Part shown: positions 1 through 64,000 of the stretch, piece by piece
Layout of the letters: the number at the start of each line of letters is the position of its first letter
Position numbering within the stretch: the stretch's first letter is position 1
From: Branchiostoma floridae
Lineage: Eukaryota; Chordata; Leptocardii; Amphioxiformes; Branchiostomatidae
DNA length: 64,000 bases
Assembly: GCF_000003815.2 (NCBI RefSeq)
Contig: NC_049994.1
Span: forward strand, 11,751,376-11,815,375
Direction: 5' to 3'
Made by a program: the position numbers and the translations under genes
Notes under the pieces: generated by a model
Told to the model about the DNA's origin: nothing
The model's database searches: none
The model's input: only the letters and a program-made list of their open reading frames with translations

Positions 1-20
1 GTAGGCGCCTACTGTTGCAG

Positions 21-3000
21 TCCTCCTCTTAAGAGAGTGGTGAACGAAACAGGACCGTTCGTCTCCCAGTGTTATACCTACTTTCCAACATGCAATAATC
101 CAATAGGAATGGAGAACGGCAACATTCCGGATCATCAGATTAAGGCCTCGTCGTACAAACCCGAGTTCGGAGCTCACAAGTCCCGTCTTAATCTAAAAGG
201 TGCATGGATCAGCGAATCAAGCATACCGGGTAAAGAATGGCTGCAATTGGACATGGGAGAGGTACGCATCGTCACAGCTGTACTTACGCAAGGCCACGGC
301 CTTAGTAGTGAGCAGAGTTGGGTGGAAACGTATTCCTTATCTTTTAGCATCAACGGAATCAAGTGGTGGCACTACAAAAACGCCACCACCAACGAGGTCG
401 TTGTGTTCAAAGGAAACGACGATGGGGAAGCTATTCAACACCAGCATCTTCCAAGGGCGGTTGTGTCCAGATACGTTCGGTTTTATCCGGCTAGGTTCGT
501 AAACAATATGGCGTTGAGAGTGGAGCTAGTTGGCTGTACGCTTGACGAGTGTGACATCAAGCAAGACATCAAGGGCGTCAAGTTGTTCAATCAAGGTTCA
601 CTGGTGTGCAAAACGTATGAATGCATCAATGGAAAGGGCCACACCTACAGAGGAACTAAGAATGTGACGATGAACGGCCTACCATGTCAGAGGTGGAACA
701 CGGATGATCCAAACCCCCACTGCTATTCTCAGACAAAGTAAGGAATACATTTTGAATTTATACACAGGCAATACTTACATCACAAGATAAATGGATATTA
801 CCACAAAACACAGTAAAACTGTGAGCTATTATTTTCATTTCTATAACGACTTAGTGTTCATCTTCATGTTACATATACAGATCATCCTTCCAACAGTAGG
901 CATTAGTCCCCTTGAACACAGACGTGGCCAGGTATCGACTTCAAAGTAACGTTGACCCTGTCATGTATTTTATCCGGTAGCTATATTTTAGTCAGTAAGT
1001 AAATCGCAGATGCACAGTTTACTTTTTAAAAACATACTCTCTGCCCCAAGACCTATCAACCGCTCAAAAATCACGACCGAAGAAAGTACAAAACTCGAGA
1101 TATCGAACCGCTGCAGTACCATAGCAAGTCCCTAGGGAGCCCAAAATCTAAATGTGTCAAGGTCTCATCAAGACCTAACCACGTACAAATCTCAAGACAA
1201 TACATCCAGGCATTATGGAGTTATGATGGTCAACTACACACATAGACACAAACACTACGGAAAACATAACCCTTTAGCGAAGTTAAAAATGTTATACGTT
1301 CTTTTGTTCTATCAGGTACCCCCACCGATGCCTGGTCCACAACTACTGCCGTAACCTGCTGGATGACCCGACCCCCCGGCCCCGTCCCTGGTGCTACACC
1401 TCGGAGAAGTCGGAGAAAGGCTGGGAGTTCTGTGAGATCGAGCAGTGTGAGCTGGCCAGGAACAACCTGGGCTTCATCGGTGTGGAGGGCGAAGGGGACT
1501 GGGCAGGTAGGATCAGACGGCACCTTGTTTGGGTCACTTGGTCACTTTAGATATAAGGGTACATTACACAATAGTGGTGGTATCTCACTGCACTTGGGGC
1601 ACCGGTGCGACACTGCGGGGTTCGTTCACTGCGGCACTGTTGTTATTTTCGCCATCAACTTCTATAAGTTAGATATTGCGTAATACGTTAAGTATTACTT
1701 AGAATACAAAATACACAAAACGTAAGAAAATTAGTTCTCTATCTCTGAAATTTGTTGAGAACCGCACCGGTGCCCCAAGTGCAGTGATATGCCACTTATA
1801 TCTGACCTCCGTATGGGCCAATCTACATTACAAGCACGTGGTCTTGTTTAGAAAGTCGCAATTTTTCTGAACAGACTTACCACCAGGCCTTTGTGATACC
1901 CGCAATCCCACTAGATGATGTAGTTTCTTTGTTAGAAAAAACACACAACAACTAAAAAAGTACTTTTAAATGGTAATGGTATACAATGTCATGTACGTGC
2001 AACATAATGAATATGATCTCAACCAGATAATTTCCGACTGGACTAGAGTTTTGCTGTGTCTTTGCTGACATTTGATGTAATCAGCTGGAGATTTGAGTAA
2101 AAATATAGGTGTGCGCGTATGGGCAGAACGTATAGGTTTGAAATTGTGATAGGTGAAATTTGATCATTGCTACCAGAAGGTACCTCGCTCACAGTATGAA
2201 TGTGCAAATGGGTTGCTGACACTTTTAAAATACTGTTTCATAGGTGAGAATAAGAGCACCTCACACTTTGCCACGTTCACATTATCCCCATCAATACAAG
2301 TAAAAAGTGATGCCTTAAATTTCTAATCTCACTTTCAAGTGACATTTCCAATACAACATACGTGCCCTCACGGAAATGAGGTTCACTGCAATAGCCAATA
2401 CCACGGGGTGACACAAACCGTATTTGACACGTTAACGGCAAGGCCTGGTTTGTCTTCATGATGTTGTAATCTTCTCGGTGATTGCATGGGGACCCGGAGA
2501 CCCCTCGGTGTGTGATAACTGTCGGCTCCTGGCGCCGGGTCAACAGGAAACGGAATTACTGCACGTCCTGGCGTAACCTAACGGCCGTCATTTCCTTCTA
2601 GTTGTTATCGGTGGGGTCATTTCCCACATAGAGACCGCGTTGGGCATTAATCTTTATGTCCGAACTGTCAGACTACCTTGTTGATCGCTCAAAGGCCATT
2701 TTCAATCTATTGGCAACAGACCATCTGTGACCAACCATTTGCTCCGTCTTCAAAATGTAACACACACATACTTTGTTTTGGAATTAGGACACTTCTTTTT
2801 CACATTCCATTTTCGACTTCGATGATTTTACGATAACCCGACATTTCCCACGTAGAGACCGTGTTGGGTATTTATCTTTATGTTCGCACTGTCAGACTAC
2901 TTGTGGACTATTTTCAATCTATTGGTAACAGACCATCTGTCATTGTCAATCTATTGGTAACAGACCATCTGTGACCAAACTATTTGCTTCGTCTTCAAAA

Positions 3001-6000
3001 TATAAGACACACATACTTTGTGTAGGAAGTAGGACACTTCTTTTTCACATTCCATTTTCGACTTCAATGGTTTTACGATTACCCGTTGAAAGCGGTCAGC
3101 ACCATATTACAGTATTATCAATAAACCATAATTAACCTTGCTCATGTATAATAGACTTTTGTGTGCCGTTTGCACGTAGGGTTCATCTCCAATTCCTTCA
3201 CGGACGACTACAGTGATATTTCCGACATCTCCACGGCCTCTAAGGAAGAAATCGATGAGCTGGGGCATCAGAAGGAAGACTTCGTGCTCCAGTGCACCTT
3301 CGACAAGCGGAGGTGCAAGTTGAGAGAGCTGCACAAGTTCCAGAACTCCAAGTTTGGGAACTGCTACACCTTCAACCCCGGCATGGGCATACAGGACGAG
3401 ATCAGCACAATGAAGTCAGGCGCGCGTTATGGACTGAAGATGACATTATTCGTCCGTAATTAATCGATGATATGTTCTTTTTATGACTAGTTTTGAGTCT
3501 CGTTTCATTGGAGTCATTGCCATTTTCAAAAGATCATTAAATTCATGATGATAACACTCTTGTTCAATGTGATATCGTGAGTGAAACACTTAAAAATTTA
3601 TTAAACGTCCGATCCAATGTCAAGCACTATGTCATCTTTGTCGGTATGGCACTTTCCGACCCACCCACATTTGACACCCTGGTGCTCGATTTATGAATTA
3701 ACAATCATAGTAAAAAGCTTACCATTGTCAAAGGTAATAAATATTCATTCCAATGATACATCATGAAAGGTAATTTATAAAATAAACATGGGATAATAAA
3801 ATCAGGTTTCCAAACTTTTTGCAGTTCTATTACCTAGAAAACTGTATTTGAGTTTTTAATTACATAGTCATGACGGTATTACTAATTAAATGTATTTGTG
3901 CAATCATTGATGGACATTCAAGATGACTTTTTGTGTTTCAGAGAAAAATGAGTATGTAGGAATTTTTGGACAAGAGCCAGGCGCCACAGTCACCATTCAC
4001 CCGGTGAATATGACGCCCTTTCCCGAGGACCACGGCTTGATCCTCCGGCCAGGAGAGAGTACTTTCATCGGAATAAGGTTAGAAATTATATCAAAACTGT
4101 ATGTAAAGATTACTAAATACCAAAGAAAGACCAGATGTTAAAGGGTAAAATGTTAGGTAATAGTACTATTGAAAAATTTGTTACTATAGTTTGTTGCTGC
4201 TGTATTAATCATGTGTGAAAAATGTACGTGATAATGTGAAAGCGATCTTGTGACTTTTATGTCAAAAAGCTATATATAATATAAGTTACTTTGACTGAAA
4301 AAGCGGTCTTACATATCATTTATTGGCCATCGATAACCAAAGTGATAACTTACAGTAGGCATAGGATGGAAAGGTCACGGGATCGACTCTTGCTTTGGCG
4401 TTAATTAGCTCTCCGTTCTGACAAGGCCATACCTTTTTCTTACATCTTTTTCCAGAAAGAAAGTGGTCCAGCGTTTACAGTACCCATACGGGGACTGTAT
4501 ACACTCCACGGAAGAGTTTGATTCCTTGTACGGAGGTTCCTACTCCTTCTTGAGTTGTCAGAAGACGTGCCTGCAGAGAGCGATTCTCGACAAATGTGAG
4601 TGCACAGACGAGCTGGTGACCGGCAGCGACTCTGGGATCTGCAGCGTCTTGAACAGCACACAGGTAACTCAGATGTTCCAAAGTTTCTTGCTACCGTGTA
4701 CTAGTTCACCATGCGTTCTCACATGCTTAGATCCATCAAGGGATACCTGATGGCCTGGGTACCATCCTCCGTCTGAGTTACTACGGATAATGGCTCACCT
4801 TTTGTCGAAAAGGGAGAACCAGTGGTAACTACGGAGAATAAAACCAGGCCAGAAAGGTTACTGATTTGAGTTGTATAACCCTGTTAATACAGTATACATA
4901 AATACATAAACTAATATATCCTTAAGTCTTGAGGGTGGGGGCTGTGCTGCAGTTTGAGTCAGCCTCCTGGTTCCAAACAGTTCCATTGGATGGAATGTTA
5001 ACGTTTTCCTTCACTTCTAACTTGTAACACTGCTTATTTCAGGAGCGATGCAGACGTAGCCAACGCCAACTGTTTGACGATGACGAGATCAGGTGTAACT
5101 GTAAGCAGAGCTGTAGGGTAAGTCATGTTTTGTTGTATTTGTTCAGTTTACACGATGTGGTAAAGGTTGATGACTTGCGTTATGGTCCTCCGTTGTAACG
5201 AATCTTGTACAAAACGACGTGCTATACATTAATGTGGCATGGTTTGTCCGCCAACAAACTGATAAGCATACTAAGCTACACTTAACTGTGTGCCAATGCG
5301 TGTGATATTTTATATCCAACATATATTTGCCTCACTGCGCTCAATATTACTGGTCACACAAAATACACTATAAACTGTCCTGAACTATAACATTCAGAGC
5401 ACGCTCTATGAATGGCATATCAAGATGCAAAAATGGGGTCGGGGGTCACATTGGTTCCCCATTTCAGACGACATTGTACAATTTAACATAAACAATTAAA
5501 CATAACTTACATTGGAGACCGCACTCTCACCGTGGCGTCACCTTGCGAAGAGAGAAATAATTCCAGTCATTTTAGCTCTCGGGAAGATATCTGACTTTTC
5601 CGAAATGTTGTGTACACACACACACACAAAAAACGCACAGTATCGTACGGCATTATGAAAATGAATCAACCTGCAATGCACGTAGGCCATATGGCACAAA
5701 CATTTGGCTGTATGAAATGCGAGTTCTTGTTAGGAAATTTATCGCTCTATTGCGCCACTTTGCCCAGCTTTTAAACATATATACGACTCGATGAACAATG
5801 CATCAACTGTAGCAGATACTTTGTATACTTAGTGTCTTTATCATTGTGTACCTATATTTATAAGACATGTGTCATATTACCTCCCAGGATGAGGTCTACA
5901 ACATATGGATGTCGTCATCAACATGGCCGTCAGATAACTACCTGCCGTACGTGCTGCAGAACATCCACAGCCGCAGCCGCGCCAAGAACCTGCCCAGGAC

Positions 6001-6823
6001 GGCCGAGGAAGTCAAGCAGAACCTGGTCCGGCTCCATGTGTACTTCCAGGTAACTCTAAATGTCAAATAGAAGCTTTAATAAGACTTTACTATCGAAAAC
6101 ACGTGCATATGGAGGTAAATCTCTAACATAATACTCAGTCTCTACCATACTATTCTACATATACATGACAGAGTAGGAACCATATTATACTAAACTCTCT
6201 GGCAGTTTCTCTACATACCTGGCCTATTTCTACTGGTTACCCAGTTACCAACTCACTGAAGGGTCTGGTGGATACTCAAAATCATAATGGAAACTAGAAG
6301 TTGAGTGAACTCTTTTAATCATCTTCTGTATGTTAGGATAATCCTTTGAATTGGCAGATTCCCTGGTGTTTCGGATTCAATAGACTACGAGTTCAAGAAT
6401 ACATTCTATAGCTACATTGTAACTATTTCATCTTACCTCTTTTTTATATCATGAGTCAAAATTTTGCAGATACAGAATCTTCATGTTTTTTTTTTCTTCT
6501 TCAATTTTTAGGAACTCACGTTTGAAGAGATCCGGGAGCATGAGGGATATCTGTTTGAAGAACTCCTGAGCGGCATCGGAGGCCTGTTAGGGCTGTACGT
6601 CGGGATTTCAGTCATCACCATCTTTGAGGTGCTGCAATTTGGTTGTGAAATTCTGAGAGCTCTCTTCCGAAAATGGAGGAGGAGCAAAGTGGCCGACCGG
6701 GTCAAGAAGAAGACAGTTTCCAAAGATGAGGACTATCATCCTTCCGCCATCTTTTATGAAGTAGGGGACAAAAATATGACGTATAACGAACCTTATCGTC
6801 CTACCAAAGAATACTTCCTTTGA
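21..6823 (+). CDS. DEG/ENaC (ASIC-like) cation channel with discoidin and kringle domains, 5' end outside window
   Basis: Eight exons join in frame: 21-737, 1316-1506, 3180-3455, 3942-4077, 4456-4663, 5043-5117, 5888-6049 and 6512-6823. They give 691 residues plus stop, and the N-terminus lies left of the window. Visible residues about 25-175 form an F5/8C discoidin domain (CNNPIGMENG, W-QLD, RYVRFYP). Residues about 195-290 form a kringle with the typical NYCRN and PWCYT blocks. From about 303 the DEG/ENaC extracellular core follows (CTFDKRRC, GNCYTFN, QKNEYVGIF, YPYGDC, a Cys-rich thumb). The last exon holds the pre-TM2 segment and TM2 with GGLLGLYVGISVITIFE, where GIS matches the family's G-x-S filter. 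A basic cytoplasmic tail follows. TM1 is not visible and must be upstream if the channel is complete, which would place the two extra modules inside the extracellular loop. Family membership is secure; ligand and gating are unknown. Confidence 0.9.
1577..1795. mobile_element. MITE family 2, copy 1 (intron of channel gene)
   Basis: A roughly 220-bp element with inverted ends (left GTGGTATCTCACTGCACTTG, right the complement ending GTGATATGCCAC). The inner parts of the ends are GC-rich, with GGGGCACCGGTGCG. Related copies lie at 40841-41089 and about 48490-48730. No protein is encoded, so it is a non-autonomous DNA element. Confidence 0.75.
2620..3085 (+). repeat. Tandem direct duplication of about 220-240 bp
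   Basis: Copy 1 (about 2620-2840) and copy 2 (about 2843-3085) share the same order of blocks: TTTCCCAC-TAGAGACCG, CAATCTATTGG-AACAGACC, CACACATACTTTGT and CACATTCCATTTTCGACTTC. Copy 2 has an extra internal repeat of the CAATCTATTGGTAACAGACC block. It lies in the intron between the kringle exon and the channel core. Confidence 0.8.
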
Positions 6824-6903
6824 AGAAAAAATAAAGGCCTCTTAGAATGAAAATAAATAGCATTGCTCAAAAAATGTAATGAATATACATTCAGGTATCT
6901 TGG

Positions 6904-6909
6904 AATAAA
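6904..6909 (+). terminator. Likely poly(A) signal of the DEG/ENaC gene
   Basis: This AATAAA hexamer lies about 80 bp after the stop codon. Further AATAAA copies at 6830-6835 and 6852-6857 are too close to the stop to be first choices. Confidence 0.45.
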
Positions 6910-7532
6910 GTATTGAATTGCAAAAAAAATAGAAAAATACCTGCACCCCTCAGGCGTTGCCAAAAGTTACGTATAGCATACAATTGTATTGTCATTGATA
7001 AATTAAATGGGCAGAAAAAAATATAAGCTTATGAACTAAATTAAATTGACAATAGATTTTCATCGATATTGTACGTCAACACCTTAAAATTATGTGTTGT
7101 GTTAGTGCTGAGTCTCTCAAATATTTCACATACTTCAACATTCCTCACATCACATCTGTGATTCTAACACATTGCAGGCCTGTGGTCTTACAGATAAGAA
7201 AATATCATTAAAGAATAGCATTTATTAGCTGCATGATAATCTTGAAGTCATAAACAACAGGGTACGTGTGGTATATTGGTGTACAGAATTTGATATATAC
7301 GATTGATGAAGAAACTGAGTATCCTATATATCATATGTGGCATTATATGTGGCATGCTTGATATTGTAGGTTATATTTGTGGTATATGTATACGAGTCCA
7401 GCTTGTAGCCTTAGCTTAGGACATATATACATGTATTGTAGCAATGTTATACGATAACCATATACGAATGGGACATTTCAGCAAGACTCTGTACATACAA
7501 TGTACATGTACTCTATAGTGTACGGCATATAT

Positions 7533-7749
7533 AACGCTAGTGCACCTTTATCCGTGGGGTAACCTATATCCGTTGTTTTTGAAAACAGCATATTTAGGGA
7601 TATCAAGTCGACGGACGGTTGTTTCAAATTGTAATATTTTCAAAATATAGCAGTTTGAATTCACATTTCGTCGGCATGACTGTCCTAAATACCCTGCTGT
7701 TGAAAACAACGTATATAGGTTACCCAACGGATAAAGGGGAACTAGCGTT
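7533..7749. mobile_element. MITE family 1, copy 1
   Basis: The inverted ends are AACGCTAGTGCACCTTTATC on the left and GGATAAAGGGGAACTAGCGTT on the right. The inside carries the family signature GATATCAAGTCGACGGACGG. The same ends and core recur at 22893, 23997, 36342 and 37342, and degenerately at about 33950. No coding capacity. Confidence 0.8.
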
Positions 7750-8254
7750 ATACCTTATACAACAAGATATATTGTCCTGCATGGTGTTCTAAGCAATAAG
7801 TGTGCAGGCTGGTTACTTCATGCAATGGTCCCTTCTTGCATTTCTCTTTATAAAGGGATGAAAACCGGCAGTTCAAAGTATTATGCATCATGTATACTAC
7901 CCACAATAGCTGTGTCCACTTTGAATCATCACTCTATTATAGGACTATATTGTGATATCATATACATTGTGAAGAGTCCTGTGATACAACTGTTAATAAA
8001 GTTTGTATATCTGTTAAGCTTCCTCCTTGAAATTTACGATCAGATACCTGAAATATAGATTTAGGTCCCCGTGACGCCTGTTTGTGTCTGCAGTCATCCG
8101 ATTGGGAGTAAAGGGTTAAAAACTTACAAAGAAACAGAAATAAGACAATTTGTGAACAAAATCTGAGTCAACTAGAGCCCTAATGATTATCCTTGCTTAT
8201 GTAAAAAAAAAATTACGGAAATCCACAATGAACTGAGCTAAATGCTTAATAGTT

Positions 8255-8345
8255 AGCCAGTGTTTGCATAATCTCTCGCTGACTGGGGTTAATGACCCCC
8301 CTTCCCTAAGTGGAGGCAACTGTAGGGTCGCTAGGAGCGCTAATT
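8255..8345. repeat. Short interspersed repeat, related to 17325-17400
   Basis: The stretch with AATCTCTCGCTGACTGGGGT and a following T-AATGACCCCCCTTCC recurs in reverse orientation at about 17325-17400. Two matching copies point to a dispersed repeat of unknown type. Confidence 0.5.
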
Positions 8346-9049
8346 TTCAGACTACATAAAAATAGACTCATGCCCACCCTCGAATGTATAAAATTACTTA
8401 GCTTTGGTTGAGAAGTTCACAAAATGGTGGGGCAAGGTTGAAGAGTGCCCCTAGGCTGAATATCAAAAGTTTATGACCAGAAACTGTCTCATGGGAGCCA
8501 ATAAGAAGACAGGTGTCATGGCAGCAAAAACATTGGGCCCCCAAGCACCTTATTTTTTTTTCATTTTTCAATGTTTCATTTTTATGCACCATTCACTTTG
8601 CTAGGACAAGAACTTAGCCCCCTTATCGTAATTTCCAGCGAGGAGCACTGCTCAGTATTGGAAGTACAGAGTGAGTATAATGTCCCACCTGCTTGATGGC
8701 TCCTCCATCTGACGTGCCTCTCGGCACATGAGTAGCTGTGATCTTCAGCCAGAGCTCCACCCTTCATTGTACGTTTCGTCCCTTCCCTCTGGTACGCCTC
8801 TGGGTGGGGGGACGACAGGGGAGACGTCTCCCCCCTGCCTCACTGCTACTCTTACTCTTCATGCTGTTTCTTTCCTACCCCAGCTCTTGTCTTTTCTTCT
8901 CATCCTGAGACAGAAACTGGCTTTCTCTACTTCTTCAGCCATCTTTCTCATTAGCTTTTTACCGATTGACAGTTCTCTGCACATACGAGCACAGATCTTC
9001 CTGCAAATCCTCTGCAACCCACTTCGGGGTACAGTCATCTACAGTGTCA

Positions 9050-9190
9050 CATTCCATCCGTTCTGCTTGCACTGCTCTCTGAGGTCTTCATATTTGAGCT
9101 TTTTTCTTTCAAAGGCATGCTGAATGTTTTCCTCCCAAGGAACAGTAAGTTCAATGATAAACACAGGGTACATGGTAGGACGGTAGATGT
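9050..9190 (-). pseudogene. Retroelement-like coding remnant (IELTVPWE motif)
   Basis: On the minus strand one frame reads VFIIELTVPWEENI, then a block with FERKKLKY and a closing GWNVTL before a stop. Fragments with ELTVPWE followed by ERK-KY are common in degenerate animal retrotransposons with a C-terminal nuclease-like part. No intact frame extends upstream, so this is a decayed piece. The element type is inference from memory of the motif. Confidence 0.45.
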
Positions 9191-9883
9191 AGGGATGTAG
9201 AAGTAAAGGAGGGCTTCTACACTTAATGTTTTATTTGTAACCATACATACAGTTTTTAATACTAGTAAACATTTAGGCAGCCACAACTTCCATCCAACTT
9301 CCAGGTGTAACTTACACAAGCAGGATGGTGGAAATTATGAAGAACACAGGCCCGTATCAAAACAAAGCAGAGAGTCAGTTGAAAATGCAAAGCACACTTC
9401 GCCGGCACTGATCTGCACACTGAAGAGTACAGCCTGAAGTAGCTAGAAGTTGAACACATGTTTGATCTTGATTCTCTGGAGACCAGGCAGATGGCTGCAG
9501 TAGTGTTGCCAATAAAGTCATTGGAACTTTGGACAGCGGTAATACAAGGAAAGCCACGATGAACCAATACCTACCCTCCTCCCCATGTCAGTCATTTCGG
9601 AATTGGCGCGCAAACGCCGTGCAGTAGCGACATCTTGCGGATTATGTCTGAAAAACAGGCTGCATACAGTATGGCCGCAGCCAAACGCATCAAGTTGTTG
9701 CGAACATTTGCTCCAGAAGAACTCATCTCAACGACTCTGTCTTCAAAAAAGGAGCGTCTAATATAATTGCTTGAATATAAATATAGTATGCACAGGAAAA
9801 CCGCTGTTGAAGGACAGCATATGAATTTGCTAGTGCTGTCATTCCCTTTTCGTTCTGTTGCTGTTCTCCCTCGGGAATCCAAG

Positions 9884-12800
9884 ATGGCGCAGCAGGTGGA
9901 GCTGAACGCGCTGAACCTTCAGCAGCTGGAAATGCTGAAAAATCAGCTGGATCAGGTCGGTATGCAGCACATGAAGGGGTATCTCATCATGTGAAGTCTA
10001 CCAGCAATACGTTTAGCACGACAAAAGTGGTTGATGTTTGCCGTAGAGACAGAAATAGCACTCCCTCTGTGATGAGGGTGGGTTGGGTTTAGGCATGGAG
10101 TGGGGAGGGGGGTAGGACGAAATGGAATTCTGTAACGGTACAAAATTTGTATCTTTCGTCTTAAGTTATACGTGGATATCTTAAGACTATATGATTGGAA
10201 TTCAGTGTAGAAAAGGCAATCCATCGTACCTTTCGCAACAATTTCACAATATGAAAAAGTAGTGTGAGGAACTATGAACACAAATATTTATGGGCATAGC
10301 CATATGACAAGTGTAACATGGGGAGGGTCTTTTTAGCGAATGCCCACAAACGCCCACTCTAGAGAAGTCCGCGCTGCACGAATCTCATTTTTTTTGCTTG
10401 GAATATGTCCACGTTGTGCTCCCATGTATTAATCCTGAGTTTCAAGTCAATCCATTGACCCGAAGTGACATAAATCAAAGTTTTCGATTCTCGATGGTCT
10501 TTTTAGCGAACGCCCAGCAAAATGTCTTTTTAGCGAATGCCCACTATATCCACAAAAATATCGGCCGTCGCGCAACGACACCTAAACCTACCGCCACAAA
10601 CATGTTCAAGATGGTGTCCCATTGATGTGTACGGAGTTTCCGTGCTTTACAAGCATTTTAAGTCCCTGTTTTTGGTCAAAATGTACGGCGACGATACTAC
10701 CATACTTTAACTATAGCAATTCAAAATGGCGGGCACTAGTCATGTGACCTCCTTGCGAGACTGTTCTATAAGTATCGCGGGAGGGACTGTTGTAGCATAG
10801 CTTCTCATACAACCATTTTAGAGTGAATTCTGAACAAGATTTTCATTTCATAGTGCTATCATCTGACTGATATTTACAATGTGGTCATTTCTTCTGTGCT
10901 ATTATTACCCAGGTTTGAGGAACTTAGTGCAAATATGGATATTGTTTCACCTCAGTGTCTCGGACACATTAGTGGTATAAACCTGAATAGGGGCAGGTAA
11001 CCAATACTAGAAAAACGTAGCTATTTATTATTAACAATACTATTTACATTATAATAATAACTCTTCACCAAACTGGACTTTTCTTATCTTTATCTATCAC
11101 AGAAACATTGTTACAATGAGGATTTGATTAGATGAGTATCTGTTACAGTGTGTACAAACTTATTTCAAATACAAAAATGTATTTCGTTTCACTTCCTAAA
11201 TATTTTTAAAGTATTGGAAGAAGTTGACACATAAACAATATTAATTGCATTATTTATGTGCAATAAAATGTGACCACATGCTATCAATAGCCTAATAAAA
11301 TGTTGGAACATGGCACAAGCGGGCTCCTCTTCTGAGTACAGAAAGGAAATGTTTTATAACATTTAGTTATGACGTAGAAAATTTCAATTGTAAAATGTAC
11401 CTTTATTAACATTTACAAACAAATTGTTTTTTTCTCTTCTTAATAAATGACAACAATACAGGTAAGTAAGGTGTGTTTCCTTTTATAACAGGCCAGGTAA
11501 GACGCCAAACAGGTAAGTAAGGTGTGTTTCCTTTTATAGCAGACCAGGTAAGACACCGTACAGGTGAGTAAGGTGTGTTTCCTTGACTACAGACTAGGTA
11601 AGACACCTTACAGGTGAGCAACGTGTATTTCCTTTCATTACAGACCAGGTAAGACACCGTACAGGTGAGTAATGTGTAGTTCCTTTGATTACAGACCAGG
11701 TAAGACACCGTACAGGTGAGTAAGGTGTATTTCCTTTGATTACAGACCAGGTAAGACACCGTACAGGTGAGTAAGGTGTGTTTCCTTGACTACAGGCCAG
11801 GTAAGACACCATACAGGTAAGTAAGGTGTGTTTCCTTTTATAACAGACCAGGTAAGACACCGTACAGGTTTTGTAACGTGTATTCCCTTTGATTACAGAC
11901 CAGGTAAGACACCATACAGGTGAGTAACGTGTATTTCCTTTGTTCACAGACCAGGTAAGACACCGTACAGGTGAGTAACGTGTATTTCCTTTCATTACAG
12001 ACCAGGTAAGACACCGTACAGGTGAGTAAGGTGTGTTTCCTTTTATAACAGACTAGGTAAGACACCGTACAGGTAAGTAACGTGTATTTCCTTTCAGTAC
12101 AGACCAGGTAAGACACCGTACGGGTGAGTTTCCTATTATAACAGACTAGGTAAGACAACATACAGGTAAGTAACGTGTATTTCCTTTGATTACAGGCCAG
12201 GTAAGACACCATACAGGTAAGTAAGGTGTGTTTCTTTTTATAACAGACCAGGTATGACACCGTGCATGTGAGTAACGTGTATTTCCTTTGATTACAGACC
12301 AGGTAAGACACCATACAGGTGAGTAATGTGTATTTCCTTTCATTACAGACCAGGTAAGACACCGCACAGGTGAGTAAGGTGTATTTCCTTTGTCTATAGA
12401 CCAGATAGGGTATTACACAGGTGAGTAAGGCGTCTTTCCTTTGCCTATATACCATATAGGCCATTATACAGGTGAGTAAGGGGTCTTTCCTTTGCCTATA
12501 GACCAGATAGGGTATTATGCAGGTGAGTAAAGCAACTTTCCTTTGCCTGTAGACCAGATAGGGTATTATACAGGTAAGTTAGGTGTCTTTCCTTCGCCTA
12601 TATACCAGATGGGGCATTATACAGGTAAGTAAGGTGTCTTTCCCTTGCCTATATACCAGATAGGCCATTATACAGGTGAGTAAAGCGTCTTTCCTTTGCC
12701 TGTAGACCAGATAGGGTATTATACAGGTAAGTTAGGTGTCTTTCCTTCGCCTATATACCAGATGGGGCATTATACAGGTAAGTAAGGTGTCTTTCCCTTG

Positions 12801-15800
12801 CCTATATACCAGATAGGCCATTATACAGGTGAGTAAAGCGTCTTTCCTTTGCCTATAGACCAGATAGGTATTAAACAGGTGAGTAAAGCTACTTACTTAC
12901 CTGTATAATGCCCTATCTGGTCTATAGGCAAAGGAAAGACGCCTTACTCATCTGTGCGGTGTCTTACCTGGTCTGTAATCAAAGGAAATACACGTTACTC
13001 ACCTGTACGGTGTCTTACCTGGTCTGTTATAAAAGGAAACGTACCTTACTTACCTGTATGGTGTCTTACCTGGCCTGTTATCAAAGGAAATACACGTTAC
13101 TCACCTGTATGTTGTCTTACCTGGTCTGTAAACAAAGGAAATACACGTTACTCACCTGTACGGTGTCTTACCTGGTCTGTGAACAAAGGAAATACACGTT
13201 ACTCACCTGTACGGTGTCTTACCTGGTCTGTGAACAAAGGAAATACACGTTACTCACCTGTATGGTGTCTTACCTGGTCTGTAATCAAAGGAAATACACG
13301 TTACTCACCTTTATGGTGTCTTACCTGGTCTGTAAACAAAGGAAATACACGTTACTCACCTGTACGGTGTCTTACCTGGTCTGTAATCAAAGGAAATACA
13401 CGTTACTCACCTTTACGGTGTCTTACCTGGTCTGTTATAAAAGGAAACACGCCTTACTTACCTATATGGTGTCTTACCTGGCCTGTAGTCAAGGAAACAC
13501 ACCTTACTCACCTGTACGGTGTCTTACCTGGTCTGTAATCAAAGGAAATACACGTTACTCACCTGTACGGTGTCTTACCTAGTCTGTAGTCAAGGAAACA
13601 CACCTTACTCACATGTACGGTGTCTTACCTGGTCTGTAATCAAAGGAAATACACGTTACTCACCTGTACGGTGTCTTACCTGGTCTGTAATGAAAGGAAA
13701 TACACGTTGCTCACCTGTAAGGTGTCTTACCTAGTCTGTAGTCAAGGAAACACACCTTACTCACCTGTACGGTGTCTTACCTGGTCTGCTATAAAAGGAA
13801 ACACACCTTACTTACCTGTACGGTGTCTTACCTGGCCTGTTATAAAAGGAAACACACCTTACTTACCTGTATTGTTGTCATTTATTAAGAAGAGAAAAAA
13901 ACAATTTGTTTGTAAATGTTAATAAAGGTACATTTTACAATTGAAATTTTCTACGTCATAACTAAATGTTATAAAACATTTCCTTTCTGTACTCAGAAGA
14001 GGAGCCCGCTTGTGCCATGTTCCAACATTTTATTAGGCTATTGATAGCATGTGGTCACATTTTACTGCACATAAATAATGGAATTAATATTGTTTATGTG
14101 TCAACTTCTTCCAATACTTTAAAAATATTTAGGAAGTGAAACGAAATACATTTTTGTATTTGAAATAAGTTTGTACACACTGTAACAGATACTCATCTAA
14201 TCAAATCCTCATTGTAACAATGTTTCTGTGATAGATAAAGATAAGAAAAGTCCAGTTTGGTGAAGAGTTATTTTTATAATGCAAATAGTATTGTTAATAA
14301 TAAATAGCTATGTTTTTCTAGTATTGGTTACCTGCCCCTATTCAGGTTTATAACACTAATGTGTCTGAGCCTTTTGTACATTAAATTGGGCACTGAGGTG
14401 AATCAATATCCAAATTTGCACTAAGTTCCTCAAACCTGGGTAATAATGGCACAGAAGAAATGACCACATTGTAAATATCAGTCAGATGATAGCACTATGA
14501 AATGAAAATCTTGTTCAGAATTCACTCTAAAATGGTTGTATGAGAAGCTATGCTACAACAGTCCCTCCCGCGATACTTATAGAACAGTCCCGTAAGGAGG
14601 TCACATGACTAGTGCCCGCCATTTTGAATTGCTATAGTTAAAGTATGGTAGTATCGTCGCCGTACATTTTGACCAAAAACAGGGACTTAAAATGCTTGTA
14701 AAGCACGGAAACTCCGTACACATCAATGGGACACCACCTTGAACATGTTTGTGGCGGTAGGTTTAGGTGTCGTTGCGCGACGGCCGATATTTTTGTGGAT
14801 ATAGTGGGCATTCGCTAAAAAGACATTTTGCTGGGCGTTCGCTAAAAAGACCATCGAGAATTGAAAACTTTGATTTATGTCACTTCGGGTCAATGGATTG
14901 ACTTGAAACTCAGGATTAATACATGGGAGCACAACGTGGACATATTCCAAGCAAAAAAAATGAGATTCGTGCAGCGCGGACTTCTCTAGAGTGGGCGTTT
15001 GTGGGCATTCGCTAAAAAGACCATGCGTGTAACATGTACTATGATGTAGCTTAGGACATGTGAAAAATGCGAAGAAAATACACTATATGACAGGAAGCGC
15101 AGGAATAGGTTGGGATCAGTATAGTTCTATTCAAAGAATGGGTGCAACAGCAGCGGTCCACTTACACTGTAACAAGCCTAATGTATGCGTGAGGTTGTGG
15201 GTTTTATCCCGTGTTACAACATTCTACTTGCTTGGCCGAGATTAGAACTCTGACTTCCAGGTCCAAAGGCAAGGCTGACCTCACTTAATATCCCAATCAC
15301 ACCACCATATGATCTCTTTGTGATGATATGTCGATGTTTGATAACTGTTTCAGGAAACAGAGATGTTTGCTGGCTCGCTGCAGTCCCTGAAGGCAGCTCA
15401 GCAGAAGTTTGTGGAATCCCAGCAGAACCTAGACACCCTCACACCCAGTAATCAAGGTGGGCAGTGGAAAATTGTAACCTGGTATAGCTGTGTGAACATA
15501 TATATAGCCAGTAGATGATGCTTGGAAAGATTCAGAGCCCAGCTGTAGGCTGGAATCCTTTAACAGTTTTAACAGTTGCAACTCACATGCAACTGTCACT
15601 ATGTCAGGCAGACAAAATTGAACAATATCATAATATTTGCTCTGTATCAGCAATATGCTAACATCCCTCTGGTTACACTACTGCTGATAATACTTGTAAG
15701 TAATGTATTGAAAAAAGACATGTGTTTTTGAATGAATAATATGATGTACTAATAGTAATATGTTGTTTTCCTTTTACAGGGAAGGAGATCCTGGTACCTC

Positions 15801-17880
15801 TCACAAGCTCTGTATCCTTTTCTACGTAGTACAATAGTTTAATGTCTTTGGTGTCAAAGACTTGTGAAATTGTAATGTATTATCTTCATCATGTAAACAA
15901 TGCTTTAGTGTGCTTATAGCAATAATAAGGTTAGGATTCTGTCACATTGAGTGCATCCCTGTTAATATTTGTGTTACAGTTTTTACACAAGATTGTTGCC
16001 TTGTTACAGTAAACGTTACTGTATAAAAGAGTAGCCTCTACCAGGTCTGCCCAGGTCCGTCTTAATAAATAGAATGATTTGGCCAGGTGAGTCAGTCTGT
16101 ATTAAGAGTAACATGTCCTCTACTGTGCTACTGTGGCCAAAGTCCCCCTGGTAAATTACCAATAAGTATAGCTAGTGTGTTTGACTTAGAGACTAATAAA
16201 TCTATGTATTGTCCTGTGGTAAAGCTTGAGAATCATATGAAAACCATCCCACAAATGACAAAAGAAAAGAAATTTGTCCTGAGTTGCCCACAGATGTATG
16301 TACCAGGTCACCTGTCTGATGTAAAAAGTGTCATGGTGGACATTGGCACGGGATACTACGTGGAAAAGGTAAGTGTTTTCTACATATAGCCTTGTGAAAA
16401 TTATAAGCATTTTAATGTGAGTGAAAAATCCCCACCATCTCTTATATCCAGGTTCTTCTAAACTTCTGCGTCAGGGTTGTGTGGCATAATTGCAGTGTGT
16501 TTGCCCAGAAGCCAGAGGTACTGGGTTCCCATCCTGTCAGGCTTTTAGCCAGGCATGCGTCAAGGCGTCATCTGGACGCACTTTTCTTAGAATAACAAGG
16601 AATTTGATGCAATGGTTGCCCTTACACTGGGGAGAAAATTCCCTGACAAGCATGAAATTCTGATTAACCAGGGATGTTATCAGGTCATCTTTGGTCACAG
16701 TCTTCTACTGTGACCTCTATAACAGTATTTTTGCCTCTTAGGATACCTTAGGATGCACTTTTACCAGTAACTTAATTACATGTAAAATCATCAAAAACTC
16801 CACACCATGGAAGGTGGATGCCCCTGGACCCTCCTACAATAGTCACTTTCCGCGACTCACCAATAAAGTTGGACTCCCTATAATAAAATCCTAGCTAAAA
16901 GCCTGCATCCTGTCATGCTACTGAATTGTCCTTGGGAGGCACCTTAAGTTACATGGCTTGAGGTAAAAGGTGGTGTGAGCAGAGGGATGGACTCCACCTC
17001 CCAATATTGTGCCCTAGACACAGTTTTGCTTTTTGTTTCACTTGCAGACAACAGAAGAAGCTAAAGCCTACTTCAAGAGGAAAATTGAGTTCTGCACCCA
17101 ACAGATGGAGAAAATACAGCCCTTACTTCAGGACAGGGCCAGCAAAAAACAAGGTGCACATTGTTTCATAGTACCCTAGTTTATATGTTGATGAATGATA
17201 CATTGTAGACGTCCAAGTAGGCAGTTGTATGTAAAAACAAGTCAATCTTTACAACTGGAGAAGACGACTATATGAACTACATGTATGCCCCCTAGCCTGA
17301 CTAAAATTGTACCTCTACTGGCCGGCCCTACAAATGCCGCCACCCTAGAAGGGGGTTATTAACCCCAGCCAGGGAGAGATTGTGTAAACACAGGGTAGTA
17401 TGCCCCCTTTTCACTAGGACGGTGCTCTTGCCACACTCTCACTTTGGCAGATCTCTCACTCACTATCCGGTTCAGCGTCCGTTGTTCCTGTCTTGCACAG
17501 GTTCTCAACGGATTGTATAGTGACATTTACAGTATCGTTTTTTCCAGTTACATGTGATTGTGATGCACTAGATATATTGACTTGCTTTTCCAGTTCATTC
17601 CAGTGACGCTGTAAAAAAAGTAATGGAGGGTCACTCAAAATGTCAAGATTGAAATAATAATCTCCAAATCCAGTATTAGAGCCGGAATTGTCCTCAAACA
17701 CTCTTGTTTATAGTCGTACACTTCCTTTTCAAACTCGTACTGTAGTTGAGTGAATGGTGTACTGATTACAGCTGACCAATGACATACCCTTTTACAGCTG
17801 TCATCGATGTGATGAGAGACAAGATGATTCAGATGCAGATGATGCAGATGCAACAAGCAGGCCAGCCAACAAGAGCATAA
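9884..17880 (+). CDS. PFDN5: Prefoldin subunit 5
   Basis: Six exons: 9884-9955, 15354-15456, 15780-15811, 16294-16368, 17048-17153 and 17798-17880. They join in frame to 156 residues, close to the 154 of vertebrate PFDN5. The protein is an alpha-class subunit of the hexameric prefoldin chaperone, which passes unfolded actin and tubulin to the CCT chaperonin in the cytosol. The N-terminal coiled coil contains LNLQQLEMLKNQLDQ. The central beta-hairpin part contains GKEILVPLTSS, MYVPGHLSDVKSVMVDIGTG and YYVEK. The C-terminal coiled coil contains EAKAYFKRKIEF and QMEKIQP. The last exon is Met/Gln-rich and ends GQPTRA. The start is the first ATG of the family-conserved MAQ. Intron 1 is 5.4 kb because of the fold-back element at 10321-15026; the other introns are ordinary. 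Confidence 0.95.
10311..10320 (+). repeat. Candidate target-site duplication, left copy
   Basis: GTGTAACATG immediately precedes the fold-back element and is repeated exactly at 15027-15036 immediately after it. Confidence 0.7.
11459..12884 (+). repeat. 51-bp minisatellite, left array (about 28 units)
   Basis: The units are 51 bp, beginning CAGGTGAGTAACGTGTATTT, then CCTTTGATTACAGACCAGG and TAAGACACCGTA. From about 12376 a diverged subtype appears, with CTTTCCTTTGCCTATAGACC and AGATAGGGTATTATA. Each unit in + orientation contains a pyrimidine-rich stretch ending in ACAG, the five bases ACCAG, and GTAAGA, and then a second CAG/GTRAGT. Because 51 is divisible by three and the unit lacks stops in some frames, long false reading frames of 17-residue repeats arise. 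Confidence 0.9.
12885..13870 (-). repeat. 51-bp minisatellite, right array (about 19 units, inverted)
   Basis: The same 51-bp unit in the opposite orientation (plus-strand reading TCACCTGTACGGTGTCTTAC). The switch lies near 12885-12900 (ACTTACTTACCTGTATAATG). Only the first unit is of the diverged subtype, so the two arrays are not mirror images and have expanded independently. Confidence 0.9.
15027..15036 (+). repeat. Candidate target-site duplication, right copy
   Basis: GTGTAACATG is identical to 10311-10320 and directly abuts the right end of the fold-back element. Confidence 0.7.
17325..17400. repeat. Interspersed repeat, inverted relative of 8255-8345
   Basis: Contains GGGGGTTATTAACCCCAGCC and GGGAGAGATTGTGTAAACAC, the reverse complement of a related block near 8262-8330. 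Confidence 0.5.
17446..17520 (-). repeat. LINE 3' remnant, shared with about 45610-45690
   Basis: CTCACTCACTATCCGGTT followed by AGCGTCCGTTGTTCCTGTCTT is nearly the same as at 45612-45670, where the minus strand encodes a LINE-like C-terminus. Here only its last few codons remain recognisable. Confidence 0.5.
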
Positions 17881-19890
17881 CCACCGTGTTAAACAGCTTT
17901 TAAAGTCTTTGCTACTCTCACGGACAGGAATGGTTGCCTTTAGAATACATGTGTTCGTCTCTTCCTAACGTTGTCTTTTTTTATTTTTTGTGAAGATTTT
18001 TTATTAGCCTTCATGGTATCAAACTAAGAAGTCCTATGCAGTTATTGTCAGCAGTTTGAAAGAAAAGGGTTTCCTTCAAGTTACTTGCAACTTTCTTGAA
18101 ATCAACATTGTAGCCAAGTACAATGCTCGTCATCAGCTGAATTGTGTTGACTCCCATACAGTCTGACAAAGAAGAGAAAAATTAATAAGGATGGATAAGG
18201 GTTTTCAAAATTAAAATAGCATTGCTTATGCATGCATTGTTTTGAAAAGGGTCATAAAATTGTTGATCAGATTGCCAATTTACAGTCATTGCACAGGTGG
18301 TACCTAAGTAAGACAGCCTTAAATGCTCTCATATGAAAAGAGTTTGTATCCCTTACAAGAAAGCACTGTTGCACCTTTTGATGTGAGATATTTTTATAAG
18401 CTCTAATTAATTTTTTTCTAACTTCTTATGCTTCTATCAAGTGTTCAATCTAATTTGAAAGCAATTGAAGACCAAAGCACATCTGAAGCAGATTTCAAGA
18501 AGCAGACTTCATTTCCGCTTTAGCTTCAGAAGATAGTCAGGTTGCCTCCAGGGAAGATTTTCATTACTCTGGCCCTGTGAACGTGTAATTCAGTTGTCAC
18601 TACCTCTAGGCTTTGCTTGTTGTATCTATGGTAACAACAAGACGTGTGGAATTAAAAATGCATGAAGACAGTGAGGCTAACTGTGTTCCTTTATGTAGTA
18701 AGGTCAGCTGCCAGTGTTGCTAAGATTAAAACTATGGCTACCATCCTTCTTGTGTGGAGTCGTTGATTAATGCCTTTCAAAGGGACCGTGCACTTCTTTA
18801 CTTATTCAATAGCTGTAATGAAGTACACTACCCATGCATTCCAGCCAGCAGAAATTCACAGAAATGCGCAGAAGATTTGGTAACAGTACAAATACTTTTT
18901 GTTGGTAAGCAGTGTCCTATGCATGGCAGCCAAATTTACAAATACTTGGAGAAATTAAAAATAAATCTCATATGTAAGCTACAAGTAAAATGAACTTAAC
19001 AATGCCAAGGTTGTTATATAAGAAAATTCAAAGTGGAAAGACATTTATCATTAGCAACAAAATTGATTGATGCTGAAGACAAAACTATAATTTTGGTTTG
19101 TATTTATGTATATCTATAGGTCCTAGAGAGTGGTTTACTTTCATGCACATTCTTGCAATTGTGCATGTCCAAATGCTGTATAAACGCTGTACAAAGGCTT
19201 CACAAGATACAAGCAAATAGCAAATTTGACCTCAGTAAACACCTTGTCATACCTTCTCTGTAAACTTCAAGCTAGAATATATACCTACAGAAAGTTTTAG
19301 GACAAATTTGAACATCCAGATTTCGTGCAGACAAAACTTTCGACGTCATGGAAATTTTCTGTGGACTTACATGCCCAGGAACACCCCTCTAATGATCTTA
19401 ACAAATGAATTAGTTTCCCTGCAATTGTGCACCCCTGTAACTTAACAGGCCCCCACCCCTTAGAGATCCCACAACAAGATCTACCTGATCCCTTACCCAG
19501 CTTTTGTTACCTGCAGGCTTCACCTTCAGTCAGGTGAGTCACTTGCCCGGGTGACGGCTCAATATTTGGTGCCCAGACAAAGGGAAACATCTACCTGACA
19601 CAAAGGAAGCCTGATAAGGTTCGACAGGTGGTGTCAAGTTGCTTTGTGTACCTGATTATGTCTTATTCAAACCGTCAGGTTGGAAGGGGCTACTGTAAAA
19701 TCTTTTATGTGAGCAGTGATAAAAATGATAATTTTTCACTTCTCATTACCTTTTGTGTAAAGTATATTAGAGTTTAGCTCATGAAAGTCACACAGTAAAG
19801 TACTAAAGTAGTTGTAAGATATAACAAAGGAAAGGACCGGATTTAGCTTTAAAGAGCGTTGCAATAATTTACCCACTTACGGAGTGAAGA
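17881..19890. other. PFDN5 3' UTR and spacer to the kinesin gene
   Basis: About 2 kb, mostly AT-rich unique sequence. The first part is presumably the 3' UTR of PFDN5, but no clear AATAAA was found near its start. I see no gene or repeat in the rest. Confidence 0.5.
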
Positions 19891-19897
19891 TCAAAAG

Positions 19898-19911
19898 GTT
19901 GTCATAGCGAC
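19898..19911 (+). promoter_or_regulatory. RFX X-box upstream of the kinesin gene
   Basis: GTTGTCATAGCGAC fits the X-box consensus RYYNYY-AT-RRNRAC at every position. It lies 207 bp upstream of the kinesin start codon. X-boxes bind RFX factors, which drive ciliary genes in animals. Function here is inferred. Confidence 0.6.
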
Positions 19912-20118
19912 GGTCAAACAAGATGGCCGCTGTCTCTCAATTTTAAAGTTGACACTTCAAACTGTTTGCTTTTCCTCTGTTGTTTAAATACGTCATATCG
20001 ACCGCTGCTGTTCAGGACAAGCGTTGAGTTTATTCAGTGTCTCCCGAGGAACGCAACAACGAGGTTCTGGTTATTTTCCACTGGCAAACGCAGAGGGAAA
20101 AGACCGAAAATCGTCGAC

Positions 20119-23100
20119 ATGGCGGAGGAAGAAAGTGTTAAGGTGGCCGTCCGGGTTCGGCCTTTCATATCCTTTTGTCGTCGATCGTTGCAGTTGAGCT
20201 GGGTGTGCTTAGTAACAACAGTGATAGGAATTGGCAAGGCTTTGATTTTGCTTATGTATGTTCCTTTATGTTATGAATGGCCACGTTTGTTGGGTTGTAG
20301 AGTCTACTGAAATAAGGGGAAATACTTCGGCGAAGATAATGATAAGGACAGAGAGCGCATAATCCTGCAAAAACAAAAATATCACGGTGGCTTACATTCT
20401 GATAGACTCAAAAGAACATATTATTAAGCTCAAAGCAGAGCTTATTTTGAGTTGATATCCGGTCTGACCTCTGAATGCACGATATCAACACTTTTATATT
20501 TGTTTGTGGCACTCTTAGAAAATTATTATCTTCAGAAAAAAATTGTGAAGCTAAAATAAGGCATAGTTACATGTAACGTTTAAGTTGTTTCAATTGCTAC
20601 ATTTGACGGATGGTGTATTTCACAGTTAATGCCCTAGTCTACTACATGTAACTTGTTAATTTGTTATATTATCTTACATTATAATGTTACATGTATTCAG
20701 CAGACAACACCAAGACTACTTCATGTATATTTCATGTGCTCAGTGGCACTGCCCAAAATGTTTTCTAAAAGTCACGTTAATTGGGTTTTAAAAGATTTAG
20801 ACAACAAAATCAATGAATATTACGAGTGTATTTAGAATGTGTGTTATCCCCATGCAATACTTCCGATGTAACATTAGTGACACACCAGGCCTTTATCAAT
20901 CCAACTCAAAAATTTCAAACATGTGATATAAATGTTAACTCATATCTTTCTACTAGTTTTTATCCTCCATATGAGAAATAGCAATACTTATTGACTACTT
21001 GTTCATGGACAATATAGATAGACAATAAATACACAATTCTTTATTGCATTTATGATGAGAAAGGAATTTTATCTGAAGGTGTTTGAAGTGAAGTGTTTTA
21101 TTGTTTAATTAACTCCTCTAGCTGCCCCATGTAGCTGCGACAGCTACTCTTCCAAATAACCTATGTCTATGACAGTGTGGTAGGTTGTCTACCTTAACCT
21201 TTCACACAACAAGCGCGAGAAAGCCCGCAACTCCACGCTGATCGTGGAGATGAAAGGTGCAACCACAGTCCTGAATGACCCAAGCGGTGAGAACGATCCA
21301 AAGCGCTTCACGTTCGACTACAGCTACTGGTCCCATGATAGCTTTAAAGAGGAGGCTTCTGGGTACCTGGCACCGGCAAAACCTCACTATGCTGATCAGG
21401 TGAGTTATCAATCTGGATACAGTAACATTATATGAATTATAATTCTGTCAGATATTATGAGACCTTCAAATTAAAGTAAGAAATGTCATCAAGGCTTTCT
21501 CAAGAATGCCTTGAACATCTGAAGTATATATACCTCCAGGATTGTTGATGCTGCATCAAAATATTTCTATAAACTTTTTATTTCAATGAGGTGGTCTTAG
21601 TGCACAATGATTTGAGTCAATGACATACTTACTTTGCCTTTCCTTCCAAGTTGAGGCAAATTGTAGTAAATAAGTACTTAGAGACACAATGATAGTTAAA
21701 TGAAAGGGAAATTGTCTTCCTATCTCCCCTTCTGTGATTTTAACATGATGAGAGTCATTAACTAAGAATCCTATGTTTTTTCAGAACATGGTGTTTAAGG
21801 ATGTAGGAATGGGGGTTCTGGCCAATGCCTGGGAAGGGTACAACTGCTCACTGTTTGCGTACGGTCAGACAGGATCCGGCAAGTCGTGGTCCATCGTAGG
21901 ATATGGACCAAATAAAGGTAGGAGGCATTCTAATGTCCTTCATTTATCAAAAGTTGATTTAATTTAGTTTTATTGACATCTATAAATGTAGCTATTTATT
22001 AATTTTCTATTCTATTGGTTTTGTCAATGATGAATGAGATGTATCAATTCTGAAGGTTAGACAGCCAGGTATTAAACAATATTTAAAGACAGATTATTGC
22101 AGTACTGCAGTAATCTCTGTATCTTATCCAGTTGTAGAGATTGAACTGTCTTATGTTAATTAGAAATTAAAAATAGATACCAATCTGACTTATCAAAAAG
22201 GGTAAACTGTTCTCCCACTTCAACATTGGATTCACAGGTCCTTTTTAGCTTTACTTATTGATTCTCAAATGTAAAAAAAAACACCCATCACATAATAATA
22301 TATACAAGCGGATGATTTTTAAATTTCAACCCCTATGCTATCTACTGCCCTAATACCTAGTATGATATAATGATATGAGTTCTGTTGATGATAATGAAAT
22401 GATTCCTTTTGGCACATTTCAGGTATCGTGCCCCTGTTCTGTGACAAACTCTTTGTGCAGATTGGTGAAAAAACAGCAGGAGGAGAAACAGCATCGTTTG
22501 AGGTACGGAATGATTTGAAGGCCTTTGACATTTCAAAACATAAACTTGAAGTTGTTTGAGTTCCACTTTTCAACATTTTTGCTTAATCTTTAACTTTGCG
22601 CTTGACTTGAAACATTGAAATAATCCTCAGGTTGAGTTCAGTATGCTGGAGATCTACAATGAACAAGTCAGGGACTTGCTGAACCCCGCCTCAAAGAGAA
22701 AAGGAGGCCTCAAGGTCCGCCAGCATCCCAAACTGGGCTTCTATGGTAGGTATACCTCATAAACCTACCAGACTTCAGTCCTACAATAAGATTTACCACC
22801 ATGTTATCATCAATTCATTCGATACTCTGCAAGGTTGCTGTAAGTTGTACAATAAGCTGTTTAAAGCTCAACATACATGTTTTTGTACATGTAACTCTAG
22901 TTCACCTTTATCCACAAGGTATATCCGTTGCTTTCAGAAATGGCTATTTAGGGATATGAAGTCGACGGACGATAGTTTCAAACTACAATATTTTGAACAT
23001 ATCACAACTTGAAACCACTGTCCGACCAGATGATATCGTGTTGCTAAACACAACAAATATAGGTTCCCCTGCGGATAAAGGTGAACTCAAGCGTTACATG

Positions 23101-26100
23101 TAACTGTTACATGTTGCTCTGGCCATTCAGGATGGGGATGTAAAAGCTTAAGCGATCAAAATCTTCCCCTATAAGTGTTTATCATTCAAGTTGTGTGCTA
23201 CCTTTCTCTGCAGCTGACGGCTTGAAGACGGTAGCGGTCAGCAGCTACCAGGATATCGAGAACAGGATGGAGGAGGGGACCAAGAACCGTACGGTCGCCG
23301 CCACCAACATGAATGCCACGTCCAGCCGTGCGCACACCATCGTGGGTATCAAGTTCACACAGAAGTACCAGAATGCAGCGGGGGAGGAGACGGCAAAGAG
23401 CTCTGTCATCAACCTGGTGGACTTGGCTGGAAGGTAGGGTGAACAAAAGATAGAAAAACAGAAAGAAAGGAAGGAAAAAGAGACAGTGATGGAGCAAATG
23501 ATGTTTTAAATGGATAGATGGAAGGAGTGAGTGAGATCACTGGGACTAAAACTTAAAGGAAAAAGGGTTCAAAGAGAGTGCAAAATAAGGGAAAAGTATG
23601 AAAATGGACAGCAAAGTAGTAGCAGTGGGATCAAAAGAGGACAATTTTTAAAATGGCTTTGTCTGGAATGAGGGGGAAGAAATATATGAAGAAATAGCAG
23701 AGAGTCCACATATCATACTTCTACAATAAGCAACATGTAGAAATAGAACAGGTAATTTAAAAAAAATGGCTGTTGGTGACACATGATCACATCTGACCAA
23801 TGAGGTTTGCTGTTCCCCAGTGAGAGAGCTGAGAGCACAGGTGCGACAGGAGACAGGCTGAAGGAAGGGGCAGCCATCAACCAATCGCTGTCCTCCCTTG
23901 GCAATGTCATCTCAGGTAAGGAAGACAGTTTGAATCTGTGATATGGACAGAATAAGAAATGATTATTTTTGATGCCATTTCATGCTGAAGGCATTTAACG
24001 TTAGTTCACCTTTATCTGTGGGGTAACCTATATCTGTTGTGTTGCTAAAAGGGTAATAGACCGGGATGTCAAGTCGATGGACGGTTAGTTTCAAATTGTA
24101 CCATTTTTAAAATATTGCAGTTTGAAACCACCATATGTCGACTTGATATCCATAAATACATTGTTCTTGAAAAGAACGGATAAAGGTTACCCTATGGATA
24201 AAGGTGAACTAGCGTTAATGTAGATGTCAGATGCTTCAACCCTTTACAGACTCGGTCCATGGTTAATCAGACCAACTCAACCCAACAACCTGGTCAACTT
24301 GGTCCAACACCATAAGGCCATCATTAACCCTAACCATAATCATAACCCTAACCCTAACCTTTATAATTTTGACTTGACCAGAGTGTTGGACCAAGTTGAC
24401 CGGTCCGAGTTGGTATGTTGTAATGTAAGGTGTAATGTTGTAGTGTTTGGTTTTATACACTTGAATTGTTGTGAGTTCATGTCACTGTACGTAACCTTTG
24501 TGTTTATTTTGCTGTCTTTAGCCCTGGTGGATAAGGCCAATGGGAAGAAGGTTCGGGTGCCGTACCGTGACTCCACACTGACTAAACTGCTGAAGAATGC
24601 TCTGGGAGGGAACAGCAAGACTATCATGGTAGGGGGCGCTTTTCTGGCTCAGAGTCTTCAACAAATGCTCATGACATGTTTTAATGTTAAGGAAAATAAG
24701 GGAAATCTAATAAAAGATATTTAGAAAAAAATCTAAAAAATGGAAGTACATTCAATTTGTATATTGAACGTATTCTTAATGCTTGACAGTATGTAGATGC
24801 CTCATGTATACAGGAAGCAATGAATACTAACAATTTCTCCTCACTAAGGCTAAAACAGTAAAAGTGATCTTTTTGTATAATGTTTGTGTCTGTATTAGAT
24901 TGCAGCTATCAGCCCTGCAGATATCAACTATGATGAGACCTTATCAACCCTCAGATATGGTATGTAAAATATTCATTACCTTTGAAGGTTGATACATGTT
25001 ATCTGATGTATCTAACAACTGTAGGGACATAATTCATGGCAACTAATTGACATGAAACATATCAATATCAACATTTATGTTAGTTTGGTAGGACTACACA
25101 TTTTGTTATTGTCTGCCTACTGAAAGCTTGTGTTTTGATTCAACTTTTGTCTCTTCTTCTGTCCTCTGTGTTTGCGAGAGGACAGAAGAGACTTAGAGGA
25201 TATAATATGGCTGAATACCAGGCTACCTTTTGTTCTGGGGTTCAGCTATTTTGAGCAAGATTTTAATAGATTTTTGCGACTTTCACAGCTGACCGAGCAA
25301 AGCAGATCAAGACAAAGGTGGCAGTGAACGAGGACCCGACAGAGAAACTGATCCGTGAGCTTCAGGAGGAGAATGAGAAGCTGAAGAAACTCCTGGAGTC
25401 TGGAGGAATCCCAACTAAACTGGACGATGATTCTGATGATGAAGACGAGGAAGATGTTAAGTCACTGTCCAAGGATGGTTGGTTGAAAACTATTTTTTAC
25501 CTAGTAGAAACAGGATGTTTTGTTTATTTGGGTGTCTGTTTGTCTGTGTGCCTTTCTGTACTTATTTCCATGTTAAGCACATTAGGGGCACTGACAGGAA
25601 GTCAGGTCAAAGGTTCCAGAAAGGCCCCAAAATAGGTTGTGGTTTCCTGTCTTCAGTTTACTGCCACGTGGTTGTGTACGCATTAGAGTTGCATACTGTA
25701 CTAAGGCCACAGCAAGTAAATTTTATGGGTGACATCAACCTTTAATTTTCGCCTGATTTCAGAAAGGAGATGCTCAACATGATGAGAAAGTACCAAAATT
25801 GGAAAGTGTCGTAGCGTAAAGATTGTACCTGTAGAAGTGACATTAGCAAGGCAGCCATGACTACAGTAGTTATAGAAGTGAAACCAGCTGGATAGTTGTA
25901 AAAGTGTCACCATCATGGAAGTCATGAGTATAGTCAAAGAGATGTACTGAAACTTGTCCATGCTGTCTCCAGAGCGTGAGAGAATCCGTAAGGAGATGGA
26001 AGAGGAGATGCAGGCCCGAATCCTGGCCTCCCAGCAGGAGATGGAGGAGATGAAGAAGACCTGGGAGGAGAAAATGAAGCAGAGCCATGAGTCGGGTCCC

Positions 26101-29100
26101 GTCGTGCCAGATGCTGGAGCCGCCAGGAAAGAGAAGGAAACCACGCCGCACCTGTACAACCTGAACGTGGACCCACAGCTGACGGGGATGATCGTGCACC
26201 TGCTGAAGCCTGGAGAGCACCTGGTGGGCAGCAGCAACGAGGAGTCAGGAGAGACACCTTGCATTCTGCTCAAGGGACTCAAGTAGGTCTTCCTTATTCT
26301 TGAACTAATTTAACTGTAATATCCAACACAAAAATTGGACTCACCCAAATTTTCTACTGAACAGCACCACTAACTACGATTCACTGCTGTCGTGATGTCA
26401 CGAAATTATGCAGATACATGTAGAACACGTGACTCAGTGAGCAGTGGATCATAGGTTGCAGAAAATCTATGGCACCAACCGTCTCTGTTCAGGGATGGTT
26501 GTAAAGCTCTGATATAGATGGCTTAGATCTTCTGTATTTTATAGCCTAACTGTATCCTATCATGTTTTTATAGTCCCAGATATTATTAATAGCTTAGGTC
26601 CCTGGCACACGTGAGCAGCTGTTAGAAACTTTCAAGAAAAAATTGATGTGAAATCTTTGAATCTCAAAAGATCTAAGAGGATGACACTGATAGATGCATA
26701 TTCTTAGCTTGGCAGAAATAATTCTAAAAGTGAAGTTGAACTGGAAATCTAACTGTAAGTCTAATTTTTGTGTTGAAAATTACAGTTTAGCCATGCTTCA
26801 GGAAGATAGTGACTTGTATATGGGTCAGTTAAATAAACAGCTATATTCTGTCGATTGAATGTAACACTAAAATCTAAGACAACCATTATTTGATTTGTTT
26901 ATTTAGTTTGTTTGCTGGTAGAGAGTCAAATGATTTCTTTTTCACATGACCAGTGCTGGTAAAATTTTAACGGGAAGTGCCCCAACACGGTACGCTTTTT
27001 CTTGCGCACAAACTCATGGCGCTCCATCGCTAGTTGCCTGAGAGTGGTCAAATTTTGATGACTGAATTTTTTACACATAGATTTGAACAACATACTTGAA
27101 TAAGAAATGCATTCATGTGGTTCATGAACCTTTCGCGCTGCATGTTACAAGCGGCAAACACTGTGAGACAATTTCGTGTACGTAACCTTCCAATTTTGTT
27201 CTACGCTGGACAGTGTGCCTAACTCGGTACGCTTTTTTTTACATTGTGCTCTCTTCAGAAGTAAGTGGTAAATTTAAGTACACAGAAAAAAATTAATAAT
27301 ATGATATCTTAGCTTTCTTTTGACAGTAAAATCGTGACTGTATGTACTTCTTGTCTCACATGAGGAAGGCTGTACCTAAAACAATCCAGCTCATGTTTTT
27401 ACGGGCAATGGGCTGAATGCACTGATTGTGAATGCCCGACTAAAAAACCATTACGAAAAAAAGACACCGCTAACATCAACAAAACTCGGTCTGATTATAT
27501 GAAAATATCATCTACATCTCTCTATCAAGTCTTATTTTCATAGACAGCACGAATCATTTGTTACAGTCAAATAAATCTTTGGAGCGTTCTCTAGTCTGTC
27601 ACCTTCACGGCCACACTCCCTTGGGAGTACAATGGTGGCAATGTTTATGTCGCTTCCTTTTGGTTGCTTTTCTACTCAACAGACATTTGAAGACCCATAT
27701 TCATAGTGTTTTATGGAGCTTTATTTATGTGTATCATGGCAGTTGTGTGACTGCTTGAAAGAGTTCGTATAGTTAGCGACACGAGCCGCCAATACGAAGA
27801 GGCAGGTGACCGCAGTGATTCAGCACTGTCAACACTACTGTTAGAATTCTGCTTTTTTTTTAAACATGAAGTAAATATGTTAAAGTATATTTTGACTGCA
27901 AATTAAAGCTGTGTGCATGGACTTGGTTTATTTACCTTTGTAATCAGCATAGTCAGTGGCAACAAACACGGTGTACTTATGGATAATAAGATCAGCAAAA
28001 AATCCGTTCCGTCTTACGACGGGGACCGTCTTAGGGCGGCCCCCGTTATGTCCTTATCAAAAGAAGATAATAAAAGTTAGATTTACTTTGTTGACATATT
28101 AAGTTCAATATCATCTATCTCCTTTGATAGTGTAATAATAATGATGTATCCTACTTCTATACAGTATCCAGCCTCATCATGCTGCACTTATAGTGGAGGG
28201 AGGCAAAGTGTACCTGGACCGCTGCCAGACCAGCCCTGACGCCAAGATCATGGTCAACGGACAGCCACTCACTGAGAAGGAGGAACTGGACCATAATGAC
28301 AGGTGAGATTCAGGGAGCAACTTGCATTGCATTTCCAACATTAGACTTTAATGACCTAAAATATATACCTTAATTTGCCTTATGTCGAAAAGAAATATGT
28401 TTTGGATGTCAAGAAAAAACAATATTTAAAAAATTTATAAACTTGAATTATGATGATTAAGAAAACAGTCTAAGTGAAAATTTTTAACATTGAAAAGTTT
28501 CATGGATTGAATGCTTGTCAGGTTCAAGTTTTCCTCTCAATTCATTGTTTTTGGCTTCACATCATGCTTAGATTTTATTTATTTATTCAAAAATGTGACA
28601 AATACATTACACAGACTCACAGGCAGTGTTTCTAAGATTTTATTGTTCAAGAACCAAGGAAATTAACTTGTATATGGGATAAAACATACCAGCATTATCT
28701 CAATTGTTCCCCTGAGACAACATGATTGTACAACAAAAACTCTGTGAGTTCGTATATAACATGCATTGGCATAATACCGGTCATAAGCCTTATACCGGTC
28801 GATTAAAAATAGTGGAACTTAAAGAGATCTACACATGCAACAATAGTTATTTCTGAGGTATGCACACTTCAGACATCTAGGTGTCCAATACATCATTTAC
28901 AAAGCATCGATAACAATGCATTCGAAGACAACAAGGCCAAAAGTTTTCAGGTCATTTTCGGGGCAGGCGAGCTCGTCGTGGGACAAACACACTGTCACGT
29001 TCATCGCCAGATTTGTAGATAATAATCACATGTGCTCACGGCACAAGACGAGCATGATTCAACAGCAATCTTGAATTTCTTTTGGTGACCTACAACTCGT

Positions 29101-32100
29101 GTAAAAGTGTGAGGAACCGTTGCATTATCGCCCGGATCTACGGCTGAATGGGTCAAATTGAACGTACGCCGCCATTTTCCCGCCATTTTTAATGCTACGG
29201 CCAGCAGTAAAGTTTTACGTCATAGCGGTTGTGACGGACCAAAATTAAATGAAAATTCTCGTCAGTATACGCCCATTTTCTCATGACTTTTTGTATCCTC
29301 ATGCAGATTTTTGTTTTGTGCAACTACTAACAGGAAAGAAAGGAACAACAGAGGATGTATAAAGGTACATAGCGGCAGTTAATTGTGCCGTGTTTCGTTC
29401 GGCCGGTATAGTGCACCCCCTTCCAACCACGCGCCCGTTTTCTCCGTGCAATTCCGCGGTGTGTTCCAATTACGATATTATGTTTTTAGCAGGACCAGAG
29501 AGACAAAATAATTTACACAGAAGAAGTGGCAAAGGTAAGCTGTAACAGCAACATGTAACTGGAGAAAATGATGCGTTGATCATTTGCCAAATTAGCATTG
29601 CTTGAGAAATTGCAGTAAACCGACCGGTATTATGCCAATGGATGTTACTTGTTTTAAAAAGAGGGAAGAGGCATGTAAACAATAGTTTTAGCAATAGCAT
29701 AGCTCTAGATTTTTTTATCCAATTGTTTGATTGTAGCACTACCTGTAATAGTATCTAGTCTTTAGTATCCCATGCAATACAGGAACATGAAAATAAAGAT
29801 CTTACAATAATATGTTGATTATAACAAATTTCTTATGTTCCCCCCTCCTAGAATTCTGTTTGGAGCGAACCATCTGTACATCTTTGCTGACCCCAAACAA
29901 GCCGGTGGCAAGAAGAGTCCAGCTATGACATACGAGGAGGCTCAGGCCGAGATCAACCAGAACTCAGGATTTGTCGTGGGCAAACCTGACTCACTCGGTG
30001 GTTCGTCACTCGGTAAGCTAGACATGTAACAACCTTCACCATTGTTTTCTACTGAAGGAGTAAAATTACATGTAGATACAGAGTTTGTGCACAAAATTAT
30101 GCATTGAAAAGGGACTGGAAGAGACTGACATCACTCGGAGGTACAATTCGCAAAGGACGAGCTTTTAAAAGTCGCTCGAAGCCTTAGTAATCACCAAAAT
30201 GCCGATCATACTCCGACCAAAAATGCCCATTTGGAGCTCGCCGACAAATCGGGCGAGCTAAATTCTTGATTTGTAAAGGGGGCTTTATGAGAAATTTTGT
30301 ATTTTATGATTTTTGATAATAAATACTTGGTTAATTGGCTGCCATTAAGCTACTCAAGCAAATGATGAATCCGGATCACCCCTTACATGATATAGTCCCT
30401 CCGGTCAGGTCAGAGGTCACTGGGAGGTCACTGCGAAGCTCAGATAGCATCTCTGTCCCAAAAGCAAGGACCTCCAGACTGAGCAACTCCTTCCTACACT
30501 ATACCATCAGACTGTATAACAAATCATTGATGCTTAAGTGTTTTTATTTGTCTATGTACTGTGTATGTCATGCGTAATGTGTCTAGTTGTTAGTAATGAT
30601 TTACTTCACATTGTAAGATCAATGGTATTCAAAGATGCTAAGGAGTAACTCTGTAATGTTGATTTAATGAATAAAGATTGAAAGTTTTTTTTTTTAATAC
30701 CACCCTGTTCTTCAGATGAGCTGATCCTGCAGGATGACCTTGTGGAGGTGCTACCAGCGATAGAACAGGCCAACACCATGAGCGAGGAGATGGACAAGAA
30801 GGTCAAGTTCGAGGTTGCCATCATCCCAGCCAAGAAAATGGGGATTGTCGGAAGTGAGACAGAGGTAAGTGGTGATAGTCTACATCACAGCTTCTATCTA
30901 ATCTGTTGTTTTTGTTGAAGAAGAGGGCATCAGACAATGTTTATTTTCTCCTTAAAATTTATCACCAATGAAAGAACAGTTGTAATTCACCGCAAGTTTG
31001 CTAGTTGGCGCTCCTATTAGACAATGTCCAATGGAACATAATCATAACGTTACCTTCACAATTGGTAGAAATGTATAAATAGCAATTCAGAATTTTTGAT
31101 TTTACGATAGATGTAGTTTCAGGGCAAGCTTAAGCCTTTTTGTACTGAAAGTCCTTCAAATATCCTTGGTGCTGAAGAGCCATCAATTAAATGTGTATTA
31201 TACTGAACACTCAAAGGTCTTTTGGCTCACAGCCAGTAAAAAGTAGCAATTGGCTATACACTAGGCTTGGCCATAACCAGTTACAACTAGCACAACACCA
31301 GGACCAGGTTTATGCCTTCATGCACTCAGTTTTATTGAGTGAATACAATCAGATTCAACTTTTACTCCTTCTAGTTTGTCAATTTGCTAATTGTTTTATC
31401 ATAAAATGTTCAAGAAAATCAATCACGAATCAAGAAAACAAATGGGTGTAACAAAAGATAACAATTTTATCCAGACCAGTGCCCATCTACACAACATATA
31501 CACGTATCTGTTAGTTGTATATTCATCTCATATGTAATAATTCTATCTTACCCTGTTATAGCCACCCCAAAGGAGACCCCCTGAGGTACTATCGACCAAC
31601 AGGGTGATGATTCCACACGTTTTATATTCACCACCACTGCATGTGTCATACGCATAGTCTATAAATACACTCCTCATATCCTGTTATTCACATCACACTG
31701 GGCTGATGCATTGTGAAGCACTCAAATAAATGCTGCATGATTGACACTTAAACAAGATGTTTTTAAAAATTAATCCTCTGCATGGAAAACATACCAAAAA
31801 TGGTCACTTAGTCTTGGGCTGTAAGGACACCAGTGTAACAGCACATGCAACAGTAATTTGCAACAAATTATGCTAACTTTATTCTATTTCACAGGTGATG
31901 GTAAAAACACTGTTAGAAATGCAGAAATTAAATGTTCAGATTGGAAAAACGATAACAACATGGGACTTTACATGTACAAGCTAAAAAGATATTCATCTTA
32001 AGTTAGTAATGTTACCATGAATCTTGTGATTCATGATAACGTTACTGATAGAAAGAGTAATGCTTTTTGAAGCAGTGCATCTACATGTAAATGACTTTTA

Positions 32101-35100
32101 AGAACATCAATATCTCTGCTTTACAAGTGTTTAATCTCCAAACAATAAGATTTGCATTATGCAATGTTTTTCAGGCTCTTTATACATTTTTCTAGTGGTT
32201 ATATTACTTATAATGTTTCTTCCTTCATCTTTGTCCTAGAAAAATGCAAACCACAAGAAAATTGTATACAAAGTATAAAAAACGTTGAGTACATTTTGTA
32301 ACACAGCTTTGAGGTCACCACTATCAACAGTGTAAGAGAAATCACCCCATTTATGCCATTCTACATTTTCCAGGTGATGGTGAAGATGAGGAATGTAGAG
32401 TTGGGGCTGGAGTACCTGTGGACCAAGGCCAAGTTCATGAACAGGAAGTACCTGATGGACGAGATGTACGAAAGCTTCAGTGATGGAGAGGACATCAACT
32501 GGCCTGATGTAAGTAACTGTCTTTATGGGGGTCTGCATGGTTTTACATTGAAGCATCAGTTACTGTAGTTATAAATCATACTGCTGTGAGGGTCTCTGAT
32601 ATGAGAACTAGGCAGCAGTCAGCTACATGTAGTCTTCGCTTTGCGTTTCCAAGCTGCTCTATCCAATGGGCCAACTGATGAAGTAGCGCCCTTTGATATC
32701 TTTCCTGGCCCACTGCAACCAAGATTTCCTCAGTTTACTACAATCTCTGTTCCCAGTCAACAGTGCTTTTTGATTATTGTGTTAATTAATAGTAACCACT
32801 TGCTTGTTCAATGTTCCCGTGCTGTCACAGCACTGAGGCAATGACCTCAACACCAAACTTAGCATGTAGAGTTGTGAAAAGGTGCTGAAATGCCATCCAA
32901 TGACATCTGAAATGCCATCCAATGACAATACTATATGATGCCTTATATGGTTAGTGCACTACCTATTTCCTCTATCTTAAATGTTATGTATGTTTTGTCT
33001 CCCAGGAGAGGGACCCCTTCACTGAACCCCCTGACCATGAGGAGATGATTGGAGCCCTGCATATCTACCTGGAGAGCATTGCTTACAAGGTACACGCTTA
33101 AACTTACTTTCTTACTTCCTTTAGTGCTCACGATCATTATGTTGATCATTATGGCAGTCTTTATTTAACGTCCTATCTGAAGCCAAAGACAGGTAGTACT
33201 ACTAATTTTTCATCTGAGTGAAGTAAAGTGAAGAGGAATGTCGTGTTAAGTGCCTTTCCCAAGGGCACAATATCGGTGACACGGCAGGGTTCAAACCTGG
33301 GGCCTCTTGGGTCTGAGCCCAAAGCACTGCCAATTACGCCACGCGATCTCATGCAACTTACTCGGTATGGAAAGATTTTTGGCAATGCCACAGCGTGGAT
33401 GCCATTTTTATTTTGCTTTTCATATGCATCCAGTATTCATTTAACTTATTGTAAACTAGCTCCCATTGCCTCATTGCCATATAGACCCAAACTTTAGTAC
33501 AGTGCATCAGAAGAAAAACTAGTGCTGTAATTGTAAAATCCTTCCAACAGCAACAGTCTTTCTAGATCTTTGGTGAATTACAATATTGACTGTACAACCT
33601 TTTTTGATCATGAACATATAACCAATTTTATGTCCACAGATCGAGGCCAAAGAACAGCTGGATTTGACCAACATCAAGGGCATTGAAGTGGGCAAACTCA
33701 ATGTGAGTTTATCAAATTCAAGTCATTTTTTCTTTTGTTTTTCTTCTATACTAAGTAAACTTTGGCAAGAACTAAACTATGCTCTTTGTAGTTCTAGTGA
33801 CAGCTGACAAACTTTAACCAATTAAAAGACAGTGTAATCAATAATTAAAAACATGAACCTTTACTTAGGATCTTTATGCAGCCATTGTCTGATACAATCA
33901 AAAGCAACAAAATTGTATACAGACAAATGTAAACAAAGAGGACATAACCAGTAAGGTTACCTTTATCCCAGAGGTAACCTACAGTGTAATACATTTGTAT
34001 TGCTGTATTAAATAACAGTATCAAGTTAATGGACAGTGGTTCAAAACAGCATTATTTTGAAAATATTTTATACCAACGTTCATCAAATTGATATCCTAGA
34101 TACCCTGTTTTTAAATGCAATGGATATACATGAGTAGGTTACAACTTACCCCACAAATAATAGAAGAAGTTTATTTGCAAGTTCGTGCCTGGGGGCTAAT
34201 TGCAAGTACATGGTATAAACATAGTAGATATACAAGTGACAATGGACAATAATGTTACATACAAACCTGTTGTTTCCCAGGTGGATATAGGTTACCCCAC
34301 AGATAAAATTGACCTATTTTTACCTACAAACTTACTGTTCCCAGGTGGAACTGTGGCCATGTACCCAGACAGGCAAGGTGCTGAGGGATGAAGATGCCTT
34401 TGTTGATGACCCAGAGACAGATCTGAAGGGACAACCTATTGCCTTCAAAGTCAAGATCCTCAATGCTCGAGGACTTCCTGATCGCTTTGTTGTAAGTCAA
34501 AATTTATATGTTTTAATGAGCAGTTTTTGTTATACATTTAACAGTTGTATTGAATGACCATTTCTGATTCTACATGTCACTTGGATAGTTGACAAACAAG
34601 CAATCATTATAGTCATAATTCACACACCCAGTTACTTTCTTAACTTCTTTTTGTATAATTGAAGTTTGTGAGTTTCATCCATCACAAGCAAATGCTTACT
34701 GCAAATTCTTTAATGTGTTTGGTAAACATTTTAGTTAACTATATCCACTTTTCTTTTTTCAGGACATTTACTGCAAGTTCAAAGTGTACACCATGGAGCC
34801 CTACCAAACACAGGTGATCAAGAAAGCCATCAACCCGGACTTTAAGTTTGAGCAACTCATCAGCTTCAACGCTGTTGACAAACTGGTGAGACATACATTC
34901 AATTTGTTTGTTGGTATTACATACCCTGTACCGGTATACCGCTTGATGATGTAGCACCCCAGATTTACAATACTGAAGACTACTCTTACTACTGTAAATG
35001 CAGAAATGTTCGCGGTGGATTAATGTTCACGGTTTTTGCCGTGACCACTTCACCGCAAACTTAAAACCACCGCGAACATTTTTCTATAATGGTTTTAGAC

Positions 35101-38100
35101 TGCAGTCTATGGTGTTACCATGAAATTAAAACCACCGCAAAAAGTAATTTTTCCCGCTACCGCAAAATTAAATCCCCGCGAACTTAAATGCATTTACAGT
35201 ACTACTCTGACCAAAGCTAATACTCGTTAATAGTGAAGTGAATAGTAAAAGAATTGTACTATAACAGCTGTACTTTTAAACCACTGTATTAGGATGGAGT
35301 CTGCCCTCTCTGATTGAAAAAAAAATCATTGAAGGGGCCACACCATGCCAGACTCTAATGTTTCACTCGGGAGGAGCAATATTAAGATCCTATGGAAGGT
35401 CATTCTACCCAAATCCAATGAAATATCTTGGAAAGTCCTTTTGAAATTCCACAATTTCTTATGGGATCTGTATCTATATAATATTGGTATTACACATACA
35501 TTTGTGTAGTCAGTATGAGTACACTGTGGCGTGACACACCAGCTTCACATATTTTGAAAGATGTAATGTACATGTACATGTACATTGTTGTTGTATATCA
35601 TACAAATGCCCACTGCCCAATATGAAAAAGCCAAAATATTCTACATGAAGAATGTGGGCTTTTCACAGAAGAAGTACTTAGTATCCTAGTGTCCTGAGTA
35701 AAATGACATAATTCCCAATCATAGCTAGAAGAAAGGATGTGCCACCCTACAAGGGGTAGTATACCTGTAACATCAATGTTGCTGTGATACACCATATGAA
35801 ACTTATACTATCTCCTGTGGTTTCAGGAGCTGGACTACCTGCTGAATGGCTCCATCTTTGTGCAGCTGTTTGGGAAGCAGGTGCCAAAGAAACGTGAGGG
35901 GAAGAAACTCAACACCAAACAGATCATGAAGAAGGAGGGCATGCTGAAGGGGAAGGACATTGGAGCTGAAAATGTGCCCAAGCATGTATGTTATTATGCT
36001 ACTAAATATCTATTTTTTTAACTTTTATTTAACCTTACTAGCAATTAATTATACCGTCCATTTATGGAGACAAATTATATCTAACTTTAGACCTAACATC
36101 GACTATCATAATTCCACCAGGTGCCATAATACCGCCATATCAAAAAACGTTAGTATAAAGGTCTTCCCAAGATTGTCTTGAACACCGAATGTTAGATATC
36201 CTAAATGTAATACAATTTAGATATCTAGGTGTTGAAGATAGTCTTGAGAAGGCCTCTATAACAATGTTTGTGGAGGTGGCGGTATAATGGCACCTGGTGG
36301 AATTATGCAAATGTATGTTAATAATTTTGACCAGTAGTTATAACACCAGTTCTCCTTTATCCGCAGGGTAACCTACATCCATTTTATTTGATATATGGTA
36401 CCTGGGGATATATGTCAAGTTGACTGAATGTGGTTTTAAATGGTCATATGTTAAGAATGGTGCAGTCCGCCGTCCGTCGACTTGATATCCCTGAATAACA
36501 TGTTCTTAAAGACAACGGATGTAGGTTACCCCCACTATAAAAGTGAACTAGCGTTACATGAAAAATTGAGCTGATCCGAAAATGTAATAAGGAAAAATAC
36601 ATTGTATTTTGTTTGCAGACTGTGGATGAAGGCAAGGTTGGGTATCAGTTCCAGGTTTTGACGCTCAAGAAGAGACTGGAAAGGCTGGAGAAGAAGATGG
36701 TAAGTCACACTCTAGATAGTCTTAACCATTCTTGGTTTACAAGATCTTCCTGGTTTATAACAATGTAGTTGCCTCCATTTTAAAGTATCATTTTACATAA
36801 CAGTATATGTAGTCAAATGTTGAGCATACAAGCAAATGCCTGTTATTTGCAAAATAAGCCCTTTCAAAATGTGTCTAGAGCATATTATATTACATGCCAA
36901 ATAGCAATTACTCGAGCAGCTGGATCTGATTTTGGAAAATCATATCCAGTTGCTTGAGTAATTAAGTTAACGGTGTTACTATTTGTCATATCTTGTTACC
37001 TGGATGTGTAACCTTTCTAGATGTATTCTTTGATATGTTTGTGTCTTTAAAACTTTTCTTCAGGCCCAGATGAACAGAGTGGTGGATGTGGCAGAGAAGT
37101 CTAGTAAGATGCGTGTGAAGACGGACACTATTAAGACGGTTCTTCGTGCCAAGAACCCTGACGCTATAGAGAAAGCCATCAAGACAATTCCAAAGGACAA
37201 GGGGGCAGGAGACAATGGTAAGAATTAGGTCCGTGATTCATCAACTGTTTTTCCTGTAAATCTGCTAACGATGCTTGTATTTTCCCCCAAAAAAGTTAAT
37301 TATAAGAAAATAAATACCAGATTAGTCAGTTACAAGTAGTTATGCTAGTTCACCTTTATCCGCGATGTTACATTTATCCGTTGTATGAAAAATTGGAGAA
37401 TTTAGGGATATCAAGTCGGTTGATGGTTGTTTTAGACGGGAATGCTATGAAAATATTGCAATTTGAAACCATTGACTAGATATCCGTAAATACCTTGCTT
37501 TTAAAACAGCGGATATAGGTTACCATGCAGATAAAGGTGAGCTGCCGTTAACAATAGTCAAATATTGCTACAATATTTCTCATTGTCTTGTGAATTCCAT
37601 GCCAGACATGGATGTTGCTGCTACTGGAGTGCCCCCAGAAGGTACTAATTAGTTACAGAAAAGCAATGAAGGCCCCCCCCCCACACACACACACAACCCA
37701 ACCCTTTATGATCCTGTACACACCTTAGCATTGTTGCTAAAGGACAATCCGCTACCCTGTACTATCCAATACCATAGTGCTGAAAGACCTTCCCTACCCT
37801 GTACTTTCCTGTATCATCCCCAACTTTAGTGCAGAAGTACCTTCCCCACCCTGTACTGTCCTATACACTCCCCAGCCTTAGTGCAGAATGGCAATTCCCC
37901 CCTTATACTGTCCTGTACTCTCCCCAGCCTTAGTGCTGAATGGCAATCCCCACCCTATACTACCATGTATCCTCCCCAGACTTAGTGCAGAACGGCAATC
38001 CCCACCCTATACTAACGTTTACCCTCCTCAGCCTTAGTGCTGAATGACCCACCCCACCCTATACTATCCTGTACACTTTCCCCAACCTTAGTGCTGAAGT

Positions 38101-39152
38101 GCCTTCCCAACACTATACTATCCTGTACGCTTTCCCCAACCTTAGTGCTAAAGTGCCTTCCCCACCCTATACTATCCTGTACACTTTCCCCAACCTTAGT
38201 GCTGAAGTGCCTTCCCCACCCTATACTATCCTGTACACTTTCCCCAGCCTTAGTGGTGAAGTGCCTTCCCCACCCAGTACTATCCTGTACACTTCCCCAA
38301 CCTTCGTGCTGAAGTGCCTTCCCCACCCTATACTATCCTGTACACTTCCCCAACCTTAGTGCTGAAGTGCCTCCCCCACCCTGTACTGTCCTGTACCATT
38401 CCCAACCTTAGTGCTGAGGTACCTTCCCCACCCTATACTATCCTGTACACTTTCCCCAACCTTAGTGCTGAAGTGCCTTCCCCCACCCAGTACTATCCTG
38501 TACACTTTCCCCAGGCTTAGTGGTGAAGTGCCTTCACCATCCCATACTTTCCTGTACACTTTCCCCAACCTTAGTGCTGAAGTACCTTCCCCACCTTACA
38601 GGGTTATATACATTTTCCCCAGCCTTAGTGCTGAAGTGCCTTCCCCACCTTACATGGTTGTATACATTTTCCCCAGCCTTAGTGCTGAAGTACTTTCCCC
38701 ACTCCATAATATTCTGTACTGTACTCAGCATTAGTGCTAAAGGACCTTCCCCCCTGTACTTTCCTGTACAATCCCCAGCCTAAGGGAGAAGGACTTAATA
38801 TTTCCATTAATACATCCTAATAATAGTCCTGGAAGACTCTAATGATGCTTACAAGCTGTCAGGGTTTACAGCAGATGTTCAATTTTCAAATTAGATATGA
38901 GTTATTCATATGTTGTAAAATCATACATAACGGTTACATAAATACATCATCATCATCATCATCATCAAACATCTTCATTCAAGCTAATTCAATAGATGTC
39001 TATACTCTATTAGTCTATAGATACCGTGGACAATGATATGCTGTATGTATCCTGAATTCTTACAATATGCTTTGATCTGTTGTTGATTCTTTACAGAAGG
39101 GGTAAATGGCCAGCCACAAAGCCAAGAAAGTGCCGCCTGTACCCTCCTGTAA
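20119..39152 (+). CDS. Kinesin-3 family motor, KIF28/KLP-6-like
   Basis: At least 23 exons join in frame: 20119-20166, 21208-21399, 21785-21917, 22423-22502, 22631-22745, 23214-23433, 23821-23915, 24522-24628, 24899-24959, 25289-25477, 25973-26282, 28165-28302, 29852-30012, 30716-30864, 32374-32508, 33006-33089, 33640-33702, 34345-34491, 34763-34885, 35827-35985, 36619-36699, 37064-37217, optional 37606-37641, and 39097-39152. The product is 999 or 1011 residues. It is a plus-end microtubule motor by family. Residues 1-350 are the motor: [17 protein letters not shown]-loop GQTGSGKS, switch I NATSSRAH (most kinesins have SSRSH), switch II DLAGSE, and [12 protein letters not shown]. Coiled coils follow ([29 protein letters not shown]). 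Next are an FHA domain ([20 protein letters not shown]), a C2-like region ([16 protein letters not shown]) and a short coiled coil. The start is the ATG matching kinesin-3 N-termini. The exact subfamily is from memory. Confidence 0.9.
20167..21207 (+). other. U12-type AT-AC intron in the kinesin motor domain
   Basis: The intron begins ATATCCTTTT, an exact match to the U12 5' splice site, and ends CACAC. CCTTAAC lies about 10 bases before the end, as expected of a U12 branch site. Splicing joins VRVRPF to NKREKARN, the contiguous kinesin-3 motif. No GT-AG pair near either border gives that join. Confidence 0.9.
22893..23095. mobile_element. MITE family 1, copy 2 (kinesin intron)
   Basis: Ends AACTCTAGTTCACCTTTATC and GGATAAAGGTGAACTCAAGCG, with GATATGAAGTCGACGGACG inside. 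Confidence 0.8.
23997..24216. mobile_element. MITE family 1, copy 3 (kinesin intron)
   Basis: Ends AACGTTAGTTCACCTTTATC and GGATAAAGGTGAACTAGCGTT, with GATGTCAAGTCGATGGACGG inside. Confidence 0.8.
24271..24414. mobile_element. Small inverted-repeat element with telomere-like core
   Basis: The left end ACCAACTC, later GGTCAACTTGGTCCAACAC, is mirrored by GTGTTGGACCAAGTTGACCG and GAGTTGGT on the right. The centre (about 24314-24360) is built of CCCTAA-type units (AACCCTAACCCTAACC). Confidence 0.7.
28764..29640. mobile_element. DNA-transposon-like element with 19-bp perfect inverted ends
   Basis: CATTGGCATAATACCGGTC at 28764-28782 is exactly reverse-complemented at 29622-29640. The inner sequence (877 bp in all) has no convincing transposase frame. 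Flanking direct repeats are not clear. Confidence 0.65.
30340..30700 (+). pseudogene. LINE 3' fragment in kinesin intron
   Basis: One frame reads [20 protein letters not shown], then a block with [13 protein letters not shown] and an RLYN end. This is the typical C-terminal stretch of CR1/L2-like reverse transcriptases. A noncoding tail with AATAAAG follows. It ends just upstream of the exon at 30716. Confidence 0.6.
31562..31585 (+). other. Possible 24-bp alternative micro-exon of the kinesin
   Basis: The stretch is preceded by a pyrimidine-rich TTACCCTGTTATAG and followed by GTACTATC. It is phase 0 at both ends and would insert PPQRRPPE between two exons that also join in phase 0. Weak donor; speculative. 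Confidence 0.2.
33150..33362 (-). mobile_element. tRNA-derived SINE (kinesin intron)
   Basis: Read on the minus strand, a tRNA-like head (GCGTGGCGTAATTGGCAGTG, B box AGGTTTGAACCCTG) is followed by GTGCCCTTGGGAAAGGCACTT. The tail contains the complement of ATTTAACGTCCTATC. The same parts recur at 56230-56712. Confidence 0.7.
33950..34320. mobile_element. Degenerate MITE family 1 remnants
   Basis: About 33950-34160 keeps GGTTACCTTTATCCCAGAGG and GATATACATGAGTAGGTTAC in family order but no clean ends. A second right-half remnant (GATATAGGTTACCCCACAGA) lies at about 34283-34313, just before the exon at 34345. Confidence 0.5.
34990..35201. mobile_element. MITE with TACTGTAAATGC ends (kinesin intron)
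   Basis: TACTGTAAATGC at the left is mirrored by GCATTTACAGTA at the right, 212 bp in all. Inside, GTTCGCGGTGG and CCGCGAAC motifs recur in both orientations. Confidence 0.75.
36107..36307. mobile_element. Near-complete palindrome, fold-back MITE
   Basis: CATAATTCCACCAGGTGCCA at the left is mirrored at the right, and pairing continues inward almost to the centre near 36205 (AGATATC..TAGATATCT). The RNA would form a hairpin with arms of about 95 bp. Confidence 0.8.
36342..36555. mobile_element. MITE family 1, copy 4 (kinesin intron)
   Basis: Left end AACACCAGTTCTCCTTTATCC, right end AAGTGAACTAGCGTT, inside CGTCGACTTGATATCC. It starts 35 bp after the palindrome at 36107-36307. Confidence 0.75.
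37342..37549. mobile_element. MITE family 1, copy 5 (kinesin intron)
   Basis: Left end ATGCTAGTTCACCTTTATCC, right end CAGATAAAGGTGAGCTGCCGT, inside GGGATATCAAGTCGG. Confidence 0.75.
37606..37641 (+). other. Optional 36-bp exon of the kinesin
   Basis: Preceded by CATGCCAG and followed by GTACTAAT. It has phase 1 at both ends, so inclusion adds 12 residues ([12 protein letters not shown]) without changing frame before the last exon. Confidence 0.5.
37720..38790 (+). repeat. 54-bp minisatellite in the last kinesin intron
   Basis: About 18-20 units with a 54-bp period (for example, the TAG of CCTTAGTGCT at 38143 and 38197). A unit contains CCCCACCCTATACTATCCTG, TACACTTTCCCCAACC and TTAGTGCTGAAGTGCCTT. 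Outer units are more diverged. As 54 is divisible by three, several false reading frames of 18-residue repeats appear on both strands. Confidence 0.9.
38947..38967. repeat. (CAT)n microsatellite
   Basis: About seven CAT triplets in the last kinesin intron. Confidence 0.85.
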
Positions 39153-39862
39153 ATTACAAAGATGTACTGCACCAATGAGAGTGAATAACCTTTCTGTTCC
39201 TAGCCCTGTAAATATAAACTAGAGAGTCTTACATAGCACATAAAATATGTTAATTGAAAACTCTCCAAAGATCAGCTGAGCATAATTCTCTCTGACTGTT
39301 TTCTGTTTTGAGAAAAATTCTTATATGTTTGTGTGGCCTTTCACATTTCCAGTGCATCCACATGTAAATCATGTATGCAGGTTGTACACATAATGCTAAG
39401 AAAACCCAGAGCCAATATTTCTTTCATTATTTAAGCTGCACTCTTTGTATGTGTCTGATGCAAACTGCTTTCAGAAGGGAAGCTAAATATATAAGGCATT
39501 GTGATCTGATGGTAGATTGGCTAATTATCAAATAAACTCTTGTTTATAGAGGCTAAGCTTGTAAATATGTACACACAGAGAAATACTCATGCATACATGC
39601 AGATTGTGGTTAAGTATATGATAATGTAAATATTGACATACATTATAATGATACTAGGAAAGAAAACATGTTTTTGCATTAAATAATGGGCGACACCAAG
39701 GAGCTGAATTGCGCAAACACACACATATTTTAGAAGTATCTTTTAAAGACAGTGTATTTTTGTACGTGAAATGATCTCAGTTTACATCAGAGTGCATTTT
39801 ATGAGATTTTTTTTGCATTGATATTAACTGTGTGAAGTGAGATAAGAACGTAAAAAGTTGAC

Positions 39863-39868
39863 AATAAA
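39863..39868 (+). terminator. Likely poly(A) signal of the kinesin gene
   Basis: AATAAATAAATG about 710 bp after the stop, followed by a T-rich downstream stretch. Confidence 0.5.
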
Positions 39869-40840
39869 TAAATGATGTGTTTTGTAAACTACTGTTCTGT
39901 GTCTTCATTTCATTCTATATATATTATTTGGCTCTACAAAGAACAACAAGATATAAATAGAATCATCATATTATACAATGCATTGGAGCATTAGGAGATC
40001 TTAAGAGCTAGTCAATCAAAAAGATTTATAAAAGGATAGAGTTTTTTTTTACAAATTATGGGTTGAATGGCAATCCAGCATTGATGTTGAAAGAAAGGAA
40101 TAGAGAAGTCAGCAAAGAAGTTGATTTCACACATTTTAAACGTTGTTTGGATTTGAAAAGCCTGTTCAATGTTAACAAGTGCTTAGTGGAAGGTCAAGTT
40201 CATATTAGTGGAGGCATTTCTACCCTTGCCAACTGACTGTCAAAGTTTAGGTTTCATCGCCGTTTCGTGTAAACCAGTAGCAATGTATGTAGATATATAT
40301 ATGATACCAATAAATGTGTTAGCTACAAATAGCCTTCCGTGGTTCAAACATCTGCTTGGAGATTGCAGCAGGCTTGTACTCTGGGATGAGACCAGAATAC
40401 AAAGCGACTGTCTCCATGGAAACCGAGGTTCGCCATTTTGAGGGACATTTCTGGCGGAAATTTTGAAGGGCAGGACGGCGTTGATAAATCAACAAGTACA
40501 AACAGTAAGCATGCATTGATTACTTCTACTTACAACATGTACAGATCGTCATACGTACTTTTGAAAGTCAGTCTGCCTGGTACACATAACATTATATAAT
40601 GTGAAATGTTGGGGAAATGTTTGTGGAACTGGAAAAGGGGGGAGGGCGGCTCACGAATAAGAAGTGATGACGTTTAACACCTTTGGTATTTGACCTACGT
40701 TAACGTTTTAGTATTGCTATGTCTATTATTATAACCGTTTTAGTTACAATCATAGAAGTGAGGAAGATCTAACATCAGATCGTCCTCAAAGACAGACCTG
40801 TTACTTAGTAGTTATTGCCAAGCGTGCCACCAAAGCAAAG

Positions 40841-41089
40841 GTGGCTTCTCACTGCACCTGGGGCACCGGTGCGGCACTGCGGGGTTAGAAAGATAATCAT
40901 CGAATTTCAGAGATAAAGAACGAATTTTCTTACGTTTTGTGCATTTTGTTTTATTCTAAGTCATATTTTTACGTATTACCAAATACATGTATCTGAATTA
41001 TAAAAGATCGGCGAAATTACCATAACAGTGCCGCAGTGAACGAACCCCGCAGTGCCGCACCGGTGTCCCCATTTCAGTGAGACACCACC
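40841..41089. mobile_element. MITE family 2, copy 2
   Basis: Starts GTGGCTTCTCACTGCACCTG and GGGCACCGGTGCGGCACTGC. Ends with the complement (GCAGTGCCGCACCGGTGTCC, then GTGAGACACCAC). Confidence 0.75.
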
Positions 41090-41342
41090 TACCTGATGCT
41101 AATAAGGACGAGCGGGGAATTTGGAGAGAGCTAAGTATGGTTTTCTGCTCGTTACCTGTTAAAGATCGCCCACTGTTCAAAGAAGAATATTGGATTTTGA
41201 AGAGACGATAAATTGGATGTCATTTAGGGACAGCGGCTATTTTTGTAGATCTAAGACGATTCTTTTGTTCTTGTTCTTAATGCACCTTTATAGTAATTCT
41301 AAGTAAATTCACTATTTTCGTTTTCAATGCATGCGTGTCTCA

Positions 41343-41343
<1 letters not shown>

Positions 41344-41402
<59 letters not shown>
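41344..41402. repeat. (AT)n microsatellite
   Basis: About 29 uninterrupted AT dinucleotides. Confidence 0.95.
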
Positions 41403-41405
<3 letters not shown>

Positions 41406-42088
41406 ATCGCAAACGTACACAAAGCGGCGTTCCCATATATATATATACTTCCATGATATGCTGTTCTGCCCAGCCACGGGACTAGACTGTTCGCAAAGCA
41501 GTATGCGGAAGGGTGTGAAGTCTGACCAGTATTAATAGCCTTATTAACAGTTTAGTTAATATTTATTTTGTTTCGTTGGTTGGTTGGTTGATGATTGGTT
41601 GGTTTTTCTAATGTTTTGCAACTTCAAATTGTCTCTGCGCCTTCAGTATAACCTATCAAATATCCTTTTACTTATAACAGTGTGGATAGTGTTTTTTATC
41701 AAGATAAATTGACTTGATTGGAATGAAAGAATCTTGGCAATGAATCTCTTTTAAAACACCGGCAAAGCATGTTGACTACAAGGTGATCTTACCAGATAAT
41801 TTCCTCCAATTGTAAAGCTTTTTTCGTACTTCCTGTGTTGGAAATTGCATTTACACGCGCGCTGTTGTCAGCTTTCATACCGGAACCTGCGTCAGAAGGT
41901 CTATTACTGTATGTTATTAGATGTGCCGTGTTTTCGCTTTTCGTAAGTGCCTGGAAGCAAAATGTTTGCGCCACTTTGTATTGAAAGTACACGCATGAGT
42001 GTTCTTCTCCCGTTGATGTCTAATGGTTCTTTTGCCATCCGCATCACCTTGATGTCTATTTTTTTTGCCATCCGCACGTCCACGCCTT

Positions 42089-42260
42089 GGGCGGCGATGA
42101 AGTCTTGCTGTTAGGGTTGTTGACTTGGAAGTTAGAATCTGAACGTTTGGGTTCAAATCCCAACCAGGCCCAATGTTATGATCTTAGGAAATGCACTTTA
42201 CACCTAATTTATTTCCTCTCTCTACTGTGGTGAAAATAAGTACCTATCTTCGGTAAGGGA
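42089..42260 (+). mobile_element. Degenerate tRNA-derived SINE
   Basis: The B-box-like GGGTTCAAATCCCAACC is followed by AAATGCACTTTACACC and a TTTCCTC block. The order matches the better kept SINE at 45097. Confidence 0.55.
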
Positions 42261-42813
42261 AGCTCTCTAGAGTGAACATAGCCACACCTTAAGCATATTT
42301 AAGAACCCATAGATATAGAGTAGGTGTCTTCGTGATGTCAGTGGATCTACCAGTGACGTACAAAGCTTCTACCAACATTTACAGGTTTCGCGACATAGAC
42401 AAACAAAAGCACCTCACATTTGTAAGTATTAATTTTAATCAGTACCTGTGCGCCTCTCAATCCCTTTTGAGATAGGTGTGCGAATTTCACAACCCGGTAT
42501 TACTACCATCTGTTCATCGGATAACGTCTGGTGTAGAATATGTAATGAAATAGCTTATACTTTTGTTATGCTGGGTATGAAATGATGAAGTCTAGTAGTT
42601 TAGTACATGTAGGGGGTTGTGTATTTCATTGTACTACTTTGAAAATTCGTTTTAGTTAAATCCCTTGTTGTAGTGTATCAGTCATTCGTCTGCATCGGGT
42701 GCAAGGTCGAAGGTTCGAATCCTGGCGTTATCATCGAAAAGCGTTATTCATTTTCCAATTGAGCGTTTAGTCGGAAGACTCTTTACACTTCAAACACATA
42801 GTATTTCAAGCAC

Positions 42814-42920
42814 GGCACGAAAACTGATATTTGAGCAGCGCTTAAATAACTAACGTAAAGGATACTAATATGCACTTTTACGTTAGATTTAAGCGCTACT
42901 TAAATATCGGTTTTCGTGCC
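42814..42920. repeat. 107-bp hairpin-forming inverted repeat
   Basis: GGCACGAAAACTGATATTTG is mirrored by TAAATATCGGTTTTCGTGCC, and pairing continues through AGCGCTTAAAT and TAACGTAAA to a loop near 42865. Confidence 0.8.
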
Positions 42921-43667
42921 ATGAAAGGTCAACACTAATTTGGTTCATGCTGAATAGAGTAGGAGTAGTGGAGACATGACCAAAATAGAAACCGCAGTGG
43001 AAGAGGAGAAAGCTTTTAAATTAGCTTCATCTAAAGTAGCATCTTGCGATCTACAAAGTACTATATATTGAGACCGTTCCCCTTCCTCTTGTACGCCAAC
43101 GATATACGATAATGTGACCGTGGGCTAAATTATTTGCCGATTAATACATATATATTGTACTTCTTATGGGTTTAGCTATCCACACATGCAGAAAGAATAA
43201 ACCTACAACAAGAGCATTAAATGATGCCTCAACATTTAATGGTACCAGTATACGATTACATTACATTGATCCTCACAACGTTAATGTTATATATCCATAA
43301 AGAAATATGATAATCCAGCGTTTTGAATGACAAATATGCTTTCTAAACAAGGTTTGGTCTCTTCTTAACCAACCTTTCACCCATTTTATCGTCAGCTACC
43401 ATTACAATTAGCTTGTCAAAATACTACAAACCGCACATACTTTTTCATTACAAAATATAACAAACATAGTATTTTACTCCAAAGCTACACCAATTTTTCG
43501 CCATTTTAAAAGAAGATTGCCAAAATGTTTTGAAATTTATTCTTCATGGTGGATGGCATTTCATGTAAGACAAAGTGTTAAGCACACACTATAAGGCCTC
43601 TGAATATCACAGTACACCAATTTATTTACTTTCTTCGTTATGGGAGCTACAAATCTTTTTAACTTGA

Positions 43668-43947
43668 AGGGTTGGACAAGTCCACTAGCCCGATTGTTCC
43701 GGGCAAGTGAAAATGCCAATCGGGCAAGTAAGATTTTTCCAATAGTTTTGACACGCTTTTTACAGGCATCAAACATTGGTCGGCAAAGAAAAGAGAGGCA
43801 TTGTTAAAAATATGCCGTTGCTAAAAGTGAAAATGCATAGAAAAAAGTCATTTAAATTTGGGGCAAGTGAAAATTTGTTTGGGGCAAGTAGATTTTTTAT
43901 GTACTTGCCCGATAGGACAAGTGAATCTTAGAAAACTTGTCCAACCC
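43668..43947. mobile_element. MITE family 3, copy 1
   Basis: Ends AGGGTTGGACAAG and CTTGTCCAACCCT. Inside, CGGGCAAGT-type motifs are repeated. A second copy lies at 50335-50645. Confidence 0.8.
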
Positions 43948-44122
43948 TGACATATTTCCATTTTCTTCTCAATGTCACAAGGGTACATCTAATCTGCCTT
44001 ATTATTTCTTTTGAATGATCTTTAAGTACACAGCAAATATTTTTCTGGCAACGAATTCCACTCTGGCAATTGGAACCTTTGATGCCGTATCTTGACGTTT
44101 CGAACCTTAAGAGCGGCCGAAC

Positions 44123-45571
44123 TTATTCCTTTTCCTTTTTCTTTCCGATGTCCTGTTGGTCCTTGTACCACAGCGCAAAAGCCTCATGCAGAGTCGCCAC
44201 GATGCCATGAATCAAGCCGACCTCGCACATGGTCCACATGAGAGCGCAGTTCTCAGGCGTCTGAGGGAAAGGAAGACGATGAGTCAGCATTTTGAAAAAC
44301 AACTAAAGTACAGTACAGTACAGGACAGAGAGGTGGTGCACTCTAGCAACAAGCTAATATTAACATCACCTCAATGAATTGAAAGCGAAATGACAATCTC
44401 AATCCATTTTTTTTACATTTCACTTATTATAAACAATCTGGGATTCTACAACAGCGATGTTCTCTCCACCCTACTTTATGGATGTGAAACATGGCACATG
44501 AAGTCAAGCCAAGAAAAGAAGCTAGATGTCTTTGATAACAACTGTCTAAGGAAGATACATCAGATGGGATGACTTCATACCCAACACTGACGTAAGAGCT
44601 AGGACCAGCCAAAAAACAGTGTCTGTGACCATTCGAAAGCGGCGTTTGAGCTGGTTGGGCCATGTCATGGGACTTCCATCAGACTGACTGGCAAACCAAG
44701 TCATGCACTGGTTTCCACGGGGCAAGAGACGTAGAGGTCGCCCTAAGATGAACTACAGGCAGACGATCGAGAGAGACCTCCAAGCAGCTAACATCAGCTG
44801 GAGGGATGTAAGGAGAATAGCTGCCGACAGAGCCTGCCGGGCCAACCTGACTGCCTCATGTGTCGGACGACACGGGAGCCCCTAAGTAAGTCTAAGTATC
44901 TGAAGATGGCTTTTCTGTGGGAAGTGTTAGATAAATAATGGAATAAGACGACTTAAGCAAGAAGAAAATTTTTAAAAAAACTTGGAAAAGGTTTGGAGAT
45001 CTTTATGAATAATCTACTTAATATTTCAGAATAGTGTTACGGACTGATAAAGTCGACTGATAACGTGTAGTTTACATGACAATACAAGCGTGATTTGGCG
45101 TCGGGCGTGACGTAACTGGTAGAGTGTTCGACTCGGAATCTATAGGTCCTGAGTTCGATCCCGGCCGTGCTCCCGACGTTCTGCCCTCGGGCAAGGCACT
45201 TTGCACTACCTTCCTCACTTCACCCAGGTGTAAATGTGGGTACCTGACTTCATTTATTCGGGAGGTGAAATACTACATTTAGCTTCTGTCTGTACCGTGT
45301 ACGTGGCATGGTTACTATAAGTTACAAAACTTGAGTGCAGTGCCACATTGTCCTTGTCTGTCCAAAGCAAATAAAAAAAAAGCGGGTTACAAGTACTTAC
45401 CGGGTTACACTGTGCCTGGATGAATATGAGGATGTAGACGAAGTAGAGTGTGCCGCTTTTGTACAGCATGTGCTGACTGGTGAATTCTAGGTGATCCAGG
45501 AAGTCTTTTTTAGCCTCCTCTGATGGGCCACTGCCGGGGGTGTTGGGTGTCTTCTTCTTGTCCTTCTTCAT
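44123..45571 (-). CDS. Small two-membrane-span protein, cluster gene A
   Basis: Two coding exons, 45571-45401 and 44260-44123, join in phase 0 to 102 residues. The N-terminus is charged (MKKDKKKTPNTPGSGPSEE). TM1 lies around SGTLYFVYILIFIQAQC (residues about 39-55). A short loop (NPTPENC) leads to TM2 (LMWTMCEVGLIHGIVATL), and the tail is Lys-rich (GKKKEKE). The donor is CCG/GTAAGT. A 5' noncoding exon ending at 47898 and an acceptor at 45588 give the same three-exon plan as genes B and C, whose protein layout it shares despite low identity. I do not recognise the family; both ends may be cytoplasmic. Most diverged of the three. Confidence 0.75.
44425..44886 (+). pseudogene. LINE C-terminal fragment, frameshifted
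   Basis: Frame pieces read LSTLLYGCETWHMKSS, then KRRLSWLGHVMGLPSD, then GKRRRGRPKMNYRQTIERDL and WRDVRRIAADRACR. This is the classic order at the end of non-LTR reverse transcriptases (YGCETW, LGH, RGRP). Frame changes and a stop show it is dead. It lies in the intron of gene A on the opposite strand. Confidence 0.85.
45097..45262 (+). mobile_element. tRNA-derived SINE (gene A intron)
   Basis: A-box-like GTAACTGGTAGAGTG and B-box GAGTTCGATCCCG, spaced as in a tRNA, are followed by CTCGGGCAAGGCACTTTGCA and CTTCCTCACTTCACC. Confidence 0.75.
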
Positions 45572-45613
45572 TGTTGGCGGTGATGATCTAGAAAAAGAAC
45601 CGGCAACAATCTC

Positions 45614-45850
45614 TCACTCACTCACGTACTCACTATCCGGTTTAGCGTCCGGTGTTCCCTGTCTTGCAATGGTTGAACGTTTCGTCAAGTCGATTCGGTC
45701 TGATTGCTGCCCTTCATCCGCCTCTGTCAAGGAGGTTGGCTTTTGCAAGTCCACTTTTCTAAGATCTTGATTGACACTGTCTACCCATTTCCTCTTTGGG
45801 CGTACACATGCGTTCTGGCCCACTACAGACAATGTATAAGATATCTGCAT
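45614..45850 (-). pseudogene. LINE C-terminal fragment, second type
   Basis: The minus strand reads RPKRKWVDSVNQDLRKVDLQ and ends near ARQGTPDAKPDSE. RPK-RW-D-V-DL is a hallmark of LINE reverse transcriptase C-termini. The 3' part recurs at about 17446. Confidence 0.65.
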
Positions 45851-46678
45851 TAAACTGACCAGCTAATATTTAGAATGTCGTATTCTTTTTAATCAGTGCA
45901 AAATCGGTTTTCAATACAAAAGAGGAAATTAGATCGAAGCTGCCATAGATTCTATATGATCAGCTTTTGAAGACATCAAAAGAAAAATAAAGAATCCACA
46001 CAGGAAGCCTTTGGGTTATAAGGTGCAAACTATCTGGGACTCTTTATTAGATTGATTTGAATATTGCATTGATCTATAGGATACGAAGGGCTCAGATGTG
46101 GTTTGATGTGATATAGCCAGCCGCTGCCTAAAGCCTGTGGAGACTATAATGGTGACTTACAAGGAAACATAAGAAAACTCTTCATAAGATACTCATTCAT
46201 TTCTAGTGGGTTGCTTTTGAAACATTTTGATACATGTATATATGAAGAAACACACTCGGGTGCTCACTGTACTAATGGTGTGCTGTCCTCCTTTATATAA
46301 TACCTAACTAACAAGCAATGATATTAAACAATCTGCAACGGAGGCTAGTATATCTTATGCGTTCTCAATGCGGTAATTCAATCCGGCCATGTTACTAATG
46401 CTTCATGTAAGTCACGTCAAGTAAGAATAAGAGTAAACTTACACTCATCTAAGATAGATTTGCGCGGCCTGCTCTTGAATACGCCTGTGTGATATGGCAT
46501 ACCAACTGACCAATTGATATAAAAAAAAGAATGCATTTGGACCTAAGTATGTCAGTTATGCATCTGCATTGGGCATCACTGGTCTTAGTCTTCTAAACGT
46601 GATACTGGACAAACTGTGCAAGCTATGATTAACTCATGGCTACCATCGAGTACCACTCAAACATATGGCTACCACCTC

Positions 46679-46892
46679 GATGAGTAACCTCTACTAGACT
46701 GACTACGCTGGCTTTTATAGAAAGAAAAATTTGCCGGGGAGTCTTGCTACCAGAGGAGTTGGACGGTCGCGGAAGGGGAAACATGAACCAACCTTAGCGT
46801 GGACTAACTCCTCTGGCTAATTTCCCAATTTTTTTTGCCGAATTGTAAGGTCCCCGCAGCCCCATGGGAAGGCCTGGTGGAGGCTACTCATG
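46679..46892. mobile_element. Imperfect palindromic MITE
   Basis: GATGAGTAACCTCTACTAG is mirrored by CCTGGTGGAGGCTACTCATG. Further in, CCAGAGGAGTTGGACG is mirrored by GGACTAACTCCTCTGG. It lies in the 5' intron of gene A. Confidence 0.65.
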
Positions 46893-47897
46893 AATGAGAA
46901 AAATCTATCACCAGACTCTAAGATACAATTTCAAGCTCAGTTATGCTGTACCATCTGGCTAACAAACAGAGCAATACCTTTCTGTGTGTAGCTATACGTG
47001 GAACCGGGGCTTATTTTTGAAAGCCTGGCTGTAGTTAATGGTACAGCATTTCTGTCTACCGTATTTAGAAGAAAAAAACATGTTATGATCGAAACGCTTT
47101 TGACGTGTAACCATTTTTGGATGTATACCCTTCTTGTTTACTGAATGTCAAAACCACAATTCAGCCAGCCGATACTGCTAGCATTTTTACCCAGCAAAAC
47201 ATTTACGTTTATTTTTTCTTAATTTATTCGTTCGGCTGTTTACAGACAGTCAGGGATTCACTTATGTTATTATTAATCGTTTACTGTTTAGTAAAAGGGA
47301 TTATAAGATATAGATGTATGATTTTGTAGTTTGTATTTGACCGTACGAAAGTCACGTTTGCTTGAGTCGATCAAGCTTCTATCTCAAGCAAATGTGCATT
47401 TTTGTGGGGCCAATAATGAATGAAGACCTTTATTGTACAATTTTGCCCAACCGAGCTAAGTACAGGTAACAACAAGTCAGGATATATACATATAAAAGTG
47501 TCACAAATCTAGTCTAACACAATAGTTCGGCTTCTTCTCGCTTCTTGGTAATAGTGAAAATGTTTGACTGTATGGGTTTCGCTATTGTCGGTTTGTCAAA
47601 ACGCATGAGAAATATAAACTTGTCAGTGCTACTCACGTGTCTAAAATGAGGGAATCTACTTTCTATATAACTAAATAATGATGGATGCACGAAGAGAAAA
47701 CTAACTGTACGTCTGGAAAGCATATTGCAGTGCTTGATGTAGAGCAACGTTGTTTTTTTTCAGTGATAAAAAAGGGGAATAAAAAGGCAGTGCCCAATAA
47801 CGATTACCAAATCATATACTAAAAGTTGTACGCATTGTCAATCCGTATGTACACATTTCTTCTATACAACAGCTTAATGTAAGGTTTTCGCACTAAC

Positions 47898-48060
47898 CTG
47901 TTGATGGATTACGGTTGAGGAAAGGCACGGCTTGAGCTGCTGGAGCCGGCTGCACACCAAAACACACCACGAGCACAACAATGTGACGGTAATTATGAGG
48001 CTCAGAGCTAGCTCAGCCTGAAGGTTATCTGAGTCTCTCTTTGTTGTCATGACAACCACG
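47898..48060 (-). promoter_or_regulatory. 5' noncoding exon and promoter of gene A
   Basis: The exon ends CCATCAACAG before the donor GTTAGTGCG. X-box GTTGTCATGACAAC at 48043-48056, a perfect palindrome matching RYYNYY-AT-RRNRAC, lies about 150 bp upstream of the donor. The block is clearly homologous to 52249-52540 and 55557-55820. Confidence 0.65.
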
Positions 48061-48489
48061 GCCTCTCCTGATGCTACCCAGGTAACAGTGACATCAGTCT
48101 CTGCATGATTGAATTCTCGTTTCACACAGATGTGCCAAAGTAATTAATTGCCTTGCCATTTGATCTCTGTACCAATTCTAGTAAAATGATTCTGCCTGAA
48201 GAAGTCGAATAAATATCCTACATCTTGAGGTAATCGAAAACGCGCCCAATGTTGAACTACCACCAATGTCTTAGAATTAAAGCCAGACGGATATTATTAA
48301 TATTGGTCCAAGACCACAACTGGAGAAACAAGTATTAGAGTGGGTATCCTTTAGTGGTCGTGTTTCTAAGCATGTATGGGCGTCTTAAAGTTAATGATTT
48401 ATTATTCTGCTTTAGTTTTGTTCCTTTCTAAATGATAGCCACATTAAATTAACGTGCCTCCCAAGTGACAAATTGGCCAAGACATCAAA

Positions 48490-48730
48490 ATGTGCACTCT
48501 CACCGGACTTGCGTCAAGCTTGCGTCACTGCGGGGTTCGTTCACTGCGTAACTGTTTTGTTATTTTTACCGATTTTTAAAAATGATTTAGATATTGCGTA
48601 ATACGTAAAAGTATGACTTAGAAGACGACAAAATACAAAAAAGTAAGAAAATTCATTCTTTTTTCCTGTAATTCGTTGAGTATCTTTCGAACCCCGCAGT
48701 GACGCTGACGCAAGTGCAGTGAAAGTGTAC
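48490..48730. mobile_element. MITE family 2, copy 3 (diverged)
   Basis: GTGCACTCTCACCGGACTTG and CACTGCGGGGTTCGTTCACT at the left, GAACCCCGCAGTGACG and GCAAGTGCAGTGAAAGTG at the right. Confidence 0.65.
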
Positions 48731-48739
48731 GTTAACAGA

Positions 48740-49420
48740 ACTGTACGTGGGTTGTCTTTCATGTCTCCATGGAAGCGTTGTGAACAACCTTCTCCAATGG
48801 TATAGACGGTGAGTGTCTTTAAGTGTTAAAGTAAATTCCATGCTGTTGAAGTGGATGACTAAAATGTTATCGACCGCTCCAACTTTTCGAAAGCTCTACA
48901 TTAGAACGCATTTTTTCTGGTCCTCGATGCCCGGTCAAACCCAGTCACTCATCTACCAAAGAAGAAGATGAAATCTTGTCTGCTCACCACAATATCCAGA
49001 AATCCATTTTTGTTGCTTAAAGTCAATTATGGGCCAAACTCTCATGCAATGATGTATTCAATCTTGAGGAGAGAGACCCCTCTCTTTCCCGACTCCAGTC
49101 TTGTCAGGTTTGACCATATTGGGACATAAGTGTTTCACTACATTGCGCCTCTATCTTATACACGGCCGACCTCTTTGTCTCCTTTACTCCATTTGTGCCA
49201 ACTATGAATGTTTTAGATGGTCGATTATCCGTCACCAACTTTACCAATTGAGCCGAAACATATGTTACAATTGACACCAGAACATGTCACGTTTCATAGA
49301 TCTATTATCCAGCATAATTTGTCTCCTTTACTTTGAATGGTCTCTTATCTGATATACCCCCCACTCCCCGACGCCTAGGGTGAAAGAAAATGAAGCACAC
49401 GAATCAATTCACTATTCCAG
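48740..49420. other. Spacer between genes A and B
   Basis: Intergenic. The part with GATGTCTCCATGGAAGCGTTG (about 48740-48900) is matched by about 52900-53060, so the duplication unit extends upstream of the promoters. I see no gene in it. Confidence 0.5.
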
Positions 49421-49429
49421 TATTTTAAT

Positions 49430-49860
49430 CATATAAGGGACTATGCCTAACGAACAGTCTAATAAACCTATCGTACTGTCGTGTACGTAGATGCATATCT
49501 ATTATCTGCACAGAAGTAAACTGCCAAACTACAAAACTAAACATATAATTGCCACAGGCTAACTGCAAATTGACCCTACTACATCTGCATATCAACTGAC
49601 AGCAGACGACACACTGTGCTCGACTTAGCAATGTAAAGAATAACTGTAATTAACGGATTAACGACGCTGGATACATGCTCATTTACCTTGGATTACTTTA
49701 CTGACGTAATAGATGAAAAACTAAACAGATCAAAGTTCATTACAATTATCCAGCAAATAAGTGGTATGGTACAAATAGATATCACTCAACAAATTTAAAC
49801 ACAGTCAGCTTTCATTGTAGACAGTTACAGAGTAATAGCGTTTACACAGCTGGCATTTTT
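49430..49860 (-). repeat. Duplicated 3'-flank block, copy in gene B
   Basis: Shares TCTGCATATCAACTGACAGC, AGCAATGTAAAGAAT, TTTACTGACGTAATAGATG and ATATCACTCAACAAATT with 53285-53560 and 57480-57870. It lies 3' of the gene B stop and is probably 3' UTR. Confidence 0.65.
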
Positions 49861-50135
49861 TTTTACAAGTGTTACACATACACTAAAAATCCTAATCTTC
49901 ACTCAGGTATTTCTTGTCGTCATCAGATATTCTACATGTTTTCACATCTTTCGTCTCCATGTTTCTTTGACAAAAATACATTTGAGAAAAGATGGTGGAA
50001 AACTACCCCAAATGTCTTTCCATATCTTTACTAAATCTCAATTACACTGAACACTGAGTAGTTTTATTTTTCTGGCAAACAATATTCATACGTATGCGAA
50101 AAGAATCCACGTTGGGATATTGGTCTTTCATATAT

Positions 50136-51257
50136 CTAACGTGGCCCTGACTTTTCAGATTTCTCCATGAGAGACTGGAGGTCTTTGAAGGCCCATACCA
50201 TGAAAACCTCATACATGATGCTGCTGATGCTATGAATGACACCGAGTATGCACACTATCCACAGAGCGGCACACTGCATAGGACACTGAAGGGGCAGAAA
50301 ACAACGATTCAGCATGTTTCAAAACAGTACAGCACAGGGTTGGACAAGTCCACTAGTCTGATTGTCCCGGGCAAGTGATAGTGCTGATCGGGCAAGCGTA
50401 TGTCTTACCTCACTTGCCCGATCGGGTAAGGAAGATGCTAATCAATTGTCACAGTCATGGCATCAAGCATTGGTCAATTCAGAAAAATAGAGCCAACAAT
50501 AAAAGAATGCCATTGCTGGAAGTGAAAATACATAGAAAAACGCAATGTAAATTTCGGGCAAGTGAAATGTTAGTTCGGGCAAGTAACTTTTTTAAGGAAC
50601 TCGCCAAATATGACAAGTGAATTTTAGAATACTTGTCCAACCCTGACAACATCTGTTAACTATTTATCTAGTGTTGTGAGCCTGTTGTAATCTATTGGGC
50701 TTACATAGACAATATAAAGGTCCAAATTCTAACCTCCGTCTGACCGCACATTTGCAGCTGCCTTCAGAAGCGAGAAGTTGAACAAGTATGAATGTTTAGT
50801 GCATGCAATTGTACTTCTGCTTTGTCACAATGACTTGTAATCTTGTAACAACGTAGACGTAAAATAAAAGTCGTCCAATAATTCTAATTCATTCATTTGA
50901 TATCACCGATCACCTCCTTTCTACGACGATACAATATTGTTTTGAAACGAGCCATGAATGACGAAAAGTAATAATTTGATATATTTAGAATATTTTCGGT
51001 ACCAGACGGAAAAAACTGCTGAAAAAATTCAGTGTATCTAAATTAAACCTATTCGTAATTGAACAAATACTTACCGGTTGGTAGAAGGCACCGAAGAGTA
51101 AGGTGGTGTAGAAGCAGACAAGCAGGGCGTGTTTGCCTATCATGTACACACTGCTGAATTTGAGGATTTTCTCGTCTGCTGGGTCAAGCAGTGGTTCCAT
51201 GGTATCCTCGGAATGATCAGTGGCGGGAGATGTGGTTGCGTTGTTGTTCTCGCTCAT
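50136..51257 (-). CDS. Small two-membrane-span protein, cluster gene B
   Basis: Exons 51257-51075 and 50285-50136 join in phase 0 to 110 residues. The N-terminus is acidic and Thr/Ser-rich (MSENNNATTSPATDHSED). A conserved VYMIGKHALLVCFYTTLLF forms TM1 (about 38-57), followed by loop FYQPCPMQC. TM2 is LWIVCILGVIHSISSIMYEV, with tail FKDLQSLMEKSEKSGPR. The ATG at 51257 is chosen because gene C starts at the same place; a TTG extension upstream is not needed. The 5' exon acceptor is at about 51274 and the noncoding first exon ends at 52249. It is closest to gene C. The family is unknown to me. Confidence 0.8.
50335..50645. mobile_element. MITE family 3, copy 2 (gene B intron)
   Basis: Ends CAGGGTTGGACAAGTCCACT and ACTTGTCCAACCCTG, with CGGGCAAGTGA motifs inside, matching 43668-43947. 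Confidence 0.8.
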
Positions 51258-51906
51258 TGTTGACAATTACGACCTAAAATATAAAAAAAAAATTCATTAA
51301 GATATCTGTTATTGTCATTTTAGTTAGATAAACATAATGAAAAACACTCCCGCTGAAAAAGGGAATTTTTTACCAGGCCTCCGTCGATGGACGTTATTAT
51401 CAGCTTGGCTTTTAGTACTACTTGGTTCTACTTGATTGCCTTTTACTTCACTACCACTGACGAGGACTCTCTCTCTGTGTATGTGCATGTGTGTGTGTGT
51501 ATTTGTCGTGTATGTGTACGCGTCACTGTGTTTTTATACATATGTATTTCGATTTTTCAATGGCAATCTGATTAAGTAGAAAATTAAACGTATTTCGCGA
51601 ATAGCTTTAAATGCATTTCTGCTTTTGTCTCGACGGTAGAGTCGCCTTCGTTGCTACAAAGCAGCTTCAGAGGCCCAAGCCGTAGCTGGCTATAATACAT
51701 TTATTTTGTTACATCTGATTTCGGTCCAGAAATGAACATATAATAGTATTACTACTGAGCAAATGCATTATGTACTTCAGAAATGTTCATACCGGCCTGA
51801 GATCTACAATAATGAAACTTCGACTAGGCTTTTGTTACTATGTGAGTTAAATCCAATGCGTTCAGTCTGTCCAGTTCTCAAGTATTTTGTTCACTTGGTT
51901 TAGGGG

Positions 51907-52070
51907 TAATATAGCCTTGGTACCATCCGGATAGTAGTCCTCTCCTTTGTTCGCTTCTGCTATATATAGTGTATAATGAATGTCAGATCTAGATCTAGAA
52001 GCGACAGTATATAGTATATGATGAACGCCAGAGCGAACTACTTTCCGGACGGTACCCAGGCTGGGGTATT
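51907..52070. mobile_element. 164-bp palindromic MITE (gene B 5' intron)
   Basis: AGCCTTGGTACCATCCGGAT is mirrored by CCGGACGGTACCCAGGCT. TCAGATCTAGATCTAGAAGC lies at the centre. Confidence 0.7.
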
Positions 52071-52248
52071 AGCAATAGTGCAGAAATAGATAGCTGTGTT
52101 CGATGTGAACATTTGTCCTGTGTTAAGTATTGGGAAAAAGCGGCAACCAAAATGATAACCCGACTTTATGCTAAAGCCTTTGTCTATAGGTTGCACTCAA
52201 TGTATGTACACATTGCGTACAGCATCTGACAAAGAGTATCGCACTAAC

Positions 52249-52540
52249 CTGTTGAGGGATTACGGTTGAGGAATGAAAAAGACACGGTCTGAGCTGCTGT
52301 AGCCGGCTGCACGCCCAAACACACCACGAGCACAACAACGTGAATGTTATTATGAGGGTTTAGTCACAGCTAGCTATGCCGGAAGGTAAGTCTGACCTAA
52401 TTGGTGTTGTCTTGACAACCACGGCCTCTCCTGATGCAACCCAGGTAACAGTGAGATCATAGGCTTCATTTGCACGATTCAGTTTGCATCTCACACAGAC
52501 GCGAAAACTTGATTGACTTGTCATTTGATCTCTGTGCCAA
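52249..52540 (-). promoter_or_regulatory. 5' noncoding exon and promoter of gene B with X-box
   Basis: The exon ends CCCTCAACAG before the donor GTTAGTGCG. X-box GTTGTCTTGACAAC is at 52406-52419. The same sequence and spacing occur in genes A and C. Confidence 0.65.
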
Positions 52541-53284
52541 AAAATATCCCAGTGGTATCCTGCTTAAAGTATTCGAAAACGCAATCAATGTTGAACTGTC
52601 GCCAATGTCTTGATATTGTTCAAAGCAAACCGATATTGTTGCAGAGTGTTAATTTTGTGTGCAGCCCAGGCCTTGTCAAAACACTGCTCTCTTCAAAGTA
52701 ATCACAGAAAAAAAATCATGGCACCTAAATTGAATATTAAGTAGATATCCTTTAGTTGCCGTGGTGCTAAGCATGTGTGGGTGTCTTATATGATTAAATC
52801 TGCCTTACGTTTGTTCCTTTTTACATGACAGCCACATTCAATCAAGGAGGTTAAGTAAAGACGCTCCTACAAAGTGAAGAATTGGCAGGGACATCTAACA
52901 GTCAGAGGCTTGTCTTTGATGTCCACATGGAAGCGTAGTGATAAATGTTCTTTTATGGAATAGACTGTGACTGTCTTAAGAGTTAAAGTAACTTCCGTGC
53001 TGTTGAAGTGGATGACTAAAATGTTATCGACCACTTCGACTTTCACAGATTCTAACCGCATAATTTTGCTGGTCCTCGGTGCAACACGCTAAAAGCCAAA
53101 CACTCAAAAACCATAAAAAGATGAAATCTTGTCTGCTCAGTCACAAAATCCAGAAATCCATGTATGTAAGTTAAAGTCAATTTTAATGAGTCTAATTGTG
53201 TTGCCAGGATGTATTCAGTTGCCTTTTAGCCAAAGTACAAAACAAGACACATCTTTCTTGCCAAATTCTAAATGCACATTTATC

Positions 53285-53560
53285 ATAATACATCTACGTA
53301 TCAACTCGCAGTAGACTGCACGCTGTTCTTGTCCTAGCAATGCAAAGAATTCACTTACTAGTAATCAACAGGTTGACGACGCTAGACACAGGTTCATTTA
53401 CGTTCAATACTAAATACCTTTACTGACGTAGTAGATGGAAAACTGAACAGAGCAGAAGTCATTATAATACCTAACGAAGAAGCGGTATAGTACGAGAAAA
53501 TTAGATACTACTCAACAACATCAAACACGGTCGGCTTCTCTTATATATAGACAGTTACAG
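53285..53560 (-). repeat. Duplicated 3'-flank block, copy in gene C
   Basis: Contains CATCTACGTATCAACTCGCA, TTTACTGACGTAGTAGATGG and CTACTCAACAACATCAAACA, in the same order as 49430-49860 and 57480-57870. Confidence 0.65.
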
Positions 53561-53873
53561 AGGGCCGGATAGCCTTTGCACTTCCGGCAATTTATGACAC
53601 CTGTTTTACATACACTATAACTCCTTATGTTACAGGTCACTCATGCATTTCCTGTCTTCGTCATATGTTCTATATGCTTTTCACATCTTACGTTTCCTTA
53701 TTTCTTTGACAAAAACATATTTAAGAGAAGATGGTGGGAAAAAACACCCCTGATGTGATTCCATATCTCTACTACAGTACACTTAACACCAAGTGTTTTT
53801 TTCTGGCAAACAATATTTATTCTACTTTGGGATATTGGGACTGTTTGGTGGCATGTTTTTCTTTGCAGCCGCT

Positions 53874-54811
53874 TCAGATTTCTGAAGGAGAGACCACGTG
53901 GACTGGAGGTTTTTTGGAGTCCCATATCATGTAGACCTGATACATGATGATGCTGATGCTGTAAAAGGCGCCGAACAGGCCCGCTGCCCACATCGCGGCG
54001 TAGTACTCAGGAAACTGAAGAGAAAAAAATTCGGCATTAATATTTTGCAAAAGAATACAACATCAGCAAAGTTATGTTGCAACTCTGATCCTTATTAATT
54101 TGAAATGACCAAAAGTCTAAGTCACACATCCGGAACGGAAGTGTGGCGTCAGCAAAGGGTTAAAGGTGCTTGGTAGTCTGTATCGGCCCCCGTCTCGTAA
54201 TTGTAATATAATGTTAACAAACATCACAGATGAACTTACATTCAAACATCAGTAAAGTATTATTTTCCCGTCGAAAGCCTGTTGTTACCCAGTGGGCATA
54301 TATAGACAATAAAGGCCTTCCAGTCATTCTAACTTCCATCTGCCCTTACATTTACAGCTTGCCTCAGAGGCGAAAAGTTGAACGTATTCAAATGAATTGT
54401 ACTTCTGCTTTATAACAATGACGTGTAATGTTGTAAGAGCGTGAACACAATTCATTCATTCAATATTGTTGTTAACCTCCTTTGTTATACGATGCAATAT
54501 TGTTTTGAAGCGAGTCACAAATGGCAAAAAAATGATGAGTATCACTGTGTGCCAGAAGGGAAGGATTCTCGTTGTAAAAAATTCAGTGTATCTAAATGAA
54601 ACGTATACGTAATTGATCAACTACTTGCCGGGTAGAAGAGGGAAATGATGAGGACGGTGGTGTAGAAGACGGTAAGCATGGCGTGTTTGCCTATCAGGTA
54701 CACACTGCTGCACCAGATGAATCCGTCGTCTTCTGGGCTAAGCAGTGACTTGAGGGTTTCCTCGGAAGGACCAGTGGCGGGAGGAGTTGTTTCGTTTCTG
54801 TTCTCGCTCAT
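53874..54811 (-). CDS. Small two-membrane-span protein, cluster gene C, frame-altered tail
   Basis: Exons 54811-54629 and 54014-53874 join in phase 0 to 107 residues. The N-terminus (MSENRNETTPPATGPSEE), TM1 block (VYLIGKHAMLTVFYTTVL) and TM2 (MWAAGLFGAFYSISIIMY) align with gene B codon by codon; both first exons are 61 codons. The intron has a GC donor (CCG/GCAAGT) where B has CCG/GTAAGT. After IWDSK, a run of six A has one more base than B, so the tail reads KPPVHVV and stops at 53874; B's frame would run on as a Lys-rich tail. It may be functional with a new tail, a decaying copy, or a sequencing error. Confidence 0.7.
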
Positions 54812-55076
54812 TGTTCACAATTGTAGTCTAGAAATATAGCATGTAGTCATTAACTGTTATTTCTATCTCAGTGTAATATATATATATCTTGTTATATATG
54901 TATATATATATATCGAATAACACTCCCGCTGAGAAAAAATATGTCTGACTTGTCCAGACCTCCGTAGACGGTCATTATTATCAGGTAATAGTTATTATAA
55001 GCGTCTAGTACCTTTTGTTCTACTTGATTGCCGCCAATTACTGCACTACCACTAAGGAGGACTCTCCCCTTCTCTT

Positions 55077-55080
<4 letters not shown>

Positions 55081-55116
<36 letters not shown>

Positions 55117-55154
55117 TTTGTTTGTGCCTGTGTGTGTGTGTGTGTGTGTGTGCT

Positions 55155-55185
<31 letters not shown>
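55081..55185. repeat. (TG)n microsatellite
   Basis: Three long TG tracts separated by short interruptions, in the 5' intron of gene C. The equivalent place in gene B (about 51475-51500) has a short TG tract. Confidence 0.95.
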
Positions 55186-55186
<1 letters not shown>

Positions 55187-55556
55187 TGACTGCGCGTGCT
55201 GTCTATTCTTTGAATATATATGTACTATTTCTTTTTTCATGGTAATCTGATCAAGAAGAAAGTAAAAACAGTATTTCGTGAATTTCTGCTTTTAGATAAC
55301 CCCTTAGTTTCATATTCATTTAAGGAGGGGGTCTTAGCGGTGGTGCAAACATTGGTTGCATGATAAAAGAACTGATGTTTACTCCAAGAGACACATGGCT
55401 GTGCCCATACAAACATTTGTTCTTTGTTGACAAGAAGGAAATGAGATGACCGGCACCTTAAACGGTACCCACATTTGCCATCAATTGCACTATAAAAGCC
55501 ATGGCATAAGTACACATTACACTACAGAATCTTGAAGCAAAGCATTTCGCACTAAC

Positions 55557-55820
55557 CTGTTGATTTCTTACGGTTGAGGAATGAAAAAAGCACGGTCTGA
55601 GCTGCTGTAGCCGGCTTCACGCCCGAACGTAAGCGCACCCTGACGAGCACAACAACGTGAAGGTAATTATGAATATAAGTAGAGACGCAGAAGCAGCTGT
55701 GCCTAAGGCTTAATCTTACTTCCTCTCTCTTTGTTGTCTTGACAACTACGGCCTCTTCTGATGCTATCCCGGCAACATCATAGGCTTCATTTGATGTACA
55801 TCTTACGCAGACGTGCCTAC
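55557..55820 (-). promoter_or_regulatory. 5' noncoding exon and promoter of gene C with X-box
   Basis: The exon ends AAATCAACAG before the donor GTTAGTGCG. X-box GTTGTCTTGACAAC is at 55733-55746. Confidence 0.65.
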
Positions 55821-55849
55821 TTAATTGAATTGCCGTTTGAACCCCGTGC

Positions 55850-57470
55850 CAGTAGCAATTTGTATCATGGTGTATTATAGCGTTTAGTAATCGAAAAATC
55901 TTCCAATCTTGAATTGTCCCACATTTGCTAAAAATCGTTATTGGAAGCACGCGGACACTGTTTCAAAACATGTATCAGAAAAAAACAGTGGACTGATTTT
56001 AACCAATTTGAATTTTTAGCACTCCCGGATAAGTGTACTAATGTCTCGCTCTTCTATGATTGCTATACTAGTGTGTCCAGTTTATGACTGCTATACTAGT
56101 ATTTCCAGACATGGACATGGACACGGGGCAGACCCACCTCTTTTCATTTAGAAGGTGGCTGGCTTCTATTATATATGATAACTGTGATATCACATACATA
56201 TTTCTTTTATGATACCTTTTATTTATTTATTTTTTTATTGATCTTTTTTTTAGGGTAGTCCCTTCAGTTAACGTAGTAACTGATTTCCAAGGGAGTCCTA
56301 TATACATGTTCGCACATGTTCGCACAACGACGGGTTACGGGGTGACACACCCGTCCGGGTGAATGATGTAGATCACCATGTGGCTGATACGAGACAGAGG
56401 TCGCCAGGCCTCCATCCGGGTGATTTGAAGTGAATCACCAACTTCCGACAGAAGGATTTGCACCAACGCACACCGCACCATCGCACGTGTGGGGGTTCTT
56501 TAACGTGCATGGGGTATGGCTCTCCCCATACACGGGACCTCCATTTAACGTCCTATCCGAGGGAGGACTCATTTTTCACTTGAGTAAAGTGAGGAAAGTC
56601 GTGTAAAGTGCCTTTCCCAAGGGCACAAGACCGGCAACACGGCAGGCGGATTCGAACCGGCGACCTCTCGGTCACGGGCCGAATACACTACCACTGTGCT
56701 ACGCGGCCCCACCTTTATGTCTCCTTATGTTGTTGTGAGCGATGATTTATTCTAAATCATATGTTTGTACATTTGGGGGAGAAGATTTCGTCCCCAAGCC
56801 TAATTTCAATGGCACCGTCCTCTTGAAAGGTAATTACAGAAATGTATAACAGCTGAAATTGTGGGGCTAAGCAGCCTAGCGGGATCGTGTTCCGTGGCAT
56901 GTACATTGTCCAAGTGTGGAGCCTTCTTTTGGTGTTTTTCAAACTCCTAATTCTACCGTATGACAGCTACATTGAATTGCTGCGCCCCCACATGTTGTCA
57001 TTATTAATCACTTGTTGTCAGAGACGTATGGCGGAACCATGCGGCTTGACTCGATGTCTCCAGGAATTGTATGACATATTCTTTTTACACCTTGCTAATG
57101 GAATATGCTGTAAATATCTCAAGTGGCTTCTGATGAATATATGGCGTGGTTTGTAGTCAGATTTTACTGCTGACTTACTCCAAACCATCAGCCATCCCAT
57201 TTCAGAGCTCCCTTCCAAAGCCAAATGTTTCGAAAATTTCCAGCCAACCAGAGCCGAACCTAGCTCCAAAACCACTCTCGACCATGGTGGGGAAAGGTCG
57301 AGAGTTTAATTAAACAGGGTTTGGGGTACAATGGAACTGTCTAACTTCTCCTTTGATTGAGGCTAGTCTGATTTTTTTTCAAATGACGCATAATGTCACA
57401 GGAAAAGGAAAAAAAAATACAAACGACAAGCACACGTCACAATTCCCATGTTTTTATAATATACATGATT
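55850..57470. other. Spacer between gene C and the SH3 gene
   Basis: No gene is visible. It contains a SINE (56230-56712) and otherwise AT-rich unique sequence. Confidence 0.55.
56230..56712 (-). mobile_element. Full-length-looking tRNA-derived SINE
   Basis: On the minus strand: GGGGCCGCGTAGCACAGTGG (A box), CCGGTTCGAATCCG (B box), GTGCCCTTGGGAAAGGCACTT, then a body whose plus strand contains GGGGGTTCTTTAACGTGCAT and CCATTTAACGTCCTATCCGA. Bodies of this kind occur in SINEs of many marine invertebrates. The left limit is approximate. Confidence 0.75.
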
Positions 57471-57479
57471 TAATCGATA

Positions 57480-57870
57480 AACGCCAATATTGAAATTTAT
57501 TTTCTGTACAGAAATAAACTTTTCCTGCCAAACTACAAAACAAAAGACTTTCTGTGGAAAATTTACACTACACGTTATACCATGGTCAATTACATCTGCA
57601 TACAAACACACCTTAATCAGTAGACACAACACTTCTACATTGACTAACAATGCAAAGAACAGCCTTAATTTGACAATATACAACGTTAGATACAGAGTCA
57701 TGTTCCTTAACAGACATTGTAGATGAATAAAATAGAACTGTACAAAACCATTATACTGCCCAACATGAAAGCAGCACGGTACATATAAAAGATCACTCAA
57801 CAACATCAAATACAATTGACCTTGATTATACACAGTTTCAGTCGCCAATGTTTCACATATGCAAATCAAA
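57480..57870 (-). repeat. Duplicated 3'-flank block, third copy
   Basis: Contains CAGAAATAAACTTTTCCTGC, ACATCTGCATACAAACACAC, AGCAATGCAAAG-like sequence and ATCACTCAACAACATCAAAT, in the same order as at 49430 and 53285. It lies 1.9 kb past the stop of the SH3 gene and has no 2-TM coding exon nearby. Confidence 0.6.
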
Positions 57871-57879
57871 ACAAAGGAC

Positions 57880-59420
57880 TTAATCTTTTTACAGAGTTTT
57901 GAATAACTGAATTGTTATGTACACGTTATATACAGCGATGATGTTTGGAAAAACTTTGACACATTCACAAGAACTTAAAATTGTTTTCTTTTTTTCACAT
58001 TTCGGATGCAGTAAAGGTGAACTTATGTTACTATCAGAAGCAATATCACGTATATGGATGGAGTTACAGGATTTTTTTAACCAAACGAATTGTTGTATGG
58101 CATGTGTGGTTTGATACTGTTCTGGTAGTTTTAGCATACTTCAACTTGCTTCAGTATCACATCAATTGTGATTTTGAATGATTCATTCATACACGTAATG
58201 CAGACACATTCTGTTCGAGAAATTGGATGTATGTACTATGGTTGGAGAAAAACACTAACAAGTCATACGCAAAATCCTACAGCTCTAACAACCAGATATG
58301 CTAGACTAGACTATTATATGATCAAACGAGTCCATTGCGTACTTTATGAGTTTTTAAACATGACGAGGGGTGGTTAATGTCTTTACTTTCCCAATATCGA
58401 GGTATTTGTTGACTTTCTCCGGAGGTTTTTAATCAAACCGTAGAGCATTGAATTTATCCCGTGCTGTGGAAGTCCTTTATCAAATCCTTATCAAAGTTTG
58501 ATGGACTAACAGTAAATATTTCGAGTTAAACGAAACATAGCTTACATGTACTGTATTGAAACGAAATAGCTGAAAAGTCAAGAGTCTGATGTTTCACGTT
58601 GAATAAGACAGCTGAAATGTACTGCATTGTAAGGAGACAGCTGACAATTCCAAATGGTTTGACTATTTGTAGGTGTACGTCTCTGCTGTTGTTGTGACGT
58701 AAGTCCTTTTCTTGGTATGTCTGTGGGAGGTAGGCAGTAGGTGTAGTGGCTCCACGTGAGCTCTCAACACGACGCACGGCTTTCCGGTCCGTTCAATTTA
58801 CTCCAACACTCTTGATGAGAATGTTTTTGGTATACGTTTAAAAACAAGAAACCACTTAAAAGATTACCAGCCTGTACAGAGAAAGGGAGATATTTCTGTA
58901 GTTATAGCGAGGAGAATATTAATTTGGGCTCTCGCGGCTTAGTAATACCAGAATGTTGCCATTGTGATTACATTCGTCGACTAAACATTGTGTTTGTGCA
59001 GAAAAAGAATCATTGCCTCTCCTTTTGCGTCCTATTGCACTGCGACGATGAATCGACGTACCTTTAATAGATTTATCGTATTCCAACTGCTGAACCATTT
59101 TGCGACATCTAAAGTGCTGTCAGTCAGATAGATCAGAAAACCATGGTCTTGTACATAACAAATAGTAGATTCTACCAATAGATGGAGGCACATATTTCCC
59201 ATGATCATTATTTTAAACAGTTAAGAAAAAAATCTCATGATTCCAGAGCCTTTTGGATACTCAACGTGTTTTTTTTTTCTTTTGAGTGCTCCAATTTCTG
59301 CTCCTCGATCGACCAACTGTCATCTGCCTACTGCAACAATGATTCAGAGATAAAAGCTTTTGATATCCACGTGGCGAATCAACGGTTGATTCAACTGCTG
59401 TCAAAAATCACCTCTCCCAG
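57880..59420. other. Presumed 3' flank or 3' UTR of the SH3 gene
   Basis: About 1.5 kb with no gene and no clear repeat recognised by eye. Confidence 0.45.
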
Positions 59421-59427
59421 CAGGGTT

Positions 59428-59745
59428 ACCAAAAGAATAGGCAGATAATCTTAATTGAAACTTTGCTGTCGTTGCACATGTAGCCACGGCTTATACATTC
59501 TGCCTTTCAGTGTAGTTCATAATAGACGTAGAAAGCTGACGCTGTTGCCTGTTGTAGTTTAAAGTTGCCCACCATAGCTTAGATGGAGGTTACCAAAAAG
59601 AATAGAAGATAAAAGATAATTCTAACTGAAACATTGCTGTTGTTGCATATGTAGCGACGGCTTACACATTCTGCCTTTCCGTACGGATGCAGAAAGCTGA
59701 CGTTGTTGCCTGTTGTAGTTTAAAGCTGCCCACCGTAGCTCAGAT
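59428..59745 (-). repeat. Tandem duplication at the stop codon of the SH3 gene
   Basis: Copies at about 59428-59585 and 59594-59745 share ACCAAAA-GAATAG, CACGGCTTATACATTCTGCC (copy 2 GACGGCTTACACATTCTGCC), GTTGCCTGTTGTAGTTTAAA and GCCCACC-TAGCT-AGATGGA. Copy 2 includes the stop codon; copy 1 holds its decayed image. Confidence 0.75.
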
Positions 59746-62700
59746 GGACGACTGTTCGTACTTGACAGGTGTTCTCATGTCCGGGGGCGGCGGCGGCGGC
59801 GGCAGTGGGGCGTTGCCAGACAGGCGTTTCGCCGTTTCCTATAGCACAACAACAACAACCGAATCATTTTAGTAAGAGGGACCCAGTTGGATTCAGGGGA
59901 TGATACGAACACTACCATACGAATGAATTAAGACCATTGTTGTACATTTTTACCACAAAGGTCTAAGTACACTCTTGTCAATTAAGGGCTGTGGCCCGGT
60001 TTTAGTTAGTTGAAAAAATCGTGACTGTATGCTTGTATTGTAATAAACTTCATACAGCAAGTCACGATGAAAAATATTAAAGGTTATTAATGGTTATATT
60101 GGCTATAGTGGCCAACACGTAATAAAAGCAATAGTAGAAATAAGAGAACAGTATTTTTGAGTGGGAATATGGATATTTGTACGGTACTTGAATGGGTGAA
60201 TTAATGAATTTTTTTTTCAGAAGGCCATATAGTGTACATGTATTTCTTGCTTTTCTATATGAAATATATTATCATGCATGATCGGCATGTATAATACTAG
60301 ATTTTCTGTATCCAACAACTTCAGACTACCCAAACCTAAAACAAACAGTGGAAAACGTACCTTCCTGTACCGAGCAATTATGCTCTGGAACTCATTGCCA
60401 TCTAACATTAAGTCACTGTATACACTGTCCAGTTTTAAGCAAGCTATCTCAAACATTGTCAACTAGACCTCTGACCCCTAGACACTGTGCTCTATTGTAA
60501 ATACTCTGTGATTGTTGTATTTTTAAAAATGTATGTATTCATGTTGATTGTAAACTTGATTCATGTTGATTGAACCTTGGAAGATTAGCCCATAAGGGCT
60601 AAAAGGTTTCTTAATAAACAATAAACAATAAACAATCGGCAAACTGATACAGTTCTAAAATTACCCATGCAATTCATAATCACATAGGCAGCTGCAGGTC
60701 TGATAGTTTTCAAACTAAGTACGACAAAGCTATCCTTGTGATAAAAAAAATCAATTTATAAGAACAATTGATTCAACAAAGTTCATTTCGTGTATCATTG
60801 TACAATAGAGAACTCAAATTTAATTTGGTACAATACACTTGAAGGTTGAATCGTTGATTTGGGAAGAGAGAAAGCGGCTGACTCATTTATGTATTATATT
60901 GTAAACAGGGAGAACTCAGCTACCTCATCCAATGATGATTTGGCCGCTCTAGCCTGGTGGGCCTGTGACTTTTCGTTCAGCATGGTGGCCTTGCGACTGA
61001 GAGGTAGGGTGTTGGTCCTTCTGTCGTCTGGAGTGAGACATGAAAAAAGATAGATATCGTATCAAGTGGGTATCCTTAATGGCTTTCATGTTCAGATAGT
61101 ACCTTGCCTTTGATTGTAACATTGTTGAATAGATTTTAATGAAGTTCAATAAAAGTTTACGTTCCATACCCCAATTCAGGCATGCATGTATGGCTGCAAT
61201 GGTATGTCTATGATTGTGCACTTGTTTGTTGCAAGTAAACCAGTCATTCTATTCTATTCATTCTATTCTTTTTAGACATCGCCCAATTACGCATCTCTAT
61301 ATAATGTGTCATGCAAATGCAAAATACACTAGCTAACATTCAACTTCAGTTATAGTAGAAATAAGAGAACAGGTTTATGTGTTTCTATATTTTCTATTAA
61401 GGAGTGCAACTCTGCCATATATATTGCAACACTCAAACACTCTTTTGTCTGATGTCGTTGATTAGCAGTTCACCTCATGTTCACTACACTACCAAAAATT
61501 ATTTTTTTCTTATTTTGCTTACTCCGTGGACAATTCTTATATAAAGAAAAATATTCTTGCTGGAAGAAAATGTAGAACAAAATTCAGACAAAGCGAGAAA
61601 CTACCAAAACTTTTCTAGATATCAGCAAAATCTTCTCTTTTTTTCTTATAATGCAAGAAAAGAATTCTATAAATTTTTGTTTTTTCTTAACCAGATTCAA
61701 ACACTCTTTTGTCTGATGTCGTTGATTAGCAGTTCACTCTTACGAAATACAAGAATTTTTTTCTTCCTGGCAGATAGATTTTCTGTGAGAAAGTAAAACA
61801 AGATAAACAAGAAAAAGATTTTTTGGAAATACAAGAAAAGAAATATCAAATAGTCTAAAAAGCTTAACAAGCAAAAATTTGCTTGCCCCATGGACATGGA
61901 CAAGCACATTTTTCTAAGATTTCTTGGGGAAGAAATAATTTTCCTCCTGGAAGAAAAATTTTCTGTGAGGAAGCAAAACAAGATAAACAAGAAAAAGCAT
62001 TTTTGGTAGTGTAGCTTTATGTATCCGCAAAAACATTAAAAAAATTTGTTACCCGAAGACAGGACGTCCACATAGTTCGAGGGGAACATGCCGACTCTCC
62101 CGTTCAGGTAGCCGAACCACCAACCGTCGCCCTCCCCCTTGATCACCTCGATGACGTCACCGATACACAGGCGCAGTTCGTCCTCATCCAGTGGTGAGTA
62201 GTTATAGAGTGCCTTTGCATATCTTCGCCCTGTAACAAATATATGGATTTCAGTAATCGTTAAGCATATTTTCTACGGTGGAGTACGATTTCAAAAGCTA
62301 CTAGGGGAGTGAAGCCGACCTAGGAGTGTGTTTGGCTGATGACTCCCTTTGGCCAGCTCACGGTACTCCTTGGCCAGCTTATGACACTGGTAAATCTGCC
62401 TGGAGATTAGGAAATCAGTGCACATGGACCTTTGTTACCTCTGAGAAAATGGGTTTGTTTGTGTTGGTGTGTTTGAAGGTTTTTTCCCGCTGGCCCGGTT
62501 CAAAGGTGTCAGGATGTGAGACTGAAAATGGTGGATCTTGAGACTTTTGTTCAAAATGTATTGATGATCGATGTTTTCTAATCTTTCTGGCCTTTTCATC
62601 AAATCACGCACACATACGCGCGCGCACACACACACACACATACGAAACAAATGGAGAGAGAAAGATAGTCATAGATTTGCATACGACACATACATGTAGG

Positions 62701-63002
62701 AAATAGTTATCCTAAGAACATACCTCCATCTAAACCTGCCTCATAGGACTGAGCGGCCTTGACCCCGGACGTACTTCGTTTCGGACCGGATTCAAAGCTC
62801 CGTAACCCCAAATACTGGAACTCGTAGGGGTCATCTGTGTAGTAGTACGCAAAGTCTTTGTTCTTGGACTCCTTAACGCGTGACCGCTTCCGGCGCCTCC
62901 GAATATAGATGGCCAAGAGAAAGATGCACAGCAGAAGCCAGACAGATCCTGCGCATGCGCCAGCGATGATGGTTATCTGAGTGTATCCTCCTTCGGGTTC
63001 CC
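59740..63002 (-). CDS. Single-pass membrane protein with cytoplasmic SH3 domain and proline-rich tail, 5' part outside window
   Basis: Exons (minus order) 63002-62724, 62229-62053, 61027-60924 and 59838-59740 join in phases 1, 1, 0 to 218 residues plus stop. First comes a short extracellular stub (EPEGGYTQ). The transmembrane helix is ITIIAGACAGSVWLLLCIFL (residues about 9-32), with stop-transfer RRRRKR. A Tyr-rich juxtamembrane part follows (DFAYYYTDDPYEFQYLG). The SH3 domain occupies about 94-151 (AKALYNYSPLDEDELRL, GDVIEVI, GWWFGYLNGRVGMFPSNYV; ALYNY, WW and P--YV intact). A linker leads to a tail with seven prolines (APLPPPPPPPDM) ending EQSSI. The ectodomain exons lie right of the window, so the receptor type is unknown. 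The seven prolines could bind SH3 or EVH1 partners. Confidence 0.85.
60230..60640 (+). pseudogene. LINE 3' fragment with (AATAAAC)n tail
   Basis: The frame reads MYNTRFSVSNNFRLPKPKTN, then GKRTFLYRAIMLWNSLPSNI and SFKQAIS, the typical end of CR1/L2-like reverse transcriptases. The 3' tail ends in repeated AATAAAC units. It lies in the last intron of the SH3 gene on the opposite strand. Confidence 0.8.
61484..62014. mobile_element. 531-bp element with CTACACTACCAAAAA ends
   Basis: CTACACTACCAAAAA at the left is mirrored by TTTTTGGTAGTGTAG at the right. The inside is rich in CAAGAAAA and TTTTCTTG motifs. A 34-bp stretch (within TCTTTTGTCTGATGTCGTTG plus ATTAGCAGTTCAC) occurs just outside the left end (61441-61474) and again inside (61704-61737). 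Confidence 0.7.
62620..62641. repeat. Short (CA)n / (CG)n tract
   Basis: Alternating CGCGCG and CACACA in an intron of the SH3 gene. Confidence 0.8.
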
Positions 63003-63179
63003 CTGTAAAGAAAAATGAACGATTTTTATGAATTGAAAGTTTAGTTAAACTAGAAAGGCCGATATTTGCTTAGGAGCAAATACAGCATATTGCAATCCAT
63101 CTTCATCATTGAAAAAATCCCAAAATTTAACAATTTGAAGTAATGTTTGCTCAAAGGGAAAATGAAGTAATGTGGGCAC

Positions 63180-64000
63180 TTGTCCTACACACCTTCATGC
63201 CGAATTTTAGGTCATTTGGTTTCAATATAAGGGCATAGGAGCCAAATATATACATTTTTTAGTTAAAAATGGCTAAAAGTCCCAAAATAACTCATTTTAT
63301 GAGTGCTCTATGAAGAAAGTGTTGATGTAGTCCTGTTGTCATAAGTCCAATTTACCTTTCTACCAAATTTCAGGTCATTTGGTTTACATACAAGGGCATA
63401 GAAGCCAAAAATATACATTTTTAGTCAAAAATGGCTGAAAACCCCAAAATAACTAATTTTTTAAGTGATCTATGAAGAAAGTGTTAATGGGGTCCTGTGA
63501 GCATATGTTCAATGCACCTCTGTACCAAATTTCAGGTCATTTGGTTTCTATACAAGGGCATAGGAGCAAAAAATATACATTTTTAGTCAAAAATGGCCAA
63601 AAACCCTAAAATAACTCATTTTTGGAGTAAACATTGAATAAAATGTTGATGGGGTTCTGTGGTCATATGTCAAACGCACCTATATACCAAATTTCATGTC
63701 ATTTGGTTTTAATACAAGGGCATAGGAGCCAAAAATATACATTTTTAGTCAAAAATGGCCAAAACCCCTAAAATAACTAATTATTTCAGCAATCTATGAA
63801 GAAAGTGTTGATGGTTTTCTGTGCTCATATGTTTAATGCACCTCTGTACCAAATTTCAGGTCATTAGCTTGTAATACCAGGGCACAGGGGCCCAAAATAT
63901 ACATATTTTGTCTAAAAATGACCAAAAACCCTAAATATCATAAATTCTAAGGCCTCTATCAAGAAAGTGAAAAAAACGCCTGGGGGTATTTGCCAACTCT
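63180..64000. repeat. 162-bp tandem repeat, continues past the window
   Basis: GTCATTTGGTTT-type anchors occur at 63211, 63374, 63536, 63698 and 63860, a spacing of 162-163 bp. Each unit also holds CAAGGGCATAG, AAATATACATTTTTAGTC and CTATGAAGAAAGTGTTGATG. It lies in the intron upstream of the transmembrane exon. Confidence 0.9.

Follow-up and report, generated by a model that had tools for sequence, protein, structure and literature searches.

A probable Mutator/Foldback-like palindromic transposon with splice-donor-like repeats in intron 1 of amphioxus PFDN5

Introduction

Foldback transposons with repeats inside their arms have been described in several animals. Tm1 is a Mutator/Foldback family of root-knot nematodes, one class of which has captured an RNA-processing signal, the histone hairpin (PMC3169594). 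In Drosophila, Galileo is a Foldback-like element of the P superfamily. Of four repeats there, the first two contain sites that are bound by the THAP domain of the transposase (PMC3688188). Amphioxus mirages have been reported as harmless to splicing (PMC3087553, PMC3902484), and a further study describes inverted repeats around other genes (PMC2632668).

Literature searches found no report of a foldback transposon in amphioxus, no match for SOS splicing and nothing on amphioxus Mutator elements with terminal inverted repeats, and no title or abstract listed was recognisable as being about the 51-bp-repeat element described here. Minisatellites with splice signals have reportedly been described in amphioxus since 2002. 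Introners are mobile DNA in introns that carries splice sites at or near its ends and is excised exactly.

A palindromic transposon in PFDN5 intron 1

The window analysed here is 64,000 nucleotides of Branchiostoma floridae, and all positions are counted from its first letter. The first two coding exons of PFDN5 were placed as follows.

9884..9955, + strand: PFDN5 exon 1, coding part, with donor CAG/GTCGGT
15354..15456, + strand: PFDN5 exon 2, its end set just before a scored GT donor

Joined, the two exons form an open frame whose N-terminus we take to be PFDN5-like, and a Pfam Prefoldin match (E 9.5e-07) lies in the stretch with a later PFDN5 exon. Intron 1 spans 9956-15353 (5398 nt). Without the element described below and one copy of its target it would measure 682 nt.

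The minisatellite arrays in this intron are the inner halves of a palindromic transposon inserted there. Its parts are listed in order.

10312..10320, no strand: target site duplication, left copy, 9 bp, TGTAACATG
10321..15027, + strand: whole palindromic transposon, 4707 bp, defined by inverted arms, a 9-bp target duplication and ends found genome-wide
10321..10325, + strand: terminal 5 bp on the left, GGGAG, not part of the inverted repeat
10326..11457, + strand: left arm, unique part, about 1.13 kb
11458..12874, + strand: left minisatellite array with 28 units, each about 51 bp long, whose splice motifs have the PFDN5 sense
12875..12904, no strand: centre, two partial units head to head
12905..13870, - strand: right minisatellite array, 19 units (18 type A, 1 type B), motifs antisense to PFDN5
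13871..15022, - strand: right arm, unique part
15023..15027, - strand: right outermost 5 bp, ATGCG (CGCAT on the other strand)
15028..15036, no strand: target site duplication, right copy, 9 bp, TGTAACATG

With the arrays excluded, the inverted arms of this copy are 98-99% complementary. The left array consists of 18 outer type-A units, one of them shortened, and 10 inner type-B units (types defined below). AATAAA occurs in the left arm at 11262, at 11294 and, just ahead of the array, at 11442. The initial annotation had seen a 51-bp minisatellite of about 28 units on the left and its complement on the right, and both descriptions agree with the arrays found. Its mention of an element in an intron was also right, in that an element does sit there. 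The palindrome around the arrays had been overlooked.

Copies elsewhere in the genome

The element belongs to a young, multi-copy, mobile family whose ends were located at 112-117 genomic places. Exact 22-bp element ends were found 117 times for each end, with no match for a reversed-pattern control, and GGGAG ends were found 112 times. Both ends were kept in 17 of the 20 loci fetched around copies, and three lacked one end. Together with the window copy, this gave 18 two-ended copies. The 9-bp target duplication was exact in 15 of these, had one mismatch in another, was exact but displaced by one base in L009 and was absent in L025. Among nine further loci, it was exact in six (L029, L030, L032, L035, L036 and L037), displaced by one base in L034 and absent in L031 and L033. 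Duplications of 9 bp are not known as the size typical of P-superfamily transposons.

Ends, duplications and arrays were compared in 16 copies selected with <=2 mismatches per end. All 16 pair a GGGAG end with a CGCAT end, and all carry arrays in both arms, with 4-36 unit matches per arm. In the nine further loci, arrays were found in both arms of six and in one arm of two, and none was visible in one N-filled locus. Exact unit cores occur 878 times in the genome (control 0); the 100 listed form 12 clusters, each adjoining an element end in a by-eye comparison. Mean arm identity over the 16 copies was 99.0% within an element and 98.6-98.7% between elements, a nominal difference.

The larger copies were considered as candidate autonomous elements and set aside. 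L029 contains a long nested frame that looks reverse transcriptase-like by eye, L030 is mostly N, L032 includes 922 N, and the right part of L031 is interrupted.

A MULE (Phantom) transposase would be the candidate mobiliser. Searches of the genome for MULE and FLYWCH domains gave 27 and 11 places, and by eye none of these lay inside a copy of the element among the ends listed (100 of 234 and 100 of 112; contigs to C18). The ends were also absent from the 6 kb read at each of three loci, one MULE (L038) and two MULE+FLYWCH (L039, L040). The same genome does have a MULE+FLYWCH element whose duplications measure 9 bp and whose outer bases are unequal.

The repeat unit and its splice motifs

Within the window, 46 of 49 units were near-complete and were used; one shortened unit and two central partials were dropped. 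Units with AT at columns 40-41 were called type B (11 of the 46) and the rest type A. All 35 type-A units have GT at 40-41, AG at 33-34 and GT at 5-6, and CAGGTRAGT is exact in 37 of the 46. Across the copies, 535 units were counted, with 22 of 557 dropped as incomplete or containing N, the central unit of each arm cut off, and L009, L020, L023, L024 and L025 left out by the end or duplication criterion. AT replaces GT at the ACCAG/GT junction in 136 of these, 50 of which also lack the 3' AG. The type-B units have the exact donor in 100 of 136 cases. The first donor of the array, CAGGTRAGT, is intact in 30 of 32 arms (by-eye count).

As the sequence reads, each unit amounts to a near-perfect candidate U1-binding donor, and type-A units have another donor and a 3' site besides. 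As had been noted initially, these motifs fit the splice consensuses well and run in PFDN5 sense in the left array only. The description of every unit as a splice-site pair went too far, since type B accounts for 10 of the 28 units on the left, which lack ACCAG/GT, although the types are set by columns 40-41 and this lack is a matter of definition. The order of motifs, said to be kept in the diverged subtype, is broken in 5 of the 10 left type-B units, which have also lost the 3' AG.

The proposed zero-length exon fares no better: pyrimidines make up only 36-37% of the bases upstream (-5 to -18) of the CAG/GTRAGT junction, against 79-90% upstream of the other AG. A better reading of the unit would be a 3' site, a 21-nt would-be exon, CAG/GTRAGT and a 30-nt would-be intron. 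An intron of 30 nt or an exon of 5 or 21 nt would be shorter than metazoan splicing is known to handle, and the stepwise removal suggested for this intron is at odds with these lengths and with the missing pyrimidine tract. Nothing in the DNA demonstrates splicing by the cell at the repeats.

Chance and conservation of the motifs

MAGGTRAG was absent from the consensus units of 49 other tandem arrays (period 12-200; 310 kb examined). Among 200,000 random 51-mers, 1,317 had one donor and five had two on one strand. By a rough sum, however, the density of 49 arrays per 310 kb implies tens of thousands over the 513 Mb genome, among which chance alone should produce a couple with two donors. That all units descend from one also counts against an excess over chance.

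The expectation that splice dinucleotides would be better conserved than other unit positions held only in part. The three splice dinucleotides as a set are matched by 17% of random column sets, the GT at column 40 by 61% and the AG at 33 by 33%, no excess over other columns. Over all units, the upstream donor is marginally better conserved than other columns, with 3.9% of random column sets as constant as its 9-mer and 6.8% as constant as its GT alone. Within distinct type-A or type-B units alone, this donor ranks 17 and 14 of 51 windows, which is unremarkable.

Interpretation and alternatives

We consider it likely that the locus holds a young, non-autonomous, Tm1-like Mutator/Foldback palindromic transposon in PFDN5 intron 1, with alike repeats that the spliceosome most likely ignores. 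The 51-bp minisatellite would form the inner end of each arm. Tandem duplication and conversion between arms would keep its units similar; conversion is suggested by the slightly higher identity of arms from one element than of arms from different elements. If the array has a job, it most likely serves transposition by offering proteins repeated binding sites in the arms, by analogy with Galileo. The unit and the terminal 300 bp of the arm have no common word above shuffles, which speaks against a transposase site shared by the two. In the PFDN5 pre-mRNA, the sites would most likely be ignored because the would-be exons and introns are too short and because the RNA could fold back on its complement. 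Other observations run against this explanation: the upstream donor is more constant than 96% of random sets, and 532 of 535 units have a purine at its +3 position. Selection on the donor would also give both. The outcome of the MULE and FLYWCH searches, in which no transposase gene with these ends turned up, is a further point against it.

It is possible, if unlikely, that the unit stems from a real exon-intron boundary of the element's own gene, for instance the first exon of a lost transposase, amplified in the manner of mirages. At the entry to the array, most of the 32 arms have ATGACAACAATACAG/GTRAGT, which resembles a brief first coding exon followed by a good donor, and amphioxus mirages are described as tandem copies of intron/exon boundaries, many with AG/GT (PMC3087553, PMC3902484). 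However, a short ATG frame ahead of a donor is weak evidence, and the MULE and FLYWCH searches found no transposase with these ends.

A rather unlikely alternative is that the array serves as a landing strip for U1 snRNP, its donors without usable acceptors shielding the insertion from premature polyadenylation or titrating U1. Because the element is palindromic, donors would lie on the sense strand in either orientation of insertion. On predicted energies, computed with an assumed 11-nt U1 end, the left array has 41 U1 sites <= -11 kcal/mol, compared with 8 on the same strand in the other 59.3 kb of the window. CAG/GTRAGT is predicted to pair more strongly than three PFDN5 donors; for two PFDN5 donors, pairing in register gives -8.8 and -12.5. 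The marginal conservation of the upstream donor, its intactness at the start of nearly all arms and the AATAAA motifs of the left arm are consistent with such a role. On the other hand, AATAAA is expected anyway in DNA of 28% GC, and the type-B donor is often inexact. Most donors also pair in a predicted fold of the isolated RNA (GU is paired in 20 of 25 exact left donors, and in 15 its partner lies in the right half). An extension of this idea, which we regard as improbable, sees the palindrome as a strategy for transcribed DNA. In either orientation, a long array of near-optimal U1 sites would come first and its complement next; bound U1 would shield the intron from premature polyadenylation, the array would stay silent through units too short to be spliced, and occasional use of a unit would seed exons or mirage-like introns. 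If so, the element would spread splice sites through the genome as it moves.

Recursive splicing, in which the intron would be removed in steps via zero-length exons as the initial annotation had it, is very improbable. Ratchet points have CAG/GTRAGT at their core, and the motif recurs along the array, but the absence of a pyrimidine tract leaves the idea poorly supported; the 51-nt spacing would also give introns below known metazoan minima, and the right array has no U1 site <= -8 kcal/mol in PFDN5 sense. A classic mirage, in which an exon-intron boundary of PFDN5 would have been copied in tandem, can practically be dismissed despite the same animal group and kind of signal, as the array lies 1.5 kb from exon 1 in a mobile element present at many other sites, and the unit matched PFDN5 exons 1-4 and their boundaries no better than shuffles.

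The family offers a natural experiment, with about 112-117 end pairs and copies about 99% alike where compared. Every copy read has many near-perfect splice donors, and at least one of the copies is intronic.

Comparison with known systems

Mirages share with this element tandem units with AG/GT splice signals (PMC3087553, PMC3902484). They differ in spanning the exon-intron boundary of a host gene, whereas the transposon array is unrelated to the PFDN5 exons tested. The element also differs from introners, its array donors lying 1.1 kb inside rather than at the ends. In the outer arms of the window copy, only two U1 sites on the PFDN5 strand are predicted at <= -8 kcal/mol, one of -8.0 lying 676 bp in from the left end and one of -9.0 lying 270 bp in from the right. 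Within 100 bp of the left end, no donor is stronger than -3.5 kcal/mol.

Among foldback elements, Tetris of Drosophila virilis is likewise apparently non-autonomous with tandem repeats inside its arms (PMC4079207). Its repeats are 220 bp long and also form satellite arrays outside the element (PMC4079207), whereas the 100 listed unit cores in amphioxus all adjoin element ends. Galileo resembles the element in its long arms and internal repeats but belongs to another transposase superfamily (PMC3688188).

The architecture matches Mutator/Foldback elements by analogy, and Tm1 appears closest. Tm1 differs in a unit of about 14 bp rather than 51 bp (PMC3169594). In amphioxus, no unique middle separates the two arms, a splice-donor consensus is part of the unit, and no member with a transposase turned up in the MULE and FLYWCH searches. 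Tm1 is described as having composite arms with tandem repeats in variable number, target duplications that mostly measure 9 bp, short terminal motifs that differ from each other and lie beyond the inverted repeat, and mainly non-autonomous members (PMC3169594); all of these recur here. The Mutator-like group would gain a foldback family whose repeat is unusual.

A foldback transposon of a multi-copy family in PFDN5 intron 1

The two 51-bp arrays in the window form the inner part of a foldback transposon, a member of a family in which the repeat unit resembles a splice donor. The element has inserted into PFDN5 intron 1, and the features concerned are listed below.

9884-9955, plus strand: PFDN5 exon 1
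10321-15027: 4,707-bp foldback-type element, with the 9-bp perfect direct repeat TGTAACATG (target duplication) on either side
11457-12863: left 51-bp array (Tandem Repeats Finder)
12917-13871: right 51-bp array (Tandem Repeats Finder)
15354, plus strand: start of PFDN5 exon 2

The palindrome (10326-15022) contains both arrays, outside which its arms are 98-99% complementary. Intron 1 minus the element and one target copy was computed to be 682 nt. In a Pfam domain search, a Prefoldin match lay in a stretch that includes a later PFDN5 exon. At 4409-6823 and 23144-23437, flanking PFDN5, the window has exons of two other genes, one of the amiloride-sensitive sodium channel type (Pfam ASC) and one for a kinesin; a tRNA-like match lies at 56637-56708 on the minus strand (Rfam RF00005, 35.8 bits). 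As 51 is a multiple of 3, reading frames stay open over long parts of the arrays (11838-12578, minus; 12887-13582, plus). One array-crossing frame gave a Pfam match below cutoff, and these frames are probably without meaning.

The element belongs to a multi-copy family. Across the genome (513 Mb, 431 contigs), a 361-bp arm piece was found at 40 scored places of 226 candidates, each 99-100% identical, some of them being the two arms of one element. The 22-bp element end matched 117 times per strand (0 for a reversed-pattern control) and the GGGAG end 112 times, both figures being numbers of ends, not of complete copies. Both ends were kept in 17 of 20 fetched loci, one end being missing in L020, L023 and L024. 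With the window copy added, 15 of 18 two-ended copies had an exact 9-bp duplication; in the other three it carried one mismatch (L010), was exact and displaced by one base (L009) or was absent (L025).

Unit counts rest on 16 copies chosen for at most two mismatches in each of the ends and the duplication. In these, one terminus is GGGAG and the opposite one CGCAT, so that the inverted repeat begins only inside the outermost five bases. All 16 carry arrays in both arms, and the number of unit matches in an arm ranges from 4 to 36. Nine further loci, picked for length or brevity, had arrays in both arms (six), in one arm (L033 and L034) or none visible (L030, largely N), with an exact duplication in six. 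Mean arm identity was 99.0% within an element versus 98.6-98.7% between elements, a slight difference suggesting that arms may be homogenised.

Two of the further loci have features of their own. L033 (G000:C4:7213900-7216400) is a short and more diverged copy, about 1.9 kb long, in which just the outer parts of the arms remain, together with seven units in one direction and no matching target duplication. In L029, a 1188-aa frame (2503-6069, minus) judged by eye to resemble reverse transcriptase is nested in another copy, and its end portion is repeated at 6327-7079.

Splice motifs of the 51-bp unit

The initial annotation described every unit as a pair of splice sites. The motifs are real and, by U1 pairing, strong. 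Near-complete units in the window number 46, comprising 35 of type A (GT at columns 40-41, the downstream donor) and 11 of type B (AT there by definition). The upstream donor GT (columns 5-6) and the 3' AG (columns 33-34) are present in all 35 type A units, and in 10 and 6 of the 11 type B units. The 16 copies gave 535 near-complete units, of which 422 have exact CAGGTRAGT, 517 the upstream GT, 482 the AG and 385 the downstream GT; their 136 type B units keep these as 100 exact motifs, 119 GT and 86 AG. Type B units lie toward the inner, central side of the array in nearly all arms. As a rule the GGGAG-side arm has many of them and the opposite arm one; since this is reversed in L011, L018 and L027, array halves may swap or convert.

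Donor strength was calculated from pairing to the 5' end of U1. The upstream donor has two common forms, at -13.8 and -13.7 kcal/mol, and the downstream donor reaches -11.0, compared with -9.9, -8.8 and -12.5 for three PFDN5 donors. The upstream donor is thus stronger than all three and the downstream donor stronger than two. Counted on the PFDN5 strand, the left array has 41 sites of -11 kcal/mol or lower and the right array 0, against 8 in the other 59.3 kb. The tract upstream of the AG is 79% (type A) or 90% (type B) pyrimidine, comparable to three PFDN5 sites (57, 64 and 86%).

The initial annotation also proposed asking whether splice dinucleotides are better conserved than other bases. 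Taken as six columns together they are not; 17% of column sets drawn at random were equally constant. Taken singly, the first GT comes closest (6.8%), and the AG (33%) and second GT (61%) do not stand out. For the upstream donor 9-mer the result is a marginal pass (3.9%, or 0.6% without its +3 position, a purine in 532 of 535 units). Among 51 windows its rank is only 17 within distinct type A units and 14 within distinct type B units, and over all units it is equalled in constancy by the pyrimidine block of columns 19-27 (rank 1-2 for the block versus 3-4 of 51). Such tests carry little weight because columns and units are not independent.

Origin and likely fate of the donors

In a set of 200,000 random 51-mers, one donor (on either strand) was present in 1,317, a donor together with a pyrimidine-rich 3' site in 191, and two donors on the same strand in five. 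By a rough estimate, the 49 other tandem arrays within 310 kb correspond to tens of thousands over the whole 513 Mb, of which about two would have two donors by chance. None of those 49 had a donor in its consensus. All units share one ancestral unit, and a single chance origin of the donor-bearing unit is possible. Two other minisatellites in the window (37771-38770 and 63203-63935, with 54-bp and 162-bp units) lack donor motifs.

In PFDN5 RNA the array sites are probably silent, because the would-be exons and introns are too short and the predicted fold pairs donors. At 5 or 21 nt the exons fall below splicing size limits, and so do the 30-nt introns. In the fold predicted for isolated RNA, the GU is paired in 20 of 25 exact left-array donors, in 15 of these 25 to the right half. 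In amphioxus mirages, tandem splice signals are reported to leave splicing undisturbed (PMC3087553, PMC3902484). A splice-factor sponge had been proposed alongside hiding in an intron; the palindrome means that every insertion presents donors first in the sense strand, which makes a U1-binding role attractive as a bold reading of low probability. Recursive splicing at CAG/GTRAGT is not supported, the 36-37% pyrimidine upstream of this junction being unlike a recursive splice site.

Relation to known elements

No earlier description of the family was found in the literature searched, and subscription journals or repeat databases outside its scope may already list it. In Galileo, arm repeats hold transposase-binding sites (PMC3688188). 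By analogy, our best guess is that the array would be kept as repeated transposase-binding sites; words common to the unit and the outer arm did not exceed shuffles, which argues against a shared site.

The B. floridae genome also contains two copies of a MULE+FLYWCH (Phantom-like) element, with main aligned pieces 98-99% identical.

About 846-4830 of L040 (G000:C9:6718000-6724000): MULE+FLYWCH element, about 4 kb
L039 (G000:C19:2133800-2139800): second copy

It has 9-bp duplications and unequal bases outside its inverted repeat, so mobilising machinery exists in the genome. Its ends differ from those of the window element, for which no direct partner was found among the MULE and FLYWCH places compared. 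The MULE+FLYWCH element is perhaps young, autonomous and of the foldback type. As mobile DNA, the window element resembles Tm1, a Mutator/Foldback family; both have 9-bp duplications, arms with a variable number of tandem repeats, and outer motifs that are unequal (PMC3169594).
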